From Collibacillus ludicampi (GTDB taxonomy: Bacteria; Bacillota; Bacilli; Tumebacillales; BOQE01): a DNA stretch of 64,000 nucleotides. How positions within the stretch are numbered: the first letter of the stretch is position 1; every line of letters begins with the position of its first letter. The stretch is from contig NZ_BOQE01000001.1 in the NCBI RefSeq assembly GCF_023705585.1, positions 1,191,341-1,255,340 on the forward strand, read 5' to 3'. Below, piece by piece: positions 1 to 64,000 of this stretch. A program made the translations under genes and the position numbers. The notes below the pieces were generated by a model. The model had not been told where the DNA came from, made no database searches, and saw nothing but the letters and a program-made list of their open reading frames with translations.

Positions 1-151
1 TGATAATGTTCGTCGTATTGGTAATGTGGATGTTTTGCACCGCATGTCCTTTGCCGACAATCTTGATATTCCCGTTGCTTTGCGCAAATGCAGGCACAGC
101 GCTCAAAGAAAGAGTGGAGAGAACCGACAGAGTGGTAACCATTTTCTTCAT
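1..151 (-). CDS. SLH-type secreted protein, N-terminal part (cut by window edge)
   Basis: Only the first 50 codons are in the window. They read MKKMVTTLSVLSTLSLSA, then VPAFAQSNG, which is a typical Sec signal peptide with an AFA-type cleavage site. The start and the downstream segment (NIKIVGKGHAVQNI) closely match the protein encoded at 6790-7833, which continues into three SLH repeats, so this is probably a paralogue anchored to the cell wall by SLH domains. The ATG at 149-151 is preceded by GAGGTGA on the minus strand at good spacing. The SLH part itself is outside the window, so the family assignment rests on the paralogy alone. Confidence 0.75.
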   Translation of the reverse strand, partial: MKKMVTTLSVLSTLSLSAVPAFAQSNGNIKIVGKGHAVQNIHITNTTNII

Positions 152-299
152 GTCCTATCACCTCAATGCAAGTATGATTTGATAGGTTAAGAGTACCTCA
201 GAAGTATGGAATAAATATGGGATAATCATGAAATTCTTCTTTACATTCACTATTGACTTTTTGAGTCATTCGATGTATAGCACGAACACAAAGTATGTA
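152..299 (-). promoter_or_regulatory. Upstream region of the partial SLH gene
   Basis: This A+T-rich stretch lies between the signal-peptide start at 151 and the tail of the first nested repeat. It must hold the promoter of the partial SLH gene unless the repeat itself carries it. I see the ribosome binding site but no convincing pair of -35 and -10 boxes. Confidence 0.35.
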
Positions 300-768
300 C
301 CCACAGGCCATTCATTCTCAAAGTAACCCTTCACTCCGCAAGCGGCGCCATCAGAGGATGAAAAGTTTCTTGTGCGGGAAGAGAGATTTAAGCTTCCTAA
401 TGCAACGGAGTATCTTTTGGGTGGGTTGTATCGCTTTGCAGCGCAGAGGTGAGTTGAAGGTCGTTCCGCTTCCCTATATCTCATTTAGAGGGCATATGCT
501 TTGCGTGAAACAGCGACTTTGGAGATCGTCTCGCCTCCTTTCGGATGTAAAAGGGTATATGCATTGCGCGTAATAGCGACTTTGAAGGTCGTCTCGCAAC
601 ATTTGATTATGATTCCATGCGAGACGACCTTCACGGAGCATAAGCGCAATGCATATACCCGCTGAAACGACCTCCACGGAGCATGAACGCAAAGCATATG
701 CCTCAAAGACGACCTTCATCGAACCCAAGCGCAAAGCGATACACCCACCCAAGCACTAGTTTTCAAAG
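300..768 (-). repeat. Nested palindromic repeat, copy 1 (three stem levels, minus orientation)
   Basis: Read on the minus strand, the outer arm starts near 757 (TGCTTGGGTGGGTGTATCGC). It is followed by two further left-arm modules, an inner stem around GAAGGTCGTCTCGCA with a short A+T loop near 600-615, and then the complementary right-arm modules ending near 419. A conserved tail, including TCTTCCCGCACAAG, runs from about 418 to 300. The innermost long module carries a paired substitution (A563 with T650) relative to other copies. Open frames through it are by-products of the repeat and have no ribosome binding sites. Confidence 0.9.
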
Positions 769-891
769 TAGCTGCCTTTAACAAAAGCTAACGAATGTAA
801 ACGACATTAATAAAAATCCGACTATTTCATTTCATCCGGTGCACTGACAATCAAAGCCCGGGTCATGTTCCCGGGCCTGTCGTATAACCGC

Positions 892-2289
892 TTATACTTC
901 TTCTCCTTCATGAGTGATCGCCTGAGTCAGCCGTTCGATCATCCAGCTCACACCGATGAGAAAAAACGGATCGATCACAAACACATAACGCGCTTGTCCT
1001 TCCGTGGCGAAAATCACCAAAGTAGAAAAAACGATAAACAGCAAGTTGATTTTATGCAAAACGTTCAACGGCCTGCGACGAAGAAAAAGAAACAGGAGGA
1101 TCAAACTGTACAGCAAACCGCCGCCTACAACGACCCATGCGGCTGCACGCGCTCCCTGCATCAATGGTTGAACCCACACCTGATCAAATCGAATCTCCGC
1201 ATTCGACATCGTCCATTCCTCAATCTCCCGGCCGACATTGAAGTAACTGACTGCCAGACGGTCTAGCCCTAGCAAAAATGCGTCGCGCGGATGAGTCGTG
1301 ATCCATCGCACGGCTTCTTGGCGTGCCAGTTGCATCGCATCCACTTCGTTATACTCGCCCTTTTCATCCAGAATGCGGTCGGTTTTAAATATCGAATGCG
1401 GTACCTTCATCGGATCCATGTACATCCCTTTGTTGAGATCATTATTATTGATGTACAAAACGAAATTCCCGTTGGTGGAAATCGGAACAAAACGATGAAA
1501 CACCAGATAGTTCCGCAACGTCCATGGAGAGATGACGAGCGCCATGAACACACCGGCATAAATTACGGGAACACTGATCGAGAAAATGCGTGACCACAAT
1601 CCTTTTCTCCGCTCCGTCCATCCCTGCGCACCCGCCGATCTCTTTTGCTGAAGCCTTTGCCCCCTTCTCTCCCACCACAACATACACGCGTATAGGGCGG
1701 GAAAAACTGCGTATTGAGGTTTGACCAGACTTAACATGCCCATAAACGTTCCTAAGAGTAACGGATTCCACCGTCCTCCTGTACGATAGGCGAAAAAACA
1801 CAAAATCACGAGGATTAAGGTAACCGCAAGAATCTCCGTGCTCAAAAGGCTTGTATAACTGACGGCAGGCGGAAAAACAGCCGTGAGAAGCGCGGCCCAC
1901 AATCCAGTGCGTTCATTGAAATAGCGGCGAACGAGCAGATAAGCGCAGACGATCCATACGAGACTCAAAAGTACATTGGCGATTTTGGCGGCGAGAATGG
2001 ACGGATCCAAAGAATAAACCAAAACAAGAAAAAAAGGATATCCGGGAGGGCGGAACGCGCTCGGATAGGATACCCCTTGCTTGATAAACGGCGTGCTCTC
2101 TTTGATATAATCGAGCCCTTCAGGCATCGTATACGTGCCGTTATGCAACAAAGAGAGCGCAAGATCATGGTAATGTTTAAAGTCGGAAATCGGTTGTGTA
2201 TTTACATAATAGATCCATGCCAGACGAATCCCCGTTCCGAGAACGAGAATCGCAAGCAACCACTTGAGCGAGCGAGAATTTTTTAACAT
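892..2289 (-). CDS. Polytopic GT-C type glycosyltransferase (PMT/ArnT-like)
   Basis: A 465-residue membrane protein with about ten hydrophobic segments. An N-terminal TM helix is followed by an extracytoplasmic loop with the acidic pair in PISDFKHYHD and by the FRPPGYPFFL motif, both typical of the GT-C/GT39 fold. Such enzymes take a sugar from a polyprenyl phosphate and transfer it outside the membrane. It is the last gene of a three-gene minus-strand operon after GtrB-like and GtrA-like genes. It would therefore be the acceptor-specific enzyme of a three-component glycosylation system; that role is inferred from order. I chose ATG at 2289, with AGGAGG seven bases upstream, over an upstream in-frame ATG at 2304 that lies ahead of this site. 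The acceptor and sugar cannot be read from the sequence. Confidence 0.8.
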   Translation of the reverse strand: MLKNSRSLKWLLAILVLGTGIRLAWIYYVNTQPISDFKHYHDLALSLLHNGTYTMPEGLDYIKESTPFIKQGVSYPSAFRPPGYPFFLVLVYSLDPSILAAKIANVLLSLVWIVCAYLLVRRYFNERTGLWAALLTAVFPPAVSYTSLLSTEILAVTLILVILCFFAYRTGGRWNPLLLGTFMGMLSLVKPQYAVFPALYACMLWWERRGQRLQQKRSAGAQGWTERRKGLWSRIFSISVPVIYAGVFMALVISPWTLRNYLVFHRFVPISTNGNFVLYINNNDLNKGMYMDPMKVPHSIFKTDRILDEKGEYNEVDAMQLARQEAVRWITTHPRDAFLLGLDRLAVSYFNVGREIEEWTMSNAEIRFDQVWVQPLMQGARAAAWVVVGGGLLYSLILLFLFLRRRPLNVLHKINLLFIVFSTLVIFATEGQARYVFVIDPFFLIGVSWMIERLTQAITHEGEEV

Positions 2290-2325
2290 GGCAACCTCCT
2301 GCATGCCCTCTCACACGAACACAGA

Positions 2326-2733
2326 CTACGCCATGGCACGAACGCGAAACACCCAAAACCGGCTCAACATGAAATTCAGTACGGTCGTGGGGATCAGCGT
2401 GAAAAGCTGGGCATATTGGACGGGAATATGGAGTTGGTAAACAACCGGCCGCAAGAGCCACTCGCCACATGCGGCCACCAAGAGATTTGCCAGCACAAAC
2501 TTCACCGTCATATTCCAATGGATCCGCCGAACTGCAAACGTCCAGGACGCATTGAAGAGGAGGGAACTGATCATTCCGACAAGATAAGCGAGCGCATAAC
2601 TCACAGCCATCCCTATCCCGATACGAATGAACAGGTAATAATTGATGTAGCTTACAGACGTATTCACAAGACCGATGAGACAAAACCGGAAAAACTGAAG
2701 GCACTGTTCTCTTTTCGCGAATGAAAGATTCAC
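2326..2733 (-). CDS. GtrA-family membrane protein (putative polyprenyl-linked sugar flippase)
   Basis: 135 residues with four predicted TM helices and the GtrA family pattern: FFRFCLIGLVNTSVSYINYY at the start and LNFMLSRFWVFR at the end. GtrA-like proteins accompany GtrB-like polyprenyl-phosphate glycosyltransferases and are thought to flip the lipid-linked monosaccharide across the membrane. It lies 23 bases downstream of the GtrB-like gene and 36 bases upstream of the GT-C gene on the same strand, which supports one transcription unit. The length is normal for the family. Flippase function in this family is established knowledge, not something this sequence proves. Confidence 0.88.
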   Translation of the reverse strand: MNLSFAKREQCLQFFRFCLIGLVNTSVSYINYYLFIRIGIGMAVSYALAYLVGMISSLLFNASWTFAVRRIHWNMTVKFVLANLLVAACGEWLLRPVVYQLHIPVQYAQLFTLIPTTVLNFMLSRFWVFRVRAMA

Positions 2734-2756
2734 TGTGATCCACCTTTGTATCGGAG

Positions 2757-3767
2757 CTATGATCGTGCCGGGAAGTAATCATCATGCCTTTGTGACAGCT
2801 CCCGATCCTGATGGGTCTGTACCGTCCCCCCCGGAAAGCCAATTTTCTCCTCCAAGATATACAACGGACGCCTCCGTACCTCATCGTACATCCGCCCGAT
2901 ATACTCCCCCATCATGCCGAGGATCAACAGTTGAATACCACCTAAGAACAGAACGACGACCATCAAGGAAGACCAACCTTGTACGGTTGAATGGGTGAAC
3001 AAGCGCATATACAGAATGATCAGGATGCCAATGAAGCCGATCCCCGCCGAATAAAGCCCTAAAATGCCTGCCAATTGCAGGGGTTTAAAGGAAAAGGATG
3101 TGATGCCGTCAAAAGCGAAACGCAACATTTTTCGCAATGGGTATTTCGTTTCGCCGGCAAACCGTTCTTGCCGTTCGTACTCGATGCCCACCTGTTTGAA
3201 ACCAATCCAGGACACCAGTCCGCGGACGAAGCGATGTTTTTCCGGCATCGCATTTAAGCTGTCCACCACGCGCCGGCTCATCAAACGAAAGTCACCCGTA
3301 TCCAGGGGGATCTGGATATCGATCAGTCTTTGAAGAATCCGGTAAAACAGTTTGGCCGTCACCTTTTTAAACCAGGTTTCACCGGCGCGGCTTTTTCGTA
3401 CCGCATAAACGACATCATAGCCCTCTTCCCATTTGGTGATAAAATCAAGGATCAACTCCGGCGGATCTTGCAAATCCGCATCGATCAGCACCACCGCATC
3501 CCCTGACGCGTGTTCGATGCCCGCCGTCACGGCCACTTGATGGCCAAAATTGCGGGAAAAGCTCAGCACGCGGACATGGGAGTCGTGGAACGCCAATTCC
3601 CGCAAGATCTCTTCGGTACGGTCACGCGAGCCGTCATTGACATAAATCAGTTCGTAATCATATCCCGATATGGAACACACGGTCGACAAACGCTTATGCG
3701 TTTCCCGAATCACGAGTTCCTCATTGTACGCAGGAATCACAACGGAGATCAGTTTGCGTTTGTTCAT
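2757..3767 (-). CDS. GT2 polyprenyl-phosphate glycosyltransferase (GtrB/DPM1-like)
   Basis: 336 residues. The N-terminal GT2 domain (residues 8-230) shows VVIPAYNEE, the DxD-type DADLQDPPE and FSRNFGHQVAVTAG, all diagnostic of dolichol- or undecaprenyl-phosphate sugar transferases. Two C-terminal TM helices follow near residues 235-310. The enzyme would put one sugar from a nucleotide donor onto undecaprenyl phosphate at the cytoplasmic face. It is the first gene of the gtrB-gtrA-GT-C operon. The start at 3767 has AGAGGG at good spacing; two upstream ATGs lack this. Donor sugar unknown, though the nearby dTDP-sugar genes at 24-31 kb are candidates. Confidence 0.88.
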   Translation of the reverse strand: MNKRKLISVVIPAYNEELVIRETHKRLSTVCSISGYDYELIYVNDGSRDRTEEILRELAFHDSHVRVLSFSRNFGHQVAVTAGIEHASGDAVVLIDADLQDPPELILDFITKWEEGYDVVYAVRKSRAGETWFKKVTAKLFYRILQRLIDIQIPLDTGDFRLMSRRVVDSLNAMPEKHRFVRGLVSWIGFKQVGIEYERQERFAGETKYPLRKMLRFAFDGITSFSFKPLQLAGILGLYSAGIGFIGILIILYMRLFTHSTVQGWSSLMVVVLFLGGIQLLILGMMGEYIGRMYDEVRRRPLYILEEKIGFPGGTVQTHQDRELSQRHDDYFPARS

Positions 3768-4000
3768 GTGCATTCCCTCTCTGTTTGCATTCAATATCGA
3801 TTCTTACACAAGATCGACTCTGCCCCTCGCCGCATCCCGCGGGAGAACAGAGTCGCATGTTCCTGATTCCTCTCAGTACAAGATAACATAACGATCGGCA
3901 AGGTTCAATGTCCCACTTTTAACCGAACACTTGAACTTTGTCAATTTTTGTAGAAAAATGAGGGAATATGAATTATAATACAAATACTAAACCTCCGATA

Positions 4001-4080
4001 ATGGCAAACTTGGCGAAAGCCAAGGACGCAAAGCTACAGGGGCTACGGTCTATGACTACGCCAGCCAGTTACCGAAGGGA
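4001..4080 (+). promoter_or_regulatory. c-di-GMP-I (GEMM-I) riboswitch
   Basis: The sequence has the conserved core of the class-I c-di-GMP aptamer in order. The start is GGCAAAC; then a P2 helix CTTGGC/GCCAAG closed by a GAAA tetraloop; the invariant GGACGCAAAGC; a second stem-loop (P3 region around GGGGCTACGG to GCCAGCC); and the closing GTTACCGA. It ends about ten bases before the ATG at 4088, and the likely ribosome binding site (GAAGGG) overlaps its 3' edge, so control of translation initiation is the simplest reading. A TATAAT at 3974-3979 may be its promoter -10. The neighbouring GGDEF-EAL gene could set the ligand level. Confidence 0.93.
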
Positions 4081-4087
4081 TGAAGAA

Positions 4088-4531
4088 ATGAGCAGTACGA
4101 TAATTCCGAAGCAAAACTCCTGGAGTCTCGTATCAGACGTGTTATTTAAAGCTCAATGGATGCGCTTTCTTCCGTTAGATGGAATGATCGTATACCCGTT
4201 GCTCATCCAAGCAGCTACTCATAAACAAAATCTTGAGGAAGTCGTTTCATACTTGAAGAGACATCTCGTTTTTCAAAAAGATAAAGACTTGGTAAACCGA
4301 AGAGAAGCTGAATTGCGCTTGATCTATGAGCGCTCAGGCTATTCGTATCCTGAGACAGTAGAAGAGCTGTTGGATCTTATCATTCGTTTTGGGTTGCTAC
4401 GTAAAATTACATGCGAGGATAAAACGAGATTGGCTCTGATCGATTGCGGCTGCATACCGAGTCCAGAAAACGTCCTCAATCTAACGCGAAGAGAAATACA
4501 GATATTAGAGGCGATACGCACAAGAAGTTAA
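4088..4531 (+). CDS. Uncharacterised protein under c-di-GMP riboswitch control
   Basis: 147 residues, no signal peptide and no TM helix, moderately charged. Visible segments include RFLPLDGMIVYPLL near residue 27, a helical middle (YLKRHLVFQKDKDLVNRREAELRLIYERSG) and a helical C-terminus (TRREIQILEAIRTRS). I do not recognise the family with confidence; it has some flavour of DUF6042-type proteins of Bacillales, a weak impression only. The ATG at 4088 was chosen because earlier in-frame codons lie inside the riboswitch aptamer. Being the only gene behind the aptamer, it is a candidate c-di-GMP-regulated effector, for instance in motility or matrix control; this is inference. Confidence 0.75.
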   Translation: MSSTIIPKQNSWSLVSDVLFKAQWMRFLPLDGMIVYPLLIQAATHKQNLEEVVSYLKRHLVFQKDKDLVNRREAELRLIYERSGYSYPETVEELLDLIIRFGLLRKITCEDKTRLALIDCGCIPSPENVLNLTRREIQILEAIRTRS

Positions 4532-4757
4532 AGCCTACACATTCTATGGGTGGTCAGTGAGAAAATGCTGTACGATTGAATTCGCAGAAAATAAGAAAGA
4601 GAAAATCCTCCGAAAGATCGGTTGGCCGCCTGCTTCGGGGATTTTCTCTGATGCAAGTGATCGACGCCGTAAGCGGGTGACTGCAACGTCTGTCCTCATC
4701 TTCGGGATACGATTCTACAAGCGATTGAATTAAGGGATTCTCAGCGGGACAGCCCGA
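4532..4757. terminator. Intergenic stretch with a long hairpin between convergent genes
   Basis: The two flanking genes converge here. An inverted repeat, AGAAAATCC(T)CCGAA against TTCGGGGATTTTCT at about 4600-4649, could end either transcript. It lacks a clean T-tract on either strand, so intrinsic terminator activity is uncertain. Nothing else is seen. Confidence 0.45.
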
Positions 4758-6710
4758 TCAAACTTCTACATGAGGATGCGTGTGAATCAAAACATTACGG
4801 TTCGTATGATTCTTTAGCAGCTGTTCAAATTCATGTGCTGTCAGAGGGTGGCTGAACAAGTAACCTTGCAGTGCATGACAGTCCTGGTTCCGCAAGAAGG
4901 CAAGCTGCTCCTCATTCTCCACACCTTCCGCAATTACCTTCAAGTTAAGGGAACGCCCTAAAGTGATGATCGCTCTCGTGATCGCCGCATCCTTTGGATC
5001 GGTCGTCAATTCCCGAATAAAAGACTGGTCAATTTTCAATGTGTCTACGGGAAAACGTTTTAAACTCGTTAATGAAGAGTACCCAGTGCCAAAATCATCG
5101 ATGGAAAGGTGAATCCCTAATTCCTTCATTTGTTTGATCTTTTTTGCACCCTCTTCCGGATTATTCATGATCGCACTTTCCGTGATCTCTAACTCAAGCC
5201 ATTGGGGAGCGAGCCCCGTTTGCTTGAGCACGGACTGAATGGTTCCCACCAAATCATCCCGTTGAAACTGATGCATAGACAAATTGACGCCGATAGGAAT
5301 TCGCGGCAACCCCTTATCCTGCCAGCTTTTGTTTTGATTGCAGGCGGTATATAAGACCCACTTTCCTATCGAATGAATGAATCCTGTTTCTTCAGCCAGA
5401 GTGATGAACTCAGCAGGGGGTACCTCTCCAAGTTCAGGGTGTTTCCAGCGGAGTAATGCTTCCACGCCGATAATCCTGTTCGAGTGAATATCCGCTTTCG
5501 GTTGATAGAGTAAAAAGAATTGATGTTGTTCCAATGCCTTTCGAAAGGAGCTTTCTAAAATCAGCTTTTTCGATACATGCTGGGTCAGAGTGGATTCATA
5601 GAGCTGATAATGATTTCTTCCTTTTTCCTTGGCTTTATACATAGCGGTATCGGCGTTTTTTACTAGAGTCTGAGCATCTGTGCCGTCTTTCGGAAAAAAG
5701 GCGATTCCAATACTTGTGGTTACAAAAAGCTCTTGATTCGTCAGCGTTATGGGTTCCTCAAAGGATCCAATGATACGTCTCGCGATATTCAGAGCGCAAT
5801 CCGTAGATTTTATGTCTTTTAACAGAAGAGTGAACTCATCTCCACCCATGCGGGCTACGAGGTCGGTATCTCGAATACATTTGACTACCCTCATGGAGAA
5901 TTGCTGAATCAATTCATCTCCCACATGGTGACCAAAGGTGTCATTGACATACTTGAAACGGTCCAAATCCAGATACATGACGGCTAGTACCTGGTTATTT
6001 TTTTCAGCCTGATCGATCGCATTCTTTAATTCCGAAAAAAATAAAGTCCGATTCGGGAGATCCGTTAATGAATCGTGATAGGCCAGATGATTGACCTTCA
6101 TCCGATCTTGATTCCGTTCTTTGAGTGTTTCAATCAGATAAGCAGACATCCACATTCCTAGAGCGTTTAGTACAAGATACGCGAACATAAATTCAACAGG
6201 AAGAGCATTCGGTAGATGATAACTATTCTTCATGTAAAAAGAGAGGAGAACTCCTGAAATCGCCAGGAACAAATCGAGAATCATCAGGACAAGGATTTTC
6301 TTAAACTTACTATACGCTTGAAATTTTCGGGAGAGGAAAAACGAAACGGCAAGGACAACGGAATAAATAAGAAGGGTATACTGAAGACCCGTCCCGCCCA
6401 AATAAACGCGATAGACGAAAAAGACAGCAGTAACGATGAGTCCTGTCTGAAATCGTCCATAAAAAACGGCAAGCAGCAGCGGTATAATCCGCAAATCATA
6501 GAAGACGCCTGAACTGAACTGAAACGGGAACGACATACAAAAAATGGTCGCTAATGAATAAAGAACGGAACACCAGAAGGATTCACTTTTTTTATTCGTA
6601 AACGGAGAGGAAACCAGAATGGATAGAAGAATGATTAAAACATTTAACAACAATTCTTTGACTCCTAGCACACGAACATCCCCCGGAAGTAGAAATCGAT
6701 TCAAACTCAC
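4758..6710 (-). CDS. Membrane GGDEF-EAL protein (c-di-GMP cyclase/phosphodiesterase)
   Basis: 650 residues. Residues 1-195 form six or so TM helices resembling a 5TM-LYT/MASE-type sensory region. The GGDEF domain follows (about 215-375), with MGGDEF intact and an RxxD inhibitory site (RDTD) five residues before it. The EAL domain (about 390-635) has EALLRW and the DDFGTGYSS loop intact. On sequence grounds both the cyclase and the phosphodiesterase could be active, with product feedback on the cyclase. The start is GTG with an AAGG-type site upstream. It is encoded convergently with the c-di-GMP riboswitch gene at 4088, so the two probably form one signalling module. The sensed signal is unknown. 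Confidence 0.95.
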   Translation of the reverse strand: MSLNRFLLPGDVRVLGVKELLLNVLIILLSILVSSPFTNKKSESFWCSVLYSLATIFCMSFPFQFSSGVFYDLRIIPLLLAVFYGRFQTGLIVTAVFFVYRVYLGGTGLQYTLLIYSVVLAVSFFLSRKFQAYSKFKKILVLMILDLFLAISGVLLSFYMKNSYHLPNALPVEFMFAYLVLNALGMWMSAYLIETLKERNQDRMKVNHLAYHDSLTDLPNRTLFFSELKNAIDQAEKNNQVLAVMYLDLDRFKYVNDTFGHHVGDELIQQFSMRVVKCIRDTDLVARMGGDEFTLLLKDIKSTDCALNIARRIIGSFEEPITLTNQELFVTTSIGIAFFPKDGTDAQTLVKNADTAMYKAKEKGRNHYQLYESTLTQHVSKKLILESSFRKALEQHQFFLLYQPKADIHSNRIIGVEALLRWKHPELGEVPPAEFITLAEETGFIHSIGKWVLYTACNQNKSWQDKGLPRIPIGVNLSMHQFQRDDLVGTIQSVLKQTGLAPQWLELEITESAIMNNPEEGAKKIKQMKELGIHLSIDDFGTGYSSLTSLKRFPVDTLKIDQSFIRELTTDPKDAAITRAIITLGRSLNLKVIAEGVENEEQLAFLRNQDCHALQGYLFSHPLTAHEFEQLLKNHTNRNVLIHTHPHVEV

Positions 6711-6745
6711 ATTTTACCTTATACTTCGTCACTTTCTCAAGGAAA

Positions 6746-6779
6746 AAGACCGGGAGAATAAAGGTCATCTCCCGGTCTT
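6746..6779 (-). terminator. Rho-independent terminator of the SLH gene
   Basis: A perfect 12-bp stem, AAGACCGGGAGA with TCTCCCGGTCTT, is followed on the minus strand by TTTTTCC. It sits just after the stop of the SLH gene at 6790 and before the GGDEF-EAL gene, so it separates the two. Confidence 0.9.
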
Positions 6780-6789
6780 GTCCACGAAA

Positions 6790-7833
6790 TTAATGGGTAT
6801 TCGTTGTGCTGGTAGCCGTTGAACTGCCGTTTACGGTTGTGGTTCCGCTTGTGGAAGTCCCGTTACCCGATTGGACAGTTCCGGATGTGGATTGGGATCC
6901 GCTGTTCTCCGTTGTATTGTTTGCAGATCCTGTATTCGCAGAAGGTGTGATCGTGACAGTTGTGTTATTTTGGGTCTGGATACTGCCGGATGTAGAGGAT
7001 TGCGTTTCCGTGCTGCCGGTCGTCGTGTTGCTTGCAGTATTTGTATTTGTATTCGTGTTTGTATTTGTCGTTGATGTGCTTGTTCCTGTTTGATCGCCCA
7101 CAACAACTACGCTGTTCTCTTGCAAACGGTCAAGCAAGGTTGCCGCTTCTGCGCGGTTGAGAACACGATTGGGCCCGAATGTGCCATCCCCGTATCCGTG
7201 AATCAGATCATATTTCACGGCCGTAGCCACATACTGACGAAGAGCCGGGGCAATTTGATTTTCATCTTTCGGGAAGTTTTCTTTCAAGAGTTGATCCGCC
7301 GCGTCAGCATCCATTAATTGAAGACTAGGATTTAATTTCAGTAATACTTTGACCAACGCAACCGTTACGTCTTGACGCTTTGCACCATCGTTCGGTTTGA
7401 ATACAAGACCGCCATCCAAAGTACGATACGCATCAAAGTAATCTTTTGTCGCTTCTACATACTTGAATTCCCAAGAGTCTTTCGGTACATCTTCGAAATC
7501 TTGCGTGGTCGATTGCGTTTCCAAGTTGAAATATCTCGCAAGCATTGTTGCGAATTCAGCACGTGTGACCAGGCCATTCGGTACGAATTTATGATTGCCC
7601 CGACCGGACAGAATTCCTTTTTTCACGAGGTCTTTTATGTATTTTTCTGCCCAATGTCCTTGAATATCATCCAAATCAACCGTATTCGTTACTTGTTTCA
7701 AATTGATAATGATGTTTTGGTGCGCGTTCCCTTTCCCTGTAGTCACAATCTTGCCGTTGCTTTGCGCGAACGCGGGGACGGCGCTTAAAGAAAGAGTGGA
7801 AAGTAACGATAATGCAGTCAGCGTTTTTTTCAT
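6790..7833 (-). CDS. SLH-domain secreted protein with Thr/Asn/Ser-rich tail
   Basis: 347 residues. Signal peptide 1-24 (ends VPAFA-QS). Three SLH units follow at about 50-100, 110-170 and 175-235; the first holds DIQGHWAEKYIKDLVKKGIL and the third YGDGTFGPNRVLNRAEAATLL. These bind pyruvylated secondary cell-wall polymer. The last 100 residues are a low-complexity linker with alternating TN repeats (coded near 7030-7075) and many S, T, G and N, which looks like an O-glycosylated stalk. The ATG at 7833 has GAGGTG at ideal spacing; an in-frame TTG two codons earlier lacks this. Its N-terminus matches the partial gene at 1-151, suggesting a local duplication. No catalytic domain is visible. Confidence 0.88.
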   Translation of the reverse strand: MKKTLTALSLLSTLSLSAVPAFAQSNGKIVTTGKGNAHQNIIINLKQVTNTVDLDDIQGHWAEKYIKDLVKKGILSGRGNHKFVPNGLVTRAEFATMLARYFNLETQSTTQDFEDVPKDSWEFKYVEATKDYFDAYRTLDGGLVFKPNDGAKRQDVTVALVKVLLKLNPSLQLMDADAADQLLKENFPKDENQIAPALRQYVATAVKYDLIHGYGDGTFGPNRVLNRAEAATLLDRLQENSVVVVGDQTGTSTSTTNTNTNTNTNTASNTTTGSTETQSSTSGSIQTQNNTTVTITPSANTGSANNTTENSGSQSTSGTVQSGNGTSTSGTTTVNGSSTATSTTNTH

Positions 7834-7923
7834 GCTCAATCACCTCATCATTTTGATTTCTACTAAAAGTTACGAAAATGAAATCTCATTTAATAGGGTA
7901 CTTTGGTAATTTTTTATCCAAAA

Positions 7924-7958
7924 ATAAATCCTCCTGCCGGTGAGACAGGAGGATTTAT
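7924..7958 (-). terminator. Terminator hairpin after the MerR-like gene
   Basis: A 13-bp perfect stem, ATAAATCCTCCTG with CAGGAGGATTTAT, and a nine-base loop, followed by TTTT on the minus strand. It lies 38 bases past the stop of the gene at 7996 and could also act on the plus strand. Confidence 0.85.
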
Positions 7959-7995
7959 GATCAAAAATCTGTGTAATCCCCATATATGCGTGTAG

Positions 7996-8565
7996 TTATG
8001 ATTTGTTCCCGAACCATCGTTTCCACCACGATTGATTCTTTTTCGAGTCAGCTTCTTCCCATGCGGCAAGAAGATCATGGGTGGCCGCTATTTCTTCTTG
8101 CATGGTTTGAAGCAACTCATTGAGCTTTGTCATATGGGCTTGGATCGGCGCGAAATCCTGACTGAATCGTTTATGTTCCTCCCTGACTTCCTCCCGCACA
8201 ATTTTGCGAAACTCGTCAAATAGCTGTTGCTTCACGTCTTCCGCGAGCGCCATTGTGTGTGTTTCCGAGGAGACAATGCTTGTTTCACTAGGAACGGCAT
8301 CCGTTCGAGGCACGCGTCCGAGTCTTGCCAAAACTGACTTCGCCGCGTTCTCAAGAGGGAATCCGGCATCGAGATCCCATTTGAGCTGTTGAAGAACTTC
8401 GCGATCGGCCGCCTTGAAGAGTCGCTGATTGTTATCATTGCGGCTGAACGCGTAGCCCAGAGCTTCCAGTTGCAAGCACCATTTTCGCAACGTGCTCCCC
8501 GTGATTCGAAAGGTGTTACACACTTCCTTAGACGTCCAGAACCGTTCAAATTCCACGTTCCCCAT
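7996..8565 (-). CDS. MerR-type helix-turn-helix protein with coiled coil (RacA/DUF3967-like)
   Basis: 189 residues. Residues 8-75 form a MerR-like winged helix (WTSKEVCNTFRITGSTLRKW, then NNQRLFKAADREVL). An Ala/Glu-rich helical region with heptad character follows to about residue 170, and the basic, Trp-rich end NQSWWKRWFG is typical of the DUF3967-containing proteins of Bacillales. RacA-like proteins of this build bind DNA and can tether chromosome or plasmid DNA; here the role is unassigned. GAGGTGAGGA precedes the ATG at good distance. It is monocistronic between two terminators. It could instead be a plain transcription regulator. Confidence 0.8.
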   Translation of the reverse strand: MGNVEFERFWTSKEVCNTFRITGSTLRKWCLQLEALGYAFSRNDNNQRLFKAADREVLQQLKWDLDAGFPLENAAKSVLARLGRVPRTDAVPSETSIVSSETHTMALAEDVKQQLFDEFRKIVREEVREEHKRFSQDFAPIQAHMTKLNELLQTMQEEIAATHDLLAAWEEADSKKNQSWWKRWFGNKS

Positions 8566-8835
8566 GCGTCCTCACCTCTCTGATTGAATTCGAGATCCAT
8601 CCCTTATGTCCTTCTCGTTTGAGACGATTAGTGATGAATTTTCGAAAAAATCAGGATACCACCTGCAGCTTGCGCAGGGCTTTTCTCATCTTTTTTCGTT
8701 TAGGCATGAAATTTCCATCGGTTTTCATTTGACATGAACCGTTGGGGATTGGGCTTACTTTTCTCTTGTTTTTTTATATAATTGTAATGTTTTACTATTT
8801 AATAATTGAATGATTTGAGCGAGGAGGTATCAGCA

Positions 8836-10818
8836 TTGAAAGAAGGGGTAAAGGGATGGTTTTCATTCAATGTAAAAAAGAAACTGCTCCTGTCTTTTGC
8901 AATTATTTTAATCATTCCCAGCATGATCATCGGTTGGGTCTCCTATCAGACAGCGAAAACCAAAGTCGCAGTCGAAATTCAACAAGCCGCTGACGAGAAC
9001 GTGCAGCTGATCAATCAAACGATCGACCAAGTGATCCAGGCGAAAATGCTCGATATCGATTACTTTTCACAGAGAGTGAATCAGGAAGAACTCGACAGTA
9101 AAGACCATCTGCCTGTGAGAGAACAACTGGACGCCTATGCTAAACTCCATCCGGAACTACAATCAATCTATGTGGGAACATCCACCGGAGAATTTATTCA
9201 ATCCCCGAAACTCTCCCTTCCTGCCGGGTATGATCCCCGCAAACGCCCTTGGTATCAGCAGGCCATGAGCCAAAAGGGGAATATCATCATCACAGAACCT
9301 TATGTGGCTGCCAGCACCGGCCAAATGACAGTGACCATCGCGAAAACGTTGCAAAACGGAGCGGGGGTTGTCGCGCTTGACTTGAAATTGCAATACTTAT
9401 CCGACGTCGTCAATCAGGTAAAAATCGGACAAAAGGGTTTTGTATACTTATTGGCTAAGACGAGCAAAGTGATTGTCCATCCTACGATGAAGCCCGGTAC
9501 GGAAGCGAAAGGCTATGAGGCGGAAGCGTTGTCCAAACAGGATGCCGGTGCGATTCATGATGTCGTTGATGGTCAGAGCAAGTACATTGATTTCATCACC
9601 AACGAAACCACGGGGTGGAAGATTGTCGCCTCATGGAATGCGGATGAAATCGATACAGCCGCTTCTTCCATCTTACATACTACCATGATTGTCATCGTTC
9701 TTTCCCTGCTCGTCGGTGCCATCATCGTCTGGCTGATCATTCGCTCCATCACAAGCCGCTTCAGAGAACTAAACGATGCGGCGGAGAGAATCCGTCAAGG
9801 GGATCTTACCGAAACGATCCAAATCCGGTCGAATCATGAATTTGACCAATTGGCCGAAAGCTTCAATCACATGAGTGAGTCTCTGCGCACAATCATCAAC
9901 CAGGTGCGAGAAACGGCTGACCATGTGGCTGCTTCTTCCATCGAATTGAGAGCGAGCGCCGAACAAACGAGCCAATCAACGGAACAGGTGGCTCTGGCAA
10001 TTCAAGAGGTAGCCAACGGAACGGAGAACCAGACGCAAAGTGCCGAAGAGAGCGCAAGAGCCATGGAGGAAATGGCCGTAGGGATCAGCCGTATCGCGGA
10101 AAGTTCGTCCGTCGTGTCTGAGGCGGCTTCCGAGACGATGCATCAGGCGGAAGAAGGGAATCGCCTGGTTCAAAACACGGTGAAGCAAATGAAATCGATC
10201 AGCGATTCCGTCAAACGTTCAGAAGAATCCATCTTGAATCTGGTGGAACGTGCGAAAGAGATTGAAAAAATCGTCGAGTTAATTACCCATATCGCCAATC
10301 AGACCAGCCTGCTAGCGCTTAACGCGGCGATTGAGGCGGCGAGAGCGGGTGAGTTAGGCCGCGGTTTCTCTGTTGTGGCGGACGAAGTGAGAAAACTTGC
10401 CGAGCAGACGGCCGAATCAGCCAAACAGATCACCCACTTGATTCAGGAAACGCAGAAAGACACGAAAACGTCCGTGGACTTCATGGGACAAGTGAAAAAA
10501 GAAGTGGAGTCGGGCCTCACCGTTGCGCAAGAATCGGAACGAACATTCGCCCGCATTTTCGATTCGGTGAACCGAATCGCCGGACAAATCCAGGAGGTCG
10601 CGGCCACCACCAAGCAACTTTCGGGAGGATCGCAACAGGTAGCCGCCTCTGTGGGAGAGATGGCACGCGTTTCACAAGAAACGGCGGCCCATTCCCAAAA
10701 CGTCGCGGCGATCACGGAAGAACAATTGGCATCCATGGAGGAAATCGGTTCTTCCACTGAAAATCTGGAGAAAATGGTGGAAGAATTGCAAGCCCTTATA
10801 CAACGTTTCAAAGTGTAA
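8836..10818 (+). CDS. Methyl-accepting chemotaxis protein (dCache sensor)
   Basis: 660 residues. TM1 is near residues 17-38; an extracytoplasmic dCache-type sensor spans about 40-285 (contains [13 protein letters not shown], the usual Cache signature); TM2 is near 287-310; a HAMP domain follows; then a long methyl-accepting domain with the hairpin tip [20 protein letters not shown] and [17 protein letters not shown]. It would sense a small molecule outside the cell and control CheA. I place the start at TTG 8836 because GAGGAGGT lies seven bases upstream; the in-frame ATG at 8806 has no such site and would put the ribosome binding site inside the gene. Followed directly by a terminator, so monocistronic. 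Confidence 0.95.
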
Positions 10819-10819
10819 C

Positions 10820-10843
10820 AAAAGCGGGGGAATCCCCGCTTTT
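10820..10843 (+). terminator. Rho-independent terminator of the chemoreceptor gene
   Basis: AAAAGCGGGG pairs with CCCCGCTTTT across a very short loop and is followed by TGTTGTT. It starts two bases after the stop codon of the MCP gene and is nearly symmetric, so it may also serve the convergent gene at 10873. Confidence 0.9.
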
Positions 10844-10872
10844 GTTGTTATACAAAATCCTAGAACTTCTTC

Positions 10873-11268
10873 TTAATGGATGTTTCTTATGCGTTTCTTG
10901 ACACTCTCTGCGAGAGGGGATGTTTCCAATTCCCCTCTCAGATTTCTGTACTCTTCAAGAAAGGAAGAGACATCGGGTCTTATCCCTCTTTGTTTACATT
11001 CACGAGCCATTTTACGTAGATAATAGAGAAAGATGACTTCTGAGAAAGTCGTATCACTTTTAGGAGTACGGACGAGATGATCCCCTGTTTTCATAATTCC
11101 GCTTTTTATTTGTTCTACCTTACGCCTTACACTTGAGAATGAAAGCCCAAGAGATATCGAAAGTTGGCGGATCGACATTCGATCAAGGTTTTCTTTGATG
11201 AATGTAACTTCCGAATGCGTCCAGCGATGATGTACCATGGAACGATTTTCATATCTCTTTTGCCCCAT
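10873..11268 (-). CDS. Small putative DNA-binding protein, function unknown
   Basis: 131 residues, basic. The N-terminal half reads HHRWTHSEVTFIKENLDR followed by MSIRQLSISLGLSFSSVRRK, which has the spacing of a SANT/Myb-like or sigma-type helix-turn-helix with a recognition helix rich in S and R. The C-terminal half is helical and charged (KRGIRPDVSS is replaced here by KQRGIRPDVSSF). No catalytic motif is seen. The ATG at 11268 has AGAGGG thirteen bases upstream, rather distant, so the true start may lie a few codons inside. Convergent with the chemoreceptor gene. I do not recognise the family. Confidence 0.6.
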   Translation of the reverse strand: MGQKRYENRSMVHHRWTHSEVTFIKENLDRMSIRQLSISLGLSFSSVRRKVEQIKSGIMKTGDHLVRTPKSDTTFSEVIFLYYLRKMARECKQRGIRPDVSSFLEEYRNLRGELETSPLAESVKKRIRNIH

Positions 11269-11652
11269 TGCTTAAAAACATCCCTCTCATATATATTTCA
11301 TATCCATAGTACACAATTCATGTAATGTAAATGTATAGAAATAGTATACAAATGATGAATTTAGTATGGCTTAACTGTGAGGAAAGGATTGGAGAGGAAG
11401 AAGTCTTGCATACCGGTACGTTGTGATTCGTGAGGAATGTGTGCGCGAATCGGATATGGAAGGTTCTATAGAGATAAGGATTTCTATGAGAAAGGGAAAA
11501 AGCCGTAATAGAGAAAGATCAACCGGGGATATCTGCAACGCTGAAGGAGTGTTTGTGGAATGCATTTCTTCTGCAAACATAATGGTATCCCCCTGTGTTG
11601 TTTCCGTTTAACCTCGGCTTACAGAGGGATACCAATAATCTTGTATGGCTAC
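11269..11652. other. Intergenic stretch with one inverted repeat
   Basis: No gene is convincing here. Short frames at 11371-11611 lack ribosome binding sites and resemble nothing known. An imperfect inverted repeat, TGGTATCCCCCTGTG with TACAGAGGGATACCA at about 11582-11634, could form a hairpin with a loop of some 22 bases. Its role is unclear. Confidence 0.4.
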
Positions 11653-11965
11653 TTGAAAATGAGTGCTTGGGTGGATGTATCGCTTTGCGCTTGGGTTCTC
11701 TGAGGCATATGCTTTGCGCTTATGCTCCGTGAAGGTCGTCTCGCATGGAATTATAATCAAATGTTGCGAGACGACCTTCAAAGTCGCTATTACGCGCAAA
11801 GCATATACCTCTTAACGGTTTAAGGAAGCGGAACGACCTTCAACTCACCTCTGCGCTGCAAAGCGATACATCCACCAAAAGTAACTCTGTCGTTTATGGC
11901 AGCTTTAAATCTCTCTTCCCGCACAATAAACTTTTCATCTTCTGATGCGCCGCCGAAGCGGCATG
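11653..11965 (+). repeat. Nested palindromic repeat, copy 2 (two stem levels)
   Basis: The core runs from TGCTTGGGTGGATGTATCGC at 11663 to GCGATACATCCACC near 11876. The inner stem GAAGGTCGTCTCGCA with its complement flanks an A+T loop near 11755-11765. The left outer arm is shortened: after CTTGGGTTC it passes directly into CATATGCTTTGCGC. The common tail (CTCTTCCCGCACAATAAAC, then TTTTCATC) continues to about 11965, ending just before the stop of the oxidoreductase gene. Confidence 0.9.
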
Positions 11966-11974
11966 AGCGACTAC

Positions 11975-13420
11975 TTACAAAATCGAGTGGATGTAACGAG
12001 CGACATGCACCCCTGCGGCGGATGCTTGCGCCAAACCGCGCGTGATGCCTGCCCCGTCGCCGATAGCAAATAGTCCGCGGATCTCTGTCTCGAACGATTC
12101 GCTCAAACGCGGGCGGGCGCTATAAAATTTCGCTTCCACGCCGTAAAATAACGTATGCTCTGCCGCGATCCCCGGGGTCACTTTTTCCAAGGCTTCCATC
12201 ATCTCGATCAACGATTTCATCGTATTAAATGGCAGTACAAGCCCGAGATCTCCCGGAACCGCTTCTTTCAGCGTCGGTTCGATAAACCCTTCCCGAATCC
12301 GTTTCTCCGTTGAACGGCGGCCTTTGAGAATATCCCCGTATTTCTGCACGATCACGGAACCATTGGACAAATCGTTGGCACGGCGGCTGATCTCTTTGGC
12401 GTAAGCGATCGGCTTATCGAACGGTTCGGTAAATGTGTGAGAGACCAGCAAAGCGAAGTTCGTATTCGGACTGCCAAGAGCGGGATCCTTGTACGCATGA
12501 CCATTGGCGGTCATCACCCCTGAATGGTTTTCCACGACCACGTGACCGCTAGGATTGGAACAGAATGTGCGGACACGCGTACCGACCGATGTGTTGAAGA
12601 GAAACTTCGCTTCATACAGATGACGATTGATCTCTTCCATCACCACATTTGAGGTTTCCACACGCACCCCGATGTCCACCTGATTGTTTATCATCGTCAA
12701 CCCGCGGCGCTTTAACAAATTCGCCAACCATTCGGAACCGTCGCGTCCGGGAGCGATGATCACATGATCGGCGAACAGTTCCTCGCCGTTTTTCAAACGG
12801 ATGCCTGTGACGCGATAGGAACTGTTCGCCGATGAAGAATCGGGCAATTCTTCGACGAGAATGTCTTCAACGAACGTCTTGAAACGAGTCTCAATCTTGT
12901 CTTCCACCGTACTGAAAATGTTTTGCAGAATCTTCAGGTTCTCTTCCGTCCCCAGATGGCGCACACGCGCTTTCAACAGTTTCAGTCCGGCCGCAGCCGC
13001 TCTCCGTTCAATCGCGGCCACAGCGGGCGTTGTCGGGTCGGTAACCGTCGTCGTTGCCCCATGTTGGAGATTGATGGAATCCGCATATTCGATCAACTCA
13101 AGCACTTTGGAAGGCGGCAGGTAGTCTTGCATCCAGCCTCCGAACTCGGTCGTGATGTTGAACTTTCCGTCGCTGTATGCACCGGCTCCACCCCATCCGG
13201 ACGTGATCGAACACGCGGGCAGACACCCGGCATACTCTTTCATCCGGGTCGGCGGCGGACACTTGACCAGTTTCTCTTCCAAAATGGGGCATCTTCTATG
13301 TCGAATATCGTGACCTTTATCGACCAACAAAATTTTCGCGTTTGGAGATACCAAAGTCAGTTCATAGGCGGCAAAGATCCCACTGGGACCTGCACCGACG
13401 ATGATCACGTCATATTTCAT
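11975..13420 (-). CDS. FAD-dependent oxidoreductase (COG2509-type)
   Basis: 481 residues. The N-terminal dinucleotide-binding motif DVIIVGAGPSGIFAAYEL is intact. HDIRHRRCPI and the Cys-containing CLPACSITSGWGGAGAYSDG are typical of the large 'NAD(P)/FAD-dependent oxidoreductase' group COG2509. A second FAD motif near the C-terminus reads FAIGDGAGITRGLAQASAAG. The substrate is not known for this family. AAAGGGTG precedes the ATG at 13420; an in-frame GTG three codons upstream overlaps that site and is less likely. It is flanked by a nested repeat on its 3' side and appears monocistronic. Confidence 0.88.
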   Translation of the reverse strand: MKYDVIIVGAGPSGIFAAYELTLVSPNAKILLVDKGHDIRHRRCPILEEKLVKCPPPTRMKEYAGCLPACSITSGWGGAGAYSDGKFNITTEFGGWMQDYLPPSKVLELIEYADSINLQHGATTTVTDPTTPAVAAIERRAAAAGLKLLKARVRHLGTEENLKILQNIFSTVEDKIETRFKTFVEDILVEELPDSSSANSSYRVTGIRLKNGEELFADHVIIAPGRDGSEWLANLLKRRGLTMINNQVDIGVRVETSNVVMEEINRHLYEAKFLFNTSVGTRVRTFCSNPSGHVVVENHSGVMTANGHAYKDPALGSPNTNFALLVSHTFTEPFDKPIAYAKEISRRANDLSNGSVIVQKYGDILKGRRSTEKRIREGFIEPTLKEAVPGDLGLVLPFNTMKSLIEMMEALEKVTPGIAAEHTLFYGVEAKFYSARPRLSESFETEIRGLFAIGDGAGITRGLAQASAAGVHVARYIHSIL

Positions 13421-13594
13421 CGGATACACCCTTTAAATGTTCGTTTTTAAACAAATATTACCTATGAACCATGTTATCAAAAGGTTGAATCGATTGTCAA
13501 ACCCGAACTTTTCTCTAGATTGATCGAGATGATTGTTCGTTCTACATCATAGATGGACATGAGGGATAAGGAGTGCAGAATCAATTCCTGCTGT

Positions 13595-14230
13595 TCAAAA
13601 AGAAAAATCTTTAAATTGTTTGTCATTCAGATTCATGTACATGTAATTTAGGATGTATCCTTCCTTGCTCTTTATGATCTTCGTGGTCGGAAATTTGCGA
13701 AATCCGGATTTTTCATACATCTTTTCCAAACGCAGTTTCTCTTTGAGCGTGGAAGCTTGATCATCTTTTCTGATTTCAAAAGGATACGGCTTTAACAGAA
13801 CATAATCGGCTTCGATCTCTTCTTTCAGCGCTTTGAGCAGTAACCAAATAAACGCTTTCGCTAATCCTCTTCCCCTGAATGGTTTATAAATTTCCAAGTG
13901 TTCCAAGATAGCAATGGAGCCCTCCAGCTTCTGTTTGCCTATTTTTATGCAATTAAAGAAGTCTTCAAGTTCCTGCAATTCGCGGAGCATTTCCGGGGAT
14001 TCATGGATCAGTGAAACATAATCGATCGTATGTTCACGAATTAAAGTATGGTGGGCCACCTGGATCAACGCTCTCCCCAGATGTTCCGTCTTTTCATAGA
14101 TCCCGTTTTTCGTGACATGTCCCACGAATTCCACTTGAATGTGGATGATTTTCTCACCTTTCCAATTCATGCGAATCGAGGGGGTTAAAATCCTCGATTC
14201 CTCTCCGCCCAAGTTTTCCGCATGTAACAT
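13595..14230 (-). CDS. GNAT-like N-acetyltransferase family protein
   Basis: 211 residues. The acetyl-CoA binding loop of the GNAT fold is visible as PFRGRGLAKAFIWLLLKAL near residue 118, after a beta strand with EGSIAILEHLEIY. The N-terminal part is less typical, and EKTEHLGRALIQVAHHTLI does not point to a substrate. AAGGAG lies eight bases before the ATG. Located between two terminated units, so probably transcribed alone. The acceptor is unknown. Confidence 0.72.
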   Translation of the reverse strand: MLHAENLGGEESRILTPSIRMNWKGEKIIHIQVEFVGHVTKNGIYEKTEHLGRALIQVAHHTLIREHTIDYVSLIHESPEMLRELQELEDFFNCIKIGKQKLEGSIAILEHLEIYKPFRGRGLAKAFIWLLLKALKEEIEADYVLLKPYPFEIRKDDQASTLKEKLRLEKMYEKSGFRKFPTTKIIKSKEGYILNYMYMNLNDKQFKDFSF

Positions 14231-14369
14231 GCATGTGTCTCCTTCATATTAAAATTCGATTTTATTTCTTCTATGTGAACGCAGATGCTTGGATGATATG
14301 TTTAGGTTAGTTAAAGAATTGGTACCATTTACGGAAAAAGTGTGGAAAATCTATGTAAAAAATAGAAAA

Positions 14370-14412
14370 AACCCCCGAAACGGATGGGTATGTTCCATCC
14401 CTTTCAGGGGTT
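14370..14412 (-). terminator. Terminator of the RND efflux operon
   Basis: AACCCCTGAAAGGGAT on the minus strand pairs imperfectly with the ATCCGTTTCGGGGGTT arm, and TTTTTTCTATTTTTT follows on that strand. It would stop minus-strand transcription coming from the efflux genes and repeat copy 3, before the acetyltransferase promoter. Confidence 0.85.
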
Positions 14413-14433
14413 GATCATAGGGGCGTATTTAAT

Positions 14434-14612
14434 TATTGAAAATGAGTGCTTTGGTGGGCGTATGCTTTGCGCTCATGCTCCGTGAAGGTCGTCTCGCACA
14501 GAATATGATCAAATGTTGCGAGACGACCTCCAAAGTCGCTATTACGCGCAAAGCATTACGGCGCCCACCCAAAGACACTTTTCACTTTCCTGATTGAGAC
14601 ACTTTCTTCAGG
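14434..14612 (+). repeat. Nested palindromic repeat, copy 3 (single level, subtype B)
   Basis: One stem level only. The left arm reads GGTGGGCGTATGCTTTGCGC, then CATGCTCCGTGAAGGTCG; the right arm is GACGACCTCCAAAGTCGC and GCGCAAAGCATTACG ending in CGCCCACCC near 14571. The outer end GGTGGGCGTATGC differs from the usual GGTGGGTGTATCGC and is shared with copies 6 and 11. A short tail (CACTTTTCACTTTCCTG) follows to the stop of the RND gene. Confidence 0.88.
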
Positions 14613-14616
14613 GTGG

Positions 14617-17600
14617 CTACTTGGAAATCGGCATCATAGGATCTGCCATTTGCACACGGTTTTTCCGGCGGAACTTCCGACGGATGAAGTTGCCGAAATC
14701 ATCAAAAAGCGTATAAACAACCGGAATGAGCACCAGAGTGATCAAGGTGGAGAATGTGAGCCCGAAGGCGACAACGGTTGCCATCGGCGCTTGCGCTTCT
14801 CCCCCCTCCCCAAAACCGATCACAAGCGGCAACATCGCCAACACAGTGGTGGCCGTCGTCATCAAGATAGGCCGCAAACGAACCGGTCCGGCAGCCAACA
14901 GGGCTTCGTTCCGTTCCATGCCTTTTTTGCGCAATTGGTTGGTATAGTCGACCAACACGATCGCGTTGTTGACGACGATCCCGATCAACATGATCATACC
15001 GGTCAACGCGCTGATGCTTAGTGCCCGGTGTGTCAGGACGAGCCCGATGGCCGCACCGATGAATGTCGGTGGCATTGAGAACATGATGATAAACGGACTG
15101 AACAGCGACTCGAACTGGCTGGCCATGACCATGTATACCAGGATGATCGCTAACGGCATGGCGAATCCTAAGCTCTTGAAGGAATCATTCAGGTCGTTGC
15201 GCGATCCGCCGAGACCGATAGTATATCCGTCAGGTACCGGAATTTGCGCGACCTTGGCGGCTACTTCGTTTTGCGCCATTCCCTGGTTGACGTTAAACAA
15301 CTCGGCAGTCACGGAAATGGTTCTCGTTTGGTTCGTGCGGCTGATTTGCGCAGGCCCGACGGTGGGAACGATGGAGGCCACATCGCTGAGAGCCACTTGT
15401 CCGCCGTTTTGTGTGGCGATCGTCACGCTTGACAGATTCTCGATTTGCCGGCTGAACGTTTCCGGGTATTCCACGATCACGTCGATCGAACTGTCACCCG
15501 CATGAAATTGGGTCGCAACCGCCCCTTGATAAGCCGAACGGATCGCGGAAACGATCTGACCGACCGACAAACCGTACTGGGCGGCCAATTGCCGATCCAC
15601 ATTCACCTGATATTGCGGAACTTGCTTATCCAACGAGCTTTGCACGTTCCGCGTGCCCGGCACGCTTTCAACCACTTTCTCCACTTCATCGCTCAGCTTT
15701 TGCAAGACCTTTTCGTCATCACCGCTGATCTGTACCTGAATGGGAGATCCACCGCTGCCGAATCCTGTCGACGATGCGGATACTTGGATGCGAGCCCCCG
15801 GGATATTGGCCACCTTTTTCCGCACCTCTTCGACGACTTGATCCGTGGATCGCGATCTTTCTGCCAGCGGTTTTAAATTTACTTGAATGTTCGCTCTATC
15901 CGTCGAAGCGAGACTAAATGGGCCGCCTCCCGCTCCTCCGACTTGTGTAAACACGGTGGTCACTTCAGGCATTTGGCGGATGATGTTTTCCACCTTCGTC
16001 GCGACCTGGTTGGTTACGTCCAACCTGGTTCCGTTGGCCATTTGAATGCTCACTTTGAAATGACCCTGGTCTACGTTGGGCGCCAACTCGAAACCGATCA
16101 AAGGCACCAGTGCGACACTGCCTGCAAACATGGCGATCGTTGCCACAATGACCGTCTTGCGGTGACCGAGTGCCCAACGGAGAACACGCCCATACGCACG
16201 GTTCAAGCGGATCAGCCCGCGTTGGAAAGCCGCCAAGGGGTTAAAACGCCCGCCGGTCACATGTTCTTCGTCATCCTGCACCTGGGGCATCCATTTGGAC
16301 GCGAGCATCGGCACCAACGTGAGAGCACCGAACAAGGCAGCCACGTGCGAATAACTCACCGTCAGCGCGAGCGGGCCAAACAGTTGAGTGGCCAATCCGC
16401 TGGTGAATGCAATCGGCGCGAACACGGCGATCTGTGACAATGCGGAAGCCATGACGGCCGCGCCTACTTCGGCTGTACCCAATTTCGCCGCATCCTTTGC
16501 GTTATGTCCCTGGCTGCGATAACGGAAAATACTCTCGATCACCACGACGGCAAAGTCGACCAACGAACCTAACCCGAGCGCCAAACCGCCCAATGTGATC
16601 GTGTTGATCGTCTGGTTTGTGAAATACATCAGTGTGAACGTACTGATGATCGAGATCGGAATGACCACGCCGATGATCAACGTGGTGCGGATTCTCCGCA
16701 AAAAGAGGAACAAGACGATCACAGACAACACGGCACCCAATAACGTGTGTTCGACGACCGTTTGAATCGATTGCTTGATATCAACCGCCTGGTCGGACAC
16801 CACCGTTAATTGAACGGTCTTTGGCAGCACCGCTTTCATCTGATCGAGCGCTTGATGGACGTTGTTCGATACCTGAACCGTGTTGGAGTCAGGCACTTTT
16901 AAAATATCGATACTCACACTGGGGACACCGTTAACGCGCGCCATCTCCGTGACATCCGCGTACGTATCCTGAATGCTGGCGATATCTCGGATATAGATCG
17001 TGGCCCCGCTCTGTAGACGGATGGGCACATTGCCGATATCGTTCACATTTTTGAAGTCGCCGTCCACATGGAGGCTGATCGATTTATTCCCCTGGTTGAC
17101 AAGCCCTCCGTCTGCCGATGTGTTATCGTTTTGCAGCGCTTGTGTCACCTGGCTGATCGACAAACCGTAGGCTTGCATTTTGGCGGGGTCGAGATCGATA
17201 TGAATCTCTCGTTTTTTCCCGCCTGTCACTTGTGTCGAAGCCACACCATCGACACGCTCCAAGCGCGGTTCGACAATATCGGATGCGAGGCGCTTCAATT
17301 CCAATGCGTCCGTATTGCCGGAGAGCGTGACGGTCAGAATCGGTGAACTGTTCGGATCGACACGGGTCACCGTCGGTGTGTCCACATCGGTCGGCAAACT
17401 TTTGCGGATGCGATCCAATTTGTCACGCATCTCCAACGTCGCCTGGTCCATATTCACGCCATAATTGAAACGTACGACCACACGCGAGGTGTTTTGGCTG
17501 GATGTCGAATCGACCTCTTTCACATTGGAAACGGTGGACATCGCCGATTCGATCGGCTTTGTGATCTGCTGCTCCACCTCTTCAGGCGATGCTCCCTGCC

Positions 17601-17751
17601 ACGTGGTGCTGACCACTGCGACAGGAATCGTCATATTCGGGTACAGATCCACGCGAAGGAGTGGAATCGAGATCGTCCCCAACAGAATGAGGACAATCAT
17701 GATCATCGAAATGGTGACTGGTCTTTCGATTGAAAAATTGGCGATTTTCAT
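14617..17751 (-). CDS. RND-family efflux permease (HAE-1/AcrB-like)
   Basis: 1044 residues, the usual length. TM1 near residues 12-32 is followed by a large extracytoplasmic porter domain, six TM helices from about 335, a second porter domain and the last TM block ending near 1020. Family motifs are present: RVDLYPNMTIPVAVVSTTW, GASPEEVEQQITKPIESAM, and GIVVNNAIVLVDYTNQLRKK in TM10. In TM4 the usual acidic pair reads LVDFAVVVIES, so one of the two proton-relay Asp positions is Phe. Its start overlaps the stop of the adaptor gene by four bases, indicating coupling. Homologues in Gram-positives export lipopeptides, fatty acids or drugs; the substrate here is unknown. Confidence 0.95.
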   Translation of the reverse strand: MKIANFSIERPVTISMIMIVLILLGTISIPLLRVDLYPNMTIPVAVVSTTWQGASPEEVEQQITKPIESAMSTVSNVKEVDSTSSQNTSRVVVRFNYGVNMDQATLEMRDKLDRIRKSLPTDVDTPTVTRVDPNSSPILTVTLSGNTDALELKRLASDIVEPRLERVDGVASTQVTGGKKREIHIDLDPAKMQAYGLSISQVTQALQNDNTSADGGLVNQGNKSISLHVDGDFKNVNDIGNVPIRLQSGATIYIRDIASIQDTYADVTEMARVNGVPSVSIDILKVPDSNTVQVSNNVHQALDQMKAVLPKTVQLTVVSDQAVDIKQSIQTVVEHTLLGAVLSVIVLFLFLRRIRTTLIIGVVIPISIISTFTLMYFTNQTINTITLGGLALGLGSLVDFAVVVIESIFRYRSQGHNAKDAAKLGTAEVGAAVMASALSQIAVFAPIAFTSGLATQLFGPLALTVSYSHVAALFGALTLVPMLASKWMPQVQDDEEHVTGGRFNPLAAFQRGLIRLNRAYGRVLRWALGHRKTVIVATIAMFAGSVALVPLIGFELAPNVDQGHFKVSIQMANGTRLDVTNQVATKVENIIRQMPEVTTVFTQVGGAGGGPFSLASTDRANIQVNLKPLAERSRSTDQVVEEVRKKVANIPGARIQVSASSTGFGSGGSPIQVQISGDDEKVLQKLSDEVEKVVESVPGTRNVQSSLDKQVPQYQVNVDRQLAAQYGLSVGQIVSAIRSAYQGAVATQFHAGDSSIDVIVEYPETFSRQIENLSSVTIATQNGGQVALSDVASIVPTVGPAQISRTNQTRTISVTAELFNVNQGMAQNEVAAKVAQIPVPDGYTIGLGGSRNDLNDSFKSLGFAMPLAIILVYMVMASQFESLFSPFIIMFSMPPTFIGAAIGLVLTHRALSISALTGMIMLIGIVVNNAIVLVDYTNQLRKKGMERNEALLAAGPVRLRPILMTTATTVLAMLPLVIGFGEGGEAQAPMATVVAFGLTFSTLITLVLIPVVYTLFDDFGNFIRRKFRRKNRVQMADPMMPISK

Positions 17752-19211
17752 TGCTGATCACCCGACGCTTGGGCAGCGTCTTTCTTTTGACCGTTGCCTT
17801 GGCTTTGCGTGCCTCCGTGTTTATGAGATGAGTCGCCTGAGGCTTGCGCAGAGCTGTCTTTGCTTTGGGAACCGCTCTTGTTGGTCACATTCACCGAAGC
17901 ACCTTCACCGAGCAGTTCTTGTCCTTCGGTTACGAGTACATCTCCCGCTTTCAGACCTTCGAGAACTTCCACTTGATCGCTCTCGATCGCTCCCAGTTTC
18001 AAGAGATGTTGATGCGCCACATTGTTTTCAACGGTGAAGACTTTGGGCCCATCGGGCGTTTGTACCAATGCGTTCGCAGGAATGACCAACGCTTTGCGCG
18101 GGGTGAGCCCTTCCACCGTCACTTGCGCCACCATACCCGGTTTCAGTTTCCGGTCGGGATTTTTGATCTCAACAATAGCCTGATAGGATTTCGAATTCGT
18201 GTCTTCCACCGGATTGATCCGTGAAATGACCGCATCCCATGTTTGGTTCCCCAACGCATTGACAGCTACTTTGACGTGCAGGCCTTCTTTGACTTTGTCA
18301 ATCATATTTTCGGGAATATTCAGGTTCACCTGTACTGGGTCGATTTGCGCGATCGTCGCTACCGAGCCTTGCCCACCGGCATAACCGCCGACCTCCACAT
18401 CCTTGGAAACCACCACACCGTCGACCGGCGAAGTAACGGTCGCTTGGGCGATCTGGCTCTCTGTCGCATCAATGTTCGCCTGGATCTGTCCCAGTTGCGC
18501 CTGGGCCGCCGCCACCTGCGCCTGCGACTGAGCCACCTGGTCTTGCGCGATCTTCACGCTGTCCACGTTGAGCGGGTCTCCTCCGGGACTCGCCGCATTT
18601 ACTTGTTGCTGAGCGGCGTCGTATTTCGACTTGGCCGTTTCCAAAGCGGTTTGCGCAGCGTCGAGATCCGCTTTTGGAATCGCCCCCTGTTGGTACAAGT
18701 TCTGTTTGCGATTGTACGTATTCTGAGCGTCATCCAATGCGATCTTTGCTTGCTCTAAAGGAGCCAGCAATTGATTGTAGTTATTCTGTGCGTCCGTTTT
18801 CGCTTTTTCCAATTGGGCCTCGCTGGTTTGCACCTGCGCCTGGATCGCTTGCACCTGCGCCTGTTGTTGTTGGAGCTGAGCCTGCTGTTGCCGCAGCTGA
18901 TTTTCTAGGTCGGTGGTATCCACTTGAACCAGCGGTTGGCCCGCTTTCACCGTATCGCCTGCATTGACGAATACTTTAACCACTTTCCCGCTGACTTTCG
19001 AAACGACTTTCGTTTGTAAACTCGGACTGATCTGGCCGGTAAAAACGGCGTGGGCACCGATCGTTCCCTCTTTGACCACTGCGGTTGCCACAGGGACTGC
19101 TCGCGAAGCCGGTTTTGCAGTCGCCGAGTTACTCGAACCGCAACCGCTCAGTATCGCAGAGCCGATGACTACACTCGTCAGCATGACCGGGACCAGTTGC
19201 TTTTTCTTCAT
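17748..19211 (-). CDS. RND periplasmic-adaptor/HlyD-type lipoprotein
   Basis: 487 residues. The N-terminus MKKKQLVPVM and the lipobox LSGCGSS (Cys near residue 25) mark a lipoprotein. A biotinyl-lipoyl-like half (SGKVVKVFVNAGDTVKAGQPL) leads into a long Gln/Ala-rich alpha-hairpin (about 105-245), then the second lipoyl half (ATVTSPVDGVVVSKDVEVGG), a beta-barrel and a membrane-proximal domain. The last 50 residues are Ser/Gln/Gly-rich. It would couple the RND pump to whatever lies outside the membrane. GAGGGG precedes the ATG. First gene of a two-gene operon. Its long hairpin is what would meet a TolC-like partner, and such a protein is encoded at 57305. Confidence 0.94.
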   Translation of the reverse strand: MKKKQLVPVMLTSVVIGSAILSGCGSSNSATAKPASRAVPVATAVVKEGTIGAHAVFTGQISPSLQTKVVSKVSGKVVKVFVNAGDTVKAGQPLVQVDTTDLENQLRQQQAQLQQQQAQVQAIQAQVQTSEAQLEKAKTDAQNNYNQLLAPLEQAKIALDDAQNTYNRKQNLYQQGAIPKADLDAAQTALETAKSKYDAAQQQVNAASPGGDPLNVDSVKIAQDQVAQSQAQVAAAQAQLGQIQANIDATESQIAQATVTSPVDGVVVSKDVEVGGYAGGQGSVATIAQIDPVQVNLNIPENMIDKVKEGLHVKVAVNALGNQTWDAVISRINPVEDTNSKSYQAIVEIKNPDRKLKPGMVAQVTVEGLTPRKALVIPANALVQTPDGPKVFTVENNVAHQHLLKLGAIESDQVEVLEGLKAGDVLVTEGQELLGEGASVNVTNKSGSQSKDSSAQASGDSSHKHGGTQSQGNGQKKDAAQASGDQQ

Positions 19212-19485
19212 ACAATCCCCTCATTCAACTCAGATTTTGTCGCGAATCCTTTTAATTTCATAGCTTCCTTTCGAACTATGTATGAGACTACCACTACTTC
19301 TATATTAAAGACTATTTGCAAAAATGATAGAGCCAATTTCGGCTAAATCATGAAAAGATAAGTTGATTACAAATATTTTTTGAGCGAATCTTTCGTTTCT
19401 GCGGTTTATCATTTTTTTGCCACAATCTACTGCCTGTGCATATCATGTGAGAAGTGCATCGACGGTCAAAAAGGAGGGGATGACC
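19212..19485. promoter_or_regulatory. Divergent promoter region
   Basis: This gap separates the efflux operon (minus) and the YheC/D-like gene (plus), so it must carry promoters for both. It is A+T-rich with runs near 19310-19410. I cannot single out -35/-10 pairs or an operator with confidence. Confidence 0.4.
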
Positions 19486-20586
19486 TTGGATAAGGTCATT
19501 CGCTTTGCGATAGTGACAACCATCATGCCCCGGCGGGATGCACGCACCCATAAATGGCGGCCTCCCCATGCTTTCCGCATGATGGCACGGGAAGCGGCGA
19601 AGCTCGGCATGACACCGATTCTCGCGCATCCGGATCATTTTCAGTGGGAGAAGAAACGCGTGACCGGATGGGTGGGAAAAGCGGTAGGAACCCCCCAGGA
19701 ACAGTGGACGCGACAAACGCTTCCTCTCCCCCATGTCGTCTATGAAAATGTTTTTGTCCATCTGGCTGTGCAGGGACGGGCAAATACGATCCGGCGAAAA
19801 TGTCGTCTCCTCGGCATTCCTTTATTCAATCCGATCGTCGGCGGAAAACTGAGCGTCAACCGCGTACTGGCAAAGCATGCGGAAACGCGGAAATACATTC
19901 CGGCTACCCGCTATGTCCGGCAGATGGATGATATTTTTGCGTATTTGAACCGATTTGCTACCGTCTATGTGAAACCGAACGGCGGTTATGGCGGGCGCGG
20001 TGTCACCCGCGTGACGAAACAACAGGATGGCACGTACCGCGTGAAAGTGGATCGCTTGCAAGGAAAGCGGGTGCATGTGAATCGCCGCATGTCGCAACAG
20101 GAACTTCGCCATTGGATTCGCCGTACGCTCGGTGACCGCCTCATCGTGCAACAAGGGTTACCTTTGATTCAAGTGAACGGGGGGCAGGTCGATTTTCGCG
20201 TGGTTGTACAAAGGGGCGAACAAGGCCATTGGAAGTTGATTGGCATTATTCCGAAAATCGCATCGCGCGGCGGCGCCGTCACCAATATCGTTGCCGGCGG
20301 GAGGAAAGCGACCCTCTCCTGGATCCGAGAGAGGGGCCGAAAGAACGGGAAACAGATCCCGCTCGCCTCACTCGAACAAGCGGCGATCGAGATCGCCCGT
20401 TTATGGTCGAAACGTCAGCCCACGCTCGGGATCGTCGGATTTGACATGGGAATCGATGTGAACGGGAAGGTATGGATGATCGAAATGAATCCGAAACCGG
20501 CGAGATCGCTCTTGTCCGCAGGCATGCGCCGCAAGTCGTATCGGGCAATCGCGGGGTTCGCTCATTTTCTGGCGACCAAGGGATAA
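19486..20586 (+). CDS. YheC/YheD-type ATP-grasp protein
   Basis: 366 residues. ATP-grasp features are visible: VYVKPNGGYGGRGVTRV near residue 155 (nucleotide-binding strand and glycine loop), GDRLIVQQGLPLI, then VDFRVVVQRGE, GAVTNIVAGG, and the metal-binding end GFDMGIDVNGKVWMIEMN. This is the layout of YheC/YheD, spore-associated proteins of Bacillus whose substrate is not established. AGGAGG at 19472-19477 is eight bases before TTG 19486 but only two before ATG 19480, so I prefer the TTG start. Terminates directly into nested repeat copy 4. Confidence 0.88.
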   Translation: MDKVIRFAIVTTIMPRRDARTHKWRPPHAFRMMAREAAKLGMTPILAHPDHFQWEKKRVTGWVGKAVGTPQEQWTRQTLPLPHVVYENVFVHLAVQGRANTIRRKCRLLGIPLFNPIVGGKLSVNRVLAKHAETRKYIPATRYVRQMDDIFAYLNRFATVYVKPNGGYGGRGVTRVTKQQDGTYRVKVDRLQGKRVHVNRRMSQQELRHWIRRTLGDRLIVQQGLPLIQVNGGQVDFRVVVQRGEQGHWKLIGIIPKIASRGGAVTNIVAGGRKATLSWIRERGRKNGKQIPLASLEQAAIEIARLWSKRQPTLGIVGFDMGIDVNGKVWMIEMNPKPARSLLSAGMRRKSYRAIAGFAHFLATKG

Positions 20587-20588
20587 AC

Positions 20589-21150
20589 AGATTGCTTGGG
20601 TGGGTATATCGCTTTGCGCTTGGGTTCGATGAAGGTCGCCTCAGCGGGTATATGCTTGGCGTTCATGCTCCGTGGAGGTCGTCATGGCGGGCATATGCTT
20701 GGCGTTCATGCTCCGTGGAGGTCGCTGTTTCACGCCAAGCATATGCTCCTTTAACGTTCCAAAGGAAGCGAGGCGACCTTCAAAGTCGCTATTACGCGCA
20801 ATGCATATACCCTTTCACATTCAAAAGAAAGCGAGACGACCTCCAAAGTCGCTTTTTCACGCCAAGCATAGGCCCTTTAACGTCCTAAAGGAAGCGAGGC
20901 GACCTTCAAGGTCGCTATTACGCACAAAGAATATGCCCTCTGAAACGGTTTAAAGGAAGCGGAACGGCCTTCAACTCACCTCTGCGCTGCAAAGCGATAC
21001 ATCCACCCAAAAGCCACTCAGTTTCTTGAGTTTGCCTTAAACTTCTCTTCCCGCAACAATCTACCCAGAAGGCACTCCGTGGCTTGTGGCAGACTTAAGC
21101 TTCTCTTCCCGCACATGTAACTTTTCATGTGACGCCGCTCGAGGCATGGC
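20589..21150 (+). repeat. Nested palindromic repeat, copy 4 (largest; extra stem modules)
   Basis: Core 20593-21009. The left side has three modules; the right side has five, two of them with CGCCAAGC instead of the usual CGCAAAGC. The left modules carry the matching TGCTTGGCG, so the change is compensated (G20701 with C20736). The outer arm GGGTATATCGCTTTGCGC pairs with GCAAAGCGATACATCCACC. The tail is present twice (CTTCTCTTCCCGCA at about 21040 and again at 21105), suggesting a tandem event. A small hairpin CGCCGATC/GATCGGCG follows at 21168-21196. Confidence 0.92.
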
Positions 21151-21507
21151 GGAGTTGTACATAATAAACGCCGATCAGCCCCAAGAGGAGATCGGCGCGT
21201 ATACGCATCGAACACGTAGCCCTTGTTTCTTCTTCTCGTAAGAACGAGGAGATCGAACATTTTTTGACCCCTTTATTCAGAGGTTTATTTTTATCTGTTC
21301 TCTTGTCGATGCGTATCATGGACGAAACATAGTTTCAGTTCGTAAAATATTAGGTCGCAAAACTTTCCGCAATCATTGTATCTCATCAGGCAGGGACATA
21401 CAAGACCCGTTGGATACGCATTGATATGGAACATGATCGCGCGAAGTCTTGACACAAGCGAAATTTTTAGGTTTTTTTGTCGAATCGGGTCGAAATATTT
21501 TTTCGGC

Positions 21508-23280
21508 TTAGGCATGTGTATTGGTCTCAATGGCCTGCTCAAATGCCGCAAGCAACTCATTATATGTGCCATACGCATGTCCCGCAATCGCTTGGTTCAC
21601 CGCTGCTTGCGCTTCTTGCGACAACGCGTTGTAAGCGATCATGTCCTTTTTCATACGCAAGAGGAGATCATCGATCTTCGTTCCCGAGAGCATTTTCAAG
21701 TTCGGCGTGGCCATCGCGTCTTCCAAAGCGGTGATGACATCGGTGATGTAAGAAGCATCGGAGAGATCTCCGGCGGATGTTGCCGTTTGCACGCGATTCA
21801 GTTCTTGCAGGAAAAGGGTTCTCACGTTTACCGATTGGTTAAAGACGGTTTTCACATCGTTCACGTTCGTATACCCTCCTGCCGGTTTGTTGTCGAGGAC
21901 ATCCTTGGCGACATTCAGTTGATTGTCGTAGTTGGGCGGGTGACCGGCGGTATCGCCCAGCAGTTTCATATAGTCGCTCCCCGCCGAAACGTCAATTCCG
22001 AGATCCTGGGCGTTTTTCTCTAACAGAGATTTCATCGTGTTGAACTCCGGCGCTTCATTGATCGCAATGAGAAGTGCCGCTTGTTTGACCGCAGCGGAAA
22101 ACGCCTGGATCAATGCTGGATAAGAGGCAAACGATTGACCTTGAATGGCGGAGCTCACGAGTCTTTTCTGCTGGTCGGTGAGTCCGTCATAATCGGCAAC
22201 AAGCGCACGGTATTGTGTAAGCGTGTCACTGATTTTGCTGCCCGATTCCACCGTGAAATCCGGTATTTTCTCCGCTTCTTCCAAAGCGGCGATCACGTCG
22301 GTAAGAAACTTGCGATTCTGCGCCAAAATGTCGTCAACCGAAGCGGCATGATTCACATCGGCTAACGACTGCCGGATCACCGTTCGTGTGGTTACCGCAC
22401 GGTCAAACAGGGTTTTGACATCATTTGCTGTTTGGAAACCGCCCTCCGGCCTGTTCGCGTACACATCGAGCGCCACGATCTGTTTCTCGTCATTTGGAAG
22501 CTGTCCGTAGGAACCGCTTGCGGAAAGATCGATCGTCAAATCGGCCGCGTGATTTTCCAATGCGGATTGCATACTGCCCTCATCCGCCTGGTTGACTGCT
22601 GTCAAGGCGGCGCTGACACGGGCTGCGTCCCCTTGTCCCACGCCCTGTGTTACTTTCATGAAATTGAGCAACATCGCGGCCACTTCCTGACGCTGCGCAC
22701 TCTTTTGCGGATAGAAATGCGAGCCGTCCCCGCTCATCAGCCCGATTTCCATCGCGGCTTGCACATATCCTTTCGCCCACGGGCTGACATCATCGCGGTC
22801 AGCAAGCTTGAGGGAGTCCCCTTTTCCATCCGCCGACCCTTTGGCCGCATGCACGAGTATCGCAGCCATCTCTTCACGCGTGATCGGATCATTCGGACGG
22901 AATGTGCCTTTGTACCCCGCCATCAAACCCGCCTGGGCGACCGCTTCGATCTGTTTCATCCCCCAATTCGCAGATGATACGTCGGAAAAAGAGGATCGCG
23001 CGACATCGGGTGTTTGCAGATGCAAGAGGTTAACCAGAATGGCCGCGACTTCCTGGCGGGTAACCGTATCTTTCGGACGGAACGTTCCTTTCATGTCCCC
23101 GCTCATTAAACCTAGCTTTTTCACTTCGGCAATCAAGTCCCGTGCCCATGGGCTTGCTGTGTCGATATCCGTGAAGGAGGAAGATGACGCCGGTTTATCC
23201 GTTGCCGCAAAAGAAGCCGCCGGCGAAACCGCAGTGGTCAGTGCAACGGTGACCGCCAGGAGTTTCTTGAATTGGTTCAC
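21508..23280 (-). CDS. SLH-domain protein with two ~170-residue repeats
   Basis: 590 residues. Signal peptide 1-25 (ends ASFAA). Three SLH units at about 35-90, 95-150 and 155-210, with SPWARDLIAEVKKLGLMSGD and FRPKDTVTRQEVAAILVN as clear examples. Then come two copies of a domain of about 170 residues sharing the pattern NAxxLGIDxSxxSxY, later DVY or DVL, GGYTNVNDVKTVF and SGTKIDDLL. I do not recognise this domain. A close paralogue is encoded at 32339-34435. The start is taken at GTG 23280, the position matching the paralogue, with GGGGG upstream; the frame is open eight codons further to a TTG. Confidence 0.87.
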   Translation of the reverse strand: MNQFKKLLAVTVALTTAVSPAASFAATDKPASSSSFTDIDTASPWARDLIAEVKKLGLMSGDMKGTFRPKDTVTRQEVAAILVNLLHLQTPDVARSSFSDVSSANWGMKQIEAVAQAGLMAGYKGTFRPNDPITREEMAAILVHAAKGSADGKGDSLKLADRDDVSPWAKGYVQAAMEIGLMSGDGSHFYPQKSAQRQEVAAMLLNFMKVTQGVGQGDAARVSAALTAVNQADEGSMQSALENHAADLTIDLSASGSYGQLPNDEKQIVALDVYANRPEGGFQTANDVKTLFDRAVTTRTVIRQSLADVNHAASVDDILAQNRKFLTDVIAALEEAEKIPDFTVESGSKISDTLTQYRALVADYDGLTDQQKRLVSSAIQGQSFASYPALIQAFSAAVKQAALLIAINEAPEFNTMKSLLEKNAQDLGIDVSAGSDYMKLLGDTAGHPPNYDNQLNVAKDVLDNKPAGGYTNVNDVKTVFNQSVNVRTLFLQELNRVQTATSAGDLSDASYITDVITALEDAMATPNLKMLSGTKIDDLLLRMKKDMIAYNALSQEAQAAVNQAIAGHAYGTYNELLAAFEQAIETNTHA

Positions 23281-23416
23281 GATCGTTGTCCCCCATTCCA
23301 ATCCTATTCTATCTTCTACCAGTATAGCGAAAGGTGATAGGATTTGGAAAGGGAGGGATGTCTTTTCATTGTTTAGCTATTCACTCATCCTTTATCCGTT
23401 CTCGTGATAATTGGCT

Positions 23417-23645
23417 TGTTAATAAGTGCCTGGGTAGATAAATCGCTTTGCGCTTGGGTTCGGTGAAGGTCGTCCCGCACGGATTTTTACCAGAGGTTGC
23501 GGAACGACCTTCAACTCACCTCTGCGCTGCAAAGCGATTTATCCACCCAAAAGCCACTCTGTTACATGTGACAGCATTTCTCTATGCCCGCACAAGAAAC
23601 TTTTGATTCTCTGATGGAGCTGTTCGCAGCATTGGTGGCTTTCTT
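23417..23645 (+). repeat. Nested palindromic repeat, copy 5 (minimal, single level)
   Basis: Core 23427-23549. Only the outermost stem is present: TGGGTAGATAAATCGCTTTG and its partner CAAAGCGATTTATCCACCCA, joined through GAAGGTCG(T)CCCGCA, a loop near 23485-23495 and TGCGGAACGACCTTC. Relative to other copies two adjacent stem pairs changed together (23440 with 23540 and 23441 with 23539). The common tail follows to about 23640, where copy 6 begins. Confidence 0.92.
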
Positions 23646-23905
23646 GAAAATGTACGATCTGATGCGCGTATGCTTTGCGCTCATGCTCCCTGAAGGTCGT
23701 CTCGCACTGAACAATATTCAAATGTTGCGAGACGACCTCCAAGGTCGCTATTACGCGCAAAGCATATGCCCCCTTCACGGTCGAAAAGTAAACGAGACGA
23801 CCTCCAAGGTTGCTTTCTTACACAAAGCATTACGCCCACCCGAAGGCACTTTTCACTCTCTGCTGGCACCACTTGCGGCAAAGACGTACACACTTAAGAA
23901 TTTTT
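23646..23905 (+). repeat. Nested palindromic repeat, copy 6 (subtype B, asymmetric)
   Basis: Core about 23662-23840. A single left module (GCGTATGCTTTGCGCTCATG) faces two right modules, ending in CACAAAGCATTACGCCCACC. The inner stem GAAGGTCGTCTCGCA is perfect on its left side and has CTCC for TTC on its right. One left module has apparently been lost. It is in direct tandem with copy 5. Confidence 0.88.
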
Positions 23906-23911
23906 AAACAC

Positions 23912-23941
23912 AAAAAAAGCACTTGCCTGTACGCAAGAGCT
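23912..23941 (-). terminator. Rho-independent terminator
   Basis: On the minus strand AGCTCTTGC pairs with GCAAGTGCT and is followed by seven T residues. It touches the stop of the small coiled-coil gene at 23942. Confidence 0.9.
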
Positions 23942-24166
23942 TCATGCTTGTCTTTTCCAGTATGCTTCTTTCAGCAATTCGATGTCTTCCGTATTCTTGC
24001 TGATTTTGTTGCGGTGTAAGTCGAGACGACCGTCTATTCGATCCAATCGCTCGTTCATGTCAGCCAATTCTCTTTTCATCTCTATCTGTTCTTTTTTGAC
24101 CTCCGCGACCATACCGATCAATTGGCTCAAAAGATTTTCGATGCGGTCCAAACGCTGTTCAATCAA
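23942..24166 (-). CDS. Small coiled-coil protein
   Basis: 74 residues, almost wholly helical with leucine/isoleucine heptads: RLDRIENLLSQLIGMVAEV, then LADMNERLDRIDGRLDL. No TM segment and no known domain. Such short 'XRE-adjacent' or t-SNARE-like coiled coils are common in Bacillales and mostly uncharacterised. AGGGGGTG is six bases upstream of TTG 24166; a GTG at 24175 lies inside that site, so I prefer the TTG. Flanked by its own terminator, so probably a single-gene unit. Confidence 0.7.
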   Translation of the reverse strand: MIEQRLDRIENLLSQLIGMVAEVKKEQIEMKRELADMNERLDRIDGRLDLHRNKISKNTEDIELLKEAYWKRQA

Positions 24167-24223
24167 TTCACTCACCCCCTTTCTATTCTATCACAGTACA
24201 GGGCCCATTTATCTATCATTTTC

Positions 24224-25357
24224 TCATAATCTTCCACAAAATTTGTAAATCACATCGGTGATATACGCGATCTGTTCCTCGCTGAGCGTGTCGAACAAGG
24301 GAAGGCGCAATAACCTTTCGCTCTCCCTGGTGGTAAAGCGGTCTTCCCCGTGAAACCTGCCGAAGCGTTGTCCAGCCTGGGAACTGTGGAGGGGGACATA
24401 ATGGAAAACGCTCATCACACCGTGCTCTTTTAAAAACGCGATCAGACGGGTTCGTTCATCCAGATCTTTCACCTTGATATAAAACATGTGCGCGTTGTGC
24501 TCGCATCCGTCCGGGATGACGGGCAAATCAAGCACTCCCTGTTCCGCCAATGGCTGCAAACGCTCATAATACATGTTCCACTTGTGCATCCGCCGCCGAT
24601 GGATCTCTGCGGCTTCCTCCAGTTGCGCGTACAAGTACGCGGCATTGAGCTCGCTCGGCAGATAGGAGGAACCGAGATCGACCCATGTATATTTATCAAC
24701 CTGGCCGCGGAAAAATTTCGAACGGTTGGTTCCTTTTTCTCGAATGATCTCGGCCCGTTCGATCAGGCGCTCATCGTTGATGAGAAGCGCTCCTCCTTCG
24801 CCGCAGGTATAATTCTTGGTCTCATGAAAGCTGTAGCACCCCAGATGGCCGATCGCTCCTAAAGTCCGGCCTTTGTAGGTGCTCATTACGCCTTGCGCCG
24901 CATCTTCGATTACCCATAAGCCGTACGTTTCGGCAAGAGACAGGATCGTATCCATTTCGCAGGCCACGCCCGCATAATGAACGGGAACGATCGCCCTCGT
25001 CTTATCGGTGATCGCGGCTTCGATCAACGATTCGTCGATATTCATCGTGTCGGGACGGATATCGACAAAGACGATGCGGGCCCCGCGCAGAACAAACGCA
25101 TTGGCGGTGGAGACGAATGTGTACGAAGGCATGATCACTTCATCGCCTTCGCGGATATCGGCAAGGAGCGCGCTCATTTCCAGCGCGTGTGTGCATGAGG
25201 TGGTCAAGAGGGCTTTGCTGCACCCCGTGTGTTCTTCGAACCACTCATGGCATTTTTTCGTGAAGGGGCCGTCTCCGGACAATTTGCGATGCTGGATCGC
25301 CTGCCGGAGGTATTGTTCTTCTTTTCCCGTAACTGCAGGGATGTTGAAAGGTATCAT
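24224..25357 (-). CDS. wecE: dTDP-4-amino-4,6-dideoxygalactose transaminase (WecE-like)
   Basis: 377 residues of the DegT/DnrJ/EryC1 aminotransferase family. MIPFNIPAVTGKE at the start and the PLP-lysine motif FHETKNYTCGEGGAL are characteristic of WecE/RffA. It converts dTDP-4-keto-6-deoxyglucose, the product of RmlB (encoded at 28236), to dTDP-4-amino-4,6-dideoxygalactose with glutamate as donor. The ATG at 25357 has GGAGG nine bases upstream; the frame extends nine codons further without a good site. The acetyltransferase at 26626 would complete dTDP-Fuc4NAc. Family assignment is firm; stereochemistry of the product is by analogy. Confidence 0.92.
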   Translation of the reverse strand: MIPFNIPAVTGKEEQYLRQAIQHRKLSGDGPFTKKCHEWFEEHTGCSKALLTTSCTHALEMSALLADIREGDEVIMPSYTFVSTANAFVLRGARIVFVDIRPDTMNIDESLIEAAITDKTRAIVPVHYAGVACEMDTILSLAETYGLWVIEDAAQGVMSTYKGRTLGAIGHLGCYSFHETKNYTCGEGGALLINDERLIERAEIIREKGTNRSKFFRGQVDKYTWVDLGSSYLPSELNAAYLYAQLEEAAEIHRRRMHKWNMYYERLQPLAEQGVLDLPVIPDGCEHNAHMFYIKVKDLDERTRLIAFLKEHGVMSVFHYVPLHSSQAGQRFGRFHGEDRFTTRESERLLRLPLFDTLSEEQIAYITDVIYKFCGRL

Positions 25358-25385
25358 GTTTATGTGCCTCCAGATTGCATTCATT

Positions 25386-25740
25386 GATCATCATAGCTTG
25401 GTGGATTGTATCGCTTCAAGCTTGGGTTCGATGAATGTCAAGCGGTCATATGCTTTGCGTTCATGCTCCGTGGGGATCGTCTCAGCGGGTATATGCTTTG
25501 CGCTTATGCTCCGTGAAGGTCGTCTCGCATGAAATAATCATCAAATGTTGCGAGACGACCTTCAAAGTCGCTATTACGCGCAAAGCATATACCCCCTTTA
25601 ACGCCAAAAGGAAACGAGACGATCTCCAAAGTCGCTATCTCACGCGAAGCATATGACCTCTTAACACTTTATAAGGAGGCGGAACGACCTGCAACTCACC
25701 TCTGCGCTGTAAAGCGATACAACCCCAAAAGTTACCCTTG
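25386..25740 (+). repeat. Nested palindromic repeat, copy 7 (three levels, partly decayed)
   Basis: Core 25396-25727. Order of modules as in copy 8. The outer stem is worn: left ATTGTATCGCTTCAAGC against right CTGTAAAGCGATACAACC, with mismatches in the usual GCTTTGCGC. The inner stem GAAGGTCGTCTCGCA is perfect around a loop near 25530-25548. Ends some 20 bases from the stop of the next gene. Confidence 0.9.
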
Positions 25741-25747
25741 GTCTTAC

Positions 25748-26113
25748 TCACATCGACCGGCTGGTTACAATGACTCCGGCGACGATGAGAGCGAGTCCGA
25801 TACCTTTGGCCCATGTCATCGGCTCGCGCAGAATGAGTGCCGAAAAAAGAAAGACCAGTACGAACGATATACTCATGAACGGATAAGCAAAGCTCAGTTC
25901 AAATTTCGTCATCGCAGCCATCCAGAAGAGCGAGGCGACGAAAGCGGAAACAAACCCGGAGAAGATCAGCGGGTCGAACAATAACTTAAACAAAAAAAGT
26001 AGCTTATCGGCAAAATCGACAGGAAGCGACCCGTACTTGCCGATGCGCCATTTGAGAATCAATTGACCATATACGGTAAAGAAAATCGTGCCTGCAATAT
26101 AGAGATACCCCAA
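25748..26113 (-). CDS. Small EamA/SMR-type membrane protein (ArnE/ArnF-like)
   Basis: 121 residues with four TM helices, the size of the small multidrug resistance/ArnE-ArnF group. Visible features are VYGQLILKWRIGKYG in the first loop and LILREPMTWAKGIGLALIVAGV at the end, typical of EamA-type transporters. ArnE/F flip undecaprenyl-phosphate-aminoarabinose. The setting here, between a dTDP-amino-sugar transaminase and a polyprenyl-phosphate GT2, makes a similar job with a Fuc4NAc-type lipid plausible; this is inference. Nested repeats flank it on both sides. It could equally be an unrelated metabolite transporter. Confidence 0.78.
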   Translation of the reverse strand: MGYLYIAGTIFFTVYGQLILKWRIGKYGSLPVDFADKLLFLFKLLFDPLIFSGFVSAFVASLFWMAAMTKFELSFAYPFMSISFVLVFLFSALILREPMTWAKGIGLALIVAGVIVTSRSM

Positions 26114-26169
26114 TGATCGATCTCCCTTTCGTGTTAGCGTTTTGTTAGATATACCGCTTGTTAATATCT

Positions 26170-26600
26170 CGAAAATTAGTGCTTGGGTGGGTGTATCGCT
26201 TTGCGCTTGGGTTCGATGAAGGTCAAGCGGTCATATGCTTTGCGTTCATGCTCCGTGGAGGTCGTCTCAGCGGGTATATGCTTTGCGCTTATGCTCCGTG
26301 AAGGTCGTCTCGCATGGAATAATCTTTAAATGTTGCGAGACGACCTTCAAAGTCGCTATTACGCGCAAAGTATATACCCCCCTTAACGCCAAAAGGAAAC
26401 GAGACGACCTCCAAAGTCGCTGTTTCACGCAAAGCATATGACCTCTTAAGGCTTTATAAGGAAGCGGAACGACCTTCAACTCACCTCTGCGCCGCAAAGC
26501 GATTCAACCCACCCAAAAGCCACCCAGTTGCTTTTGAAAGACTAAGCACAGCTTGCCGCACGGGGGCTACCACGTAAACCACCCCAGTGCGTTCTTACAT
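26170..26600 (+). repeat. Nested palindromic repeat, copy 8 (three levels, best-preserved)
   Basis: Core 26180-26514; a useful type copy. Order: outer left (GGTGTATCGCTTTGCGC), middle left (CATATGCTTTGCGTTCATGC), inner left (TATATGCTTTGCGCTTATGC), perfect 15-bp inner stem with loop near 26317-26333, then inner right (TTACGCGCAAAGTATATACC), middle right (TTTCACGCAAAGCATATGAC), outer right (GCCGCAAAGCGATTCAACC). The tail extends to about 26560. The two arms of each level differ in their internal bulge (TTATGCTCCG on the left, TAATAGCGACTT on the right), so they are two fixed arm types. Confidence 0.93.
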
Positions 26601-26625
26601 GCCTACCTCGAGCCAACAGAGAAAC

Positions 26626-27303
26626 TTACCTCTGCAACTTTTGGTACACATCCACCGCATGACGGAAGCGGAAACCGAGGGAAGCGTACAAGTTGAGCAC
26701 TGCCAGATTGGCGGCAGAAATGGAGCTGGTCAGTTCGTGATGACCTTCCGCAAACATCCGCCTTATCGCTTGACTCCAGAAGTATTTGGCCATCCCTTTG
26801 CCCCTGTACGCGTCATGCAGAGCGTGCAGCAGGATTTTGTTGTGCTCGTATCCAAAAAAGCCAGCCAATTCCTCATTGTACATCAACGCCCAGACGTTCC
26901 CCTGCTCATACAATTGACGCAACCAATTGGCATAGCGAAGATCGGCCCGTGAATCGTCGATCGCGAAATCCCGATGGAAACGGCCATAGACAAAAGCGCC
27001 GTCCACCATCGCGAGGAGTTCTGCAAGCGGAACGTCTTTCGCGAGCGAGACTCCCTCTTTGTCATAAAAAATGAATTGTTCGCGCGTCGCGTACGGTTCG
27101 ATCAACGTATCGCAGTAATAAAAGCCGTACTCATGCAACAACCTTTTATCGGCCAGCGGATCCACCTTGATCGTGAAATGTCCCGGCATTCCGGCGATGG
27201 CCTGCAAACTTTCCTCCGTATACGCGATGATCTCATATGTATCGATCCCGAACGCATTTGCATCCCAAGGCGTTTTTCGCAAAAACGGATGTTTATCTTC
27301 CAT
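26626..27303 (-). CDS. wecD: WecD-like GNAT acetyltransferase (dTDP-Fuc4N N-acetyltransferase)
   Basis: 225 residues. The C-terminal GNAT core shows HALHDAYRGKGMAKYFWSQA (acetyl-CoA loop) and NLAVLNLYASLGFRF. The N-terminal half with TPWDANAFGIDTYEI resembles WecD/RffC, which acetylates dTDP-4-amino-4,6-dideoxygalactose. The WecE-like gene two positions downstream supports this role. The start codon overlaps the end of the GT2 gene by 11 bases, indicating translational coupling. The symbol reflects analogy; enzymes acting on other dTDP-amino sugars have the same build. Confidence 0.78.
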   Translation of the reverse strand: MEDKHPFLRKTPWDANAFGIDTYEIIAYTEESLQAIAGMPGHFTIKVDPLADKRLLHEYGFYYCDTLIEPYATREQFIFYDKEGVSLAKDVPLAELLAMVDGAFVYGRFHRDFAIDDSRADLRYANWLRQLYEQGNVWALMYNEELAGFFGYEHNKILLHALHDAYRGKGMAKYFWSQAIRRMFAEGHHELTSSISAANLAVLNLYASLGFRFRHAVDVYQKLQR

Positions 27304-28249
27304 CGGCCCGTTCCATCCCTTCAAAACCCACGACTTCTTTGATGATGTAGATCGGCCTTTTCTTCGCTTCGTCATAAATTTTGCTGATATAAATCCCGAT
27401 GATACCGAGAATAAAAATGATCAACCCTGCCAAAAACCAGATGGAGACGATGAGGCTGGGCCAGCCGATGATCCCTTTGATGCCGAGAAGCGCGCGAATC
27501 ACGATGTATAATGCGTAGAGAAACGAGAAAAACGACATGAAGAAGCCCAATTTCACCGTTAATCGCAAAGGTTTGTCCGAAAAGGAAATGATCACGTCAA
27601 ACGCGAGGTTCAACAAGCGTTTCCACGAATAACTCGATTTTCCTTGTTCTCGGCTCGCATGTTCGATTTCGATCGCGGTCGAGCGGAATCCCACCCATTT
27701 CACCATCGTGGGGAAAAAGCGCAATTTCTCCCGCATATTCACCAGTGTATCGATCACTTTGCGATGATAAATACCGAAATTCGCGATCGATGCGTCTTGC
27801 TCCGTATCGGTGAGGTAACTGAACACTTTGTAGAACAGTTTCGAGCTCATCCGTTTCAGCAAACGGTCCTGACGCTCCACTCTCTGACCAAAAACGATAT
27901 CATACCCTTCTTGCGCCTTGGCGTATAACTTGGGGATCTCCTCCGGTTGATCCTGCAGGTCACAATCCATGACCACCACCCAATCCCCCGATGCATAGTC
28001 CAGCCCCGCCGTTATCGCGTAATGCTGCCCGAAATTACGGGAAAAGTGGATTCCTTTCACCCGGCGATCCCGCCTGGACAGTTCCTGAATCACTTCCCAC
28101 GCGTGATCCGGACTGTTGTCGTTCACCATGATGATTTCAAAATCTGCCGTGATCGGTTCTAACGCCGCCCGCAAGCGGTTGTACAATTGCACCAGACAGG
28201 GGGCGCAGCGGTAAACCGGCGTGACGATCGAAATTTTAGCGCTTGCCAT
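27293..28249 (-). CDS. GT2 polyprenyl-phosphate sugar transferase (ArnC/GtrB-like)
   Basis: 318 residues. GT2 motifs VTPVYRCAP, VNDNSPDHAW, FSRNFGQHYAITAGLDYASG and MDCDLQDQPEEI, then two TM helices near 230-300. It is a second member of the GtrB/ArnC group in the window. It overlaps rmlB upstream by 14 bases and the WecD-like gene downstream by 11, so one operon makes a dTDP-sugar and loads a sugar on undecaprenyl phosphate. Loading of Fuc4NAc is the natural guess, not shown by the sequence. Confidence 0.88.
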   Translation of the reverse strand: MASAKISIVTPVYRCAPCLVQLYNRLRAALEPITADFEIIMVNDNSPDHAWEVIQELSRRDRRVKGIHFSRNFGQHYAITAGLDYASGDWVVVMDCDLQDQPEEIPKLYAKAQEGYDIVFGQRVERQDRLLKRMSSKLFYKVFSYLTDTEQDASIANFGIYHRKVIDTLVNMREKLRFFPTMVKWVGFRSTAIEIEHASREQGKSSYSWKRLLNLAFDVIISFSDKPLRLTVKLGFFMSFFSFLYALYIVIRALLGIKGIIGWPSLIVSIWFLAGLIIFILGIIGIYISKIYDEAKKRPIYIIKEVVGFEGMERADGR

Positions 28250-29267
28250 TTTTCAGATACCACTCCACCGTTTTGCGAAGTCCGTCTTCAAAAGTTACTT
28301 CCGCCCGCCACCCGAGTTCCCGTTCGATTTTTGCGGGATCGATCGCATAGCGCCAATCATGTCCGGGGCGATCGGTGACAAATTGGATCAAATCCCGATA
28401 ACTCGCATGCGCGGAAGGTCGATGCTCCAGAGCGATTTCGTCGAGAATTGCGCAAATCTTCGTGGCGATGTCGATGTTTCTCCGTTCGTTGCGTCCGCCG
28501 ATATTGTAGGTCTCGCCTACTCTCCCTTGATGAAATACGATATCGACCGCACGGCAATGATCGAGCACGTAGAGCCAATCGCGCACATTTTGTCCATTCC
28601 CGTAGATCGGAATCGGCTCCCCGGCCAGCGCTTTGCGGATGATCGTCGGGATCAGCTTTTCCGGGTGCTGTTTCGGCCCATAGTTGTTCGAACAATTGGT
28701 CGTGACAACGGGAAGGCCGTAGGTGTGAAAGTAACTGCGAACGAACAGATCGGAGCTGGCCTTGCTCGCGCTGTAAGGGCTGTTCGGGGCGTACGGCGTT
28801 TCTTCCGTGAAATAGCCGGTTTCTCCGAGCGTACCGTACACTTCATCGGTCGAAATATGATGGAACCGACAATTTTCGTAACCCCGTTTGAGCTTATGCG
28901 GGGCTTCCAGCCAATGCGCTTTGGCCACATCGAGCAGGGTGAACGTTCCATGCACATTGGTGCGCACGAATATATCCGGTTCCTTGATCGAGTTATCCAC
29001 ATGCGATTCGGCTGCAAAGTGGATCACACCGCGGATATCGTGCTCGCGAAACAGAGATTCCACCAACTCCCTGTCACAAATATCCCCTTGGACGAACGTA
29101 TACCGGGGATGATGTTCCACTTCACGCAGATTGTCCAGGTTCCCCGCGTAGGTCAGCTTGTCCAGGTTGACGATGCGATACTTCGGGTATGTTTCAAGAA
29201 AATAGAGGATGAAGTTCGAGCCGATAAAACCGGCTCCCCCGGTGATTAAGATGGTCGTTTGGTTCAT
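28236..29267 (-). CDS. rmlB: dTDP-glucose 4,6-dehydratase
   Basis: 343 residues, full length for the family. GGAGFIGSNFI binds NAD; HISTDEVYGTLG and YSASKASSDL carry the catalytic Asp-Glu pair and the Tyr-x-x-x-Lys; QHPEKLIPTII and GNGQNVRDWLYV are RmlB signatures. It makes dTDP-4-keto-6-deoxyglucose, which feeds both rhamnose (rmlC and rmlD at 42.9-45.3 kb) and the WecE branch next door. AAAGGA lies upstream of ATG 29267. First gene of the rmlB-GT2-wecD operon. Confidence 0.96.
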   Translation of the reverse strand: MNQTTILITGGAGFIGSNFILYFLETYPKYRIVNLDKLTYAGNLDNLREVEHHPRYTFVQGDICDRELVESLFREHDIRGVIHFAAESHVDNSIKEPDIFVRTNVHGTFTLLDVAKAHWLEAPHKLKRGYENCRFHHISTDEVYGTLGETGYFTEETPYAPNSPYSASKASSDLFVRSYFHTYGLPVVTTNCSNNYGPKQHPEKLIPTIIRKALAGEPIPIYGNGQNVRDWLYVLDHCRAVDIVFHQGRVGETYNIGGRNERRNIDIATKICAILDEIALEHRPSAHASYRDLIQFVTDRPGHDWRYAIDPAKIERELGWRAEVTFEDGLRKTVEWYLKNGKR

Positions 29268-29500
29268 GTATGGATCATTCCTTTGAAATTGCGTTTCAAA
29301 CATGGATACGAACGGCCTTCCGTTACTTTTTACAACTCTGATAGCAACATTTCGTTTTAAACAGAGTGTACAGATCTATTTAAGTATCAATTAAAAAAAC
29401 CCGTTTAAGAAGCAGTTACCCATGACAAGTGATTGGATAGGCGTCATGATTTTCGTGAAACAATGATTTTTGGAGGTTGTCTCGTTAGGTTGAAAATCAC
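29268..29500. promoter_or_regulatory. Upstream region of rmlB
   Basis: A+T-rich intergenic stretch between rmlB and repeat copy 9, expected to hold the rmlB operon promoter. I see no clear operator or terminator. Confidence 0.35.
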
Positions 29501-29790
29501 CTTGAAAGCCTGTGCTCGGGTGGGTGTATCGCTTTGCGCTTGGGTTCGATGAAGGTCAAGCGGTCATATGCTTTGCGCTTATGCTCCGTGAAGGTCGTCT
29601 CGCATGGAATAATCATTAAATGTTGCGAGACGACCTTCAAAGTCGCTTTTTCACGCAAAGCATATGACCTATTAACGGTTTAAAGGAAGCTGAACGACCT
29701 TCAACTCACCTCTACGCCGCAAAGCGATACCACCCACCCAAAAGTCACTATGTTGCTTGTGATTGCAATAGCACTAACGCTCATGCGGTA
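29501..29790 (+). repeat. Nested palindromic repeat, copy 9 (two levels; hybrid module)
   Basis: Core 29513-29740. The outer stem is as usual. The second level is a hybrid: on the left CATATGCTTTGCG of the middle module runs straight into CTTATGCTCCGTGAAGGTCG of the inner module; on the right the inner GACGACCTTCAAAGTCGC runs into TTTTTCACGCAAAGCATATG of the middle module. The same interval is thus missing from both arms, compared with copy 8. Loop near 29608-29622. Confidence 0.92.
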
Positions 29791-29808
29791 TCACTTTACA
29801 ATGATTGC

Positions 29809-30735
29809 TTATTTTTTCATGGTCATGCCGTATTCGTGGTCAATCTGCTCCCAGTTATGGAGCACGTTTTCGCGCTGGGCGAGGTCGAACAGGTATTGCC
29901 CGTATTCGTTTCCTTTTAACCGTTCCGCCAATGCGAGCAATTGATCGCGGGTGATGTATCCCATTTTGTAAGCGATCTCTTCCAGGCAGGCAACTTTTAA
30001 ACCTTGCCGCGTTTCGATCGTCTCGATAAACTGGGAAGCCTGCAGCAACGACTCGTGCGTGCCAGTGTCCAGCCAGGCAAAACCGCGCCCGAGCAATTCC
30101 ACGTGCAAGTCTCCGCGTGCGAGGTATGCCTTGTTTACATCGGTAATCTCCAGTTCTCCTCGAGCGGATGGGGTGATCCGCTTGGCGATCTCGATGACAT
30201 CATTGTCGTAAAAATAAAGCCCCGTGACCGCAAAATCGGACAACGGATTCACCGGTTTCTCTTCCAGAGAAATCACCTTTCTGTTTTCATCGAAGGCGAC
30301 CACGCCGAAGCGGCTGGGATCTTTCACACGATAGCCGAAAATAGTGGCTCCCGATTCACGGCTCGCCGCTTTGCGCAACAAGTGCGTAAACCCTTGCCCG
30401 TAGAAGATGTTGTCACCGAGGATCAACGCCACACGATCCTTGCCGATAAAATCTTCTCCAATGAGAAACGCCTGCGCCAATCCGTCCGGCGACGGCTGCA
30501 CTTCATACGAGATCGACAAGCCCAACTCCTCTCCGCTGCCCAATAACTGTTGAAACCTTGGCGTATCCTCCGGGGTTGAGATGATCAAAATCTCGCGAAT
30601 CCCCGCCAACATGAGAACGGAAAGGGGATAATAGATCATCGGTTTATTATAAACGGGAAGAAGCTGCTTGGAAATCGCTTTGGTCAACGGATACAGACGC
30701 GTCCCGCTTCCTCCTGCGAGAATGATTCCTTTCAT
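29809..30735 (-). CDS. rmlA: Glucose-1-phosphate thymidylyltransferase
   Basis: 308 residues. [18 protein letters not shown] with the [16 protein letters not shown] segment is the RmlA signature; DNIFYGQG, SLEEKPxxP-type [15 protein letters not shown] and [15 protein letters not shown] complete the active site. It makes dTDP-glucose from Glc-1-P and dTTP, the first step towards dTDP-rhamnose and dTDP-Fuc4NAc. GAGGAG precedes the ATG. It is separated from rmlB by repeat copy 9, so the original rmlAB pair may have been pushed apart by the repeat. Confidence 0.97.
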
Positions 30736-31446
30736 GTGGAATGCTCCTCGTATAGTATTTTTCAGATCCTCTGAAACAGAGAATTACCAGTAAAGATTTA
30801 TTGTTTTTGGGGAGAATTTTCCATCATTAAAAACAAGCAAGTGACTGGACTTTTCGTGATGTTCCCAGACAATGAACATTAGGATCATTTGGGGAAATTC
30901 TTATATGCTCCTGTAGCTTTGTCTACTGGTTAAGTCTGTTTCCCCAGCTCTTGCTAGACCTTCTAACTCGCAGGCTGTTCCCTTTGGCAACCCATGCTCG
31001 AAGATAGCAGCTTCGAGGCAGCCCATGGCCCAAAGTGTGTTCTCATAACGAGGGTGTTGATCGGCAAGTGCACTGGGGGCATCCCGAAGAGTCCATTTCC
31101 CTTGATCCTTGTGTGGATATGTGTATGTGTACATCCATGATTATAGCAGAAGGAGAACATACGAGGGAAATATGCTTTCTAATGAGGGAAGTAGAGCTCT
31201 TTCATCGTTCATGAGTGGTAGGGTTTGGAGCTTGCACTAGATTACGGAAACAAATTTGAGTTACGAAGAAGCCTTAATAGCGTTTCTTAACGCACTTCGT
31301 CCTTGGTATTTATGATAAGCCTAAACATTCATCTCATCACCATATCATGATGCAGAGACTTTTTATATACACGGAACTTTTATCATGACAGATAACGCTG
31401 TATAGTTGTATATATAACCACCAAAACCTGAGAGGGGGATATACTG
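30736..31446. other. Long intergenic stretch, unexplained
   Basis: About 700 bases between divergent genes. A segment at 30900-31130 is less A+T-rich than its surroundings and contains an inverted repeat TCGAAGATAGCAGCTTCGA; a 77-codon minus-strand frame crosses it but has no recognisable domain and no strong ribosome binding site. It may be a decayed mobile-element end or a non-coding RNA. A hairpin GCGTT/AACGC within a longer ACGAAG/CTTCGT pairing lies at 31275-31312. The promoter of the stalk protein is in 31380-31435. Confidence 0.35.
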
Positions 31447-32121
31447 GTGTTCTTAAAAAAGAAGAAGCAACTATTAGCGGGGATTGCAATTGGCGGAATG
31501 ATTGCAAGTACTGGTGTTGCTTTTGCTGATCAAAATTCCGTTACAACAACAATTGAAAACTGGATTAAGTTCCAATTTAATGGGGTTGAAAAAACGCTTC
31601 CTGATGGGTATAACGTGCTCAACTATAATGGTAGAGTATATGTTCCAGTAAGATTTGTGGCTGAGCAATTAGGCGGGAAAGTTGATTGGGATTCAAACAC
31701 GCAGACCATAAAAATAAACAGTGACCTTCAAGATCAAATCGATGAACAACAACAACAAATTGAAAAACTAAAAGATCAGCTCGCTGATTTACAAAATCAA
31801 CACCAAGTAAGTAATGCAATTACTGGATCTGGAGTATCTGATGACAAGTATAAGATCGATGATTTGAACGTATCTATCAATTACAACAATAACGGAGAAA
31901 TGAAATCCATAACCATTAACGGAAATTTGACTAACGTTTCAACTTCCAGTCAACGACCGAAAAATATTCATGTGATTTTATACGATGCTAACAACACATC
32001 CATAGGGAACCAAATATATCCTTTTAATAGTCAATTAACAATCAATGAATCGCAACCGTTTAGCATTCAAATATTTAATCCCCCCGCTCATATTCATCAT
32101 TATACCGTGAGAGTAGAATAA
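31447..32121 (+). CDS. Secreted stalk-domain (copper amine oxidase N-like) protein
   Basis: 224 residues, GTG start with GAGGGGG upstream. Signal peptide 1-27 (ends VAFAD). Residues 45-95 form one CuAO_N unit: NYNGRVYVPVRFVAEQLGG, then KVDWDSNTQTIKI. A coiled coil rich in Q follows (about 97-122), then a C-terminal beta domain of unknown family (VSINYNNNGEMKSITINGN). CuAO_N units are wall- or surface-associated folds and do not make this an oxidase. A broken paralogue with a similar upstream region is at 39914-40015. Confidence 0.82.
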   Translation: MFLKKKKQLLAGIAIGGMIASTGVAFADQNSVTTTIENWIKFQFNGVEKTLPDGYNVLNYNGRVYVPVRFVAEQLGGKVDWDSNTQTIKINSDLQDQIDEQQQQIEKLKDQLADLQNQHQVSNAITGSGVSDDKYKIDDLNVSINYNNNGEMKSITINGNLTNVSTSSQRPKNIHVILYDANNTSIGNQIYPFNSQLTINESQPFSIQIFNPPAHIHHYTVRVE

Positions 32122-32274
32122 ACCCCCTCTCATACAGGGGATTTCATTAGAATGCCAAATGCTGTTTGTTAGAGCCGTACTTCAGCTTATTCCAAAATAT
32201 TCTCCTTTTTACCTCAACCCCTTCCTTGAATTAGAAGTTTGATAAAAAACTCTAAACTGCAATCACCGTTAAAA
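32122..32274. other. Short intergenic stretch with a small hairpin
   Basis: CCCCTC with a partner AGGGG at 32126-32144 directly follows the stalk gene and may end its transcript, though the T-run is poor. The rest shows nothing. Confidence 0.35.
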
Positions 32275-32310
32275 AAACGACTCGGGATCGAAAAGTTCCC
32301 TGAGTCGTTT
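32275..32310 (-). terminator. Rho-independent terminator of the large SLH gene
   Basis: AAACGACTCGGGA pairs with TCCCTGAGTCGTTT; on the minus strand a run of seven T follows. It lies 29 bases past the stop at 32339. Confidence 0.92.
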
Positions 32311-32338
32311 CTTACATCGGTTCCAATATGCTGGAAAA

Positions 32339-34435
32339 TCAGTTGATTTGCGTACTTGCAGCTTCTCCACTTGTGCTTTGTGTGCTATCCGATGTGGAGG
32401 TTGACTGAGTATCCGTCGTTTGTGTTCCAGATGTGGTTCCTGTTGATGTCGATTGAGATCCCTGTGCGGACGAATCGTTCGCTGTGTTTGCCTTCACTGC
32501 TTCTTCAAATGCTTGCACCAAATCGGAGTATGTCGTGAATGTTTTACCAGCGAGCGCTTCATTGACCGCTTTTTTCTCCTCATCAGTGAGTGCCGTGTAT
32601 TGGGTTACGTCCGCTTTCAATTCATCGAGAATATCATTGATGTTTCTTCCGGAGGAAGTCGTATAGTTGGCTGTTTTGGATGCGTCCTCCAAAGCGGCGA
32701 TGGCATCGTTGATATATTTCACGTCCGCGAGATCATCGGCCGATTTTGCCGATTGTACGTCTTTCAAGGCATTGACTTGGGCGGTTTTGACTTGAACCGC
32801 AGCGTCAAACACGGATTTCACGTCGGCAACGTTCGTATAGCCGCCATTTGGTTTGTTATCATAAACGTCTTGCGCGACACTTAGTTGATTGGCGTATACG
32901 TCCTGGGTCACTGTCGCATCGCCGATCAATTTTCCGTAATCGCTCGTTGCGGAAACGTCGATCCCGATGGCCGCAGCGTTTGTTTCCAGAGCGGACTTCA
33001 TGGAAGCCGCGTCGGTCGCAGTGTTCACCGCATCGAGAGCGGCTTTTTGCTTATCTACCGCTTTGGCAAATGCCTGGATCATCGCGTTATAGGAGGTGAA
33101 CGATTTGCCTTGGATCGCCGCATTGGCTTCTTGTTTCTCTTGATCGGTCAGCGCGTCATATTTCGTGACGAGATCTTTCAGTGTAGCCAAAGTGTCGCTG
33201 ATTTTGCTATCTGATTCATAGACGAAGTTCGGCGTTTTTTGCGCATCTTCCAAATCGGCGATCACATCGGTGATAAAGCTGCGGTTCATCGCCGCAATCT
33301 CATCGACTGAAATGGCGCTGTTCACCGAATCGAGCGCCTGCTCGATCACCGTGCGGGTTTTCACCACGCGGTCAAACAGGGTTTTGACATCATCCACCGT
33401 CTGGAATCCGTCCTCCGGACGGTTCTCATAGACATCGAGCGCGACCGCCGGTTTGCGGTCCACTTTCAACTTGCCGTATGCGCTGCTGGAAGACACGTCG
33501 ATGCCCAGGGCCGCCGCGTTTTCTTCAAGAGCGGTTCTCATGCTTGACGCATCCGCCGCATGATTCACAGCAGAAAGAGCCGGGGTGAAATTATCGCCTT
33601 CCGCCGATTTTACTTTCAGGAAGTTCAGGAGCATCGCCGCCACTTCCTGGCGCTCCGCATGGTCTTTCGGGTGAAAATTTGTTCCGTCTCCTGCCATGAG
33701 GCCCATTTCCATCGCCGCTTGTACGTACCCTTTGGCCCAATCGCTCACGTCATCCTTGTCAGCGATCTTCAGGTTGTCCCCTTTACCCGCAGTTCCCCCT
33801 GCCGCATGCACGAGGATCGTGGCCATCTCTTCGCGCGTCACTGGATCATGGGGACGGAAGGTGCCGCCTTTGTCCCCGACCATCAGGCCCGCCTTGGCGA
33901 CCGCCTCAATCTGCTTCATCCCCCAATCGGACGATGTAACATCCGAGAAGGAAGACTTTGTTAGATCGGGTGTCTTCAACTTCAGCGTGTTCACAAGAAT
34001 CGCCGCCACTTCCTGGCGCGTCACCGTATCGCGCGGACGGAACGTACCGGCCTTGTCCCCGGCCATCAGCCCCAGTTTTTGAGCGGTGATGATCAAATCG
34101 CGCGCCCATGTGCTTGCCTGGTCGATGTCTTTGAACGTTAACGACGCGCTGGTCTCCACAGATTCCTGTTCGGACGTTGTAGCGGTGTTATCCGAAGCAG
34201 CCTGTCCGGTCGCAGCGGTGTTGGTATCCGTGGTCGCCTGACCAGCCGTTGTTGTGCTTGATTCTGTGGTTGTTTGATCGGCCGTTGCCGCACTCGTATC
34301 AGTTGATGCGGAATCCGCAGCCTTTGTGCTTGTGTCGGTAAATGCATCCGTTGCATCTGTCGCCGCGAAAGCTGCCGGCGTGAGAACGGTAGAAAGTACG
34401 ACGGTAGCCGCAAGGATTTTATTGAATTTCTTCAC
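32339..34435 (-). CDS. SLH-domain protein with Thr-rich linker and two ~170-residue repeats
   Basis: 698 residues. Signal peptide 1-24 (ends PAAFAAT). Residues 25-95 are a Ser/Thr/Ala-rich linker. Three SLH units follow (about 100-275), for example FRPRDTVTRQEVAAILVNTL. Then two copies of the unknown domain also found at 21508: NAAALGIDVSSSSAYGKL and NAAAIGIDVSATSDYGKL mark their starts. The C-terminus is a Ser/Thr/Gln-rich low-complexity tail. GTG at 34435 is chosen because GGAGGAGG lies seven bases upstream. A broken third copy of this gene type is at 40016-40320. Function beyond wall anchoring is unknown. Confidence 0.88.
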   Translation of the reverse strand: MKKFNKILAATVVLSTVLTPAAFAATDATDAFTDTSTKAADSASTDTSAATADQTTTESSTTTAGQATTDTNTAATGQAASDNTATTSEQESVETSASLTFKDIDQASTWARDLIITAQKLGLMAGDKAGTFRPRDTVTRQEVAAILVNTLKLKTPDLTKSSFSDVTSSDWGMKQIEAVAKAGLMVGDKGGTFRPHDPVTREEMATILVHAAGGTAGKGDNLKIADKDDVSDWAKGYVQAAMEMGLMAGDGTNFHPKDHAERQEVAAMLLNFLKVKSAEGDNFTPALSAVNHAADASSMRTALEENAAALGIDVSSSSAYGKLKVDRKPAVALDVYENRPEDGFQTVDDVKTLFDRVVKTRTVIEQALDSVNSAISVDEIAAMNRSFITDVIADLEDAQKTPNFVYESDSKISDTLATLKDLVTKYDALTDQEKQEANAAIQGKSFTSYNAMIQAFAKAVDKQKAALDAVNTATDAASMKSALETNAAAIGIDVSATSDYGKLIGDATVTQDVYANQLSVAQDVYDNKPNGGYTNVADVKSVFDAAVQVKTAQVNALKDVQSAKSADDLADVKYINDAIAALEDASKTANYTTSSGRNINDILDELKADVTQYTALTDEEKKAVNEALAGKTFTTYSDLVQAFEEAVKANTANDSSAQGSQSTSTGTTSGTQTTDTQSTSTSDSTQSTSGEAASTQIN

Positions 34436-34553
34436 CGAAAGGACCTCCTCCAAACCATCATCTTCTCTAAGTATAAAGAAAATCTATTAAAAAAAGATAG
34501 ATCTTCTTCTGCCAAACATCCTTAATCTTCTCGAACTCCAAGCGGCAGATAGA

Positions 34554-36011
34554 TCAGGGAGTTCCCTTCTGAATGGCGGCCGCCTCCCGTCGGATGCGGC
34601 GGAGTTGCTCTTCGATTTCTTGCTGATATGTCGGACAACGATCCATCAGTTTTTCATACAACGAATGGGCCTGGGACAACCTTCCCGTCAACCGCAGTAG
34701 ATCGGCCGTCAACAGATCTGTTTTCCATTCGGCAATCTGGTTATCCGGTGCGACAAGCCCCCGATAACTTGCAAATCGGCTTTTTCCCTCTTTCAAATTC
34801 TGTTCCGCACGCACAAGCAAATCTCTCGCCAATTGCATCTGCACGTAGGCGAGATAGTAATAGGTATCCGGGAAATTCGGGTCGGTTTCCCGCATGCGCG
34901 TACACACCTCTTCTGCCTGCTTGAACCTGCCGAGCGTCAGGAATCCTTGTAATAACAAACGCTGGATTTCCAACAGCGCGCCGAAACCGCGAAAATTTCG
35001 CGCCTTTTTCTCCGCCTCCTGCAAGAACTTAAGGCCCTCCTCAAACTCTCCCGCTCCAAGAAGCTCGCGGCCGAGAAACATGAGCCAGGTCGGATCCCCC
35101 GGCTCTTCCTGCAGCATTTGGCGCAACAGCTTCAGGTTGCGCTGCAATTTTTGCCCCATGTCAACTTTTTGCGCATCATATCCGTCGTGAATCAGCCGAA
35201 TCGGAACCAAAAAATCGTGTGTCTTTAAATCAGTATACCGGTTCCCCTCAGACGGGCCGATCTGTTCATGCACCCGTCCAAAGAATCGGAGGTTTCCCCT
35301 CAAAGGAAACATCCGCGGCACATGATCACTTCTAGTCACCGTTTGTCCCGTGAGGTTCCATATGGAAACATGCACGAGAGGGGTCGGCTCATAGGTGTCC
35401 AAAACGGATGCGATTTCGCGCACAGAATCCGGGTCCTCCGGGTGCAAGTACTCATCTGCGTCCACCCAAAAGACCCAACGGCTCTGAATTTGCGTCAACC
35501 CAAAGTTGCGCGCGGCGGAAAAATCGTCACACCAGGTAAAGGGGAACACCCTGACTTTGGGAAACCGTTGAGCGATCTCGACGGTTCCGTCTGTGGAACC
35601 TGAATCGATCACCACCACTTCATCCACTGCTTCCTGTAGGCTGGCGAGACAACGCTGAATGGTGCGCGACGCATTCCGCGTGAGCACCGCCGCAGCAATC
35701 GTCGTTCCTTTCCTTTGATCCAAAAACGTGTCGATCTCCCGTTTGCCTTTTTCCGGAGAGAGATTTTCCAGCCTTTTTTCCATGTCACCGATCCACGGGG
35801 CCTGCGGATGAAACAGACAGGTCCGCCGCATCACTTTGAGCGCAGACGGCGCATACCCTTGCCGGATCATCGCTTCGCATAAAAGTTGCAACGCATCTTC
35901 ATGAAAGGGAACCTTTTTCAATATTTGTATGGTCCGCTGTTCCACTTCCTCAAAACGCCCTTGTTCAAGTGCCTCAACCAGTGGCAACAATTTGGGGTCT
36001 TGGATGTGCAT
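34554..36011 (-). CDS. TPR-containing GT2 glycosyltransferase
   Basis: 485 residues. A short N-terminal TPR-like stretch (about 1-90) is followed by a GT2 domain at about 103-320, with AAAVLTRNASRTIQRCLASL, VVVIDSGSTDGTVEIA and FWVDADEYLHPED (DxD). TPR-like helices then run from about 310 to the end (DPTWLMFLGRELLGAGEFEEG, FPDTYYYLAYVQMQL). Such proteins (SunS-like/COG0463 with TPR) often glycosylate proteins or peptides. The setting, between S-layer-type proteins, would fit surface-protein glycosylation; that is inference. Start ATG at 36011 with AGGAGGG-type site upstream. Confidence 0.87.
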   Translation of the reverse strand: MHIQDPKLLPLVEALEQGRFEEVEQRTIQILKKVPFHEDALQLLCEAMIRQGYAPSALKVMRRTCLFHPQAPWIGDMEKRLENLSPEKGKREIDTFLDQRKGTTIAAAVLTRNASRTIQRCLASLQEAVDEVVVIDSGSTDGTVEIAQRFPKVRVFPFTWCDDFSAARNFGLTQIQSRWVFWVDADEYLHPEDPDSVREIASVLDTYEPTPLVHVSIWNLTGQTVTRSDHVPRMFPLRGNLRFFGRVHEQIGPSEGNRYTDLKTHDFLVPIRLIHDGYDAQKVDMGQKLQRNLKLLRQMLQEEPGDPTWLMFLGRELLGAGEFEEGLKFLQEAEKKARNFRGFGALLEIQRLLLQGFLTLGRFKQAEEVCTRMRETDPNFPDTYYYLAYVQMQLARDLLVRAEQNLKEGKSRFASYRGLVAPDNQIAEWKTDLLTADLLRLTGRLSQAHSLYEKLMDRCPTYQQEIEEQLRRIRREAAAIQKGTP

Positions 36012-36192
36012 GAGCGTAACCCTCCTTTTGGGGTTCTATTGACTATTTGAAATGATTATATTAGACGGAGTTATAGGAAAAGCCTTCAGAGAAATGCTTT
36101 TTTATGAGAGCACTCATAATTGATATGATCCCCTTATAGTAGACAGAAAAAAGAAAGCATACTAATCTGTCTACTATGGAGGGGATTTTTAT

Positions 36193-36489
36193 ATGGGGAA
36201 AATGAGAAAAACTTATGATTTAGCGTTTAAGAAAAAAGCAGTGGATTTGTACATGAAAGAGGGTATGGGGTATAAGACGATAGCAAAAGAATTAGGCATT
36301 GAACATTCAATGGTTCGCCGATGGGTTAAACATTTTGAAACTGAGGGAATTCAGGGGCTTGAGGAGAAACGTGGAAAGGCTAAAGGACCTGGTAAAGGTA
36401 GACCAAGAACTCGCCCAGAAGGCCCTGAAATGAGAATGAAACGCCTTGAAGCCGAGAATGAAATGCTAAAAAAGCTCTTAAAGATGTAA
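36193..36489 (+). CDS. IS3-family transposase OrfA (helix-turn-helix)
   Basis: 98 residues. Helix-turn-helix GYKTIAKELGIEHSMVRRW followed by a charged linker and a leucine-zipper-like end (LEAENEMLKKLLKM). The sequence A_AAA_AAG at 36468-36474 is in the correct phase for a -1 ribosomal frameshift into orfB, which is in the -1 frame; this is how IS150-type elements make the OrfAB transposase. ATG 36193 follows GGAGGGG. Confidence 0.93.
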   Translation: MGKMRKTYDLAFKKKAVDLYMKEGMGYKTIAKELGIEHSMVRRWVKHFETEGIQGLEEKRGKAKGPGKGRPRTRPEGPEMRMKRLEAENEMLKKLLKM

Positions 36490-36497
36490 AAGGGGGA

Positions 36498-37325
36498 ATG
36501 GAAGCAGTACCAACACAAAAGAAATACGCAGTTATTAAGGAACTGGCTGAAGGAGATTATTCCATTCCGTTATTATGTGATATTGCAGGGGTATCCAAAA
36601 GTGGTTATTATAAATGGCTAAAACGGAAAGCATCCCCTTCCGCGAGGCAGTTAGAGAACCAAAAGATTAAGGAAAAGATCTTAGAGTGCCATGAAAAGGT
36701 CAACCGAATCTATGGTTATCGGAGAGTAAAGGTCTGGCTTAAGCGAAGATATAATGTACATATTAACCACAAGCGTGTACAACGACTAATGACGGAAATG
36801 GGGATTCGGGCAGTCATTAGGAAAAAACGACCTTATTACGGCAAAAAGGAAGCTTATGTCATTTCAAATAATCATCTAAACAGAGATTTTCAGGCTTCAC
36901 GCCCCAATGAGAAATGGGTAACAGACATTACCTATTTAATTTTTAATGGACAAAAACTGTATTTGTCTGCCATTAAAGACTTATACAACAACGAAATCGT
37001 TGCTTACCAGATCAGTCGTAGAAATGACCTCAAACTAGTGATCGATACACTTAAGTTAGCCAGAAAAAAACGGAATGTGAAAGGAGTCCTCCTGCATAGC
37101 GATCAGGGATTCCAATACACATCCCGCCAATATAACCAACTACTTAAAAAATATCAGATGAAAGCTAGCATGTCCAGAAAAGGAAACTGTTGGGACAATG
37201 CTTGCATGGAGAACTTCTTCAGTCACTTTAAATCGGAGTGTTTCCACCTTTACTCCTTCCGTACAGTTGAAGAGGTTAAGGTTGCCGTACAACGATATAT
37301 TCGTTTCTATGTAAGCGTAAAATAA
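36498..37325 (+). pseudogene. IS3-family transposase OrfB, 3' end cut by IS66
   Basis: The DDE integrase is visible up to the end: KWVTDITYL, LHSDQGFQYTS and MENFFSHFKSE hold the three acidic residues. After IRFY at 37310 the frame enters the IS66 inverted repeat and stops at 37325. The expected final residues reappear beyond the insert at 39764-39788 as EYRTQAS and a stop. About 15 codons between the two parts are missing, so the insertion came with a small deletion. The active site is complete but the C-terminal end is lost, so activity is doubtful. Confidence 0.92.
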
Positions 37326-37362
37326 TCCCCACCTTTTGAAGAGATGGGGATTTTCGTATGAT

Positions 37363-38941
37363 TTACGTATTCTTTTTTATAGCCCGGCAGGTAAGCGGTA
37401 GGCTTTCTGACCAAGGGAGAAGCTGATCTAAGGAATCTTTGTCTTTCATATCTAGGTTAGGTAGTTTCTCAAAGAGATAGGTAAGATAGGAATAGGGATG
37501 TAATCCATTTTCTTTCGCTGTCTCTATGATACTGTAAATGATCGCACTCGCCTTTGCACCACGCGGGGTATTGGAGAACAACCAGTTTTTGCGACCGATC
37601 ACAAACGGTTTGATCGCGCGTTCACTTCGGTTGTTATCGATCTCCAATCGCCCATCTTGTAAAAACGCCTCTAATTTTTCCCACTGGTTCAGACAATACA
37701 AGATTGCCTGACCGAACGCACTTTTGGGCAACACTTTCGGTTTCTGGGTACGTAGCCATGCCAAAAAAGCATCCAACACAGGGCGGCTGCGTTCTTGACG
37801 GATTTGGTAACGTTCCTCAGGCGTGCACTCCTTTAAGTCCCGTTCAATCGCAAAGAGTTGATTGCAGAAATTGAGTCCCTCTTTGGCTGCTACCGGTGAC
37901 GAGCGCTTCGATTCAGGCAGCGCCTTGAGTGCCTCATCGAATTTGCGCCGGGCGTGAGCCCAACAACCGACCAGGGTCACATCCGGTATCCCATGGTAAC
38001 CCGCATAGCCATCGACGTGCAGGTACCCTTTGAAACCGGAAAGAAACTGACGCGGGTGTTTGCTCGCCCGTGTCGTCTGGTAGTCATAGAGGATGATGGC
38101 CGGACCTTCTCTCCCGGTGCGGTACAGCCATAGATAAGAAGTCGTCTGTGCGGCCCGACCCGGTTCGCGGAGCACTTGTAAGGTCGTCTCGTCTGCGTGC
38201 AGAATGTCCTGCTTGAGTAAGTGCTCGCGCATGCGATCATAGAGCAGACTCAACCAGGTATTCGCTCCGTAGAGGATCCAGTTGGCCAGGGTCTGACGAG
38301 ACAACTCAATCCCCAGGCTTGCAAACTGTTGCTCTTGTCGGTAGAGAGGCATGCTCTCCACATATTTTTGACTCATGATATAGGCCATACTGGAAGAAGA
38401 AGCCAAACTCCCCGGAAAGACGGGGGCAGGCATAGAGGCTGTGACTATCGGCGTACTTGTCTCCTCACGCTCACAACGGCGGCAGGAGTAGACGTAACGG
38501 ACATGCTTGACCACTTTGACTTCGGCCGTTAATCTTCAGCTCTTGCCGTATCTCCGTGCTCATTTCATGCAAAGAACCACCGCAACACGAACAAACCTGC
38601 TCCTCAGATGGCAGGCGATACTCGATCGTCTCCACTGGCAGGTTTTCAAGCAGGGTTTCCCGGTGGCCGCGTTTTTTGGAGCGGCGGTACGTAATGGTTT
38701 CGAGGGTAGGCTCCTCTACAGTGGGATCTGCCTCCACCTCGGCTTCGTTAAAAAGCTCAAGCTGATCGGCATTCGTTCGTTCGCTCGAAGAGCCAAACCG
38801 GCGCTGTTGGCTAAGACGAAACTGCTCCTCATACCACTTCAGTTTGGCGGTCAGTTCCGCATTTTGCTTTTTCAGCCAATCGCATTCTTTTTGGAGATCT
38901 TCTATTGTAGTAGGGGTCGGGTTCAATGTATGATTTTTCAT
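37363..38941 (-). pseudogene. tnpC: IS66 TnpC transposase, frameshifted
   Basis: The N-terminal part from ATG 38941 has the leucine-rich helical start (LQKECDWLKKQNAELTAKL), then RRFGSSSERT and the zinc-binding CSCCGGSLHEM. Near 38527-38532 the frame shifts by one base (ELKING in one frame, [18 protein letters not shown] in the next). The rest is a normal IS66 DDE domain, with [31 protein letters not shown] and the C-terminal [17 protein letters not shown]. Unless the shift is a sequencing error or is bypassed, the transposase is not made. Confidence 0.9.
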
Positions 38942-39011
38942 AATACTATTGATTTGGACAATGTACAGCCAATTCCTTTTCCATTCAAAAAAAATAGGTG
39001 GATGTGTGGAA

Positions 39012-39368
39012 TCATACGATTGTGCGCGCGGTCACCGCAGGGTGAGCTTGTCGCTGTTCGAGAGATAAACCATCGAGTAGCCAACGCAACTCCCGACGAC
39101 TGATTTTCAACGGTACGGAGCTCGCTTCTTCCGGCCACTGAAATTTTCCTTTCTCTAACCGGCGGTAATAGAGCCAGAAACCGTTGTGTTCCCAATGAAG
39201 AATCTTCAGTTTATCTCGCTTTCGATTGCAGAAAACGAAGAGACAGGGCGAGAAAGGGTCGAGTTCAAACTCTTCCTTGACGAGCACAGCTAACCCGTCA
39301 ATCGATTTCCGTAGATCGGTGCTTCCGCAGGCCAGATATACTCGCTCTACAATAGCTTCGCTTAGCAT
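39012..39368 (-). CDS. tnpB: IS66 Orf2 (TnpB) accessory protein
   Basis: 118 residues with the family pattern VYLACGSTDLRKSIDGLAVL, CNRKRDKLKILHWEHNGFWL and FQWPEE. Its role in IS66 transposition is needed but undefined. It overlaps the end of tnpA by seven bases, as is usual for these elements. Confidence 0.95.
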   Translation of the reverse strand: MLSEAIVERVYLACGSTDLRKSIDGLAVLVKEEFELDPFSPCLFVFCNRKRDKLKILHWEHNGFWLYYRRLEKGKFQWPEEASSVPLKISRRELRWLLDGLSLEQRQAHPAVTARTIV

Positions 39369-39679
39369 AACGTTTGGAGTGTTCGCACGACGTCGGCCAG
39401 CAGCGCAGGATCAAAGCCAGGCTGGATCTCTACGGTTACTTGCCCTACTCTAACGAGCAAGGTGTTTCTAGACTCGTCAGTCTGCCCGTCCACTTCTGCC
39501 GATATCCACTTGGATGATGGGGTCACAGCGGCTTCTTTGTGTTCAATCTTCCGGAGCCAATACCGGAACTGATGAAGCTTCAACTGATGAGCTCTACACC
39601 AAGCTGATGCGCTCTGTCCGCTAGCCCGAAAAGCGGCGATCCGTACCTCCCACTCTTTTCTCAGTTCTGCATGGGACAT
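39362..39679 (-). CDS. tnpA: IS66 Orf1 (TnpA) DNA-binding protein
   Basis: 105 residues. A helix-turn-helix-like start (RIAAFRASGQSASAWCRAH, then KLHQFRYWLRKIE) and the end VEIQPGFDPALLADVVRTL are typical of the IS66 tnpA. GGAGAGGA precedes ATG 39679, close to the right inverted repeat. Confidence 0.93.
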   Translation of the reverse strand: MSHAELRKEWEVRIAAFRASGQSASAWCRAHQLKLHQFRYWLRKIEHKEAAVTPSSKWISAEVDGQTDESRNTLLVRVGQVTVEIQPGFDPALLADVVRTLQTLC

Positions 39680-39913
39680 TGAAAATTCTCCTCTCCGAAT
39701 ATCTTGAGGAGATTATCTCAAATACAATACGAGGTTAGTAGGTGGGAAGTATTTGACGCTTACTGAATATCGAACTCAGGCTTCTTAATATTGCTTTTTT
39801 ATTTCTGTCTACTTGACAGTGGTCACTACAAATTATGATCACTCTTTTTTTACGATACAGATCGATGTATAGCTAGTTATAACACTACAAAAATTCGAAA
39901 GGGGGATGTTCAA

Positions 39914-40015
39914 GTGTTTTCAAGTAAAAGGCAATTGTTCGCAGGTATGATTATCGGAGGAATGGTTGCAATAACCGGAATTGCTGCAGCCGACCCAAAC
40001 TTTGTTACCGCAATA
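39914..40015 (+). pseudogene. 5' fragment of a stalk-domain protein gene
   Basis: GTG start with AAAGGGGG upstream, then FSSKRQLFAGMIIGGMVA and ITGIAAADPNFVTA, a signal peptide very close to that of the protein at 31447. The upstream region is also similar (ACAGAT, TGTATAG, AACACTACAAAA and GGGGGAT motifs in the same order). Homology stops near 40012 and the sequence turns into the antisense of an SLH gene, so only about 33 codons remain. Confidence 0.82.
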
Positions 40016-40320
40016 AGTTTGAGATCCACTTTCAGTTTGCCATAATCGCTCGTTTCAGACACATCGATTCCTAACGCATCGGCATTCTCTTCTAACGCAG
40101 ATCTCATACTGTTTGCATCAGCCGCGTTGTTGACAGTGGAAGTCAGTTTCAAGAAGTTCAAGAGCATCGCCACCACTTCCTAGCGCTGTGCGTGATTCTT
40201 CGGATGGAAGTTCATCCCGTCGCCCGCCATCAGGCCCATTCCATCACCGCCGAAGGAAGTCGCAGGTGTCAAACAGTGGAGAGAACAACTGTGGTAGCCA
40301 GGATTTTAGAGTTTGTGCAC
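40016..40320 (-). pseudogene. Remnant of an SLH repeat protein gene (internally deleted)
   Basis: Minus strand. From GTG 40320 (GGAGG upstream) the signal-peptide motif ILATTVVLSTV is recognisable after a frameshift and then hits a stop. The next recognisable part, GLMAGDGMNFHPKNHAQR, belongs to the third SLH unit of the 32339 protein; it is followed by a TAG where a Gln is expected. The read then continues MLLNFLKLTSTVNNAADAN to DYGKLKVDLK, where it is cut. The first two SLH units are deleted and the 3' part is lost at the junction with the stalk fragment. Confidence 0.88.
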
Positions 40321-40479
40321 GTATGTAACCTCCATTCAAAATCGATGTCACTACCAGTCAGTATACTAAAAAAGTGAAAATAGTAGATAGGAAAACTGGT
40401 GGTTTCATTTCATTGATGTTCCAATTTACAAGCCGTATCACAAGATCTATTAGACAAAGTAAGTTTAGCAGACAAAAAT

Positions 40480-40514
40480 AGAGCACAGAACTAATATTTT
40501 GTGAACTGTGCTCT
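40480..40514 (-). terminator. Terminator of the glycan operon
   Basis: AGAGCACAG pairs with CTGTGCTCT around a 17-base loop; on the minus strand ATTTTTGTC follows. It lies just past the WcaJ-like gene, the last of the minus-strand operon. Confidence 0.82.
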
Positions 40515-40539
40515 ATAATCTTCTTTTGAAACTATATTA

Positions 40540-41943
40540 CTAATAAGCATTCTTATTAATAAACCCATTTATGACCGTTTTTATTACAATCTTCATGTCT
40601 AATCCAAATGTCCAATTTTCAATATAGTCAATATCGCACCTAATTCTCTCCTCAATCGAAGTATCCCCTCTCCAACCGTTCACTTGCGCCCAACCGGTGA
40701 TTCCGGGTCGCACACGATGTTTGAGCATATACTTTGGCACATCTTCCTTAAATTGTTCCACAAAATAGGGGCGCTCCGGTCTCGGGCCAATAATACTCAT
40801 ATCCCCTTTCAAGACATTAAAGAATTGTGGAAGTTCATCTAAACTGGTTTTTCGCAGAAATGTCCCAAACTTCGTCTTGCGAGGGTCATTTGGAGTCGTC
40901 CAATATGTATCCGAGACAGATTCTGAACTTACCTTCATTGTTCGGAATTTATACATTTTAAAGATGCGTCGATTCTTTCCTACACGCTCTTGTACGAACA
41001 AGACAGGCCCAGGCGAAGTAAGCTTGATTCCGATGGCTATAAAGAGAAAAAGAGGAGAAAGAATGGTTAAAACCACCAAAGAAAAAACAATATCAAAAGC
41101 TCGTTTTAATCCCGCATTAAAAGCCTCATCTAATGGTATATGCCGAACATCAATCATCGGAAGTCCGCCCACTTCTTCAAAATGCGGACGAGCAGGTAGA
41201 TAATTAAAGAAATCCGGGATAATCATTGTTTGAATTCCCAACTTTTCGCAGATAGCGATAATTTGCCCTAATTTATGATGAGCGTCAAGGGGCAATGCTA
41301 AAATGACTTGATCGATTAAATGATCATTTAATATAGTGCTCAAATCATCTATGGTTCCCATGACTTGTACATGATCTACATAAGAAGTCGTAGGATACAA
41401 TCGGTCATCAAGGAAGCCAATCACTTCGAAGCCAAATGTACGGTGTTCCCTCATTACTTGTAATACTTTTCTTCCCAAAGGTCCTGCCCCGATAATTAAC
41501 ACAAATTTCTTATTGTAACCCTTTGAACGTAGACGACGTAAAAATAAGCGCAAGCACATTCGCTCAACTGCGAGAAATAAAAAAGCCAATATCATGAAAG
41601 TGACTAATAAAACACGAGATACGTGAATTTGCTTTATAAAAAACAATATACTCATAAAAACTAATACAGCAGTAAAAGAGCTTTTTGCAATCTGAGAAAA
41701 CTCAAATCGTAAACGACGGGTACGTTGGGGGACATAGAGCCCATAAATGGTATTTGTAATGAGAAACACGAGAATCATTACGATTCCCAATATGGTATAC
41801 GTTTGACCCCCGATGGCGTCAGTTGAATCAAACCAACCTGATTGATATTCGATATACCATGACAGAAAGAACGCAAGAGCGGTCATTCCCGAATCAAGCA
41901 GAAGAAGTATTCGATTGAGCAGCGCTTGATAGGACCGAATCAT
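40540..41943 (-). CDS. Undecaprenyl-phosphate sugar-1-phosphate transferase (WcaJ-like, polyisoprenyl-PGT)
   Basis: 467 residues. Four N-terminal TM helices (to about 130), a Rossmann-like CoA-binding-3 region (VLIIGAGPLGRKVLQVMREH), a further TM near 275-300, and the catalytic bacterial sugar transferase domain: FVQERVGKNRRIFKMYKFRT, KTSLDELPQFFNVLKGDMS, IIGPRPERP and RPGITGWAQVNGWRG. It starts a lipid-linked glycan by putting Glc-1-P or Gal-1-P on undecaprenyl phosphate. In Paenibacillus alvei the comparable WsaP starts S-layer glycan synthesis. Its start overlaps the upstream GT2 gene by 50 bases, with GAGGAG before the ATG. Last gene of the operon. Confidence 0.95.
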   Translation of the reverse strand: MIRSYQALLNRILLLLDSGMTALAFFLSWYIEYQSGWFDSTDAIGGQTYTILGIVMILVFLITNTIYGLYVPQRTRRLRFEFSQIAKSSFTAVLVFMSILFFIKQIHVSRVLLVTFMILAFLFLAVERMCLRLFLRRLRSKGYNKKFVLIIGAGPLGRKVLQVMREHRTFGFEVIGFLDDRLYPTTSYVDHVQVMGTIDDLSTILNDHLIDQVILALPLDAHHKLGQIIAICEKLGIQTMIIPDFFNYLPARPHFEEVGGLPMIDVRHIPLDEAFNAGLKRAFDIVFSLVVLTILSPLFLFIAIGIKLTSPGPVLFVQERVGKNRRIFKMYKFRTMKVSSESVSDTYWTTPNDPRKTKFGTFLRKTSLDELPQFFNVLKGDMSIIGPRPERPYFVEQFKEDVPKYMLKHRVRPGITGWAQVNGWRGDTSIEERIRCDIDYIENWTFGLDMKIVIKTVINGFINKNAY

Positions 41944-42814
41944 GACTTACTCCTCGCTTCTTGAATAAATTAACAAATAATGATAGCAAATAACGAATTG
42001 CAATTCCGCTATAAATCAACCAGTTGAACAGAAAGAACTTACTTCCTGCGTGATGCTTCTTATAATAAAGGTACATCGCTCTGTGAAATTCATAAATTAT
42101 ACGTACTTTTTTCTTTCTGCTACTTGCGCCCTTATAATGAATGATTGTGGTCTTCGGGTAATACCAAATCTCCCAACCAGCCTGTTTGATACGGTAACAC
42201 CAATCGATATCTTCGCCGTACATAAAAAAACGTTCATCCAATAATCCTACTTGTTCAATAGCTTCCCGACGAACCATCATAAATGCTCCCACTAAACAAT
42301 CTACCGGGTATGTTTCGTCTTCATCAAGGTAAGTGAGATTGTACGATGCAAATCTCCGGCTTTTTGGAAATAACTTACTTAATTTCAAAGCCTGATATAA
42401 AGAATTCAAAGGTGTTGGAAAACTGCGGCGACACGCTAAATCCAAATTACCATCGGGCTTAATAACCTTACAACCGGAAGCTCCGATCCGTGGATGTGAG
42501 TCCATAAAGTGAACCATCGTTCGAAATGTATCTTCACTTACAATTGTATCCGAATTTAATAGAAGTATATATCGTCCTGAAGCTTCGCGAATCGCTTGGT
42601 TATTTGCATAAGCAAAACCGTAATTAGTCGAATTACGTATCAAGCGAACTTCTGGGTACAAGGATTCTACCGCTGAAGGACTACCGTCTATCGAGGCGTT
42701 ATCTACAACAATAACCTCAATAGATACCCCCTCTGAATAACGAAATACCGAATCTAATGTTTGAATAAGGAGGTCTTTTGTATTATAGCTGACGATAATA
42801 ATTGATAGATCCAT
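41894..42814 (-). CDS. GT2 glycosyltransferase (rhamnosyltransferase-like, WbbL group)
   Basis: 306 residues. SIIIVSYNTKDLLIQTL, VDNASIDGSPSAVE, NYGFAYANNQAIREASG and LLLNSDTIV (DxD equivalent), followed by DCLVGAFMMVRREA and MYGEDIDWCYRI, the signature of WbbL-type dTDP-rhamnosyl transferases. A C-terminal amphipathic/hydrophobic stretch near 270-290 may attach it to the membrane. AAGGAGG is optimal before ATG 42814. With rmlC and rmlD in the same operon, dTDP-rhamnose is the likely donor. Confidence 0.9.
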   Translation of the reverse strand: MDLSIIIVSYNTKDLLIQTLDSVFRYSEGVSIEVIVVDNASIDGSPSAVESLYPEVRLIRNSTNYGFAYANNQAIREASGRYILLLNSDTIVSEDTFRTMVHFMDSHPRIGASGCKVIKPDGNLDLACRRSFPTPLNSLYQALKLSKLFPKSRRFASYNLTYLDEDETYPVDCLVGAFMMVRREAIEQVGLLDERFFMYGEDIDWCYRIKQAGWEIWYYPKTTIIHYKGASSRKKKVRIIYEFHRAMYLYYKKHHAGSKFFLFNWLIYSGIAIRYLLSLFVNLFKKRGVSHDSVLSSAAQSNTSSA

Positions 42815-42904
42815 GAGAACCTCCTTGCTTCCACTTTGAATACTCCCCATAGATTTATTGAAAGTTATGTTTCAAGCTATTTGGTGTCTTATAAGAACGA
42901 AATC

Positions 42905-43450
42905 TCAAAAATTGATTTCCGCATCTTTAAGTAAAGGAAGTTGTTGATCTTTTTGAGAGAGTATCGGAACAGAAGTGGGCCATTTAACACCTATCTCAGG
43001 GTCACTCCATATTATACCTCGTTCATGTTCAGGAGAATAATATTCATCAACTTTGTAAAGCACCTGCGTATTTGGTTCAAGTGTACAGAAACCATGAGCA
43101 AATCCCTTTGGAACAAGTATTTGCTTTTTATTCTCCGCACTTAATAAAACCCCGGACCATTTTCCGAATGTTGACGAGTTTTTACGAATATCCACGACTA
43201 CATCAAATATAGCACCCGATATAACACGGATAAGTTTTGTCTGTGCTTTCGGTTGCAATTGGTAGTGTAAACCTCTTATAGTTCCCTCCTGAACAGAGAG
43301 AGAATGATTATCTTGAACGAATTCATAATTAATTCCATGTTCATGAAGGATTCGTTTATTATAACTCTCCATAAAAAAACCACGATGATCCTCAAAAACA
43401 GTAGGTTCTAATATAAAAACGCCTTCGAGATTTGTTTCAATTACTTTCAT
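42905..43450 (-). CDS. rmlC: dTDP-4-dehydrorhamnose 3,5-epimerase
   Basis: 181 residues, normal length. DHRGFFMESYN, FVQDNHSLS, GTIRGLHYQLQPKAQTKLIR (His of the active site) and VPKGFAHGFCTLE form the cupin core. It epimerises C3 and C5 of dTDP-4-keto-6-deoxyglucose. In the operon between two rhamnosyltransferase-type GT2 genes. Confidence 0.97.
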   Translation of the reverse strand: MKVIETNLEGVFILEPTVFEDHRGFFMESYNKRILHEHGINYEFVQDNHSLSVQEGTIRGLHYQLQPKAQTKLIRVISGAIFDVVVDIRKNSSTFGKWSGVLLSAENKKQILVPKGFAHGFCTLEPNTQVLYKVDEYYSPEHERGIIWSDPEIGVKWPTSVPILSQKDQQLPLLKDAEINF

Positions 43451-43479
43451 CCCTTATACCCCCCAGTGAAAATCTCTAT

Positions 43480-44427
43480 CTATCGAAAAAAACGGTAAAC
43501 ATGAAAAAAAGGAACTTTCCGTTTTGACATGATCCATTTTCTACTTCTCAATAATTTAGGGAAGTCTCTAAAAAAAGATACCCAAGATGACAATAGTTCG
43601 GGTTCCTTTAAAATTACATATCCAAAACTAGCTATTTCATAGAGTAATAAATGTGGTAAATGAAGTAAACAATATCTTAAGCTATCATTTTTCAACATCA
43701 TCCGATAACGATTGATGTAGGAATGTCTTCTTATTTTTAACGCTTGATTCGAACGAGAACCTTTTTTCCATCCCCGTTCGTGATAAGCAATTGCATCCGG
43801 AACATAGGCAGCTTTCCATCCAAAAAGTTGGCTTCGCCAAGCGACATCAACATCTTCTTTGTAAGCAAAGAAGTCTTCATCAAAAAACATGCCGTTATAA
43901 CTAATCTCTTCTATCATTTCTCTTCGATAGATGGCTGCTGCCCCCGATACTCCGAAAACTTCAGCGGGTTTCGTATACATATCTGCCGATTGAAATGCAC
44001 CTCGGTCAAAAGCTCGGCGCGTTTTTTTAATAATTAAACCGGTACTATCTATGATCTCCGTTGAAGATTTTAAGAGCAGTTTTCCACAGGCGCTTCCCAC
44101 ATGTGGATGATCCTTCATATAACTTACAATTTGGCGAACATAATCCGGATGAAGAATGACATCCGGATTAAGTACCAAAATATAATCAGCTTGCGATAAT
44201 CGGAAAGCCTGATTATGTGCGAATGCAAATCCTCGATTCTCCCAATTTTCAATAAAAGTAACCTCGCGTCGATACTCGTTAGAGATTGCTAGAGTCCCAT
44301 CGGTAGAAGCATTATCGACAACAATAATTTGATGTATAGGATAAGATTGTTGTAAAACTGATTCCAAACAATCTTTAATATACTTCTCACTATTAAAAGT
44401 AACAATTTGTATACTAACCCGACTCAT
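43480..44427 (-). CDS. GT2 glycosyltransferase (rhamnosyltransferase-like)
   Basis: 315 residues. IQIVTFNSEKYIKDCLESVL, VDNASTDGTLAI, NRGFAFAHNQAF and LVLNPDVILHPD in the catalytic half; GVSGAAAIYRREMI and FFAYKEDVDVAWRSQLFGW as in WbbL/RfbF-type enzymes. It lies five bases downstream of rmlD with tight spacing on both sides. Probably adds rhamnose to the growing chain; linkage cannot be read. Confidence 0.88.
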   Translation of the reverse strand: MSRVSIQIVTFNSEKYIKDCLESVLQQSYPIHQIIVVDNASTDGTLAISNEYRREVTFIENWENRGFAFAHNQAFRLSQADYILVLNPDVILHPDYVRQIVSYMKDHPHVGSACGKLLLKSSTEIIDSTGLIIKKTRRAFDRGAFQSADMYTKPAEVFGVSGAAAIYRREMIEEISYNGMFFDEDFFAYKEDVDVAWRSQLFGWKAAYVPDAIAYHERGWKKGSRSNQALKIRRHSYINRYRMMLKNDSLRYCLLHLPHLLLYEIASFGYVILKEPELLSSWVSFFRDFPKLLRSRKWIMSKRKVPFFHVYRFFR

Positions 44428-44432
44428 GAAAA

Positions 44433-45275
44433 TTATCCTTTGAACTCCCGTAAAAAATCACGTAATGCATCACGCCAATGTCTGAAATCTTTAAAACCAT
44501 TGCAACGAATAGATAGATGATCCATTACTGAATATTTCGGTCTTGGAGCTGGTCTTGGAAACTCTTCCGTTGTGCAAGGTTCAATCTGAGCTGAAATACC
44601 AATTTCCTCGAAAATGGCTTTTGCAAACTCATACCAAGAGCAAGCTCCTGTATTCGAGGCATGATAAATGCCAAACTTGTCAGTTGTAATTAACTCTGAA
44701 AGAAATAGAGACAAATCAACGGTATAAGTCGGAGATCCAACTTGATCATGAACCACTTTCAGATGATTCCGTTCCTCCGCTAATTTAAGCATAGTTTTGA
44801 CAAAGTTATTTCCGTGAAACCCATATACCCATGATGTTCTAACAATAAAGAACTTTGATGATAAACTCTGTACCAGTTGTTCCCCTGCTCTTTTAGACTT
44901 TCCATATACACCCAACGGATTCGTCTGATCATATTCTTTATAAGGTACAGAAGATAAACCATCAAAAACATAGTCGGTGCTAATATAGCAAATCTTAGAA
45001 CCAACTTCTTCAGCCACAACGGTAATATTTCGAGTTCCAAAGGCATTAACAAGATACGCCTGATTTTCTTCTTTCTCAGCTAAATCAACTGCCGTATAGG
45101 CAGCAGTATGAATAATTACATCCGGCATAATGGAATGAACCACTTCTCTAGATTGGTTCATTTTCGTAACGTCTAGTTCTTCCTTCCCCATCCCAAAGAC
45201 CTCAAATCTATCTTGAAGTATGGTAACAAGGTCTTTGCCTAACTGTCCATAAGCACCGGTTACTAATACTTTCAT
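44433..45275 (-). CDS. rmlD: dTDP-4-dehydrorhamnose reductase
   Basis: 280 residues. VLVTGAYGQLGKDLV binds NAD(P)H, ELDVTKMNQSREVV follows, and HTAAYTAVDLAEKE, ISTDYVFDG and GVYGKSKRAGE carry the substrate loop and the Tyr-x-x-x-Lys. Reduces the last intermediate to dTDP-L-rhamnose. The frame is open four codons upstream but the ATG at 45275 has the better spaced AGGTG site. Confidence 0.95.
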   Translation of the reverse strand: MKVLVTGAYGQLGKDLVTILQDRFEVFGMGKEELDVTKMNQSREVVHSIMPDVIIHTAAYTAVDLAEKEENQAYLVNAFGTRNITVVAEEVGSKICYISTDYVFDGLSSVPYKEYDQTNPLGVYGKSKRAGEQLVQSLSSKFFIVRTSWVYGFHGNNFVKTMLKLAEERNHLKVVHDQVGSPTYTVDLSLFLSELITTDKFGIYHASNTGACSWYEFAKAIFEEIGISAQIEPCTTEEFPRPAPRPKYSVMDHLSIRCNGFKDFRHWRDALRDFLREFKG

Positions 45276-45321
45276 CGTGACTAACACCTAATCACACATA
45301 TTCTTATAACTATATTTTTAC

Positions 45322-46278
45322 TCAACGGTAATAGTTAAAACTCAATTTAAGTATCATCCCTAGATTTCTTATAATTCCTATTTTAAAAAATTTATGAGAT
45401 ATAATAACGAAAAGTCGTTTTATTAAATTCATATCTTTCAACCGAACGAACGCGTTTAACTTTTTCTTCTGATCATCTGATAGTCTGTTTTCATAGAGTT
45501 TGTAAAAAGCACGCGCTTGTTCAATATTTGGGGATAATAAAACCTTATCAGATGTTTTTTTTAAAACATAACAAAAATTAAACCGCTTCGCACCAACACT
45601 ATTTTCAGCGTGCTGACGGTATAATATAGTAGGGTCAGTAATATGATCAATTCGACCGAATGCACTGGCAACTAACCCCAACCACCAATCATGCATTATC
45701 GCTTGTTCAGGAATTGGAATCCCCAGTTCCGCAAGTCTCCGATTGATCATCATCGTACATCCAGTGATGACATTTTGTGTAAGCAACCTGTTCAGATCGG
45801 TAAAACGAGGATCCAACTTCTGATACCTCCAAAAAGATTCAGAAATAACCTTGAGATGTGAATTGGAAACTTTCAAATCAGTGTGGACCAATAGCGGAAT
45901 TTTCGGATACTGAAATTCCATCATAATCATCCGATGTAGGGTCCGTTCGACCTTATCAGGAAACCATACATCATCCTGATCTGCAAACATGAAGTATTCG
46001 TACCCCTTTTGAATGGCAAACTGAAGCAATTTTTCGTAACTGGATTTCGTGCCAAGATTAGAATTATCAAAAAGAACAACGAAGTTTTTATTCGATTGTT
46101 GATATTTAGATATAATCTGACGTGTTCGGTCATTTGAGTTGTCATCCCTAATTATTAGGGTAAAGTCTTTATACGTTTGATTCAGCAATGACTTAATCAT
46201 CTGTTCAAGATACATTTCTCCATTGTAGGTAGAAAGTAAGATCGCTATTTTTTTAACATATAATCCCCTCGTGTTCAT
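45322..46278 (-). CDS. GT2 glycosyltransferase (RgpB/EpsE-like)
   Basis: 318 residues. IAILLSTYNGEMYLEQMIKS, RDDNSNDRTRQII and the strongly diagnostic FADQDDVWFPDKVER with HDWWLGLVASAFG near residue 215 place it with RgpB-like rhamnosyl and related transferases. Start overlaps the stop of the preceding gene (ATGA arrangement). Donor likely dTDP-rhamnose or another operon sugar; unproven. Confidence 0.88.
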   Translation of the reverse strand: MNTRGLYVKKIAILLSTYNGEMYLEQMIKSLLNQTYKDFTLIIRDDNSNDRTRQIISKYQQSNKNFVVLFDNSNLGTKSSYEKLLQFAIQKGYEYFMFADQDDVWFPDKVERTLHRMIMMEFQYPKIPLLVHTDLKVSNSHLKVISESFWRYQKLDPRFTDLNRLLTQNVITGCTMMINRRLAELGIPIPEQAIMHDWWLGLVASAFGRIDHITDPTILYRQHAENSVGAKRFNFCYVLKKTSDKVLLSPNIEQARAFYKLYENRLSDDQKKKLNAFVRLKDMNLIKRLFVIISHKFFKIGIIRNLGMILKLSFNYYR

Positions 46279-47354
46279 ATGTCTCTCTCCAGGATCTCAA
46301 AAATTTGACGTGCCCTAGAATCCCAGCTATTATTATAAATAAATTGCCTCAATTTTCGCTCATTCATTTTATGGAGTTTCCTATTTTTTGCTAATTCGAC
46401 TTGAGAGGATAGTTCTTCGACATCATTGTAAAGAAAAGCAATATCTTCGAACTTTTCGGTCTCCCTATATCTGACTACGAACGTAGGCTTTAAGTAAGCT
46501 GTATACTCATAAACCTTTACTGGATCCACTGATTCTACAAGACTATTCAACACGAACGGCATAATGAACGCATCTGCATCACGTGCATAACGCTTCAACT
46601 CTTCATACTTGACAGGTCCCGTGTAGTTAATCCTTTCATGGTGTGGCAAAGATACTTCGGATGGACCGATAATCGTAAACCGTATATCCTCATGTCTCCT
46701 CAAAAGTTCAAAAATAGAATTAAAGTCAAACCACTCGGAGATTGTCCCAAAATAGACGATATTAAAAAATCCGTCATCACCCTTTATATTTGAATCTTGA
46801 TAAGAATTATTAGGCTCCAGAGCATTATAAACCAAATGAACAGGCCGTCGAAACCCTCGCTCTCGCACCAATTCCTGTAAACGTTTTGATGAAACTAAAA
46901 CTATGTCGGCCCGCTCGAGTAGTTGATTCTCTAAAGATCGTAAGTATTCTATCGAATGATCGTCCTGTGGAAATGCTAAATAATCATCCATGCAGTCATA
47001 GATCAATTTACTGTATCTAATTTTTTCTAAATTTATAAATTGAAGAATGAAAGGAGATGTAATCCACACATAGTCATATTTGTTTTTAATCAGCTTATGT
47101 TTGTTAAAATTCACAATAGATTCGATCCACCTCAAAAAAAAGATCCTAGAAGAAAACGGAACTTTCCATAGAATGTTTTTACTCCTAAAAGACCCGGAAA
47201 TATCATTTTTTACAAGTCCCCTGACTTTTATATTTCGAATGAAAAACAAATCCACATAGTAAAAAGATGTCATTTTTTCCGCCAAGAAATGTGGTCTTTG
47301 TTTAATCCAGTTCCAATCAACGTGCATCAAATAGGCCATTCTCTTTAGCATCAT
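46275..47354 (-). CDS. Glycosyltransferase of the TuaH/GT1 group
   Basis: 359 residues, GT-B fold. The N-terminal YLMHVDWNWIKQRPHFLAE is characteristic of TuaH-like proteins; YDCMDDYLAFPQDD and DIVLVSSKRLQELV follow, and the donor half has VYFGTISEWFDFNS, DAFIMPFVLNSLVESVDPVK and VYEYTAYLKPT. The same motifs recur in the C-terminal domain of the protein at 48443, so the two are related by duplication or shared origin. No clear ribosome binding site for ATG 47354; the start may lie a few codons inside. Confidence 0.85.
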   Translation of the reverse strand: MMLKRMAYLMHVDWNWIKQRPHFLAEKMTSFYYVDLFFIRNIKVRGLVKNDISGSFRSKNILWKVPFSSRIFFLRWIESIVNFNKHKLIKNKYDYVWITSPFILQFINLEKIRYSKLIYDCMDDYLAFPQDDHSIEYLRSLENQLLERADIVLVSSKRLQELVRERGFRRPVHLVYNALEPNNSYQDSNIKGDDGFFNIVYFGTISEWFDFNSIFELLRRHEDIRFTIIGPSEVSLPHHERINYTGPVKYEELKRYARDADAFIMPFVLNSLVESVDPVKVYEYTAYLKPTFVVRYRETEKFEDIAFLYNDVEELSSQVELAKNRKLHKMNERKLRQFIYNNSWDSRARQIFEILERDI

Positions 47355-47412
47355 TTCCCCATTTTCTTATAAGTTGATCATAATGCTTCGTTGACATTGT
47401 TGATAATTAGCA

Positions 47413-48462
47413 CTAATGCTCCGAAAAAATTTGCTTCCAATCTTTTATGAAGGAATCGTTTGAAAAAATTTTTCTAAATTCTTTCATCCGGTCAACTGCA
47501 AGAGAGTACTTGTCGAGAATTCCTTTCAATTTTGCCACGGCCTCATCTGTATTACCCAGAGCATATAAAAATGTATCATCGTTGTTCACAAGTTCCCTAT
47601 GAGCAGGGATATCAGATAACAAAACAGGCAAATTAAAAGAAATCGCTTCGGCAGCCGAAAGCCCAAAACTCTCGCCCTTCGAGGTGGAAATAAAGATACC
47701 CCCATTCGATTTAATCAAAGCCATCAACATAGAAACTTTATGGAAACGGACAGGTGGCAAGTAAACAAGACGATTCACTATCTTTCGGGAATGAACGAGC
47801 TTCCAAAGATCGATATCTTGCATTACGTTACCGGCTAGTACCAGAATAAACCTGTCTCCCAGTTGATTTAAAGCTTTTGCAAAGATATCAATAAGTTCTT
47901 CAGTATTTTTATGTTTGTCCATTCGTCCCATATAAAATATTGGCGTTTTCCCCAAAAATCTATTTTCTAAAACAGAAATTTGTTCAGAAAGTCTTGATGG
48001 CACACAGTTTCTAAGTAAGTAAACTTTTGGTTTAAGTATTGAGGTTACTTCAGTCACTACCGTATCTTTGAAACTGCTCGAAGGAACTAGAATTCCCCCT
48101 ATCTGATCAGGAACAGTCTTAAGATAAGTCCTATTATTTTTATAGGAGGTATGACACTCTATATATATTTTGTTATGTTCTTTTACAAGATCAAATATTT
48201 CTGGGGTATCTATTGATAAGATTACGTCATAAGCATCAGGATTAATTGCATCAATAATACCAATGTATTCCATCAGTGCATTTTTTTCAATATATTTCCT
48301 GAAATTATTCAATCCCCCACCATCTTGAAGAAAATAAACATCTTGACGTATAAGTAATTCATTCGATTGAAAAGCATGTGCCCGATTAAGCAGAACTCTT
48401 TCAACCCCTCCCATTGTGGCCCATTTATAGATATAAAGTACCTTATTGACATTCATCTTCAT
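47413..48462 (-). CDS. GT4-family glycosyltransferase
   Basis: 349 residues, GT-B fold. Start LYIYKWATMGGVERVLLNRA is the GG(V/A)E acceptor motif; in the C-terminal half FYMGRMDKHKNTEELID and ISTSKGESFGLSAAEAISFN (E-x7-E) bind the nucleotide sugar. Overlaps the end of the upstream gene by 20 bases. Donor and acceptor unknown. Confidence 0.88.
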   Translation of the reverse strand: MKMNVNKVLYIYKWATMGGVERVLLNRAHAFQSNELLIRQDVYFLQDGGGLNNFRKYIEKNALMEYIGIIDAINPDAYDVILSIDTPEIFDLVKEHNKIYIECHTSYKNNRTYLKTVPDQIGGILVPSSSFKDTVVTEVTSILKPKVYLLRNCVPSRLSEQISVLENRFLGKTPIFYMGRMDKHKNTEELIDIFAKALNQLGDRFILVLAGNVMQDIDLWKLVHSRKIVNRLVYLPPVRFHKVSMLMALIKSNGGIFISTSKGESFGLSAAEAISFNLPVLLSDIPAHRELVNNDDTFLYALGNTDEAVAKLKGILDKYSLAVDRMKEFRKIFSNDSFIKDWKQIFSEH

Positions 48463-51193
48463 CTCGATATATCCTTTGCCAGTAATTTGTTCTTTTACAC
48501 AGATTTTCTAATTTCCTAAACCTAGCATCCCATGTCGTAGATGCTAAAAAAGCAATACGTTCTGGATTCAACCTTTTTTCACGGATTGTTTGAGCATACA
48601 TATTCTTTATGGCATCAGCCACCAACATTCTGTTACCACAATAAAAAACACCCGGATAATCCTTAATATGTTCAATTCCTGTAACGATGGTTGGTAATCC
48701 GAAAAACATATACTCATAAACCTTGATAGGATCAACTGCTTGTGACAATTTGCTATCGATAAAAGGTATAATTCCGATATGCCAATGTTTTACATATTTA
48801 TGCAATTCGTTCGGTGGAACTTTTCCGTAGAATCGTATATTTGGTTTTTTACGAATCTCTTGTTGAATTTCATTAGATGCGCCATACCCGATAAGATGAA
48901 AAACCATGTTACTATTATTCTCAACTATGTTGAATACAAGATCCCAGTCAAACCATGATTCTGTCAAATGTCCGAAGTAACCAACATGAATCTTATTCTC
49001 ACCTGTAGGTTCTTTTAAAGAGATATCACCATGTTTTAATAGCAATGGGTCGTACCCATTACCAACTACATGTATATCGGTCCTTAAATGTGTAAATTTC
49101 GATTTGAGAGGTTCCGAAACGGCGACAACAAGATCAGAAGTAACCAATACTGCTTCCTCAATCTCTTTGTTGTACCAAGGAGCCTGATCTACCCTCCCAA
49201 ACTCTTCCCAGTCATCGAGAATGTCGTAGATCAAAGAGAATCCAAGCTCCCGAACTAAACGAATTGTGCCATAAAAGCCATGATCAGGAATGGTAATAAA
49301 GTACAATTTGTCACTAACAACCGAAAACAAGTTTAACAAATCTATCTGGGATATGAAGTCAAATTTTGGTATTTGGAAGATATTTCTATATACCTCTTGG
49401 TAACCCTTAGACTGCAATTCATCTGGTTTCCACTGCCACGCTACGTACAAAACACCGTAATTGTTTTTTGCCAGAAACTTAGCCAAATTGATTGTACGTT
49501 GATTGTATAATTCATCAAATTCGAAAGCGGCCGAGATTACGGCAATACCACTAATTTCACCTCTGTTGAAACGATCAACTAGTGTATTGATGATCGCTAA
49601 AAAAGTATTACTTTCAGTAAGCGGTTTATTTCTAGCTTTTAACTCCGAGTATACCTTATAAATTAAAGCTCTTGTGCCATCCCTCTTCCATTTCCTCAAC
49701 GCTTTATAGATTGTTCGAGTGAACGGATTGCTATCACGTAATTTGTAGTATTTGCTTGCGATTTTCCAAAAATTGGACGAATAGATGATTAGCAACTCTT
49801 CCGTCATTTGATTTAATTGCACTTTGATCTTTGAAAGTTGGTCATTCAGATCATTAATATGTTCGTCTTTTTTTGTATTTGACTCAATGAATTGCTTAAT
49901 CTGAATTTCTTTATCTACAATTTTTTGAGTTAACTGCTGAATTAGTTGGTCTCTTTGAGCCAATTCCTGTTTAAGTCTTCCTAGTTCTTTAATTTTCTTT
50001 TCGAACTCTGATAACATTGTAGTATATTGCTCTTTCCAAGCAGATTCTTTCTGTTCCACTGACGTCTTTAATACTTGGATCTGTTCTGACATATCCTGAA
50101 ACTTTTTCCTCAATCTTTGACGAACTAGTGAGTTACCACTGTTTGTTTGAAAACCATCTAACAATCGAATTATAGCTTCCCATGCTCTAGTAATTGATTC
50201 TGAACCCTTAATCGGAAATAATCTGTCCGCAAGCTGCTTTCTCTTATTAATGTAATCTTCATCTGTTAACGCACAATCCAGTAATTTCTTTATTTCAGAT
50301 GCATTGTTCGTATGAGGCACCAAATTATCATAAATGATTTGCTGTTCCAATGAAGGTTTTCCTTCGAATGGCTCAGGTGGTACTGGTTGAAACACAACCA
50401 CAGGAATATCATTTGCAATCGCATCAAATATAGCACCAGAACCATCCGATAATACAACATCAGTTTCTTGTAAAAGTTCAGCCAAAGAGCGATCGTAATC
50501 GGCCACTTTTCCTATTCGATTAGCGATTTTAACCCTTTCCGGCTCCAAAAACAAAGTGCCGTGGTGCAATCGTATTGTGATATCATACTGATCATGTATG
50601 TTTTTAAATTCTTTTTCAAGGTGCTCGATCGAGCATGCAGACCCATAAGTAGGTAAATACAATAGACGTCGTTTCCCTACCCGTCTGTTTTTATCTACTT
50701 GTTTAAATTCTGCAAATCGAATGGGACCAATTTTTTGAGTCAACGCATATCCACTTAAAAATGACTCATCATATGGACCATAACAGAGTATCAAGTCATA
50801 ATTAACGTTCCAAACATCAAAATTCCAAGTCTCCTTCGCTAATCCATATAGAAAACGTACATTACATTCCGATTTCGGCATAATCGGATACAATTGTGAA
50901 CTTATTACAATTTTATAAACTTCATCGGGAATCCTTTGCAAAATTCTTGGGTGATACCCCTTTCTAATCAAATGTTCTTCCGTGGCTTTTACCATCGAAC
51001 CCCATTGAGGATCTACAAAACCTGGTAAAAAAATATCAATTTTGAATGGACTACTTTTCAACAGAGGTTCCATTACTTCAAACAGCGTGATATTATGAAT
51101 GACCAGAGCAATTTGGGATTCAGAGGACTTGTTTTCTTGGTCAGGAAAACAAAATGAACTAGAATGTACATGGCTTTGTAATAATTCATTCAT
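48443..51193 (-). CDS. Large three-part protein: glycerophosphotransferase-like domain, coiled coil, GT1-like domain
   Basis: 916 residues. Part 1 (about 1-365) has the GT-B-like fold of TagF/TagB-type polymerases: TIRLHHGTLFLEPERVKIAN, then ETDVVLSDGSGAIFDAIAND, the place of the usual DYSS motif. Part 2 (about 370-490) is a predicted coiled coil of some 100 residues (SEFEKKIKELGRLKQELAQR, QLIQQLTQKIVDKEIQIKQF). Part 3 (about 560-910) is a GT1/TuaH-like transferase with YDILDDWEEFGRVDQAPWY and LSQAVDPIKVYEYMFFGLPT. AAGGTG stands six bases before ATG 51193. Next to a cytidylyltransferase-like gene and Wzm/Wzt. The layout recalls WbdD, which caps O9a chains and measures their length with a coiled coil; that role is inferred. 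Confidence 0.82.
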   Translation of the reverse strand: MNELLQSHVHSSSFCFPDQENKSSESQIALVIHNITLFEVMEPLLKSSPFKIDIFLPGFVDPQWGSMVKATEEHLIRKGYHPRILQRIPDEVYKIVISSQLYPIMPKSECNVRFLYGLAKETWNFDVWNVNYDLILCYGPYDESFLSGYALTQKIGPIRFAEFKQVDKNRRVGKRRLLYLPTYGSACSIEHLEKEFKNIHDQYDITIRLHHGTLFLEPERVKIANRIGKVADYDRSLAELLQETDVVLSDGSGAIFDAIANDIPVVVFQPVPPEPFEGKPSLEQQIIYDNLVPHTNNASEIKKLLDCALTDEDYINKRKQLADRLFPIKGSESITRAWEAIIRLLDGFQTNSGNSLVRQRLRKKFQDMSEQIQVLKTSVEQKESAWKEQYTTMLSEFEKKIKELGRLKQELAQRDQLIQQLTQKIVDKEIQIKQFIESNTKKDEHINDLNDQLSKIKVQLNQMTEELLIIYSSNFWKIASKYYKLRDSNPFTRTIYKALRKWKRDGTRALIYKVYSELKARNKPLTESNTFLAIINTLVDRFNRGEISGIAVISAAFEFDELYNQRTINLAKFLAKNNYGVLYVAWQWKPDELQSKGYQEVYRNIFQIPKFDFISQIDLLNLFSVVSDKLYFITIPDHGFYGTIRLVRELGFSLIYDILDDWEEFGRVDQAPWYNKEIEEAVLVTSDLVVAVSEPLKSKFTHLRTDIHVVGNGYDPLLLKHGDISLKEPTGENKIHVGYFGHLTESWFDWDLVFNIVENNSNMVFHLIGYGASNEIQQEIRKKPNIRFYGKVPPNELHKYVKHWHIGIIPFIDSKLSQAVDPIKVYEYMFFGLPTIVTGIEHIKDYPGVFYCGNRMLVADAIKNMYAQTIREKRLNPERIAFLASTTWDARFRKLENLCKRTNYWQRIYRDEDECQ

Positions 51194-51203
51194 TCTTATC
51201 ACC

Positions 51204-51914
51204 TTAAACCTTCTCCCACATCTGAACTGCACGTCGATAATCTTCAATAGTATCTATTTCTATGCAGCTCAATCCACTAAGATCGGCTATATGCAAAGGT
51301 ATTTCTTTCATGGCACATTCAACCGCGGCTTCAAAATATTGACTATTAACATTCTCTCTCTTCATCCACCATTCCAGACATTCAATAAGTTTGCGAGAAA
51401 ATTTCTCATCAAAATATGCAAGTCCTATAAATTCTCCTAAAGCTTTATCAGGAGAAGCAATTTTCGATAGCTGAACAACAACGCCTTCATTATTAATTAT
51501 TACCTTAACTTCCTCTTCTTCACATCTACCTGGTACAACTCCAATTTTTGACCCACCAAAATCAAATCGGGACAAGATTTCTTCGTCAAACATAACATCT
51601 CCATTTAATAACCAAAAACCTTTTGACATGTATTCCTTCGCATGCCATAACGAAACCAGAGTATTTGTAGTTCTGTAATTTTGATTTTGTACAAGTACAA
51701 ACTCTCCAGACAAGTTGGTTATCTTTTCTCTTATCTTCTCCCATTGATATCCAACTACAAGAACAAACCTTTGAACGCCATTATTATAAAATTGTCTAAT
51801 GGCCTTCTCCAACAATGTCTGACCGCCTATTTCCAAAAGACACTTGGGACGGTCAGCCGTTAACGATCCCAATCTCGTCCCTCGACCAGCACATAATATT
51901 ACAGCCGTCCTCAT
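51204..51914 (-). CDS. Sugar/choline-phosphate nucleotidyltransferase (LicC-like)
   Basis: 236 residues. MRTAVILCAGRGTRLGSLT and DRPKCLLEIGGQTLLEKA are the NTP-transferase start; VVGYQWEKI, QNQNYRTTNTLVSLWHAKEY and WLLNGDVMFDEEIL follow as in phosphocholine cytidylyltransferase LicC and related enzymes. EIDTIEDYRRA ends the fold. It probably makes a CDP-activated small alcohol or sugar. It is ten bases upstream of the glycerophosphotransferase-like gene, which would use such a donor. The exact substrate cannot be told from the sequence. Confidence 0.85.
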   Translation of the reverse strand: MRTAVILCAGRGTRLGSLTADRPKCLLEIGGQTLLEKAIRQFYNNGVQRFVLVVGYQWEKIREKITNLSGEFVLVQNQNYRTTNTLVSLWHAKEYMSKGFWLLNGDVMFDEEILSRFDFGGSKIGVVPGRCEEEEVKVIINNEGVVVQLSKIASPDKALGEFIGLAYFDEKFSRKLIECLEWWMKRENVNSQYFEAAVECAMKEIPLHIADLSGLSCIEIDTIEDYRRAVQMWEKV

Positions 51915-51944
51915 AACAGTGTACCTCCCTTATACTACCGCTTT

Positions 51945-53300
51945 TTAAACGGAAGCCACAGATTCTTTGATATTTAAATTGACAATATTGTACGTAAGCT
52001 CGTTAGGAACATATAACAATCCCGGCACATAATTTTGACCTTCTAATGGTGGAACTTCAAAAAAGATCGCTACATTCACACAATCAAGAAATATTGGTTC
52101 AATTGGTTTCGGCTTTAGTCCCAAAGATACTGAGTACGAGCCTGGTGCAAGAATATTTTTAAATGTGAATTCAACCTCTAAAATAGTTCCTTTTTTTATA
52201 GGGGGTAACAAACGGTTTAGATTGAATATGTTCATGCCGAAGACGTCTTGGCCGTTCCGGTTACGCACCATGTATCCAACCGTACCTTCAGTGTCAATGT
52301 CAGAGTAATATTCGGCAACTAATCGAAAGACAACCTCTTCACCAAATGGGATAATATGTGTCGGTTTAGAATCTACTAAGGCTTCTGCCCTAATGAATCG
52401 GGCATGCCCAGTTCCAGACCGAAACTGACTCACTCTTCTCGTAAACTCTGGATCCTCACTTAATTCTTTAGAGATCTGATTATGCCTCATATCCTTTTTT
52501 TCTAATTTAGGCTTTGCAGCGAGTTCTGCAATTGACTTAAGCTTAGAGGTAACAATTTGCTGGTTAATCAGTCTTTCATAAGTTTCTGTGACCATTTGTA
52601 TATCTCCAGCAGTGTGAATTCGCCCTTGATCCAATAAAATCCCCTTGTTACAGAAAGATCTCACCACTTCCAAAGAATGAGATACAAAAATCACAGTTCT
52701 GCTGTTGACCCATTCCCTGATTTTTTCCATACATTTAGCCGTGAAGTAAGCATCTCCTACGCTTAACGTCTCGTCTACGATTAAAATATCTGGGTCAACA
52801 TTGATCGCAACTGAAAATGCAAGCCTAGCAAACATACCGCTTGAGTACATTTTGACAGGTTGAAAAATGAAATCACCTATATCCGCAAACTCGATGATTT
52901 CATCCAATTTTTTATCGATTTCCTGCTTTGATAAACCCATAATCGTACCATATAGGTATATGTTCTCAATTCCGGTCAATTCAAGATTAAATCCTGCTCC
53001 AAGCTCAAGAAGCGCTGCAATTTTCCCATTGACACTGATCGTGCCAGAAGTAGGCTGCAAAATCCCTGTAATAAGTTTAAGAAGAGTCGATTTTCCTGAA
53101 CCATTTCTCCCTATAATTCCAAGTGTATCACCCATTTTCACCTGAAATGAGATATCCTTAAGCGCATGAAATTCTTTATGATATTTTTTTTTGAATGGAT
53201 GAATGGATTCTTTTAATCTATCTATAGGATTTTCATACAATTTATAAGTTTTTGAAACACCTTTCACATCGATCATTACCTTATCCTTATCAATAATCAC
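51945..53300 (-). CDS. wzt: ABC transporter ATPase with C-terminal glycan-binding domain (Wzt-like)
   Basis: 451 residues. ATPase (about 1-250): Walker A IIGRNGSGKSTLLKLITGIL, Q-loop region, signature MYSSGMFARLAFSVA, Walker B DILIVDETLSVGD. The C-terminal part (about 290-435) is a beta-rich Wzt_C-like domain (VGYMVRNRNGQDVFGMNI, GSYSVSLGLKP), which in O-antigen exporters binds the capped chain end. It powers export of the lipid-linked glycan with the permease encoded just upstream. GTG 53300 has GAGGTG five bases away; an ATG at 53276 is an alternative. Confidence 0.94.
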   Translation of the reverse strand: MIIDKDKVMIDVKGVSKTYKLYENPIDRLKESIHPFKKKYHKEFHALKDISFQVKMGDTLGIIGRNGSGKSTLLKLITGILQPTSGTISVNGKIAALLELGAGFNLELTGIENIYLYGTIMGLSKQEIDKKLDEIIEFADIGDFIFQPVKMYSSGMFARLAFSVAINVDPDILIVDETLSVGDAYFTAKCMEKIREWVNSRTVIFVSHSLEVVRSFCNKGILLDQGRIHTAGDIQMVTETYERLINQQIVTSKLKSIAELAAKPKLEKKDMRHNQISKELSEDPEFTRRVSQFRSGTGHARFIRAEALVDSKPTHIIPFGEEVVFRLVAEYYSDIDTEGTVGYMVRNRNGQDVFGMNIFNLNRLLPPIKKGTILEVEFTFKNILAPGSYSVSLGLKPKPIEPIFLDCVNVAIFFEVPPLEGQNYVPGLLYVPNELTYNIVNLNIKESVASV

Positions 53301-53309
53301 GATATCACC

Positions 53310-54119
53310 TCAAATCACGTCGGAAAAATGCGGCCTTAGTTTTTTAAACAATGAACCCCCGATGATAATCACAAGAAATGTTAATATCCAAAAATAAAAT
53401 GTAAGTTTAGGTTCTTCCCAAAACCACTTGTGATATATAAATGCATTTCTGTAACCCTCAACAATATAATAAAGAGGATTAAGTTTTACCACGAAATGAT
53501 AATTTGGGGGAAGAATCTTAAATGACCAGAAAATCGGGGTCAGCCAGAATAAAAATTGAAGTAACATCCCAACGATTTGACCGATATCTTTGAGAAATAC
53601 AATCAATGCTGATGTAATCCATGAGATCCCTAGAACTAATAGAACAGAAGCAATCAGATAATAAAAAACCTGGAGATAGTAAATCTGAAAACCGAATCCA
53701 TAAACCCAAAACATTATAAAAAGAAGAAGTATAAAAAATACATGTATAAATAAAGATGATAAGATCTTAATCAAAGGCAGGATACTAACTTTGAAAACCA
53801 CTTTTTTTACAAGATAACCATTCTCTATAATTGACGTTGTTGCGTTTGTCACACTATCGGAAAAAAACATCCATGGAACCATGCCTGCCATTAACCAGAG
53901 GATAAAAGGAAAATTATCAACAGGCATTGACTTGAAACCAACCTGAAAAACAAACCACAAAATTAAGATGTTGATTGTTGGTTGCACAAATGCCCAAAGA
54001 ATCCCTAAATACGAACCCAAGTATCGAAGTTGAATATCTTTTTTTGTGAGTTCAAAGATGATATGCCTTAGTTTAACAATTTCACGCAGTGAACGAATTA
54101 CACTTCTCATTAACTCCAT
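53310..54119 (-). CDS. wzm: ABC-2 type glycan export permease (Wzm/TagG-like)
   Basis: About 269 residues with six TM helices. RYLGSYLGILWAFVQPTINI, LMAGMVPWMFFSDSV and the late YYIVEGYRNAFIYHKWF are typical of Wzm/TagG permeases. It forms the channel for the polymer exported with the Wzt-like ATPase ten bases downstream. The start is uncertain: the frame is open to 54236, but ATG 54119 (AAAGGA nearby) gives the usual N-terminus. Confidence 0.92.
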   Translation of the reverse strand: MELMRSVIRSLREIVKLRHIIFELTKKDIQLRYLGSYLGILWAFVQPTINILILWFVFQVGFKSMPVDNFPFILWLMAGMVPWMFFSDSVTNATTSIIENGYLVKKVVFKVSILPLIKILSSLFIHVFFILLLFIMFWVYGFGFQIYYLQVFYYLIASVLLVLGISWITSALIVFLKDIGQIVGMLLQFLFWLTPIFWSFKILPPNYHFVVKLNPLYYIVEGYRNAFIYHKWFWEEPKLTFYFWILTFLVIIIGGSLFKKLRPHFSDVI

Positions 54120-54511
54120 AATCCTTTCATCCTTCTGTTCAGCCACTCTCGACGTTTCTAGCATCATGATAAATGATATTTTATAAATAGAAAGAGTGAG
54201 AGGCTGACACTCGTATTCCGAATGTTCTCTCACCAAAGGAATTAGTAATATTTAAGCCTCATTTATAACACTATATTGCTCCTATAGTTCTTAGAGTACA
54301 GAAAAAATCAAGAACGTGCCAATAACATACCGATCAACTACAGACTTTTTCATAATGTGAACTCTTTAAGCTTATTTCTATTTACTCCCCCAAAGATTAA
54401 AAATACAATCATTCATTAATAACATGGTTGACATTCGAACGTTCTGTGATCGCCCAAATGTCTTTCTAGTTAATTTACGTGAAATTTACTATCTATCCAT
54501 TCAGCTCAAGT
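54120..54511 (-). other. Intergenic stretch inside the glycan operon
   Basis: A+T-rich gap between the ligase-like gene and wzm, long compared with all other spacings of the operon. The part up to 54236 is an open in-frame extension of wzm. The remainder probably holds a promoter for wzm onwards. I see no terminator. Confidence 0.35.
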
Positions 54512-56869
54512 TTACTCTCCACCCCTACTAATCATCAAATTTTTCTTTTCAGCATCTATGTTCTTCAATTGGTCAAAATATTGTTTCATCCGTTTATTCC
54601 CCTTAATTTGTTCTAAAAAACTATTATCAACAACTTTCCCTTTTTTTGTCTGAATTGCAACTAAAATCACTTTCGCCTTCTCTTTATCCTGTTCACTAAC
54701 CCCCTGCATAGTTAGCAAAGGTTCAACCAATCGCTTCGCCTCATCATATTGCCCCAAATAAAACGCTGACTCTCCAGCGTACAGGTGCATGGCTGGCGTA
54801 AGATCATAAGGATACTCTGGCTTCAAAACAGGTGGCAGATTCTTGAAATTCGCGATTCGCTGCTCTATATCGTGGTAGGTGTTTAAAGTTTCCTGAAAAA
54901 AATTCTTAGCTTTGTTTTTATCTTTCTGATAAAGTTGAGTTCCTAACACATCAGTATAGACCATATACTGCTCAGGATACTGTATATGATAACGTCCATT
55001 CTCCCAGGACTTTTTCAAAACATCAACAGCCTGTAATCCATCTCCGTAACTGCCAATAAGCAGCCCCGCTTGTCTCAAGATTTCCGGGTCATGTGATGCT
55101 ATAGAAGCTGCATTCTGAGCACTGCTATTGATATCTTTCTTTAAACTCTCTTTATTATTTTTCTTATACATCATCTCATCAAATCGGGCTTGGGTTAACC
55201 AAGCAGATGCACGATAAGGAGCGAGAGCAACAGCGTTTTCCGCTGCATTAAGAGCGACTTCGGGATCTTTTTCGTTTGCATTTGCTTTTTTCATATAATG
55301 ATCAGAAAGTAAAAATCCGCAAGCAACAACACTTATAACCACAGAAAACATTACTCCAAGTACGGTTAATCCCTTTTGAAAAGCTGGAACGTGAACGTGT
55401 CTGGCAAGAATATTTTCCTGTTGTATGGATAGCTTGGGTAAAAGTAATGCGATCAATAACCACATAAGAAAATTAATTGTTCCATAAGAGAAATCAAAAT
55501 CGATGGCACCATGGGCGAGAAGACCTAATAAAGAAATTATAAGCCCGTCTGTTATTAAACGATTTCGTACATGCTGTTTTCGGTATATACGAATCGCTAC
55601 CCATAGTGTGCAAACAATCATCGCAATAAACAATAAGAAGCCAACAACACCCACACTCATAATGATATCGATTAGATAACTATGTGATTGCCGACTTGTG
55701 TACGGATAAGACTGATAGCGTTGCCAGAGCGCTTCCCAAGCATTTGGTCCCGCCCCAAACAAGGGATGTTCTGATAAGATTTTAAGACCATCCCGGTAAA
55801 AGAGAAATCGTTGGACAACAGAAAACTGTTGCAGATTAATCGATGTAATCCGTTGCACAAAGTTCTGTGGCAAACCGTGCTTCATAATAAGAGCAACCGC
55901 AATAACTACTAGAACTGATCCGAAACCAAACGCGCCAAACTTCCATTGTCGCGAGGTTAATCGTTTTTTCAACAAAGATGTTAATCCAGTGAAAATGGTT
56001 ACGCCTACTATACCAAGAATGAGAGACGACCACCCAAGTAATTGTCTTTGTGCTAAAGTTGCCTTCGACAAAAAAGATAATGTGATCAAAACTATGATGA
56101 TGGGAATTAATATATTCAATAAAATCTTACCCTTATTCTCTTTCGGAGATATCAAAAGCATGCACAACAACATTCCCGCCAGAACCAACCATGTTCCCCG
56201 AGAATAAGTTAAGATTAGGGCAACAATGATTATAAATCCCGCAATATTGTAAAGGTATTTCCTTTTTGATTGCTCGGCCACATAACTTGACATTACAACG
56301 GCAAACAAAAACGTAATCCCCTGATAGATCGCAAAAGTGTTGGGATACTCAAAATTAGACGCAAGTCGTCTCATCTGCAGATCAAAAATGGCACCGTTAA
56401 TCTTAAGTGTCCCAAAGCCGTTAGAAAGCCCGTATAACCCAAAAAGAACACCCGAAATAATCAAACCGTTTATTATGATTTGCTTTTTGTCATCCGTACT
56501 CACAAGAACTCGAATCACAAGATAGAATAGAATATAACTAATTCCGCGCACTAAGCCTAAAACGGCGTACTCAACGTTCGCAGGCCCCAGTGCTGAGAAA
56601 AAATATACAGCGAAATAGGAAAGCACCAGATAATCAACAAAGTTCCATCCGCTTACCTTTAATCGATTCTGCTTTAACCATATAAAAGCAATGATAACGA
56701 TAATAGACCAATAGATAGAAGCTGACATGAAGGATGGATCAAAAAAAAGACCGTTCCATAATGGAAAGATAATGAATAATAAAGCAACCATATAGTAAAA
56801 AGCTGGTGTCGTCTTTGGAGCCTCGATGGCGCGAATTGAACCCCCAATGCTCGTTAAATCCTGTATCAT
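54512..56869 (-). CDS. O-antigen ligase-like membrane protein with TPR tail
   Basis: 785 residues. About twelve TM helices up to residue 500, with the Wzy_C/WaaL-type loop containing LFYRDGLKILSEHPLFGAGP and QSHSYLIDIIMSVGVVGF (the conserved His-Ser region). A TPR-like soluble C-terminus follows (about 530-785: ALNAAENAVALAPYRASAWL). WaaL/PglL-type proteins transfer finished glycans from lipid to an acceptor; in P. alvei WsaB does this for S-layer protein. First gene of the 13-gene operon. GGAGG stands before ATG 56869. It could be a polymerase instead, but an ABC-exported chain normally needs only a ligase. Confidence 0.88.
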   Translation of the reverse strand: MIQDLTSIGGSIRAIEAPKTTPAFYYMVALLFIIFPLWNGLFFDPSFMSASIYWSIIVIIAFIWLKQNRLKVSGWNFVDYLVLSYFAVYFFSALGPANVEYAVLGLVRGISYILFYLVIRVLVSTDDKKQIIINGLIISGVLFGLYGLSNGFGTLKINGAIFDLQMRRLASNFEYPNTFAIYQGITFLFAVVMSSYVAEQSKRKYLYNIAGFIIIVALILTYSRGTWLVLAGMLLCMLLISPKENKGKILLNILIPIIIVLITLSFLSKATLAQRQLLGWSSLILGIVGVTIFTGLTSLLKKRLTSRQWKFGAFGFGSVLVVIAVALIMKHGLPQNFVQRITSINLQQFSVVQRFLFYRDGLKILSEHPLFGAGPNAWEALWQRYQSYPYTSRQSHSYLIDIIMSVGVVGFLLFIAMIVCTLWVAIRIYRKQHVRNRLITDGLIISLLGLLAHGAIDFDFSYGTINFLMWLLIALLLPKLSIQQENILARHVHVPAFQKGLTVLGVMFSVVISVVACGFLLSDHYMKKANANEKDPEVALNAAENAVALAPYRASAWLTQARFDEMMYKKNNKESLKKDINSSAQNAASIASHDPEILRQAGLLIGSYGDGLQAVDVLKKSWENGRYHIQYPEQYMVYTDVLGTQLYQKDKNKAKNFFQETLNTYHDIEQRIANFKNLPPVLKPEYPYDLTPAMHLYAGESAFYLGQYDEAKRLVEPLLTMQGVSEQDKEKAKVILVAIQTKKGKVVDNSFLEQIKGNKRMKQYFDQLKNIDAEKKNLMISRGGE

Positions 56870-57254
56870 TATGTAATCCTCCGTCATCTACGAATTCACT
56901 TGTAATTTTATCAATAAGAATGACAAATTTCGATAGTAATCGACTATTAATTTTAGGTAAAAATAGCGGTAATAAATAAAATGTTCTTGATCACAAGCTG
57001 TATCTGCATTTAATCGATGAATTAAACTCATGGGAAATTATAGTACATCAGAGGAAATTTACGCATAAGTTATTTGCTTGATCCAAAATTTTCGAGAATT
57101 CGAGAAATTAACTTTAAAACAAATCCCATTTTTCCATAAATAATTGGTGTCTTCCTCAAAAGTTACGATTCTCAGCTAAACCAAAGCTCATCTCTTTGTA
57201 TATACTCATCAGTCATATACTTCATATGAAGTTAAGCCTAACATTAAAAAATCA
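56870..57254. promoter_or_regulatory. A+T-rich region upstream of the glycan operon
   Basis: Very A+T-rich, some 385 bases, between the operon start and the terminator of the TolC-like gene. It must contain the promoter of the glycan operon. I cannot point to definite boxes. No open frame of interest. Confidence 0.4.
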
Positions 57255-57283
57255 GGTTGCTCTGAACAACTGTCAGTGCAACC
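57255..57283 (-). terminator. Rho-independent terminator of the TolC-like gene
   Basis: On the minus strand GGTTGCACTGA pairs with TCAGAGCAACC (one mismatch), followed by TGATTTTTT. It lies 21 bases past the stop at 57305. Confidence 0.88.
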
Positions 57284-57304
57284 CAGTCATTTCGTTTTGT
57301 TCGG

Positions 57305-58831
57305 TTACTTTCCTGAACCTGAGCTTGAACTTGAAGAGGAACTAGAACTAGAGGACTGACCTCCTCCAGAGAACACCCAAGGTTTATCAAAAGCCATCAG
57401 GTAATTGTCATGCTGCGCAACGAGATCAAACATTTTCTGCTTTATCGTTTCAACGTTTAATTGAGCGTTGATTAGATCCGCTTGTACGGCCATTCCATTA
57501 TCATACAACACTTGAGTTTTCTTTAAATTTTCCTCGGCTGACGCGAGACTTGCCTGCAAACTATTATACTGATCTTCTAATTGTTTAATTGTATAGTACA
57601 AAGAGCGTACACTATTACTCAACTGATTTTGCTGATCGGCCGCATTAAAGGTCGCCAAATCCACATCGATCTCTTTCGCGTGATATGGATCGGCTGTTGG
57701 GTCATTAAAGGTATATAACTTTAAACCCAACTGGGCTAAGTCAATTTTTTGATTAATTTGCCACAAAAGAGGACTTTCTGAAGTTACCTGACTAACTTTA
57801 GTATTGAGATCCACTTGTCCCAGTGCTTTCATTTGTGGAATATCAAGCAACTGAGGTCTTGCATCCGGAGACAGTCCTATCAGTTGATCCAACTGCTGAT
57901 ACGCGCTATCCAAAGCTCTCTGTGCAGCTTCCTGGCTGGCTATAAGGGAATTGTAGTTGCTATTTGACTGCTGTAGATCGATATTGCCTAAGAGGCCATT
58001 TTGATATTTCACTTGGTTAATCTGTTGTTGAATTGCCGCATTCTTTACTTGTAAATCAGCCAAAGTCTTAGCTTCTTGCGCTTGCAGTACCGCGTTATAA
58101 GCTCGCTTGACGGCATACGCAAGAGAATCTTGTGTAAACTCATACGCCTTCTGGGCGCTTTGATAATTTATGTTTGCCGTCGCATAATTGGTGAAAGCAC
58201 GCGTGGCAGCCGTATTTCCACCTTTATCAGGTACATAATTTACATTGTCAGCAGCGTTATCTAAAACTTCCTTGGCACGGTTAATACTTGCAAGAGATTC
58301 CTTTACTGGATAACTGTTAGCCGTCGCCAAATCTAAAGCTTTCTGAAACGTCAAAGGAATGGCTACCTGATCATTGGATGCCTGATTTGAATCCCCCACG
58401 AGCCCTTTCGTCGAAATTATTACTGTTCGGTTGTTCCCATCCCATTGTACATCCGCTCCCAACGCTTCACTGACAAAGCGCAAAGGAACCATCGTTCGGT
58501 CGTTCACAATATGAGCGGGTTCATCCAACTTTTCTCGGAAACCATTAATCACAGCAAATGGAGAATCAATCGCTAAAACGATCTTTTTATTATCTTTTGT
58601 AACCGTTACGGTTTGCGACTGACCGTCCCAAGTAACTGTAGCTCCTAACTTTTCAAATATACTGCGTAGCGGTACTAAAGTACGGTCGTGAACAATAACA
58701 GGTCCCGGATCAAATTGTTGTACTTGACCATCAATTTTAATTGTAATATCCGATGTTGAATCGGCAATAGCCAAAGGAGAAGTGGCCAATACCAAAGAAG
58801 ATGCGAGTACACCAGATAGGATCTGTTTCAT
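57305..58831 (-). CDS. TolC-family protein with N-terminal stalk (CuAO_N) domains
   Basis: 508 residues. Signal peptide 1-23 (ends LAIAD). Residues 28-145 hold two CuAO_N units: VIVHDRTLVPLRSIFEKLGA and HIVNDRTMVPLRFVSEALGA, each followed by V-x-WDG. From about 160 to 485 the protein is helical with TolC/OEP features (IPLTFQKALDLATANSYPV, VKYQNGLLGNIDLQQSNSNY, VLYDNGMAVQADLINAQLNV), but I see no beta-barrel strands. The C-terminus is a run of about twelve Ser. GGAGGAG precedes ATG 58831. A helical TolC-type tube on stalk domains in a single-membrane cell is unusual; it could extend an efflux or secretion machine through the wall. Confidence 0.85.
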   Translation of the reverse strand: MKQILSGVLASSLVLATSPLAIADSTSDITIKIDGQVQQFDPGPVIVHDRTLVPLRSIFEKLGATVTWDGQSQTVTVTKDNKKIVLAIDSPFAVINGFREKLDEPAHIVNDRTMVPLRFVSEALGADVQWDGNNRTVIISTKGLVGDSNQASNDQVAIPLTFQKALDLATANSYPVKESLASINRAKEVLDNAADNVNYVPDKGGNTAATRAFTNYATANINYQSAQKAYEFTQDSLAYAVKRAYNAVLQAQEAKTLADLQVKNAAIQQQINQVKYQNGLLGNIDLQQSNSNYNSLIASQEAAQRALDSAYQQLDQLIGLSPDARPQLLDIPQMKALGQVDLNTKVSQVTSESPLLWQINQKIDLAQLGLKLYTFNDPTADPYHAKEIDVDLATFNAADQQNQLSNSVRSLYYTIKQLEDQYNSLQASLASAEENLKKTQVLYDNGMAVQADLINAQLNVETIKQKMFDLVAQHDNYLMAFDKPWVFSGGGQSSSSSSSSSSSSGSGK

Positions 58832-58942
58832 AGTAATACTCCTCCTTAAAGGAGACAATCTTAATTTGAATTGAGAACAAAAGATCAAGATGTTTACTAA
58901 AAGATTACAAGAAGATATATACTACCCATAGTATGATTTAGT

Positions 58943-58972
58943 AAAAAAGGGGCCCCAAAGAGGCCCTTTTTA
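58943..58972 (-). terminator. Rho-independent terminator of the S-layer-like gene
   Basis: AAAAAGGGGCC pairs with GGCCCTTTTT; on the minus strand the hairpin ends in TTTTTTAC. It is ten bases past the stop at 58982. Confidence 0.9.
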
Positions 58973-58981
58973 TTCCATTTA

Positions 58982-61327
58982 TTAATTGCCAAGAGAAATG
59001 GTTTGATTTGTTGCATCCCAGTTATAAGGTACACCTAAAACTTGTGCAAGCCATGCGATCGGAAGGAATGTACGGCTGTTTGTAATTTCGGGAGCAACAT
59101 CCATAGTTAACGGCGTACCATTCACGGTCAATACGTTGTTGCCAATTACCATTCGAATTACAGTGCTTCCTTTGAAGATCGTTACCGAACTATCATTACC
59201 ATTCCAAATAATGTTTTGCAATGGTACCCCAAGTGCTTGTGCAACATAGGTAACAGGTACATAGGTGCGATTATTTTTGATGTAAGGAGCTACATCAGCT
59301 GTCAGGGTTTGACCATTTACAGTGTAAGATGTGCTGCCAATTGTAAACTGAGCGGTACCAGAAGTTTGGCCGAAGAGCCCAGTATTAACATTAGCAACAG
59401 TCGCTTTAGCAACAGTTGTAGTATCACTGCTCCAAGCAGTAATCTTATTCGCTGCGTAGTCAACCGCCTCACCTTGAAGTTTAACAGGAATAGGACCTAC
59501 AGGAGTTGTATTATCCAGTTTAATGGTTCCACCACTAATTTTGAAGGTAGAAGGCGCAGCAGCACTAGCAGAATCCAGCGTAAAGACTAACAAGTTACCA
59601 TTGGTATAAACATTAGTAACGTGAGCATCCCCAGAAGTAACTGTTACAGTTGGTGTTTGATCCCATTGTACACCAGGTGCATCTAATTTAAGAATAACTT
59701 GGTCTTTGTTAGCAACACCTTGGACACTATCTCTATCGAATGCTCCTGCTTTTGCTTCTGTAACAGTAATATCTCCGATCGCTTGACCTGCTTTACCAGG
59801 CTCTACATTCTTAACATCAGAAACAGTAATCGTTCCAGGAGCCTGTGCAGTAGCGACTTTAACTGTTCCCGTTACGCCAGCAGTTCCACCAATAGAAAGA
59901 TTTATATCACCATTCGCTCTTGCAGACGTTGCAATCTGTACATTTTTAATATCGACTTCGCCAGGGTCCGTGTTGCCTTGAGAACCAACACCATGGAATG
60001 TTAATTTCAATGTGCGATAGTCAGTACCCGTATAGGTTGCAGTGACATTCAATCCATTAGTAGTGGTATAGTTAATGGTCGGTATCCATCCTGTGCTAGA
60101 AGCGTTAGGACCACTTGTGCTATTAGGAGTTCCACCATTTGCCACTGCGTTTTCAAATACATCTTCCCAACGAGCGCTATCCGGCAGGGTAAGTTCAACA
60201 GTGCGTCCATCTACGAATGTACCAGGAACAGACTCTTTGATAATGATATCACCAATTGTTTGTTGGGACTTACCTGCAAGGATAGTAGGTGTCGATGCTG
60301 CAGATACAGAAGCGCTGTAGTCGCCATAGGTACCTACTTGCGCAGAAGTTGTATTTACTGTTGATGTACCAGAGATATAAACATTAATAGGTCCGTTGTG
60401 AGTTAGAGTGCTATCATTTACTTCAAATTTCAAAGGAATTTTAAAAGCTGAAGCTGTAGACTCTGAAGCATTGGTAGCTTTTAAGTACAGCGTATCGGTA
60501 CCTGTACCTGATACAATTTGAACGGAATTAGCTGGATCGCCATAAAGTTGGCTTACACTTCCATTAAGGCCATCCCAAACATAACCAGATGGTAATTTAA
60601 GCTTGAGTGCATTATTGTCTGTTTTTAAAGAACCAGCAAGTTCTTCTGATAAGGTAAGATTGAAAGTAAATGTGTTGCTTCCGCTAGTTGTATCTGAAAC
60701 AGCCACATCAACAGCACCATTGCTTTGAACGTTAGCGACTGTTACAGAACCGGTAGGGAATGCACTGCTCGTTGGAGCAGCTAAAGTAACGTTCACAGGC
60801 CCACTGCTAGGTCCATTTACTGTAATATTGTGAAGTGCTACGTTAATTTTAATGTCATCAGTAGGTGAAGTAGCTCCGTTAGTATTAGAACCTCCACTAA
60901 CGGCAGAAACAGGATCGTTATTTATCACAATTTTAATTTGATTGTTACTGATAGGAGTAACAGTTGCTAAACCTGCAATACCTTGGCTACCTTGGGTTTG
61001 GTAAACACTTACGTTGTAAGTGCTGTCTGCAACTGTCCCAACATTAGGATTTACAGTGGTGAAAGTAAACCCATGAGGAAGACTCAGAGTTACAGTGTCA
61101 CCTTTTTTAAGTGCTCCACCTGGAATAGTCATGGAGATAGTCCCCAAGTCAGTAGTGTATGATCCAGAGGTGGTTGAATTAGCAATAGTAGGAACTGTGA
61201 AAGCTGTTACTGTGCTGGCTGCTGCGTGAGCAACAACTGCTGTACCTGCGATTCCTGCTACTGCCGGTACGCTAGCCAACATTGCAGAAGTGGAAAGTAC
61301 CGCGAGAAACTTTTTACCTTTTTTCAT
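58982..61327 (-). CDS. Probable S-layer protein with C-terminal stalk (CuAO_N) domains
   Basis: 781 residues, rich in Thr, Ser, Val, Asn and Gly and nearly free of Cys and Met. Signal peptide about 1-36 (ends VVAHAAA). Beta-rich repeats follow with recurring GDI-type motifs (SQQTIGDIIIKESVPGTFVD and GQAIGDITVTEAKAGAFDRD), as in surface-array proteins. The last 125 residues form two CuAO_N units: YIKNNRTYVPVTYVAQALGV and EITNSRTFLPIAWLAQVLGV. There are no SLH domains. The long leader, strong AGGAGG and own terminator suit a highly expressed gene. S-layer identity is inferred from composition and the adjoining glycan operon. Confidence 0.75.
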   Translation of the reverse strand: MKKGKKFLAVLSTSAMLASVPAVAGIAGTAVVAHAAASTVTAFTVPTIANSTTSGSYTTDLGTISMTIPGGALKKGDTVTLSLPHGFTFTTVNPNVGTVADSTYNVSVYQTQGSQGIAGLATVTPISNNQIKIVINNDPVSAVSGGSNTNGATSPTDDIKINVALHNITVNGPSSGPVNVTLAAPTSSAFPTGSVTVANVQSNGAVDVAVSDTTSGSNTFTFNLTLSEELAGSLKTDNNALKLKLPSGYVWDGLNGSVSQLYGDPANSVQIVSGTGTDTLYLKATNASESTASAFKIPLKFEVNDSTLTHNGPINVYISGTSTVNTTSAQVGTYGDYSASVSAASTPTILAGKSQQTIGDIIIKESVPGTFVDGRTVELTLPDSARWEDVFENAVANGGTPNSTSGPNASSTGWIPTINYTTTNGLNVTATYTGTDYRTLKLTFHGVGSQGNTDPGEVDIKNVQIATSARANGDINLSIGGTAGVTGTVKVATAQAPGTITVSDVKNVEPGKAGQAIGDITVTEAKAGAFDRDSVQGVANKDQVILKLDAPGVQWDQTPTVTVTSGDAHVTNVYTNGNLLVFTLDSASAAAPSTFKISGGTIKLDNTTPVGPIPVKLQGEAVDYAANKITAWSSDTTTVAKATVANVNTGLFGQTSGTAQFTIGSTSYTVNGQTLTADVAPYIKNNRTYVPVTYVAQALGVPLQNIIWNGNDSSVTIFKGSTVIRMVIGNNVLTVNGTPLTMDVAPEITNSRTFLPIAWLAQVLGVPYNWDATNQTISLGN

Positions 61328-61640
61328 AACCCTTGTTTCTCCTCCTGTAAAAACATTGTCGTAACTCGTTAAACATTGAATAGTGATGCTTAACCCTTTT
61401 CTAATGATCTCCGGACCGTTCCTACGCGACTTTCGCTCAACACGACGTGATGATGCAATGTTTTCCCTCTTCCAAATGATCCGTTCCCTCTAAGGTACCG
61501 ACATTCACCGAATCACGTGTGGTTTGCAGAGCGATCATTCCCGCAGGATCGCATCACTCCTTTCGGTGAACCCCATTGAAAATATGTAAATCAATATTCA
61601 ATTGTTTCGTCATCTAATCATTCGACAAAATGTGATAGAT
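61328..61640 (-). promoter_or_regulatory. Long structured leader of the S-layer-like gene
   Basis: Upstream of the S-layer-like start lies a stretch with inverted repeats: TTCACCGAA near 61508 against TTCGGTGAA near 61563, enclosing GCGATC/GATCGC (61530-61555). A long stable 5' leader is usual for S-layer messages. I do not match it to a known riboswitch or T-box. AGGAGGAGAAA before ATG 61327 is the ribosome binding site. Confidence 0.45.
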
Positions 61641-61951
61641 TCCTGCTATTGATTAGGAATCTTTTAAAAGATTTTGTTGTTAATCGTTACATATCGAATT
61701 ATACAGTCTCAAAGTAGACTCGTAAAGCCCCCAAATTTATTCTTTTTCCGCTAAATCAAGGAAAAAGTGAGTCCTCCTTCTCACCTTACTACCCTATGCG
61801 CCTTTGCTCCCGATAAGAACGCTTCAGATAAAAAAGCTTCAATTGCAACGCTTTCAAGAAAAGTAAACGTCGAATCAAAGCATCCCCGCTACCGCCTGGT
61901 CGGTGCCACCATTAAGATGGAAAATTCCATGTCCGGGGAAATCACGTAGAA
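61641..61951. other. Intergenic stretch, likely promoter plus nothing recognisable
   Basis: This A+T-rich region upstream of the leader probably contains the S-layer-like promoter. A 60-codon plus-strand frame at 61767-61949 lacks a ribosome binding site and resembles nothing known. Confidence 0.35.
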
Positions 61952-61988
61952 AAACCGTTCCCCTGATCGTTCGACAGGAAGAACGGTT
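61952..61988 (-). terminator. Terminator of the GT4 gene
   Basis: AAACCGTTC on the minus strand pairs with GAACGGTTT and is followed by TTCTACG. It directly follows the stop of the GT4 gene at 61989. Confidence 0.85.
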
Positions 61989-63110
61989 TCATTTTCGACA
62001 AATCTGCTGATAAACCGCCGTGGTTTGCGCGAGAAGGCGTTCCGTGGAGAATTCCCTGTAGACCTTTTCCTGGCCGGCGAGCCCCATTTTCTTCATGCGT
62101 TCCGGGTGGGAGAGCGCATCGCGGATCGCTTCCGCCAGCGCAGCAGGCGCTTGCGCAGGTACCAGGATACCGTCCACCTGATGAGTCACGATCTCCGGCG
62201 AGCCTCCTACCGCTGTCGTAATGACAGGCACACCAGCGGCCATCGCTTCCAGGATCGCCACGGACAAACCTTCCGAGATGGAGGGAAGGACAAAGAGATC
62301 CAGTTGCGGCAAGAGGTCAGGCACATCTTTGCGCACGCCGAGGAAATGGATCACGTTCTGCAGCCCCGCCTGTTGCACTTGCTTCTCCAGATCCTCGCGA
62401 AGCTCCCCGCCGCCGATCCATACGTAGTGTACGTCCGGCCACTGTTTGACGAGTTCGCGGATCGCTTGGATCAGGTAAATGTGTCCTTTGACCGGGTGCA
62501 TTCGCGCGACCGTCCCGACAAGCACCGTATCCTGCGAAAGGTTCAGTTCGTCGCGCAGAGTGGAATGTTTGGCTCGCGACGGACGAACCGAAGGCAATTC
62601 GATCGCATTGTGGATGACGCTGATGCGGTCACTTGCGACTGTTTTGCGAAATTCCCTCTCCATCGCATGGGATACGAGTATGAAATGGTCGACATACCTT
62701 CCCGTCCATTCTTCCAGCCGCCCGAAGAGCCAACGTTTCCAGGCCACCGGGTAATCGAGCGCGAGGACGCTGTGCACCGTGGTGATCAGTTTGCAAGGCG
62801 TGCCTTCCAGCCTGTTGGCGATACGGCCGACCAGATTGGCGCGTACGCCGTGCGTATGAATGATCTCCGGGCGGAAGGTACGGATCAGGCGGCGCACCTC
62901 GGTTAGACCAGAGAGAATCAAATAGCTCTTCCCCGGTCCCAAAACGGTGACTGGGACATGATACTCACGGACGCGCGCAGCGAATTCCGCATCGTAAAAA
63001 ACCGCTACGTGAGGCTTATATTGAGTTGGATCGAGGGACTTGACGAGACTGAGCAGGTGCTGCTCAGCACCACCAAATTCCCCGCCCCCGATGATATAAA
63101 GAATCCTCAT
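61989..63110 (-). CDS. GT4-family glycosyltransferase
   Basis: 373 residues, GT-B fold. MRILYIIGGGEFGGAEQHLL is the acceptor-side motif; IIHTHGVRANLVGR follows; VGTVARMHPVKGHIYLIQAI and LPSISEGLSVAILEAMAAGV (E-x7-E) with GSPEIVTHQVDGILVP form the donor site. I put the start at ATG 63110; a GTG at 63122 has GAGG about nine bases upstream and is equally possible. Transcribed alone, between the S-layer-like gene and repeat copy 10. Probably part of wall or surface glycan synthesis; donor unknown. Confidence 0.9.
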   Translation of the reverse strand: MRILYIIGGGEFGGAEQHLLSLVKSLDPTQYKPHVAVFYDAEFAARVREYHVPVTVLGPGKSYLILSGLTEVRRLIRTFRPEIIHTHGVRANLVGRIANRLEGTPCKLITTVHSVLALDYPVAWKRWLFGRLEEWTGRYVDHFILVSHAMEREFRKTVASDRISVIHNAIELPSVRPSRAKHSTLRDELNLSQDTVLVGTVARMHPVKGHIYLIQAIRELVKQWPDVHYVWIGGGELREDLEKQVQQAGLQNVIHFLGVRKDVPDLLPQLDLFVLPSISEGLSVAILEAMAAGVPVITTAVGGSPEIVTHQVDGILVPAQAPAALAEAIRDALSHPERMKKMGLAGQEKVYREFSTERLLAQTTAVYQQICRK

Positions 63111-63244
63111 GGGCACATCCACTGTATTCCGCCTCAGCTTTCATTAGTTCTCGTGTTCATTGTAACGGGGTGCGGTTCAATCGTCAAATCCCTTCTCTCT
63201 TGCGCCTCACTCGACTGTCAGGTAGCATAGGGAATTGAACGTAC

Positions 63245-63476
63245 GATTGAAAATCAGTGCTTGGGTGGGTGTATCGCTTTGCGCTTGGGTTCGATGAAGG
63301 TCATTCCGCTCGAATTCCTTACAGAAGTTGCGGAACGACCTTCAACTCACCTCTACGCCGCAAAGCGATACAACCCACCCAAAAGCCACTTCGTTTCTTA
63401 TGCGACCTTAATCCTCTCTTTACGCCAAGCAACTTTTCATACTTCGATTGAGCCATTTGTTGAATGAAACTCCCTT
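63245..63476 (+). repeat. Nested palindromic repeat, copy 10 (minimal, single level)
   Basis: Core 63258-63380. Only the outer stem: TGGGTGGGTGTATCGCTTTG and GCAAAGCGATACAACCCACC, with GAAGGTCATTCCGC and GCGGAACGACCTTC closing around a loop near 63311-63322. The tail (CGCCAAGCAACTTTTCAT form) runs to copy 11. Confidence 0.92.
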
Positions 63477-63705
63477 TGGCCGGGCGTAGTGCTTTGCGTG
63501 AGACAGCGACTTTGGAGATCGTCTCGCTTCCTTTTGGGCAGTAAGGGGTATATGCTTTGCGCGTAATATCGACTTTGAAGGTCGTCTCGCAACATTTGAT
63601 CATATTCTGTACGAGACGACCTTCACGGAGCATGAGCGCAAAGCATATACCCCGTAAGACGACCTCCACGGAGCACGAACGCAAAGCATACGCCCGGTAC
63701 AACAC
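63477..63705 (-). repeat. Nested palindromic repeat, copy 11 (two levels, minus orientation, subtype B)
   Basis: Core 63478-63698, inverted with respect to copy 10, so the tail of copy 10 abuts it directly. On the minus strand: CCGGGCGTATGCTTTGCGTT, then the inner module with TATATGCTTTGCGCTCATGC, stem GAAGGTCGTCTCG, loop near 63595-63610 and the right modules ending GTGCTTTGCG on the plus strand at 63490. Confidence 0.9.
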
Positions 63706-63758
63706 AGATGATCAATCGACCGTCCATACACTTACATTCCAGAGAGGAGGCAACTCCC

Positions 63759-64000
63759 ATGATCCCATCGTATCGCACGATTCACGGCTACGGGGAAGAA
63801 ACCATCATCATAAAAAAATCCAAATTCATCGGCTACGCGATGCCCGTAACGTCTGAAGAAGAGGCGGTCGCGTTCATTGAAGAGATCCGCAAAAAACATT
63901 GGGACGCCACACACAACTGCTACGCCTACCAAATCGGCTACCATGACGAGATCCAGAAGTCGAGCGATGACGGCGAGCCGTCCGGGACGGCAGGCAAGCC
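63759..64000 (+). CDS. YigZ/IMPACT-family protein (UPF0029), 5' part
   Basis: The frame is open from ATG 63759 to the window edge (80 codons). It reads SYRTIHGYGEETIIIKKSKF, then AMPVTSEEEAVAFIEEIRKK, HWDATHNCYAYQIG and QKSSDDGEPSGTAGKP, the full signature of the YigZ (YvyE in Bacillus) N-terminal domain. Family role: unclear, ribosome-associated or regulatory; no enzyme activity established. GAGGAGG is eight bases before the start. In Bacillus subtilis yvyE lies near tagO and degSU, which would suit the wall-glycan surroundings. Confidence 0.93.
   Translation, partial: MIPSYRTIHGYGEETIIIKKSKFIGYAMPVTSEEEAVAFIEEIRKKHWDATHNCYAYQIGYHDEIQKSSDDGEPSGTAGK

Follow-up and report, generated by a model that had tools for sequence, protein, structure and literature searches.

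BOX elements of Streptococcus pneumoniae and S. suis contain a variable number of modules and measure 67-637 bp in pneumococcus (PMC3049150). The chromosome of Collibacillus ludicampi carries about 200 dispersed hairpin repeats of nested-ring build, which resemble BOX elements in being intergenic, modular and probably non-autonomous, with base-paired ends and a capacity to fold as single strands (PMC3049150). The boxB modules of BOX elements are flanked by boxA and boxC and show little pairing with either, whereas the modules described here are left and right partners that are added concentrically and have internal loops of their own. A boxA-boxB-boxC order with an unpaired tandem middle module was seen in none of these elements.

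A second likeness is to the REPIN/REP and RAYT system (PMC3116915), in which hundreds of extragenic hairpin copies, partly in tandem clusters, are thought to spread as single-strand hairpins. The units here differ in being 100-400 nt long with stacked levels, and no Y1 transposase was found in the genome. A REPIN is a hairpin of two inverted short REPs; the single-level copies here are hairpins with paired ends, in units of about 100 nt or more. MITEs, as described in PMC3049150, are likewise short, non-coding and intergenic, occur in many copies and have pairing inverted-repeat ends, here GTGCTTGGGTGGG and CCCACCCAAAAG; however, neither of the marks of a MITE, target-site duplication and a parent transposon, was identified for this family, in which CTAYCTTGAAAA, conserved at the left end and beyond the right end, is at most a candidate for such a duplication. 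The family is best filed as a modular dispersed hairpin repeat, nearest to BOX in its behaviour and set apart by its concentric paired modules.

The elements were collected by a weight-matrix scan with four module matrices, for the left and right outer modules (Lo, Ro) and the left and right inner modules (Lm, Rm). The scan covered about 105 genome stretches with their flanks, together with the window, the 64,000-nt stretch of contig C1 analysed here, and yielded a nearly but not fully complete set of 205 parsed elements with 645 modules. Both arms were present in 177 elements, and arms held one to five modules, which makes these modules of variable copy number inside a dispersed intergenic repeat. 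Pattern counts over the genome (4.09 Mb in 7 contigs, nearly complete) gave 208 right inner and 112 right outer modules. In the window alone, GAAGGTCGTCTCG with up to 2 mismatches occurred 38 times against 1.1 expected, so the repeats are not a product of chance. The family is mostly intergenic and non-coding, and the copy on which this work centred, copy 9, is flanked by a sugar-nucleotide dehydratase gene (28236-29303, minus strand; PF16363) and a nucleotidyltransferase gene (29809-30735, minus strand; PF00483).

The family looks new and undescribed among the libraries searched. A literature search found no nested or modular palindromic repeats of this type, a plasmid collection searched with copy 9 gave zero matches, and a contig search with the flanking dehydratase returned distant relatives only and no near strain. 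Against the 4227 families of Rfam the copy 9 locus was empty at E values up to 1, and the window gave a single family, a c-di-GMP-I riboswitch aptamer (RF01051; 3993-4076, plus strand, 80 bits). Two other candidates were set aside. Copy 9 was rejected as an intrinsic terminator, as its stem has no T-run after it on either strand, and a 22-nt exact match in a genome of the same order was taken as chance, since it apparently falls in a coding sequence and lacks a surrounding hairpin.

Each element is built of concentric levels, an outer level of type O and inner levels whose stems are of type T (GCTTTGCG), A (GCATTGCG) or G (GCTTGGCG). Within a level, an internal loop that is asymmetric (CTCATGCTCCG on the left, AAAGTCGCTATTAC on the right) separates stem 1 from stem 2, and successive levels are joined by a short linker on the left arm and by a linker of about 20 nt on the right arm. 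The ends of the outermost O level, named above, are terminal inverted repeats in most copies, and the ends of lone inner-type elements are similar to them. Spacing is rigid: neighbouring left modules lie 42-45 nt apart (n=67, period 43 nt), neighbouring right modules 60-65 nt apart (n=47, period 64 nt), and the distance across the apex is about 62 nt. Many elements (for example 189296, 718719 and 2062404 on C1) have the motif CTAYCTTGAAAA at their left end and again some 60 to 110 nt beyond their right end. This motif is shared by elements that lie in tandem at fixed spacing, with 121-126 nt from the inner right module of one to the outer left module of the next.

The stems covary. Among 38 distinct innermost levels, 94.4% of cells pair as compared with 90.0% after shuffling, both sides have changed in 11 pairs, and covariation scores 0.169 versus 0.089 for shuffled and at most 0.094 for slid structures; these counts are not independent events, because part of the signal is inherited by level type. 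Stem pairing is maintained in the family.

The window contains copies of different depth, which we denote by codes that give the left modules before and the right modules after a slash. Copies 5 (23427-23553, plus strand) and 10 (63260-63386, plus strand) are single-level outer-type elements (O/O), and copy 3 (14450-14575, plus strand) is a single-level inner-type element (T/T). Two levels are found in copy 2 (11665-11881, plus strand; OT/TO), copy 9 and copy 11 (63480-63700, minus strand; TT/TT). Three levels are found in copy 1 (417-754, minus strand; OTA/ATO), copy 7 (25395-25720, plus strand; OTT/TCO) and copy 8 (26180-26510, plus strand; OTT/TTO), the last also supported by its fold. Copy 4 (20595-21010, plus strand; OGG/AGTO plus a partial right G module) is unbalanced, with three left and four and a half right modules, as is copy 6 (23655-23842, plus strand; T/TT), with one left and two right modules. 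A preliminary description of this stretch had listed these depths correctly for copies 1, 2, 5 and 7-11; it omitted copies 3 and 6 and credited copy 4 merely with more levels than the others.

Copy 9 (29512-29748, plus strand; OT/TO) was delimited by the module scan and by folding and consists of an outer O level around one inner T level, with all of its parts on the plus strand. Its left outer module Lo (29527-29560), located by position-weight scan, contains stem 1 (TATCGCTTTGCG), the loop (CTTGGGTTCG) and the start of stem 2. The left inner module Lm (29567-29599) is composite: its stem 1 is of the type found in the middle level of copy 8, its loop and stem 2 are of the type found in the inner level of copy 8, and the junction between them falls within ATATGCTTTGCG. 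The apex TCGCATGGAATAATCATTAAATGTTGCGA (29600-29628), for which the fold was also used, is followed by the right inner module Rm (29629-29664), in which the junction falls within CAAAGTCGCT and is succeeded by sequence of the middle-level type, TTTTTCACGCAAAGCATATGACC. The right outer module Ro (29693-29729) was again located by position-weight scan.

Direct alignment of copy 8 (26177-26530) with copy 9 (29510-29745) showed two intervals present in copy 8 only, 43 nt on the left arm (26233-26275, plus strand) and 64 nt on the right arm (26348-26411, plus strand). These are exactly one left-arm period and one right-arm period, and the remaining differences in the body are one single-base gap and scattered differences. 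The absence of one level from both arms of copy 9, as had been proposed, is therefore real, and the stem does stay paired: copy 9 folds as a single long stem at -125.1 kcal/mol (z -10.5) and copy 8 folds at -181.2 kcal/mol (z -13.0), both far better than shuffled sequence. The accompanying proposal that the two junctions lie at equivalent points needs correction. They lie in matching modules, yet they are offset. The sequence allows the left junction anywhere in the shared ATATGCTTTGCG and the right junction anywhere in the shared CAAAGTCGCT, but the last pair of stem 1 before the internal loop reads T-A in the middle level of copy 8, C-G in its inner level and C-A in copy 9. This mismatch places the left junction below that pair and the right junction above it, so that the junctions are not opposite one another.

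Copy 9 is plausibly a derived copy that has lost a level, which is the simplest reading of the direction of change. The signature GTCAAGCGGTCATATG is common to four elements, three of which (copies 7 and 8 and the element at 2271051) have three levels, and the middle-level stem of copy 9 is 100% identical on both sides to that of the three-level copy 2271051, located 1.05 Mb away. Copy 9 is also a mosaic, a point in favour of interior exchange: copy 8 is the nearest match of its interior (98.6%), and other copies are nearest to its outer right end. Taken by itself, copy 9 is equally compatible with a single replacement of its interior and with two deletions of one period each. In the second case each arm would have undergone a direct-repeat deletion of its own, and selection for complete pairing of the stem would have acted afterwards or at the same time. 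We consider this possible, with rather less than even odds, and several features of copy 9 speak for it: the missing pieces are single whole periods, they are flanked by direct repeats that share 12 and 10 nt, and the offset junctions with their C-A mismatch fit two events, as does the preference for pairing indicated by covariation. Genome-wide evidence favours interior replacement for copy 9, and the offset junctions mildly favour two deletions.

Across the genome the arms are strongly coupled. Left and right module numbers are equal in 120 of the 144 elements that have both arms and both ends, whereas 5000 trials with permuted right counts gave 55 balanced elements on average and never more than 78, and stem types agree in 70 of 74 comparisons within a level versus 13 of 52 across levels. 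Among 122 pairs whose identity in outer levels and flanks reaches 95% or more, 73 differ in depth, and of these (the pairs are not independent) 61 differ symmetrically and 12 asymmetrically; a best-partner count at 90% identity or more gave 42 symmetric and 18 asymmetric differences. The change can span more than one level, as in OTA/ATO at 1191769 and O/O at 2387166, which are separated by a symmetric jump of two levels and have outer parts that are 98.3% identical. Depth thus usually changes by whole levels on both arms.

The remaining 24 of the 144 complete elements, about one in six, are unbalanced (15 left-heavy, 9 right-heavy), and lopsidedness rises to 17 of 28 where an arm carries at least three modules. 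The level series of the short arm is a subsequence of that of the long arm in 20 of the 24 unbalanced elements, as one-arm gain or loss would give. Two elements show this most clearly. In TAAAA/AT (708238-708571, L142), five left modules face two right modules, and the four left A modules are nearly identical, lie in tandem and face one right A; OGAAA/AGO (3627701-3628100, L201) has three tandem left A modules versus one right A. Both are natural cases of one-arm tandem amplification. In element 808510 the left arm has a fusion at TTTGCG, where copy 9 has its left junction too, and the right arm is intact. Matched level loss is consequently the usual outcome and not an obligatory one. The expectation that left and right breakpoints always coincide does not survive these elements, and, as far as paralogues of one genome can tell, independent gain or loss of arm modules applies to a minority of copies and not to the balanced majority.

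A strict rule of symmetry, with lopsided copies misassembled or with modules decayed past recognition by the scan, seems to us extremely improbable. Such repeats are indeed hard to assemble from short reads, but the rigid spacing of 43, 62 and 64 nt means that any module overlooked by the scan should show up as a gap, and gaps are lacking from most lopsided copies; two lopsided copies also lie in the window, in a nearly complete genome of 7 contigs.

The frequency of one-arm changes, the pure left-arm tandem gains and the left fusion of 808510 standing alone all agree with two independent deletions. The balanced depth differences, which outnumber one-sided ones by about 5 to 1 among the closest pairs, argue against this explanation, and a symmetric jump of two levels between copies with 98% identical outer parts would require four events. 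Nor would deletion alone uncouple the similarities of outer and inner modules. In the 46 O-type elements that have several levels, similarity of the outer left correlates with that of the outer right (Mantel 0.31, p 0.001; 0.27, p 0.002 in unpaired stretches only), whereas outer and inner modules are uncorrelated (0.095, -0.02, 0.12 and -0.03, none below p 0.08). In unpaired stretches there are weak outer-inner correlations, between outer left and apex (0.117, p 0.008) and between outer left and right inner loop (0.116, p 0.048). Inner left and inner right are coupled mostly in paired bases, with only 0.044 (p 0.31) in the unpaired loops, and this coupling can therefore be due to compensation instead of common ancestry. 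Across 19 elements the innermost A cassette is 98.7% identical, while their same-type outer left modules average 86.8%. The Mantel pattern, the depth differences of near-identical pairs and the uniform A cassette together fit block replacement of the interior.

We accordingly favour, at a probability of roughly 55%, a reading in which dispersed copies exchange entire interior cassettes through ectopic gene conversion, with one-arm slippage as noise. On each arm all levels begin and end almost alike, and these near-identical borders would enable dispersed copies to recombine at non-equivalent levels. A single ectopic conversion tract running from the left arm through the apex into the right arm would replace the whole interior, and would add or remove levels on both arms simultaneously. 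Copy 9 most likely lost its level in this manner, from a three-level ancestor of the type of copy 7, copy 8 or 2271051. Separately, repeat slippage on one arm would add or delete 43-nt left or 64-nt right periods and so generate the lopsided minority, many members of which are probably cleared by weak selection for pairing. The roles given here to gene conversion and to selection are suggested by comparison of paralogues within one genome.

A different way to shorten both arms is seen on C1 at 112900 (L123), where an outer element lacks stem 2 and the apex and retains stem 1 on both sides, apparently through one plain deletion across the tip. A simple deletion can thus shorten both arms when the apex goes too.

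Loss of matched pieces from both arms at once had originally been attributed to slippage in a cruciform or to hairpin-primed copying, and template switching of this kind has been put forward as a way in which hairpin stems arise and are repaired (PMC8794818). Such quasipalindrome correction resembles the present case in altering both arms in one event, as the predominance of symmetric depth differences would have it, and the family includes one likely product, a near-perfect palindrome at 621834-622031 (minus strand, C1, L138), whose two inner modules, left and right, are reverse complements of each other and in which a single arm-to-arm template switch probably took place. The difference lies in what becomes of arm asymmetry. 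Template switching should render the internal loops perfectly complementary, but the asymmetric loops are kept in nearly all copies, as are the linkers of about 20 nt that occur on the right arm only, and the scan gave this one element with a reversed-complement arm. The junctions of copy 9 are moreover not opposite, and one-arm changes are frequent. As the only mode template switching is already refuted, and as the main route to copy 9 and its like we regard it as quite unlikely; nor is cruciform or hairpin-primed copying needed, because interior exchange is one event that alters both arms.

The direction of change would be reversed if a small inner element had transposed into the apex of others, which would make deeper copies gains and the depth of copy 9 ancestral. 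Lone inner-type T/T elements do exist, with GGGCG...CGCCC ends of their own, A and G levels occur almost only inside other elements, and the A cassette is young and uniform. Multi-level copies nevertheless read without a split version of the 22-nt apex of single-level O elements and have the short left and ~20-nt right linkers in its place, an unsystematic look at the level borders noticed no target duplication, and three-level copies make up 3 of the 4 that carry the copy 9 signature, which favours loss. We consider such nested insertion very unlikely.

The roughly 200 copies have typed levels that can be counted separately on the two arms, and in them symmetric exchange, one-arm slippage and copying from arm to arm can be told apart by the traces they leave. 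The relative rates of the three processes thus become measurable in one genome, which touches on two long-standing questions: what keeps the two arms of a long hairpin matched, and how concerted evolution of dispersed bacterial repeats comes about.

The elements are also biased in orientation. With dnaA at 1487474 on C1 and a second GC-skew switch near 3.5-3.6 Mb, 132 of 177 two-armed elements share the same orientation relative to replication, as do 73 of 100 outer right modules (p 5e-6). An apparent antisense relation to genes was set aside, because replication direction accounts for it at least as well, the bias persisting in convergent and divergent gaps. Orientation bias of this kind is known among elements that move in single-stranded form, and IS200/IS605 elements are described as targeting the lagging-strand template (PMC6006769). 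The fact that 75% of two-armed elements share an orientation relative to replication underlies a further reading, in which the hairpins telescope and the unit of change is the folded strand: a single event on the folded single strand, as an intermediate at the replication fork, would add or remove matched levels. Depth would then be a heritable, concerted trait rather than the sum of two arm histories. We hold this to be unlikely.

The Y1 transposase domain PF01797, the domain of IS200/IS605 TnpA and also of RAYTs, had no match in the C. ludicampi genome and matched in 5 of 14 control genomes. With no Y1 transposase encoded, the mobiliser may have been lost or may be of another sort. An IS66-family transposase gene is present elsewhere in the window (37363-38514, minus strand).

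A covariance model of the level, searched against 300 genomes of the class, gave strong matches in the C. ludicampi genome only. Weak matches of 40-45 bits were obtained in one genome of the same order (G004) and one of the same class (G060), a range in which palindromes score as such; the elements of the C. ludicampi genome themselves score 33-68 bits on the wrong strand too. G004 contains about a dozen copies of a hairpin (L209, L212, L220-L232) with similar, G-rich ends and a similar stem 2, GATCGTCTTGC. This hairpin family is a possible distant relative, its homology being unproven because palindromes score on the wrong strand also. The match in G060 is a lone hairpin (L210, 1501-1608) that shares both strands of the internal loop (GCTCCGT and AAAGTCGCT) with the inner level and differs from it in its stems.

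Follow-up and report, generated by a model that had tools for sequence, protein, structure and literature searches.

The window analysed here, a stretch of 64,000 nucleotides of the Collibacillus ludicampi genome, encodes a TolC-like protein of 508 residues with a stalk domain (57305..58831, (-)), whose ATG start is preceded by a strong ribosome site. The open reading frame, Pfam matches and a predicted model agree with a preliminary description of this DNA, which had read in this single protein a signal peptide, two CuAO_N units and a TolC/OEP region. Residues 1-24 (58760..58831, (-)) form a putative signal peptide, recognised by eye and covered by a low-confidence segment of the model (residues 1-26). 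The CuAO_N stalk domain follows (residues 33-139; 58415..58735, (-); PF07833, 1.3e-40), with a Pfam score of 138.1 bits against a cut-off of 24.2; the match is a single domain built from two motif units, and the N-terminal domain of E. coli amine oxidase superposes on its predicted fold over residues 51-127 with a Z of about 11. CuAO_N is found in amine oxidases and in many Firmicute surface proteins; unlike in those oxidases, the stalk here is fused to a TolC-type region and the oxidase domain is absent. That helical region (residues 160-486; 57374..58354, (-)) matches PF02321 (OEP) in two stretches with a Pfam E-value of 6.8e-19 (68.8 bits against a cut-off of 22), and the protein closes with the poly-Ser end noted previously, a Ser-rich segment modelled with low confidence (residues 489-508; 57308..57367, (-)). 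The NCBIfam TolC profiles match the protein far under their cut-offs (TIGR01844, 43.3 against 225.15). Adaptor-type coiled coils aside, it is the sole OEP of its genome.

Directly upstream lies a gene for a 781-residue protein that carries its own signal peptide, recognised by eye, and ends in a CuAO_N stalk domain (58982..61327, (-); PF07833, 4.7e-44); from this make-up and its place we infer that it is S-layer-like. Its predicted model was too poor for its fold to be used (pLDDT 51), and phmmer found no solved relative. Between the two genes, the sequence contains a terminator-like hairpin and, after it, a T run (58950..58966, (-)).

The TolC-like gene sits in a polysaccharide locus that includes a downstream O-antigen-ligase-like (Wzy_C) protein (54512..56887, (-); PF04932, 5.6e-14), an ABC-2 permease, a Wzt-like ATPase and a glycosyltransferase (61989..63122, (-); PF00534, 1.6e-41). 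A downstream gene of the Wzy_C type is also seen in loci L030 and L035, and some of the loci retain the glycosyltransferase further upstream; the sugar genes vary between the TolC-like loci. The ABC-2 permease and the Wzt-like ATPase, the latter with a Wzt_C domain (51945-54236), make up, together with the adjacent Wzy_C protein, an export set of the O-antigen type in a monoderm. Elsewhere in the window are two mutually similar SLH proteins (21508-23301 and 32339-34453), separate from the stalk-type S-layer-like protein, and two small frames (39012-39679) that by eye resemble what we take to be IS66-type transposition proteins.

Results

The host envelope

The source genome (4.09 Mb, 99.87% complete) yielded neither Omp85, for which the same search was positive in 7 of 14 control genomes, nor LpxC, and we therefore regard the host as monoderm. 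The single membrane assumed in the preliminary description thus stands, and neither the outer membrane nor the barrel assembly machinery required by a strict outer-membrane factor was found. The host may have an S-layer, as the S-layer-like neighbour and the two SLH proteins of the window suggest.

Predicted fold and loss of the barrel strands

The AlphaFold2 model of the TolC-like protein is a monomer built from an alignment of three sequences only (the window protein and the proteins of loci L039 and L040), with a mean pLDDT of 77 and a pTM of 0.72. Its helices fall into two pseudo-repeats, comprising residues 162-172, 174-198, 207-277 and 283-318 in the first and 342-352, 354-376, 382-444 and 450-482 in the second, so that the order of the helices in TolC appears twice, as is expected of a member of the family. 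The top structural matches obtained with Foldseek and VIA-align are TolC and its kin (TolC 9tg4_A: Z 25.8, rmsd 3.9, 322 residues aligned, 17% identity), and unrelated structures in the same ranking have Z below 9; from sequence alone, the family profile matches TolC chains with E of 4e-5 to 1e-4. The fold predicted for the protein is hence that of TolC, and an unrelated coiled-coil bundle, which would have spoken against the preliminary description, was rejected because helices, repeats and order all match. The E. coli TolC and OprM-type factors likewise have two long-helix pseudo-repeats and tip glycines; here, G279 and G446 at the tips do not vary among ten aligned relatives.

TolC crosses the outer membrane between its second and third and its sixth and seventh helices. 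At these sites the model and the alignment place two loops of 8 and 5 residues with no strand, which replace the first (residues 199-206; 58214..58237, (-)) and the second barrel-strand pair (residues 377-381; 57689..57703, (-)), in keeping with the missing outer-membrane barrel remarked on in the preliminary description. Room for barrel strands is found in 0 of 50 aligned TolC-like proteins (OEPs) of these Bacilli. In the model, then, the barrel strands are gone and the TolC-type pseudo-repeat is predicted with good confidence. Unlike E. coli TolC and OprM, which as strict outer-membrane factors have four barrel strands per subunit, the protein described here has neither these strands nor an outer membrane and Omp85 around it, and is fused to CuAO_N.

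Relatives of the TolC-like protein

Relatives were sought with the TolC region alone (A2) at a threshold of 1e-8 in 398 genomes of the class. Matches came from 57 genomes and 65 places, which sorted into a close clade of 27 places in 23 genomes, a recurrence far above chance, a second clade (f26) of 33 places in 29 genomes, and five others. A whole-protein search of the genome contigs gave no match, and a closer-alignment search of the contigs gave two loci, one matching the contig of genome G054 in length and content.

Within the close clade, 22 places are linked to an S-layer-like gene, and at a further one (G054) the contig breaks off; of the remaining four, L072 and L079 belong to adaptor-RND operons, and L073 and L087 are part of a lasso-peptide-like cluster. 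The 22 linked loci together with L040, from Schinkia azotoformans, make up the S-layer-linked set of 23. In a tree of 50 proteins, L072 and L079 join L073, L087 and the S-layer-linked L040 with a support of 0.83, and their group is nested within the S-layer-linked clade. The stalk domain is missing from the TolC-like protein in 11 of the 23 loci; in 12 it is present on both the TolC-like and the S-layer-like partner.

At L073 (8765-17248) and L087 (8650-17107) the stalk-TolC gene stands beside genes for Asn-synthase/GATase, kinase-like, transglutaminase-core and NTP_transf_5 proteins and an ABC exporter, with Pfam support from L073 only. By its gene content, this looks like a lasso-peptide cluster with a TolC-like part of its own.

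The tips of the helical region evolve differently in the two clades. Both are the most conserved stretches of the f26 proteins (entropies of 0.24 and 0.28, mean 1.19), whereas in the window's own clade their conservation does not exceed that of the remaining sequence (1.95 and 1.77-1.81, compared with 1.93). As evidence of adaptor docking, tip conservation is thus valid for the second clade only.

Pairing with S-layer genes

The fixed neighbour of the TolC-like gene is the S-layer-like gene, not a pump gene, and this is the strongest fact to emerge from the analysis. A homologue of 58982-61327 lies directly upstream on the same strand in all 23 readable S-layer-linked loci, and these homologues are large secreted proteins that end in a CuAO_N domain. 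Counted with the stalk domain removed from the query, the S-layer-like family is present in 28 of the 398 genomes, that is, in 22 of the 23 with a close TolC-like protein, the single miss being the fragmented G054, compared to 6 of the 375 without one. These six genomes, together with second copies in three genomes, show that the S-layer-like gene also occurs independently of its partner.

In 29 of the 33 loci of the f26 clade, the gene directly downstream of the TolC-like one encodes an SLH S-layer protein; in L108 and L110 the SLH gene is directly upstream. The four loci without such a neighbour (L089, L095, L096 and L121) are all additional copies, each genome concerned having a linked copy as well. 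Pfam recognised SLH in all five S-layer genes scanned (L090, L103, L107, L108 and L110), and the remaining SLH calls of this clade come from a local profile built from 16 of these S-layer genes.

A terminator-like hairpin with a T run recurs between the two genes in 21 of the 23 loci, with energies of -11.3 or lower; because the heuristic is loose, with 36 of 77 other gaps passing it as a control, the terminator is only suggestive. No promoter of the TolC-like gene's own was seen between the genes, and since promoter-like sites there do not exceed chance, this absence says little.

Pump and adaptor genes

The RND permease and long-hairpin adaptor that the preliminary description had seen in the same window are both confirmed by Pfam: a HAE1-type RND permease (14617..17751, (-); PF00873, 2.2e-266), the proposed client, and a lipoprotein-type adaptor (17748..19211, (-); PF16576, 4e-28), which is proposed to dock to the TolC-like tip. 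This pair lies 38 kb from the TolC-like gene, so the TolC-like gene of the window does not share an operon with adaptor and transporter as many of the examples in PMC8809574 do; such operons are found in the relatives L072, L079, L108 and L134. The order is stalk-TolC, adaptor, RND in the tight operons of L072 and L079, and adaptor, RND, TolC-like in L134; at L108, SLH, TolC-like, adaptor and RND genes follow one another on one strand. The hairpin insert of the window's adaptor comprises 161 residues and its tip reads R-x3-L-x6-P, as against R-x3-L-x6-S in the TolC-binding motif given in PMC3391258. The Ser of the motif is kept in adaptors of L031, L074, L075, L076 and L108, and Pro takes its place in those of L080 and L081, as in the window.

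Pump genes lie near the TolC-like gene, within about 10 kb, in 8 of the 23 S-layer-linked loci. An adaptor and an RND gene are upstream of it in L040, and MarR-like, EmrA-like, MFS and adaptor genes are nearby in L074, L075, L076, L080 and L081, Pfam support for this set coming from L081 only. In L031 (444-13870) and L032, one strand carries S-layer-like, TolC-like, EmrA-like, adaptor, MFS, adaptor and RND genes, the last five downstream of the TolC-like gene, the first adaptor of the run having been recognised by eye from the L031 translation. With the queries used, no pump gene was recognised in 15 of the 23 loci within the roughly 14-20 kb read. The f29 genomes of L115 (1-6910), L135 and L136 have an S-layer-like gene and no TolC-like gene, with an adaptor-RND pair adjoining it or within about 10 kb.

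RND permeases like that of the window occur in 351 of the 398 genomes, most of them without such a TolC-like protein, which indicates that a monoderm RND pump does not need one; given this near ubiquity, the mere presence of an RND pump was rejected as evidence. The window's RND subtype (at least 57% identity) is confined to 8 of the 398 genomes, all having the TolC-like protein, and the nearest RND gene is at most 57 kb from the TolC-like gene in 6 of 10 same-contig cases, both counts being uncorrected for the kinship of the genomes.

Discussion

TolC-like proteins have been reported in monoderm Firmicutes by Stubenrauch et al. (2022, PMC8809574), whose 12 examples all come from species in which an S-layer is proven or putative. 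The authors propose that the S-layer houses these proteins, note that part of the beta-barrel is missing from the C. difficile model, leaving a gap, and place many of the proteins in operons with the two other pump parts. Like them, the protein described here has an OEP region in a single-membrane bacterium, here with a putative S-layer, and its pair of OEP matches with a putative signal peptide, the latter recognised by eye, is as expected of such proteins. The question of why a monoderm should have TolC was thus already raised and similarly answered in that work, and the general idea has been in print since 2022. The main text of the paper makes no mention of stalk or amine oxidase domains, and it is by that main text only that the stalk fusion, the pairing with an S-layer-like gene and the terminator-like hairpin seen here are set apart. 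An OEP-family protein of the Gram-positive Desulfotomaculum reducens, Dred_3141, was found by proteomics in the surface fraction with HlyD-family and S-layer proteins (PMC4137172), and the passages on it do not mention a CuAO_N fusion. As far as our literature search shows, the stalk fusion, the fixed pairing with two kinds of S-layer genes and the lack of barrel strands in all 50 aligned proteins are new.

The TolC fold, the loss of the strands, the S-layer pairing, the row of genes in L108, the RND operons of L072, L079 and L134, the pump genes near other loci, the conserved tips of the f26 proteins, the RND subtype seen only in genomes with the TolC-like protein and the standing of this protein as the sole OEP of its genome together suggest a duct with the TolC fold, set in cell wall and S-layer, to which adaptor-pump pairs dock, and we regard this reading, in which transport is a prediction, as somewhat probable. 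Three copies would form the usual helical tube, the lower tip of which would take the hairpin tips of adaptors, namely those of the window's RND-adaptor pair and perhaps of the genome's MFS-adaptor pair, a candidate encoded outside the window, elsewhere in the genome. The upper end would open in or under the S-layer instead of in an outer-membrane barrel, and the CuAO_N domain may bind either wall polymer or the corresponding stalk domain on the S-layer-like protein. Given the terminator-like hairpin between the genes, read-through past it would yield few ducts per many lattice subunits. A single orphan duct could serve several pumps, by analogy with E. coli TolC, likewise an orphan gene that may do so. 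Against the duct stand the many genomes that have an RND permease but no such protein, the Pro of the window's adaptor where the motif of PMC3391258 has Ser, the absence of the stalk domain in 11 and of a recognised pump in 15 of the 23 loci, and the unconserved tips of the window's clade.

Some of the same facts favour a structural role, which the preliminary description had offered beside the conduit: the TolC-like bundle, having lost transport, would act as a rod or spacer, fastening the S-layer-like protein to the wall via matching stalk domains. The barrel is lost, only the S-layer-like gene is a constant neighbour (23 of 23), both partners have a stalk domain in 12 of 23 loci, and neither the tips of the window's clade nor the 15 loci where no pump gene was seen call for a pump. 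However, stalk-TolC paralogues of the same make-up, seemingly derived from the S-layer-linked clade, lie in adaptor-RND operons, at least three lineages have pump genes close to the TolC-like gene, all four genes are consecutive in L108, and the tip glycines are invariant in the ten aligned relatives. We therefore favour the duct over the rod, which we consider rather unlikely. The conduit has gained genomic support from the adaptor-RND operons, the L108 row and the nearby pumps in several lineages, and is in this respect partly borne out.

The place of the window gene within a polysaccharide locus (Wzy_C, ABC-2 permease, Wzt-like ATPase and glycosyltransferase) would fit dedicated export of an S-layer-bound product, either a polysaccharide or the S-layer-like protein itself, in the manner of the diderm type I TolC homologues that serve S-layer proteins. 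This appears improbable to us, because the S-layer-like protein, with a signal peptide of its own, does not need a type I route, and the sugar genes differ between loci. That an ordinary coiled coil resembles TolC by chance, as the matches of OEP profiles to adaptor coiled coils might suggest, is scarcely credible given the agreement in both repeats, all helices and their order, with a Z of 25.8 over 322 residues.

What we describe is a real and conserved variant of the TolC family that is functionally suggestive, its role in transport being predicted only. More tentatively than the duct itself, we propose as a possible generalisation that the S-layer of Bacilli takes the place of an outer membrane: the gene for a barrel-less TolC would be the constant partner of an S-layer gene in two lineages whose S-layer anchors are unrelated (the CuAO_N stalk and SLH), with an S-layer-held duct serving several RND, MFS and other adaptor-linked pumps and its number set by read-through of a terminator behind the S-layer gene.

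One review (PMC8277102) ascribes activity to HAE1-type RND pumps only when adaptors and outer-membrane channels are present. A barrel-less TolC that gene order links to the S-layer offers a concrete and testable answer to how such pumps could work in monoderms. It would mean that the S-layer can hold transport ducts and is not merely a passive sieve, and it bears on whether TolC-type proteins preceded or outlived an outer membrane. In a single-membrane bacterium, the coat may stand in for the outer membrane.
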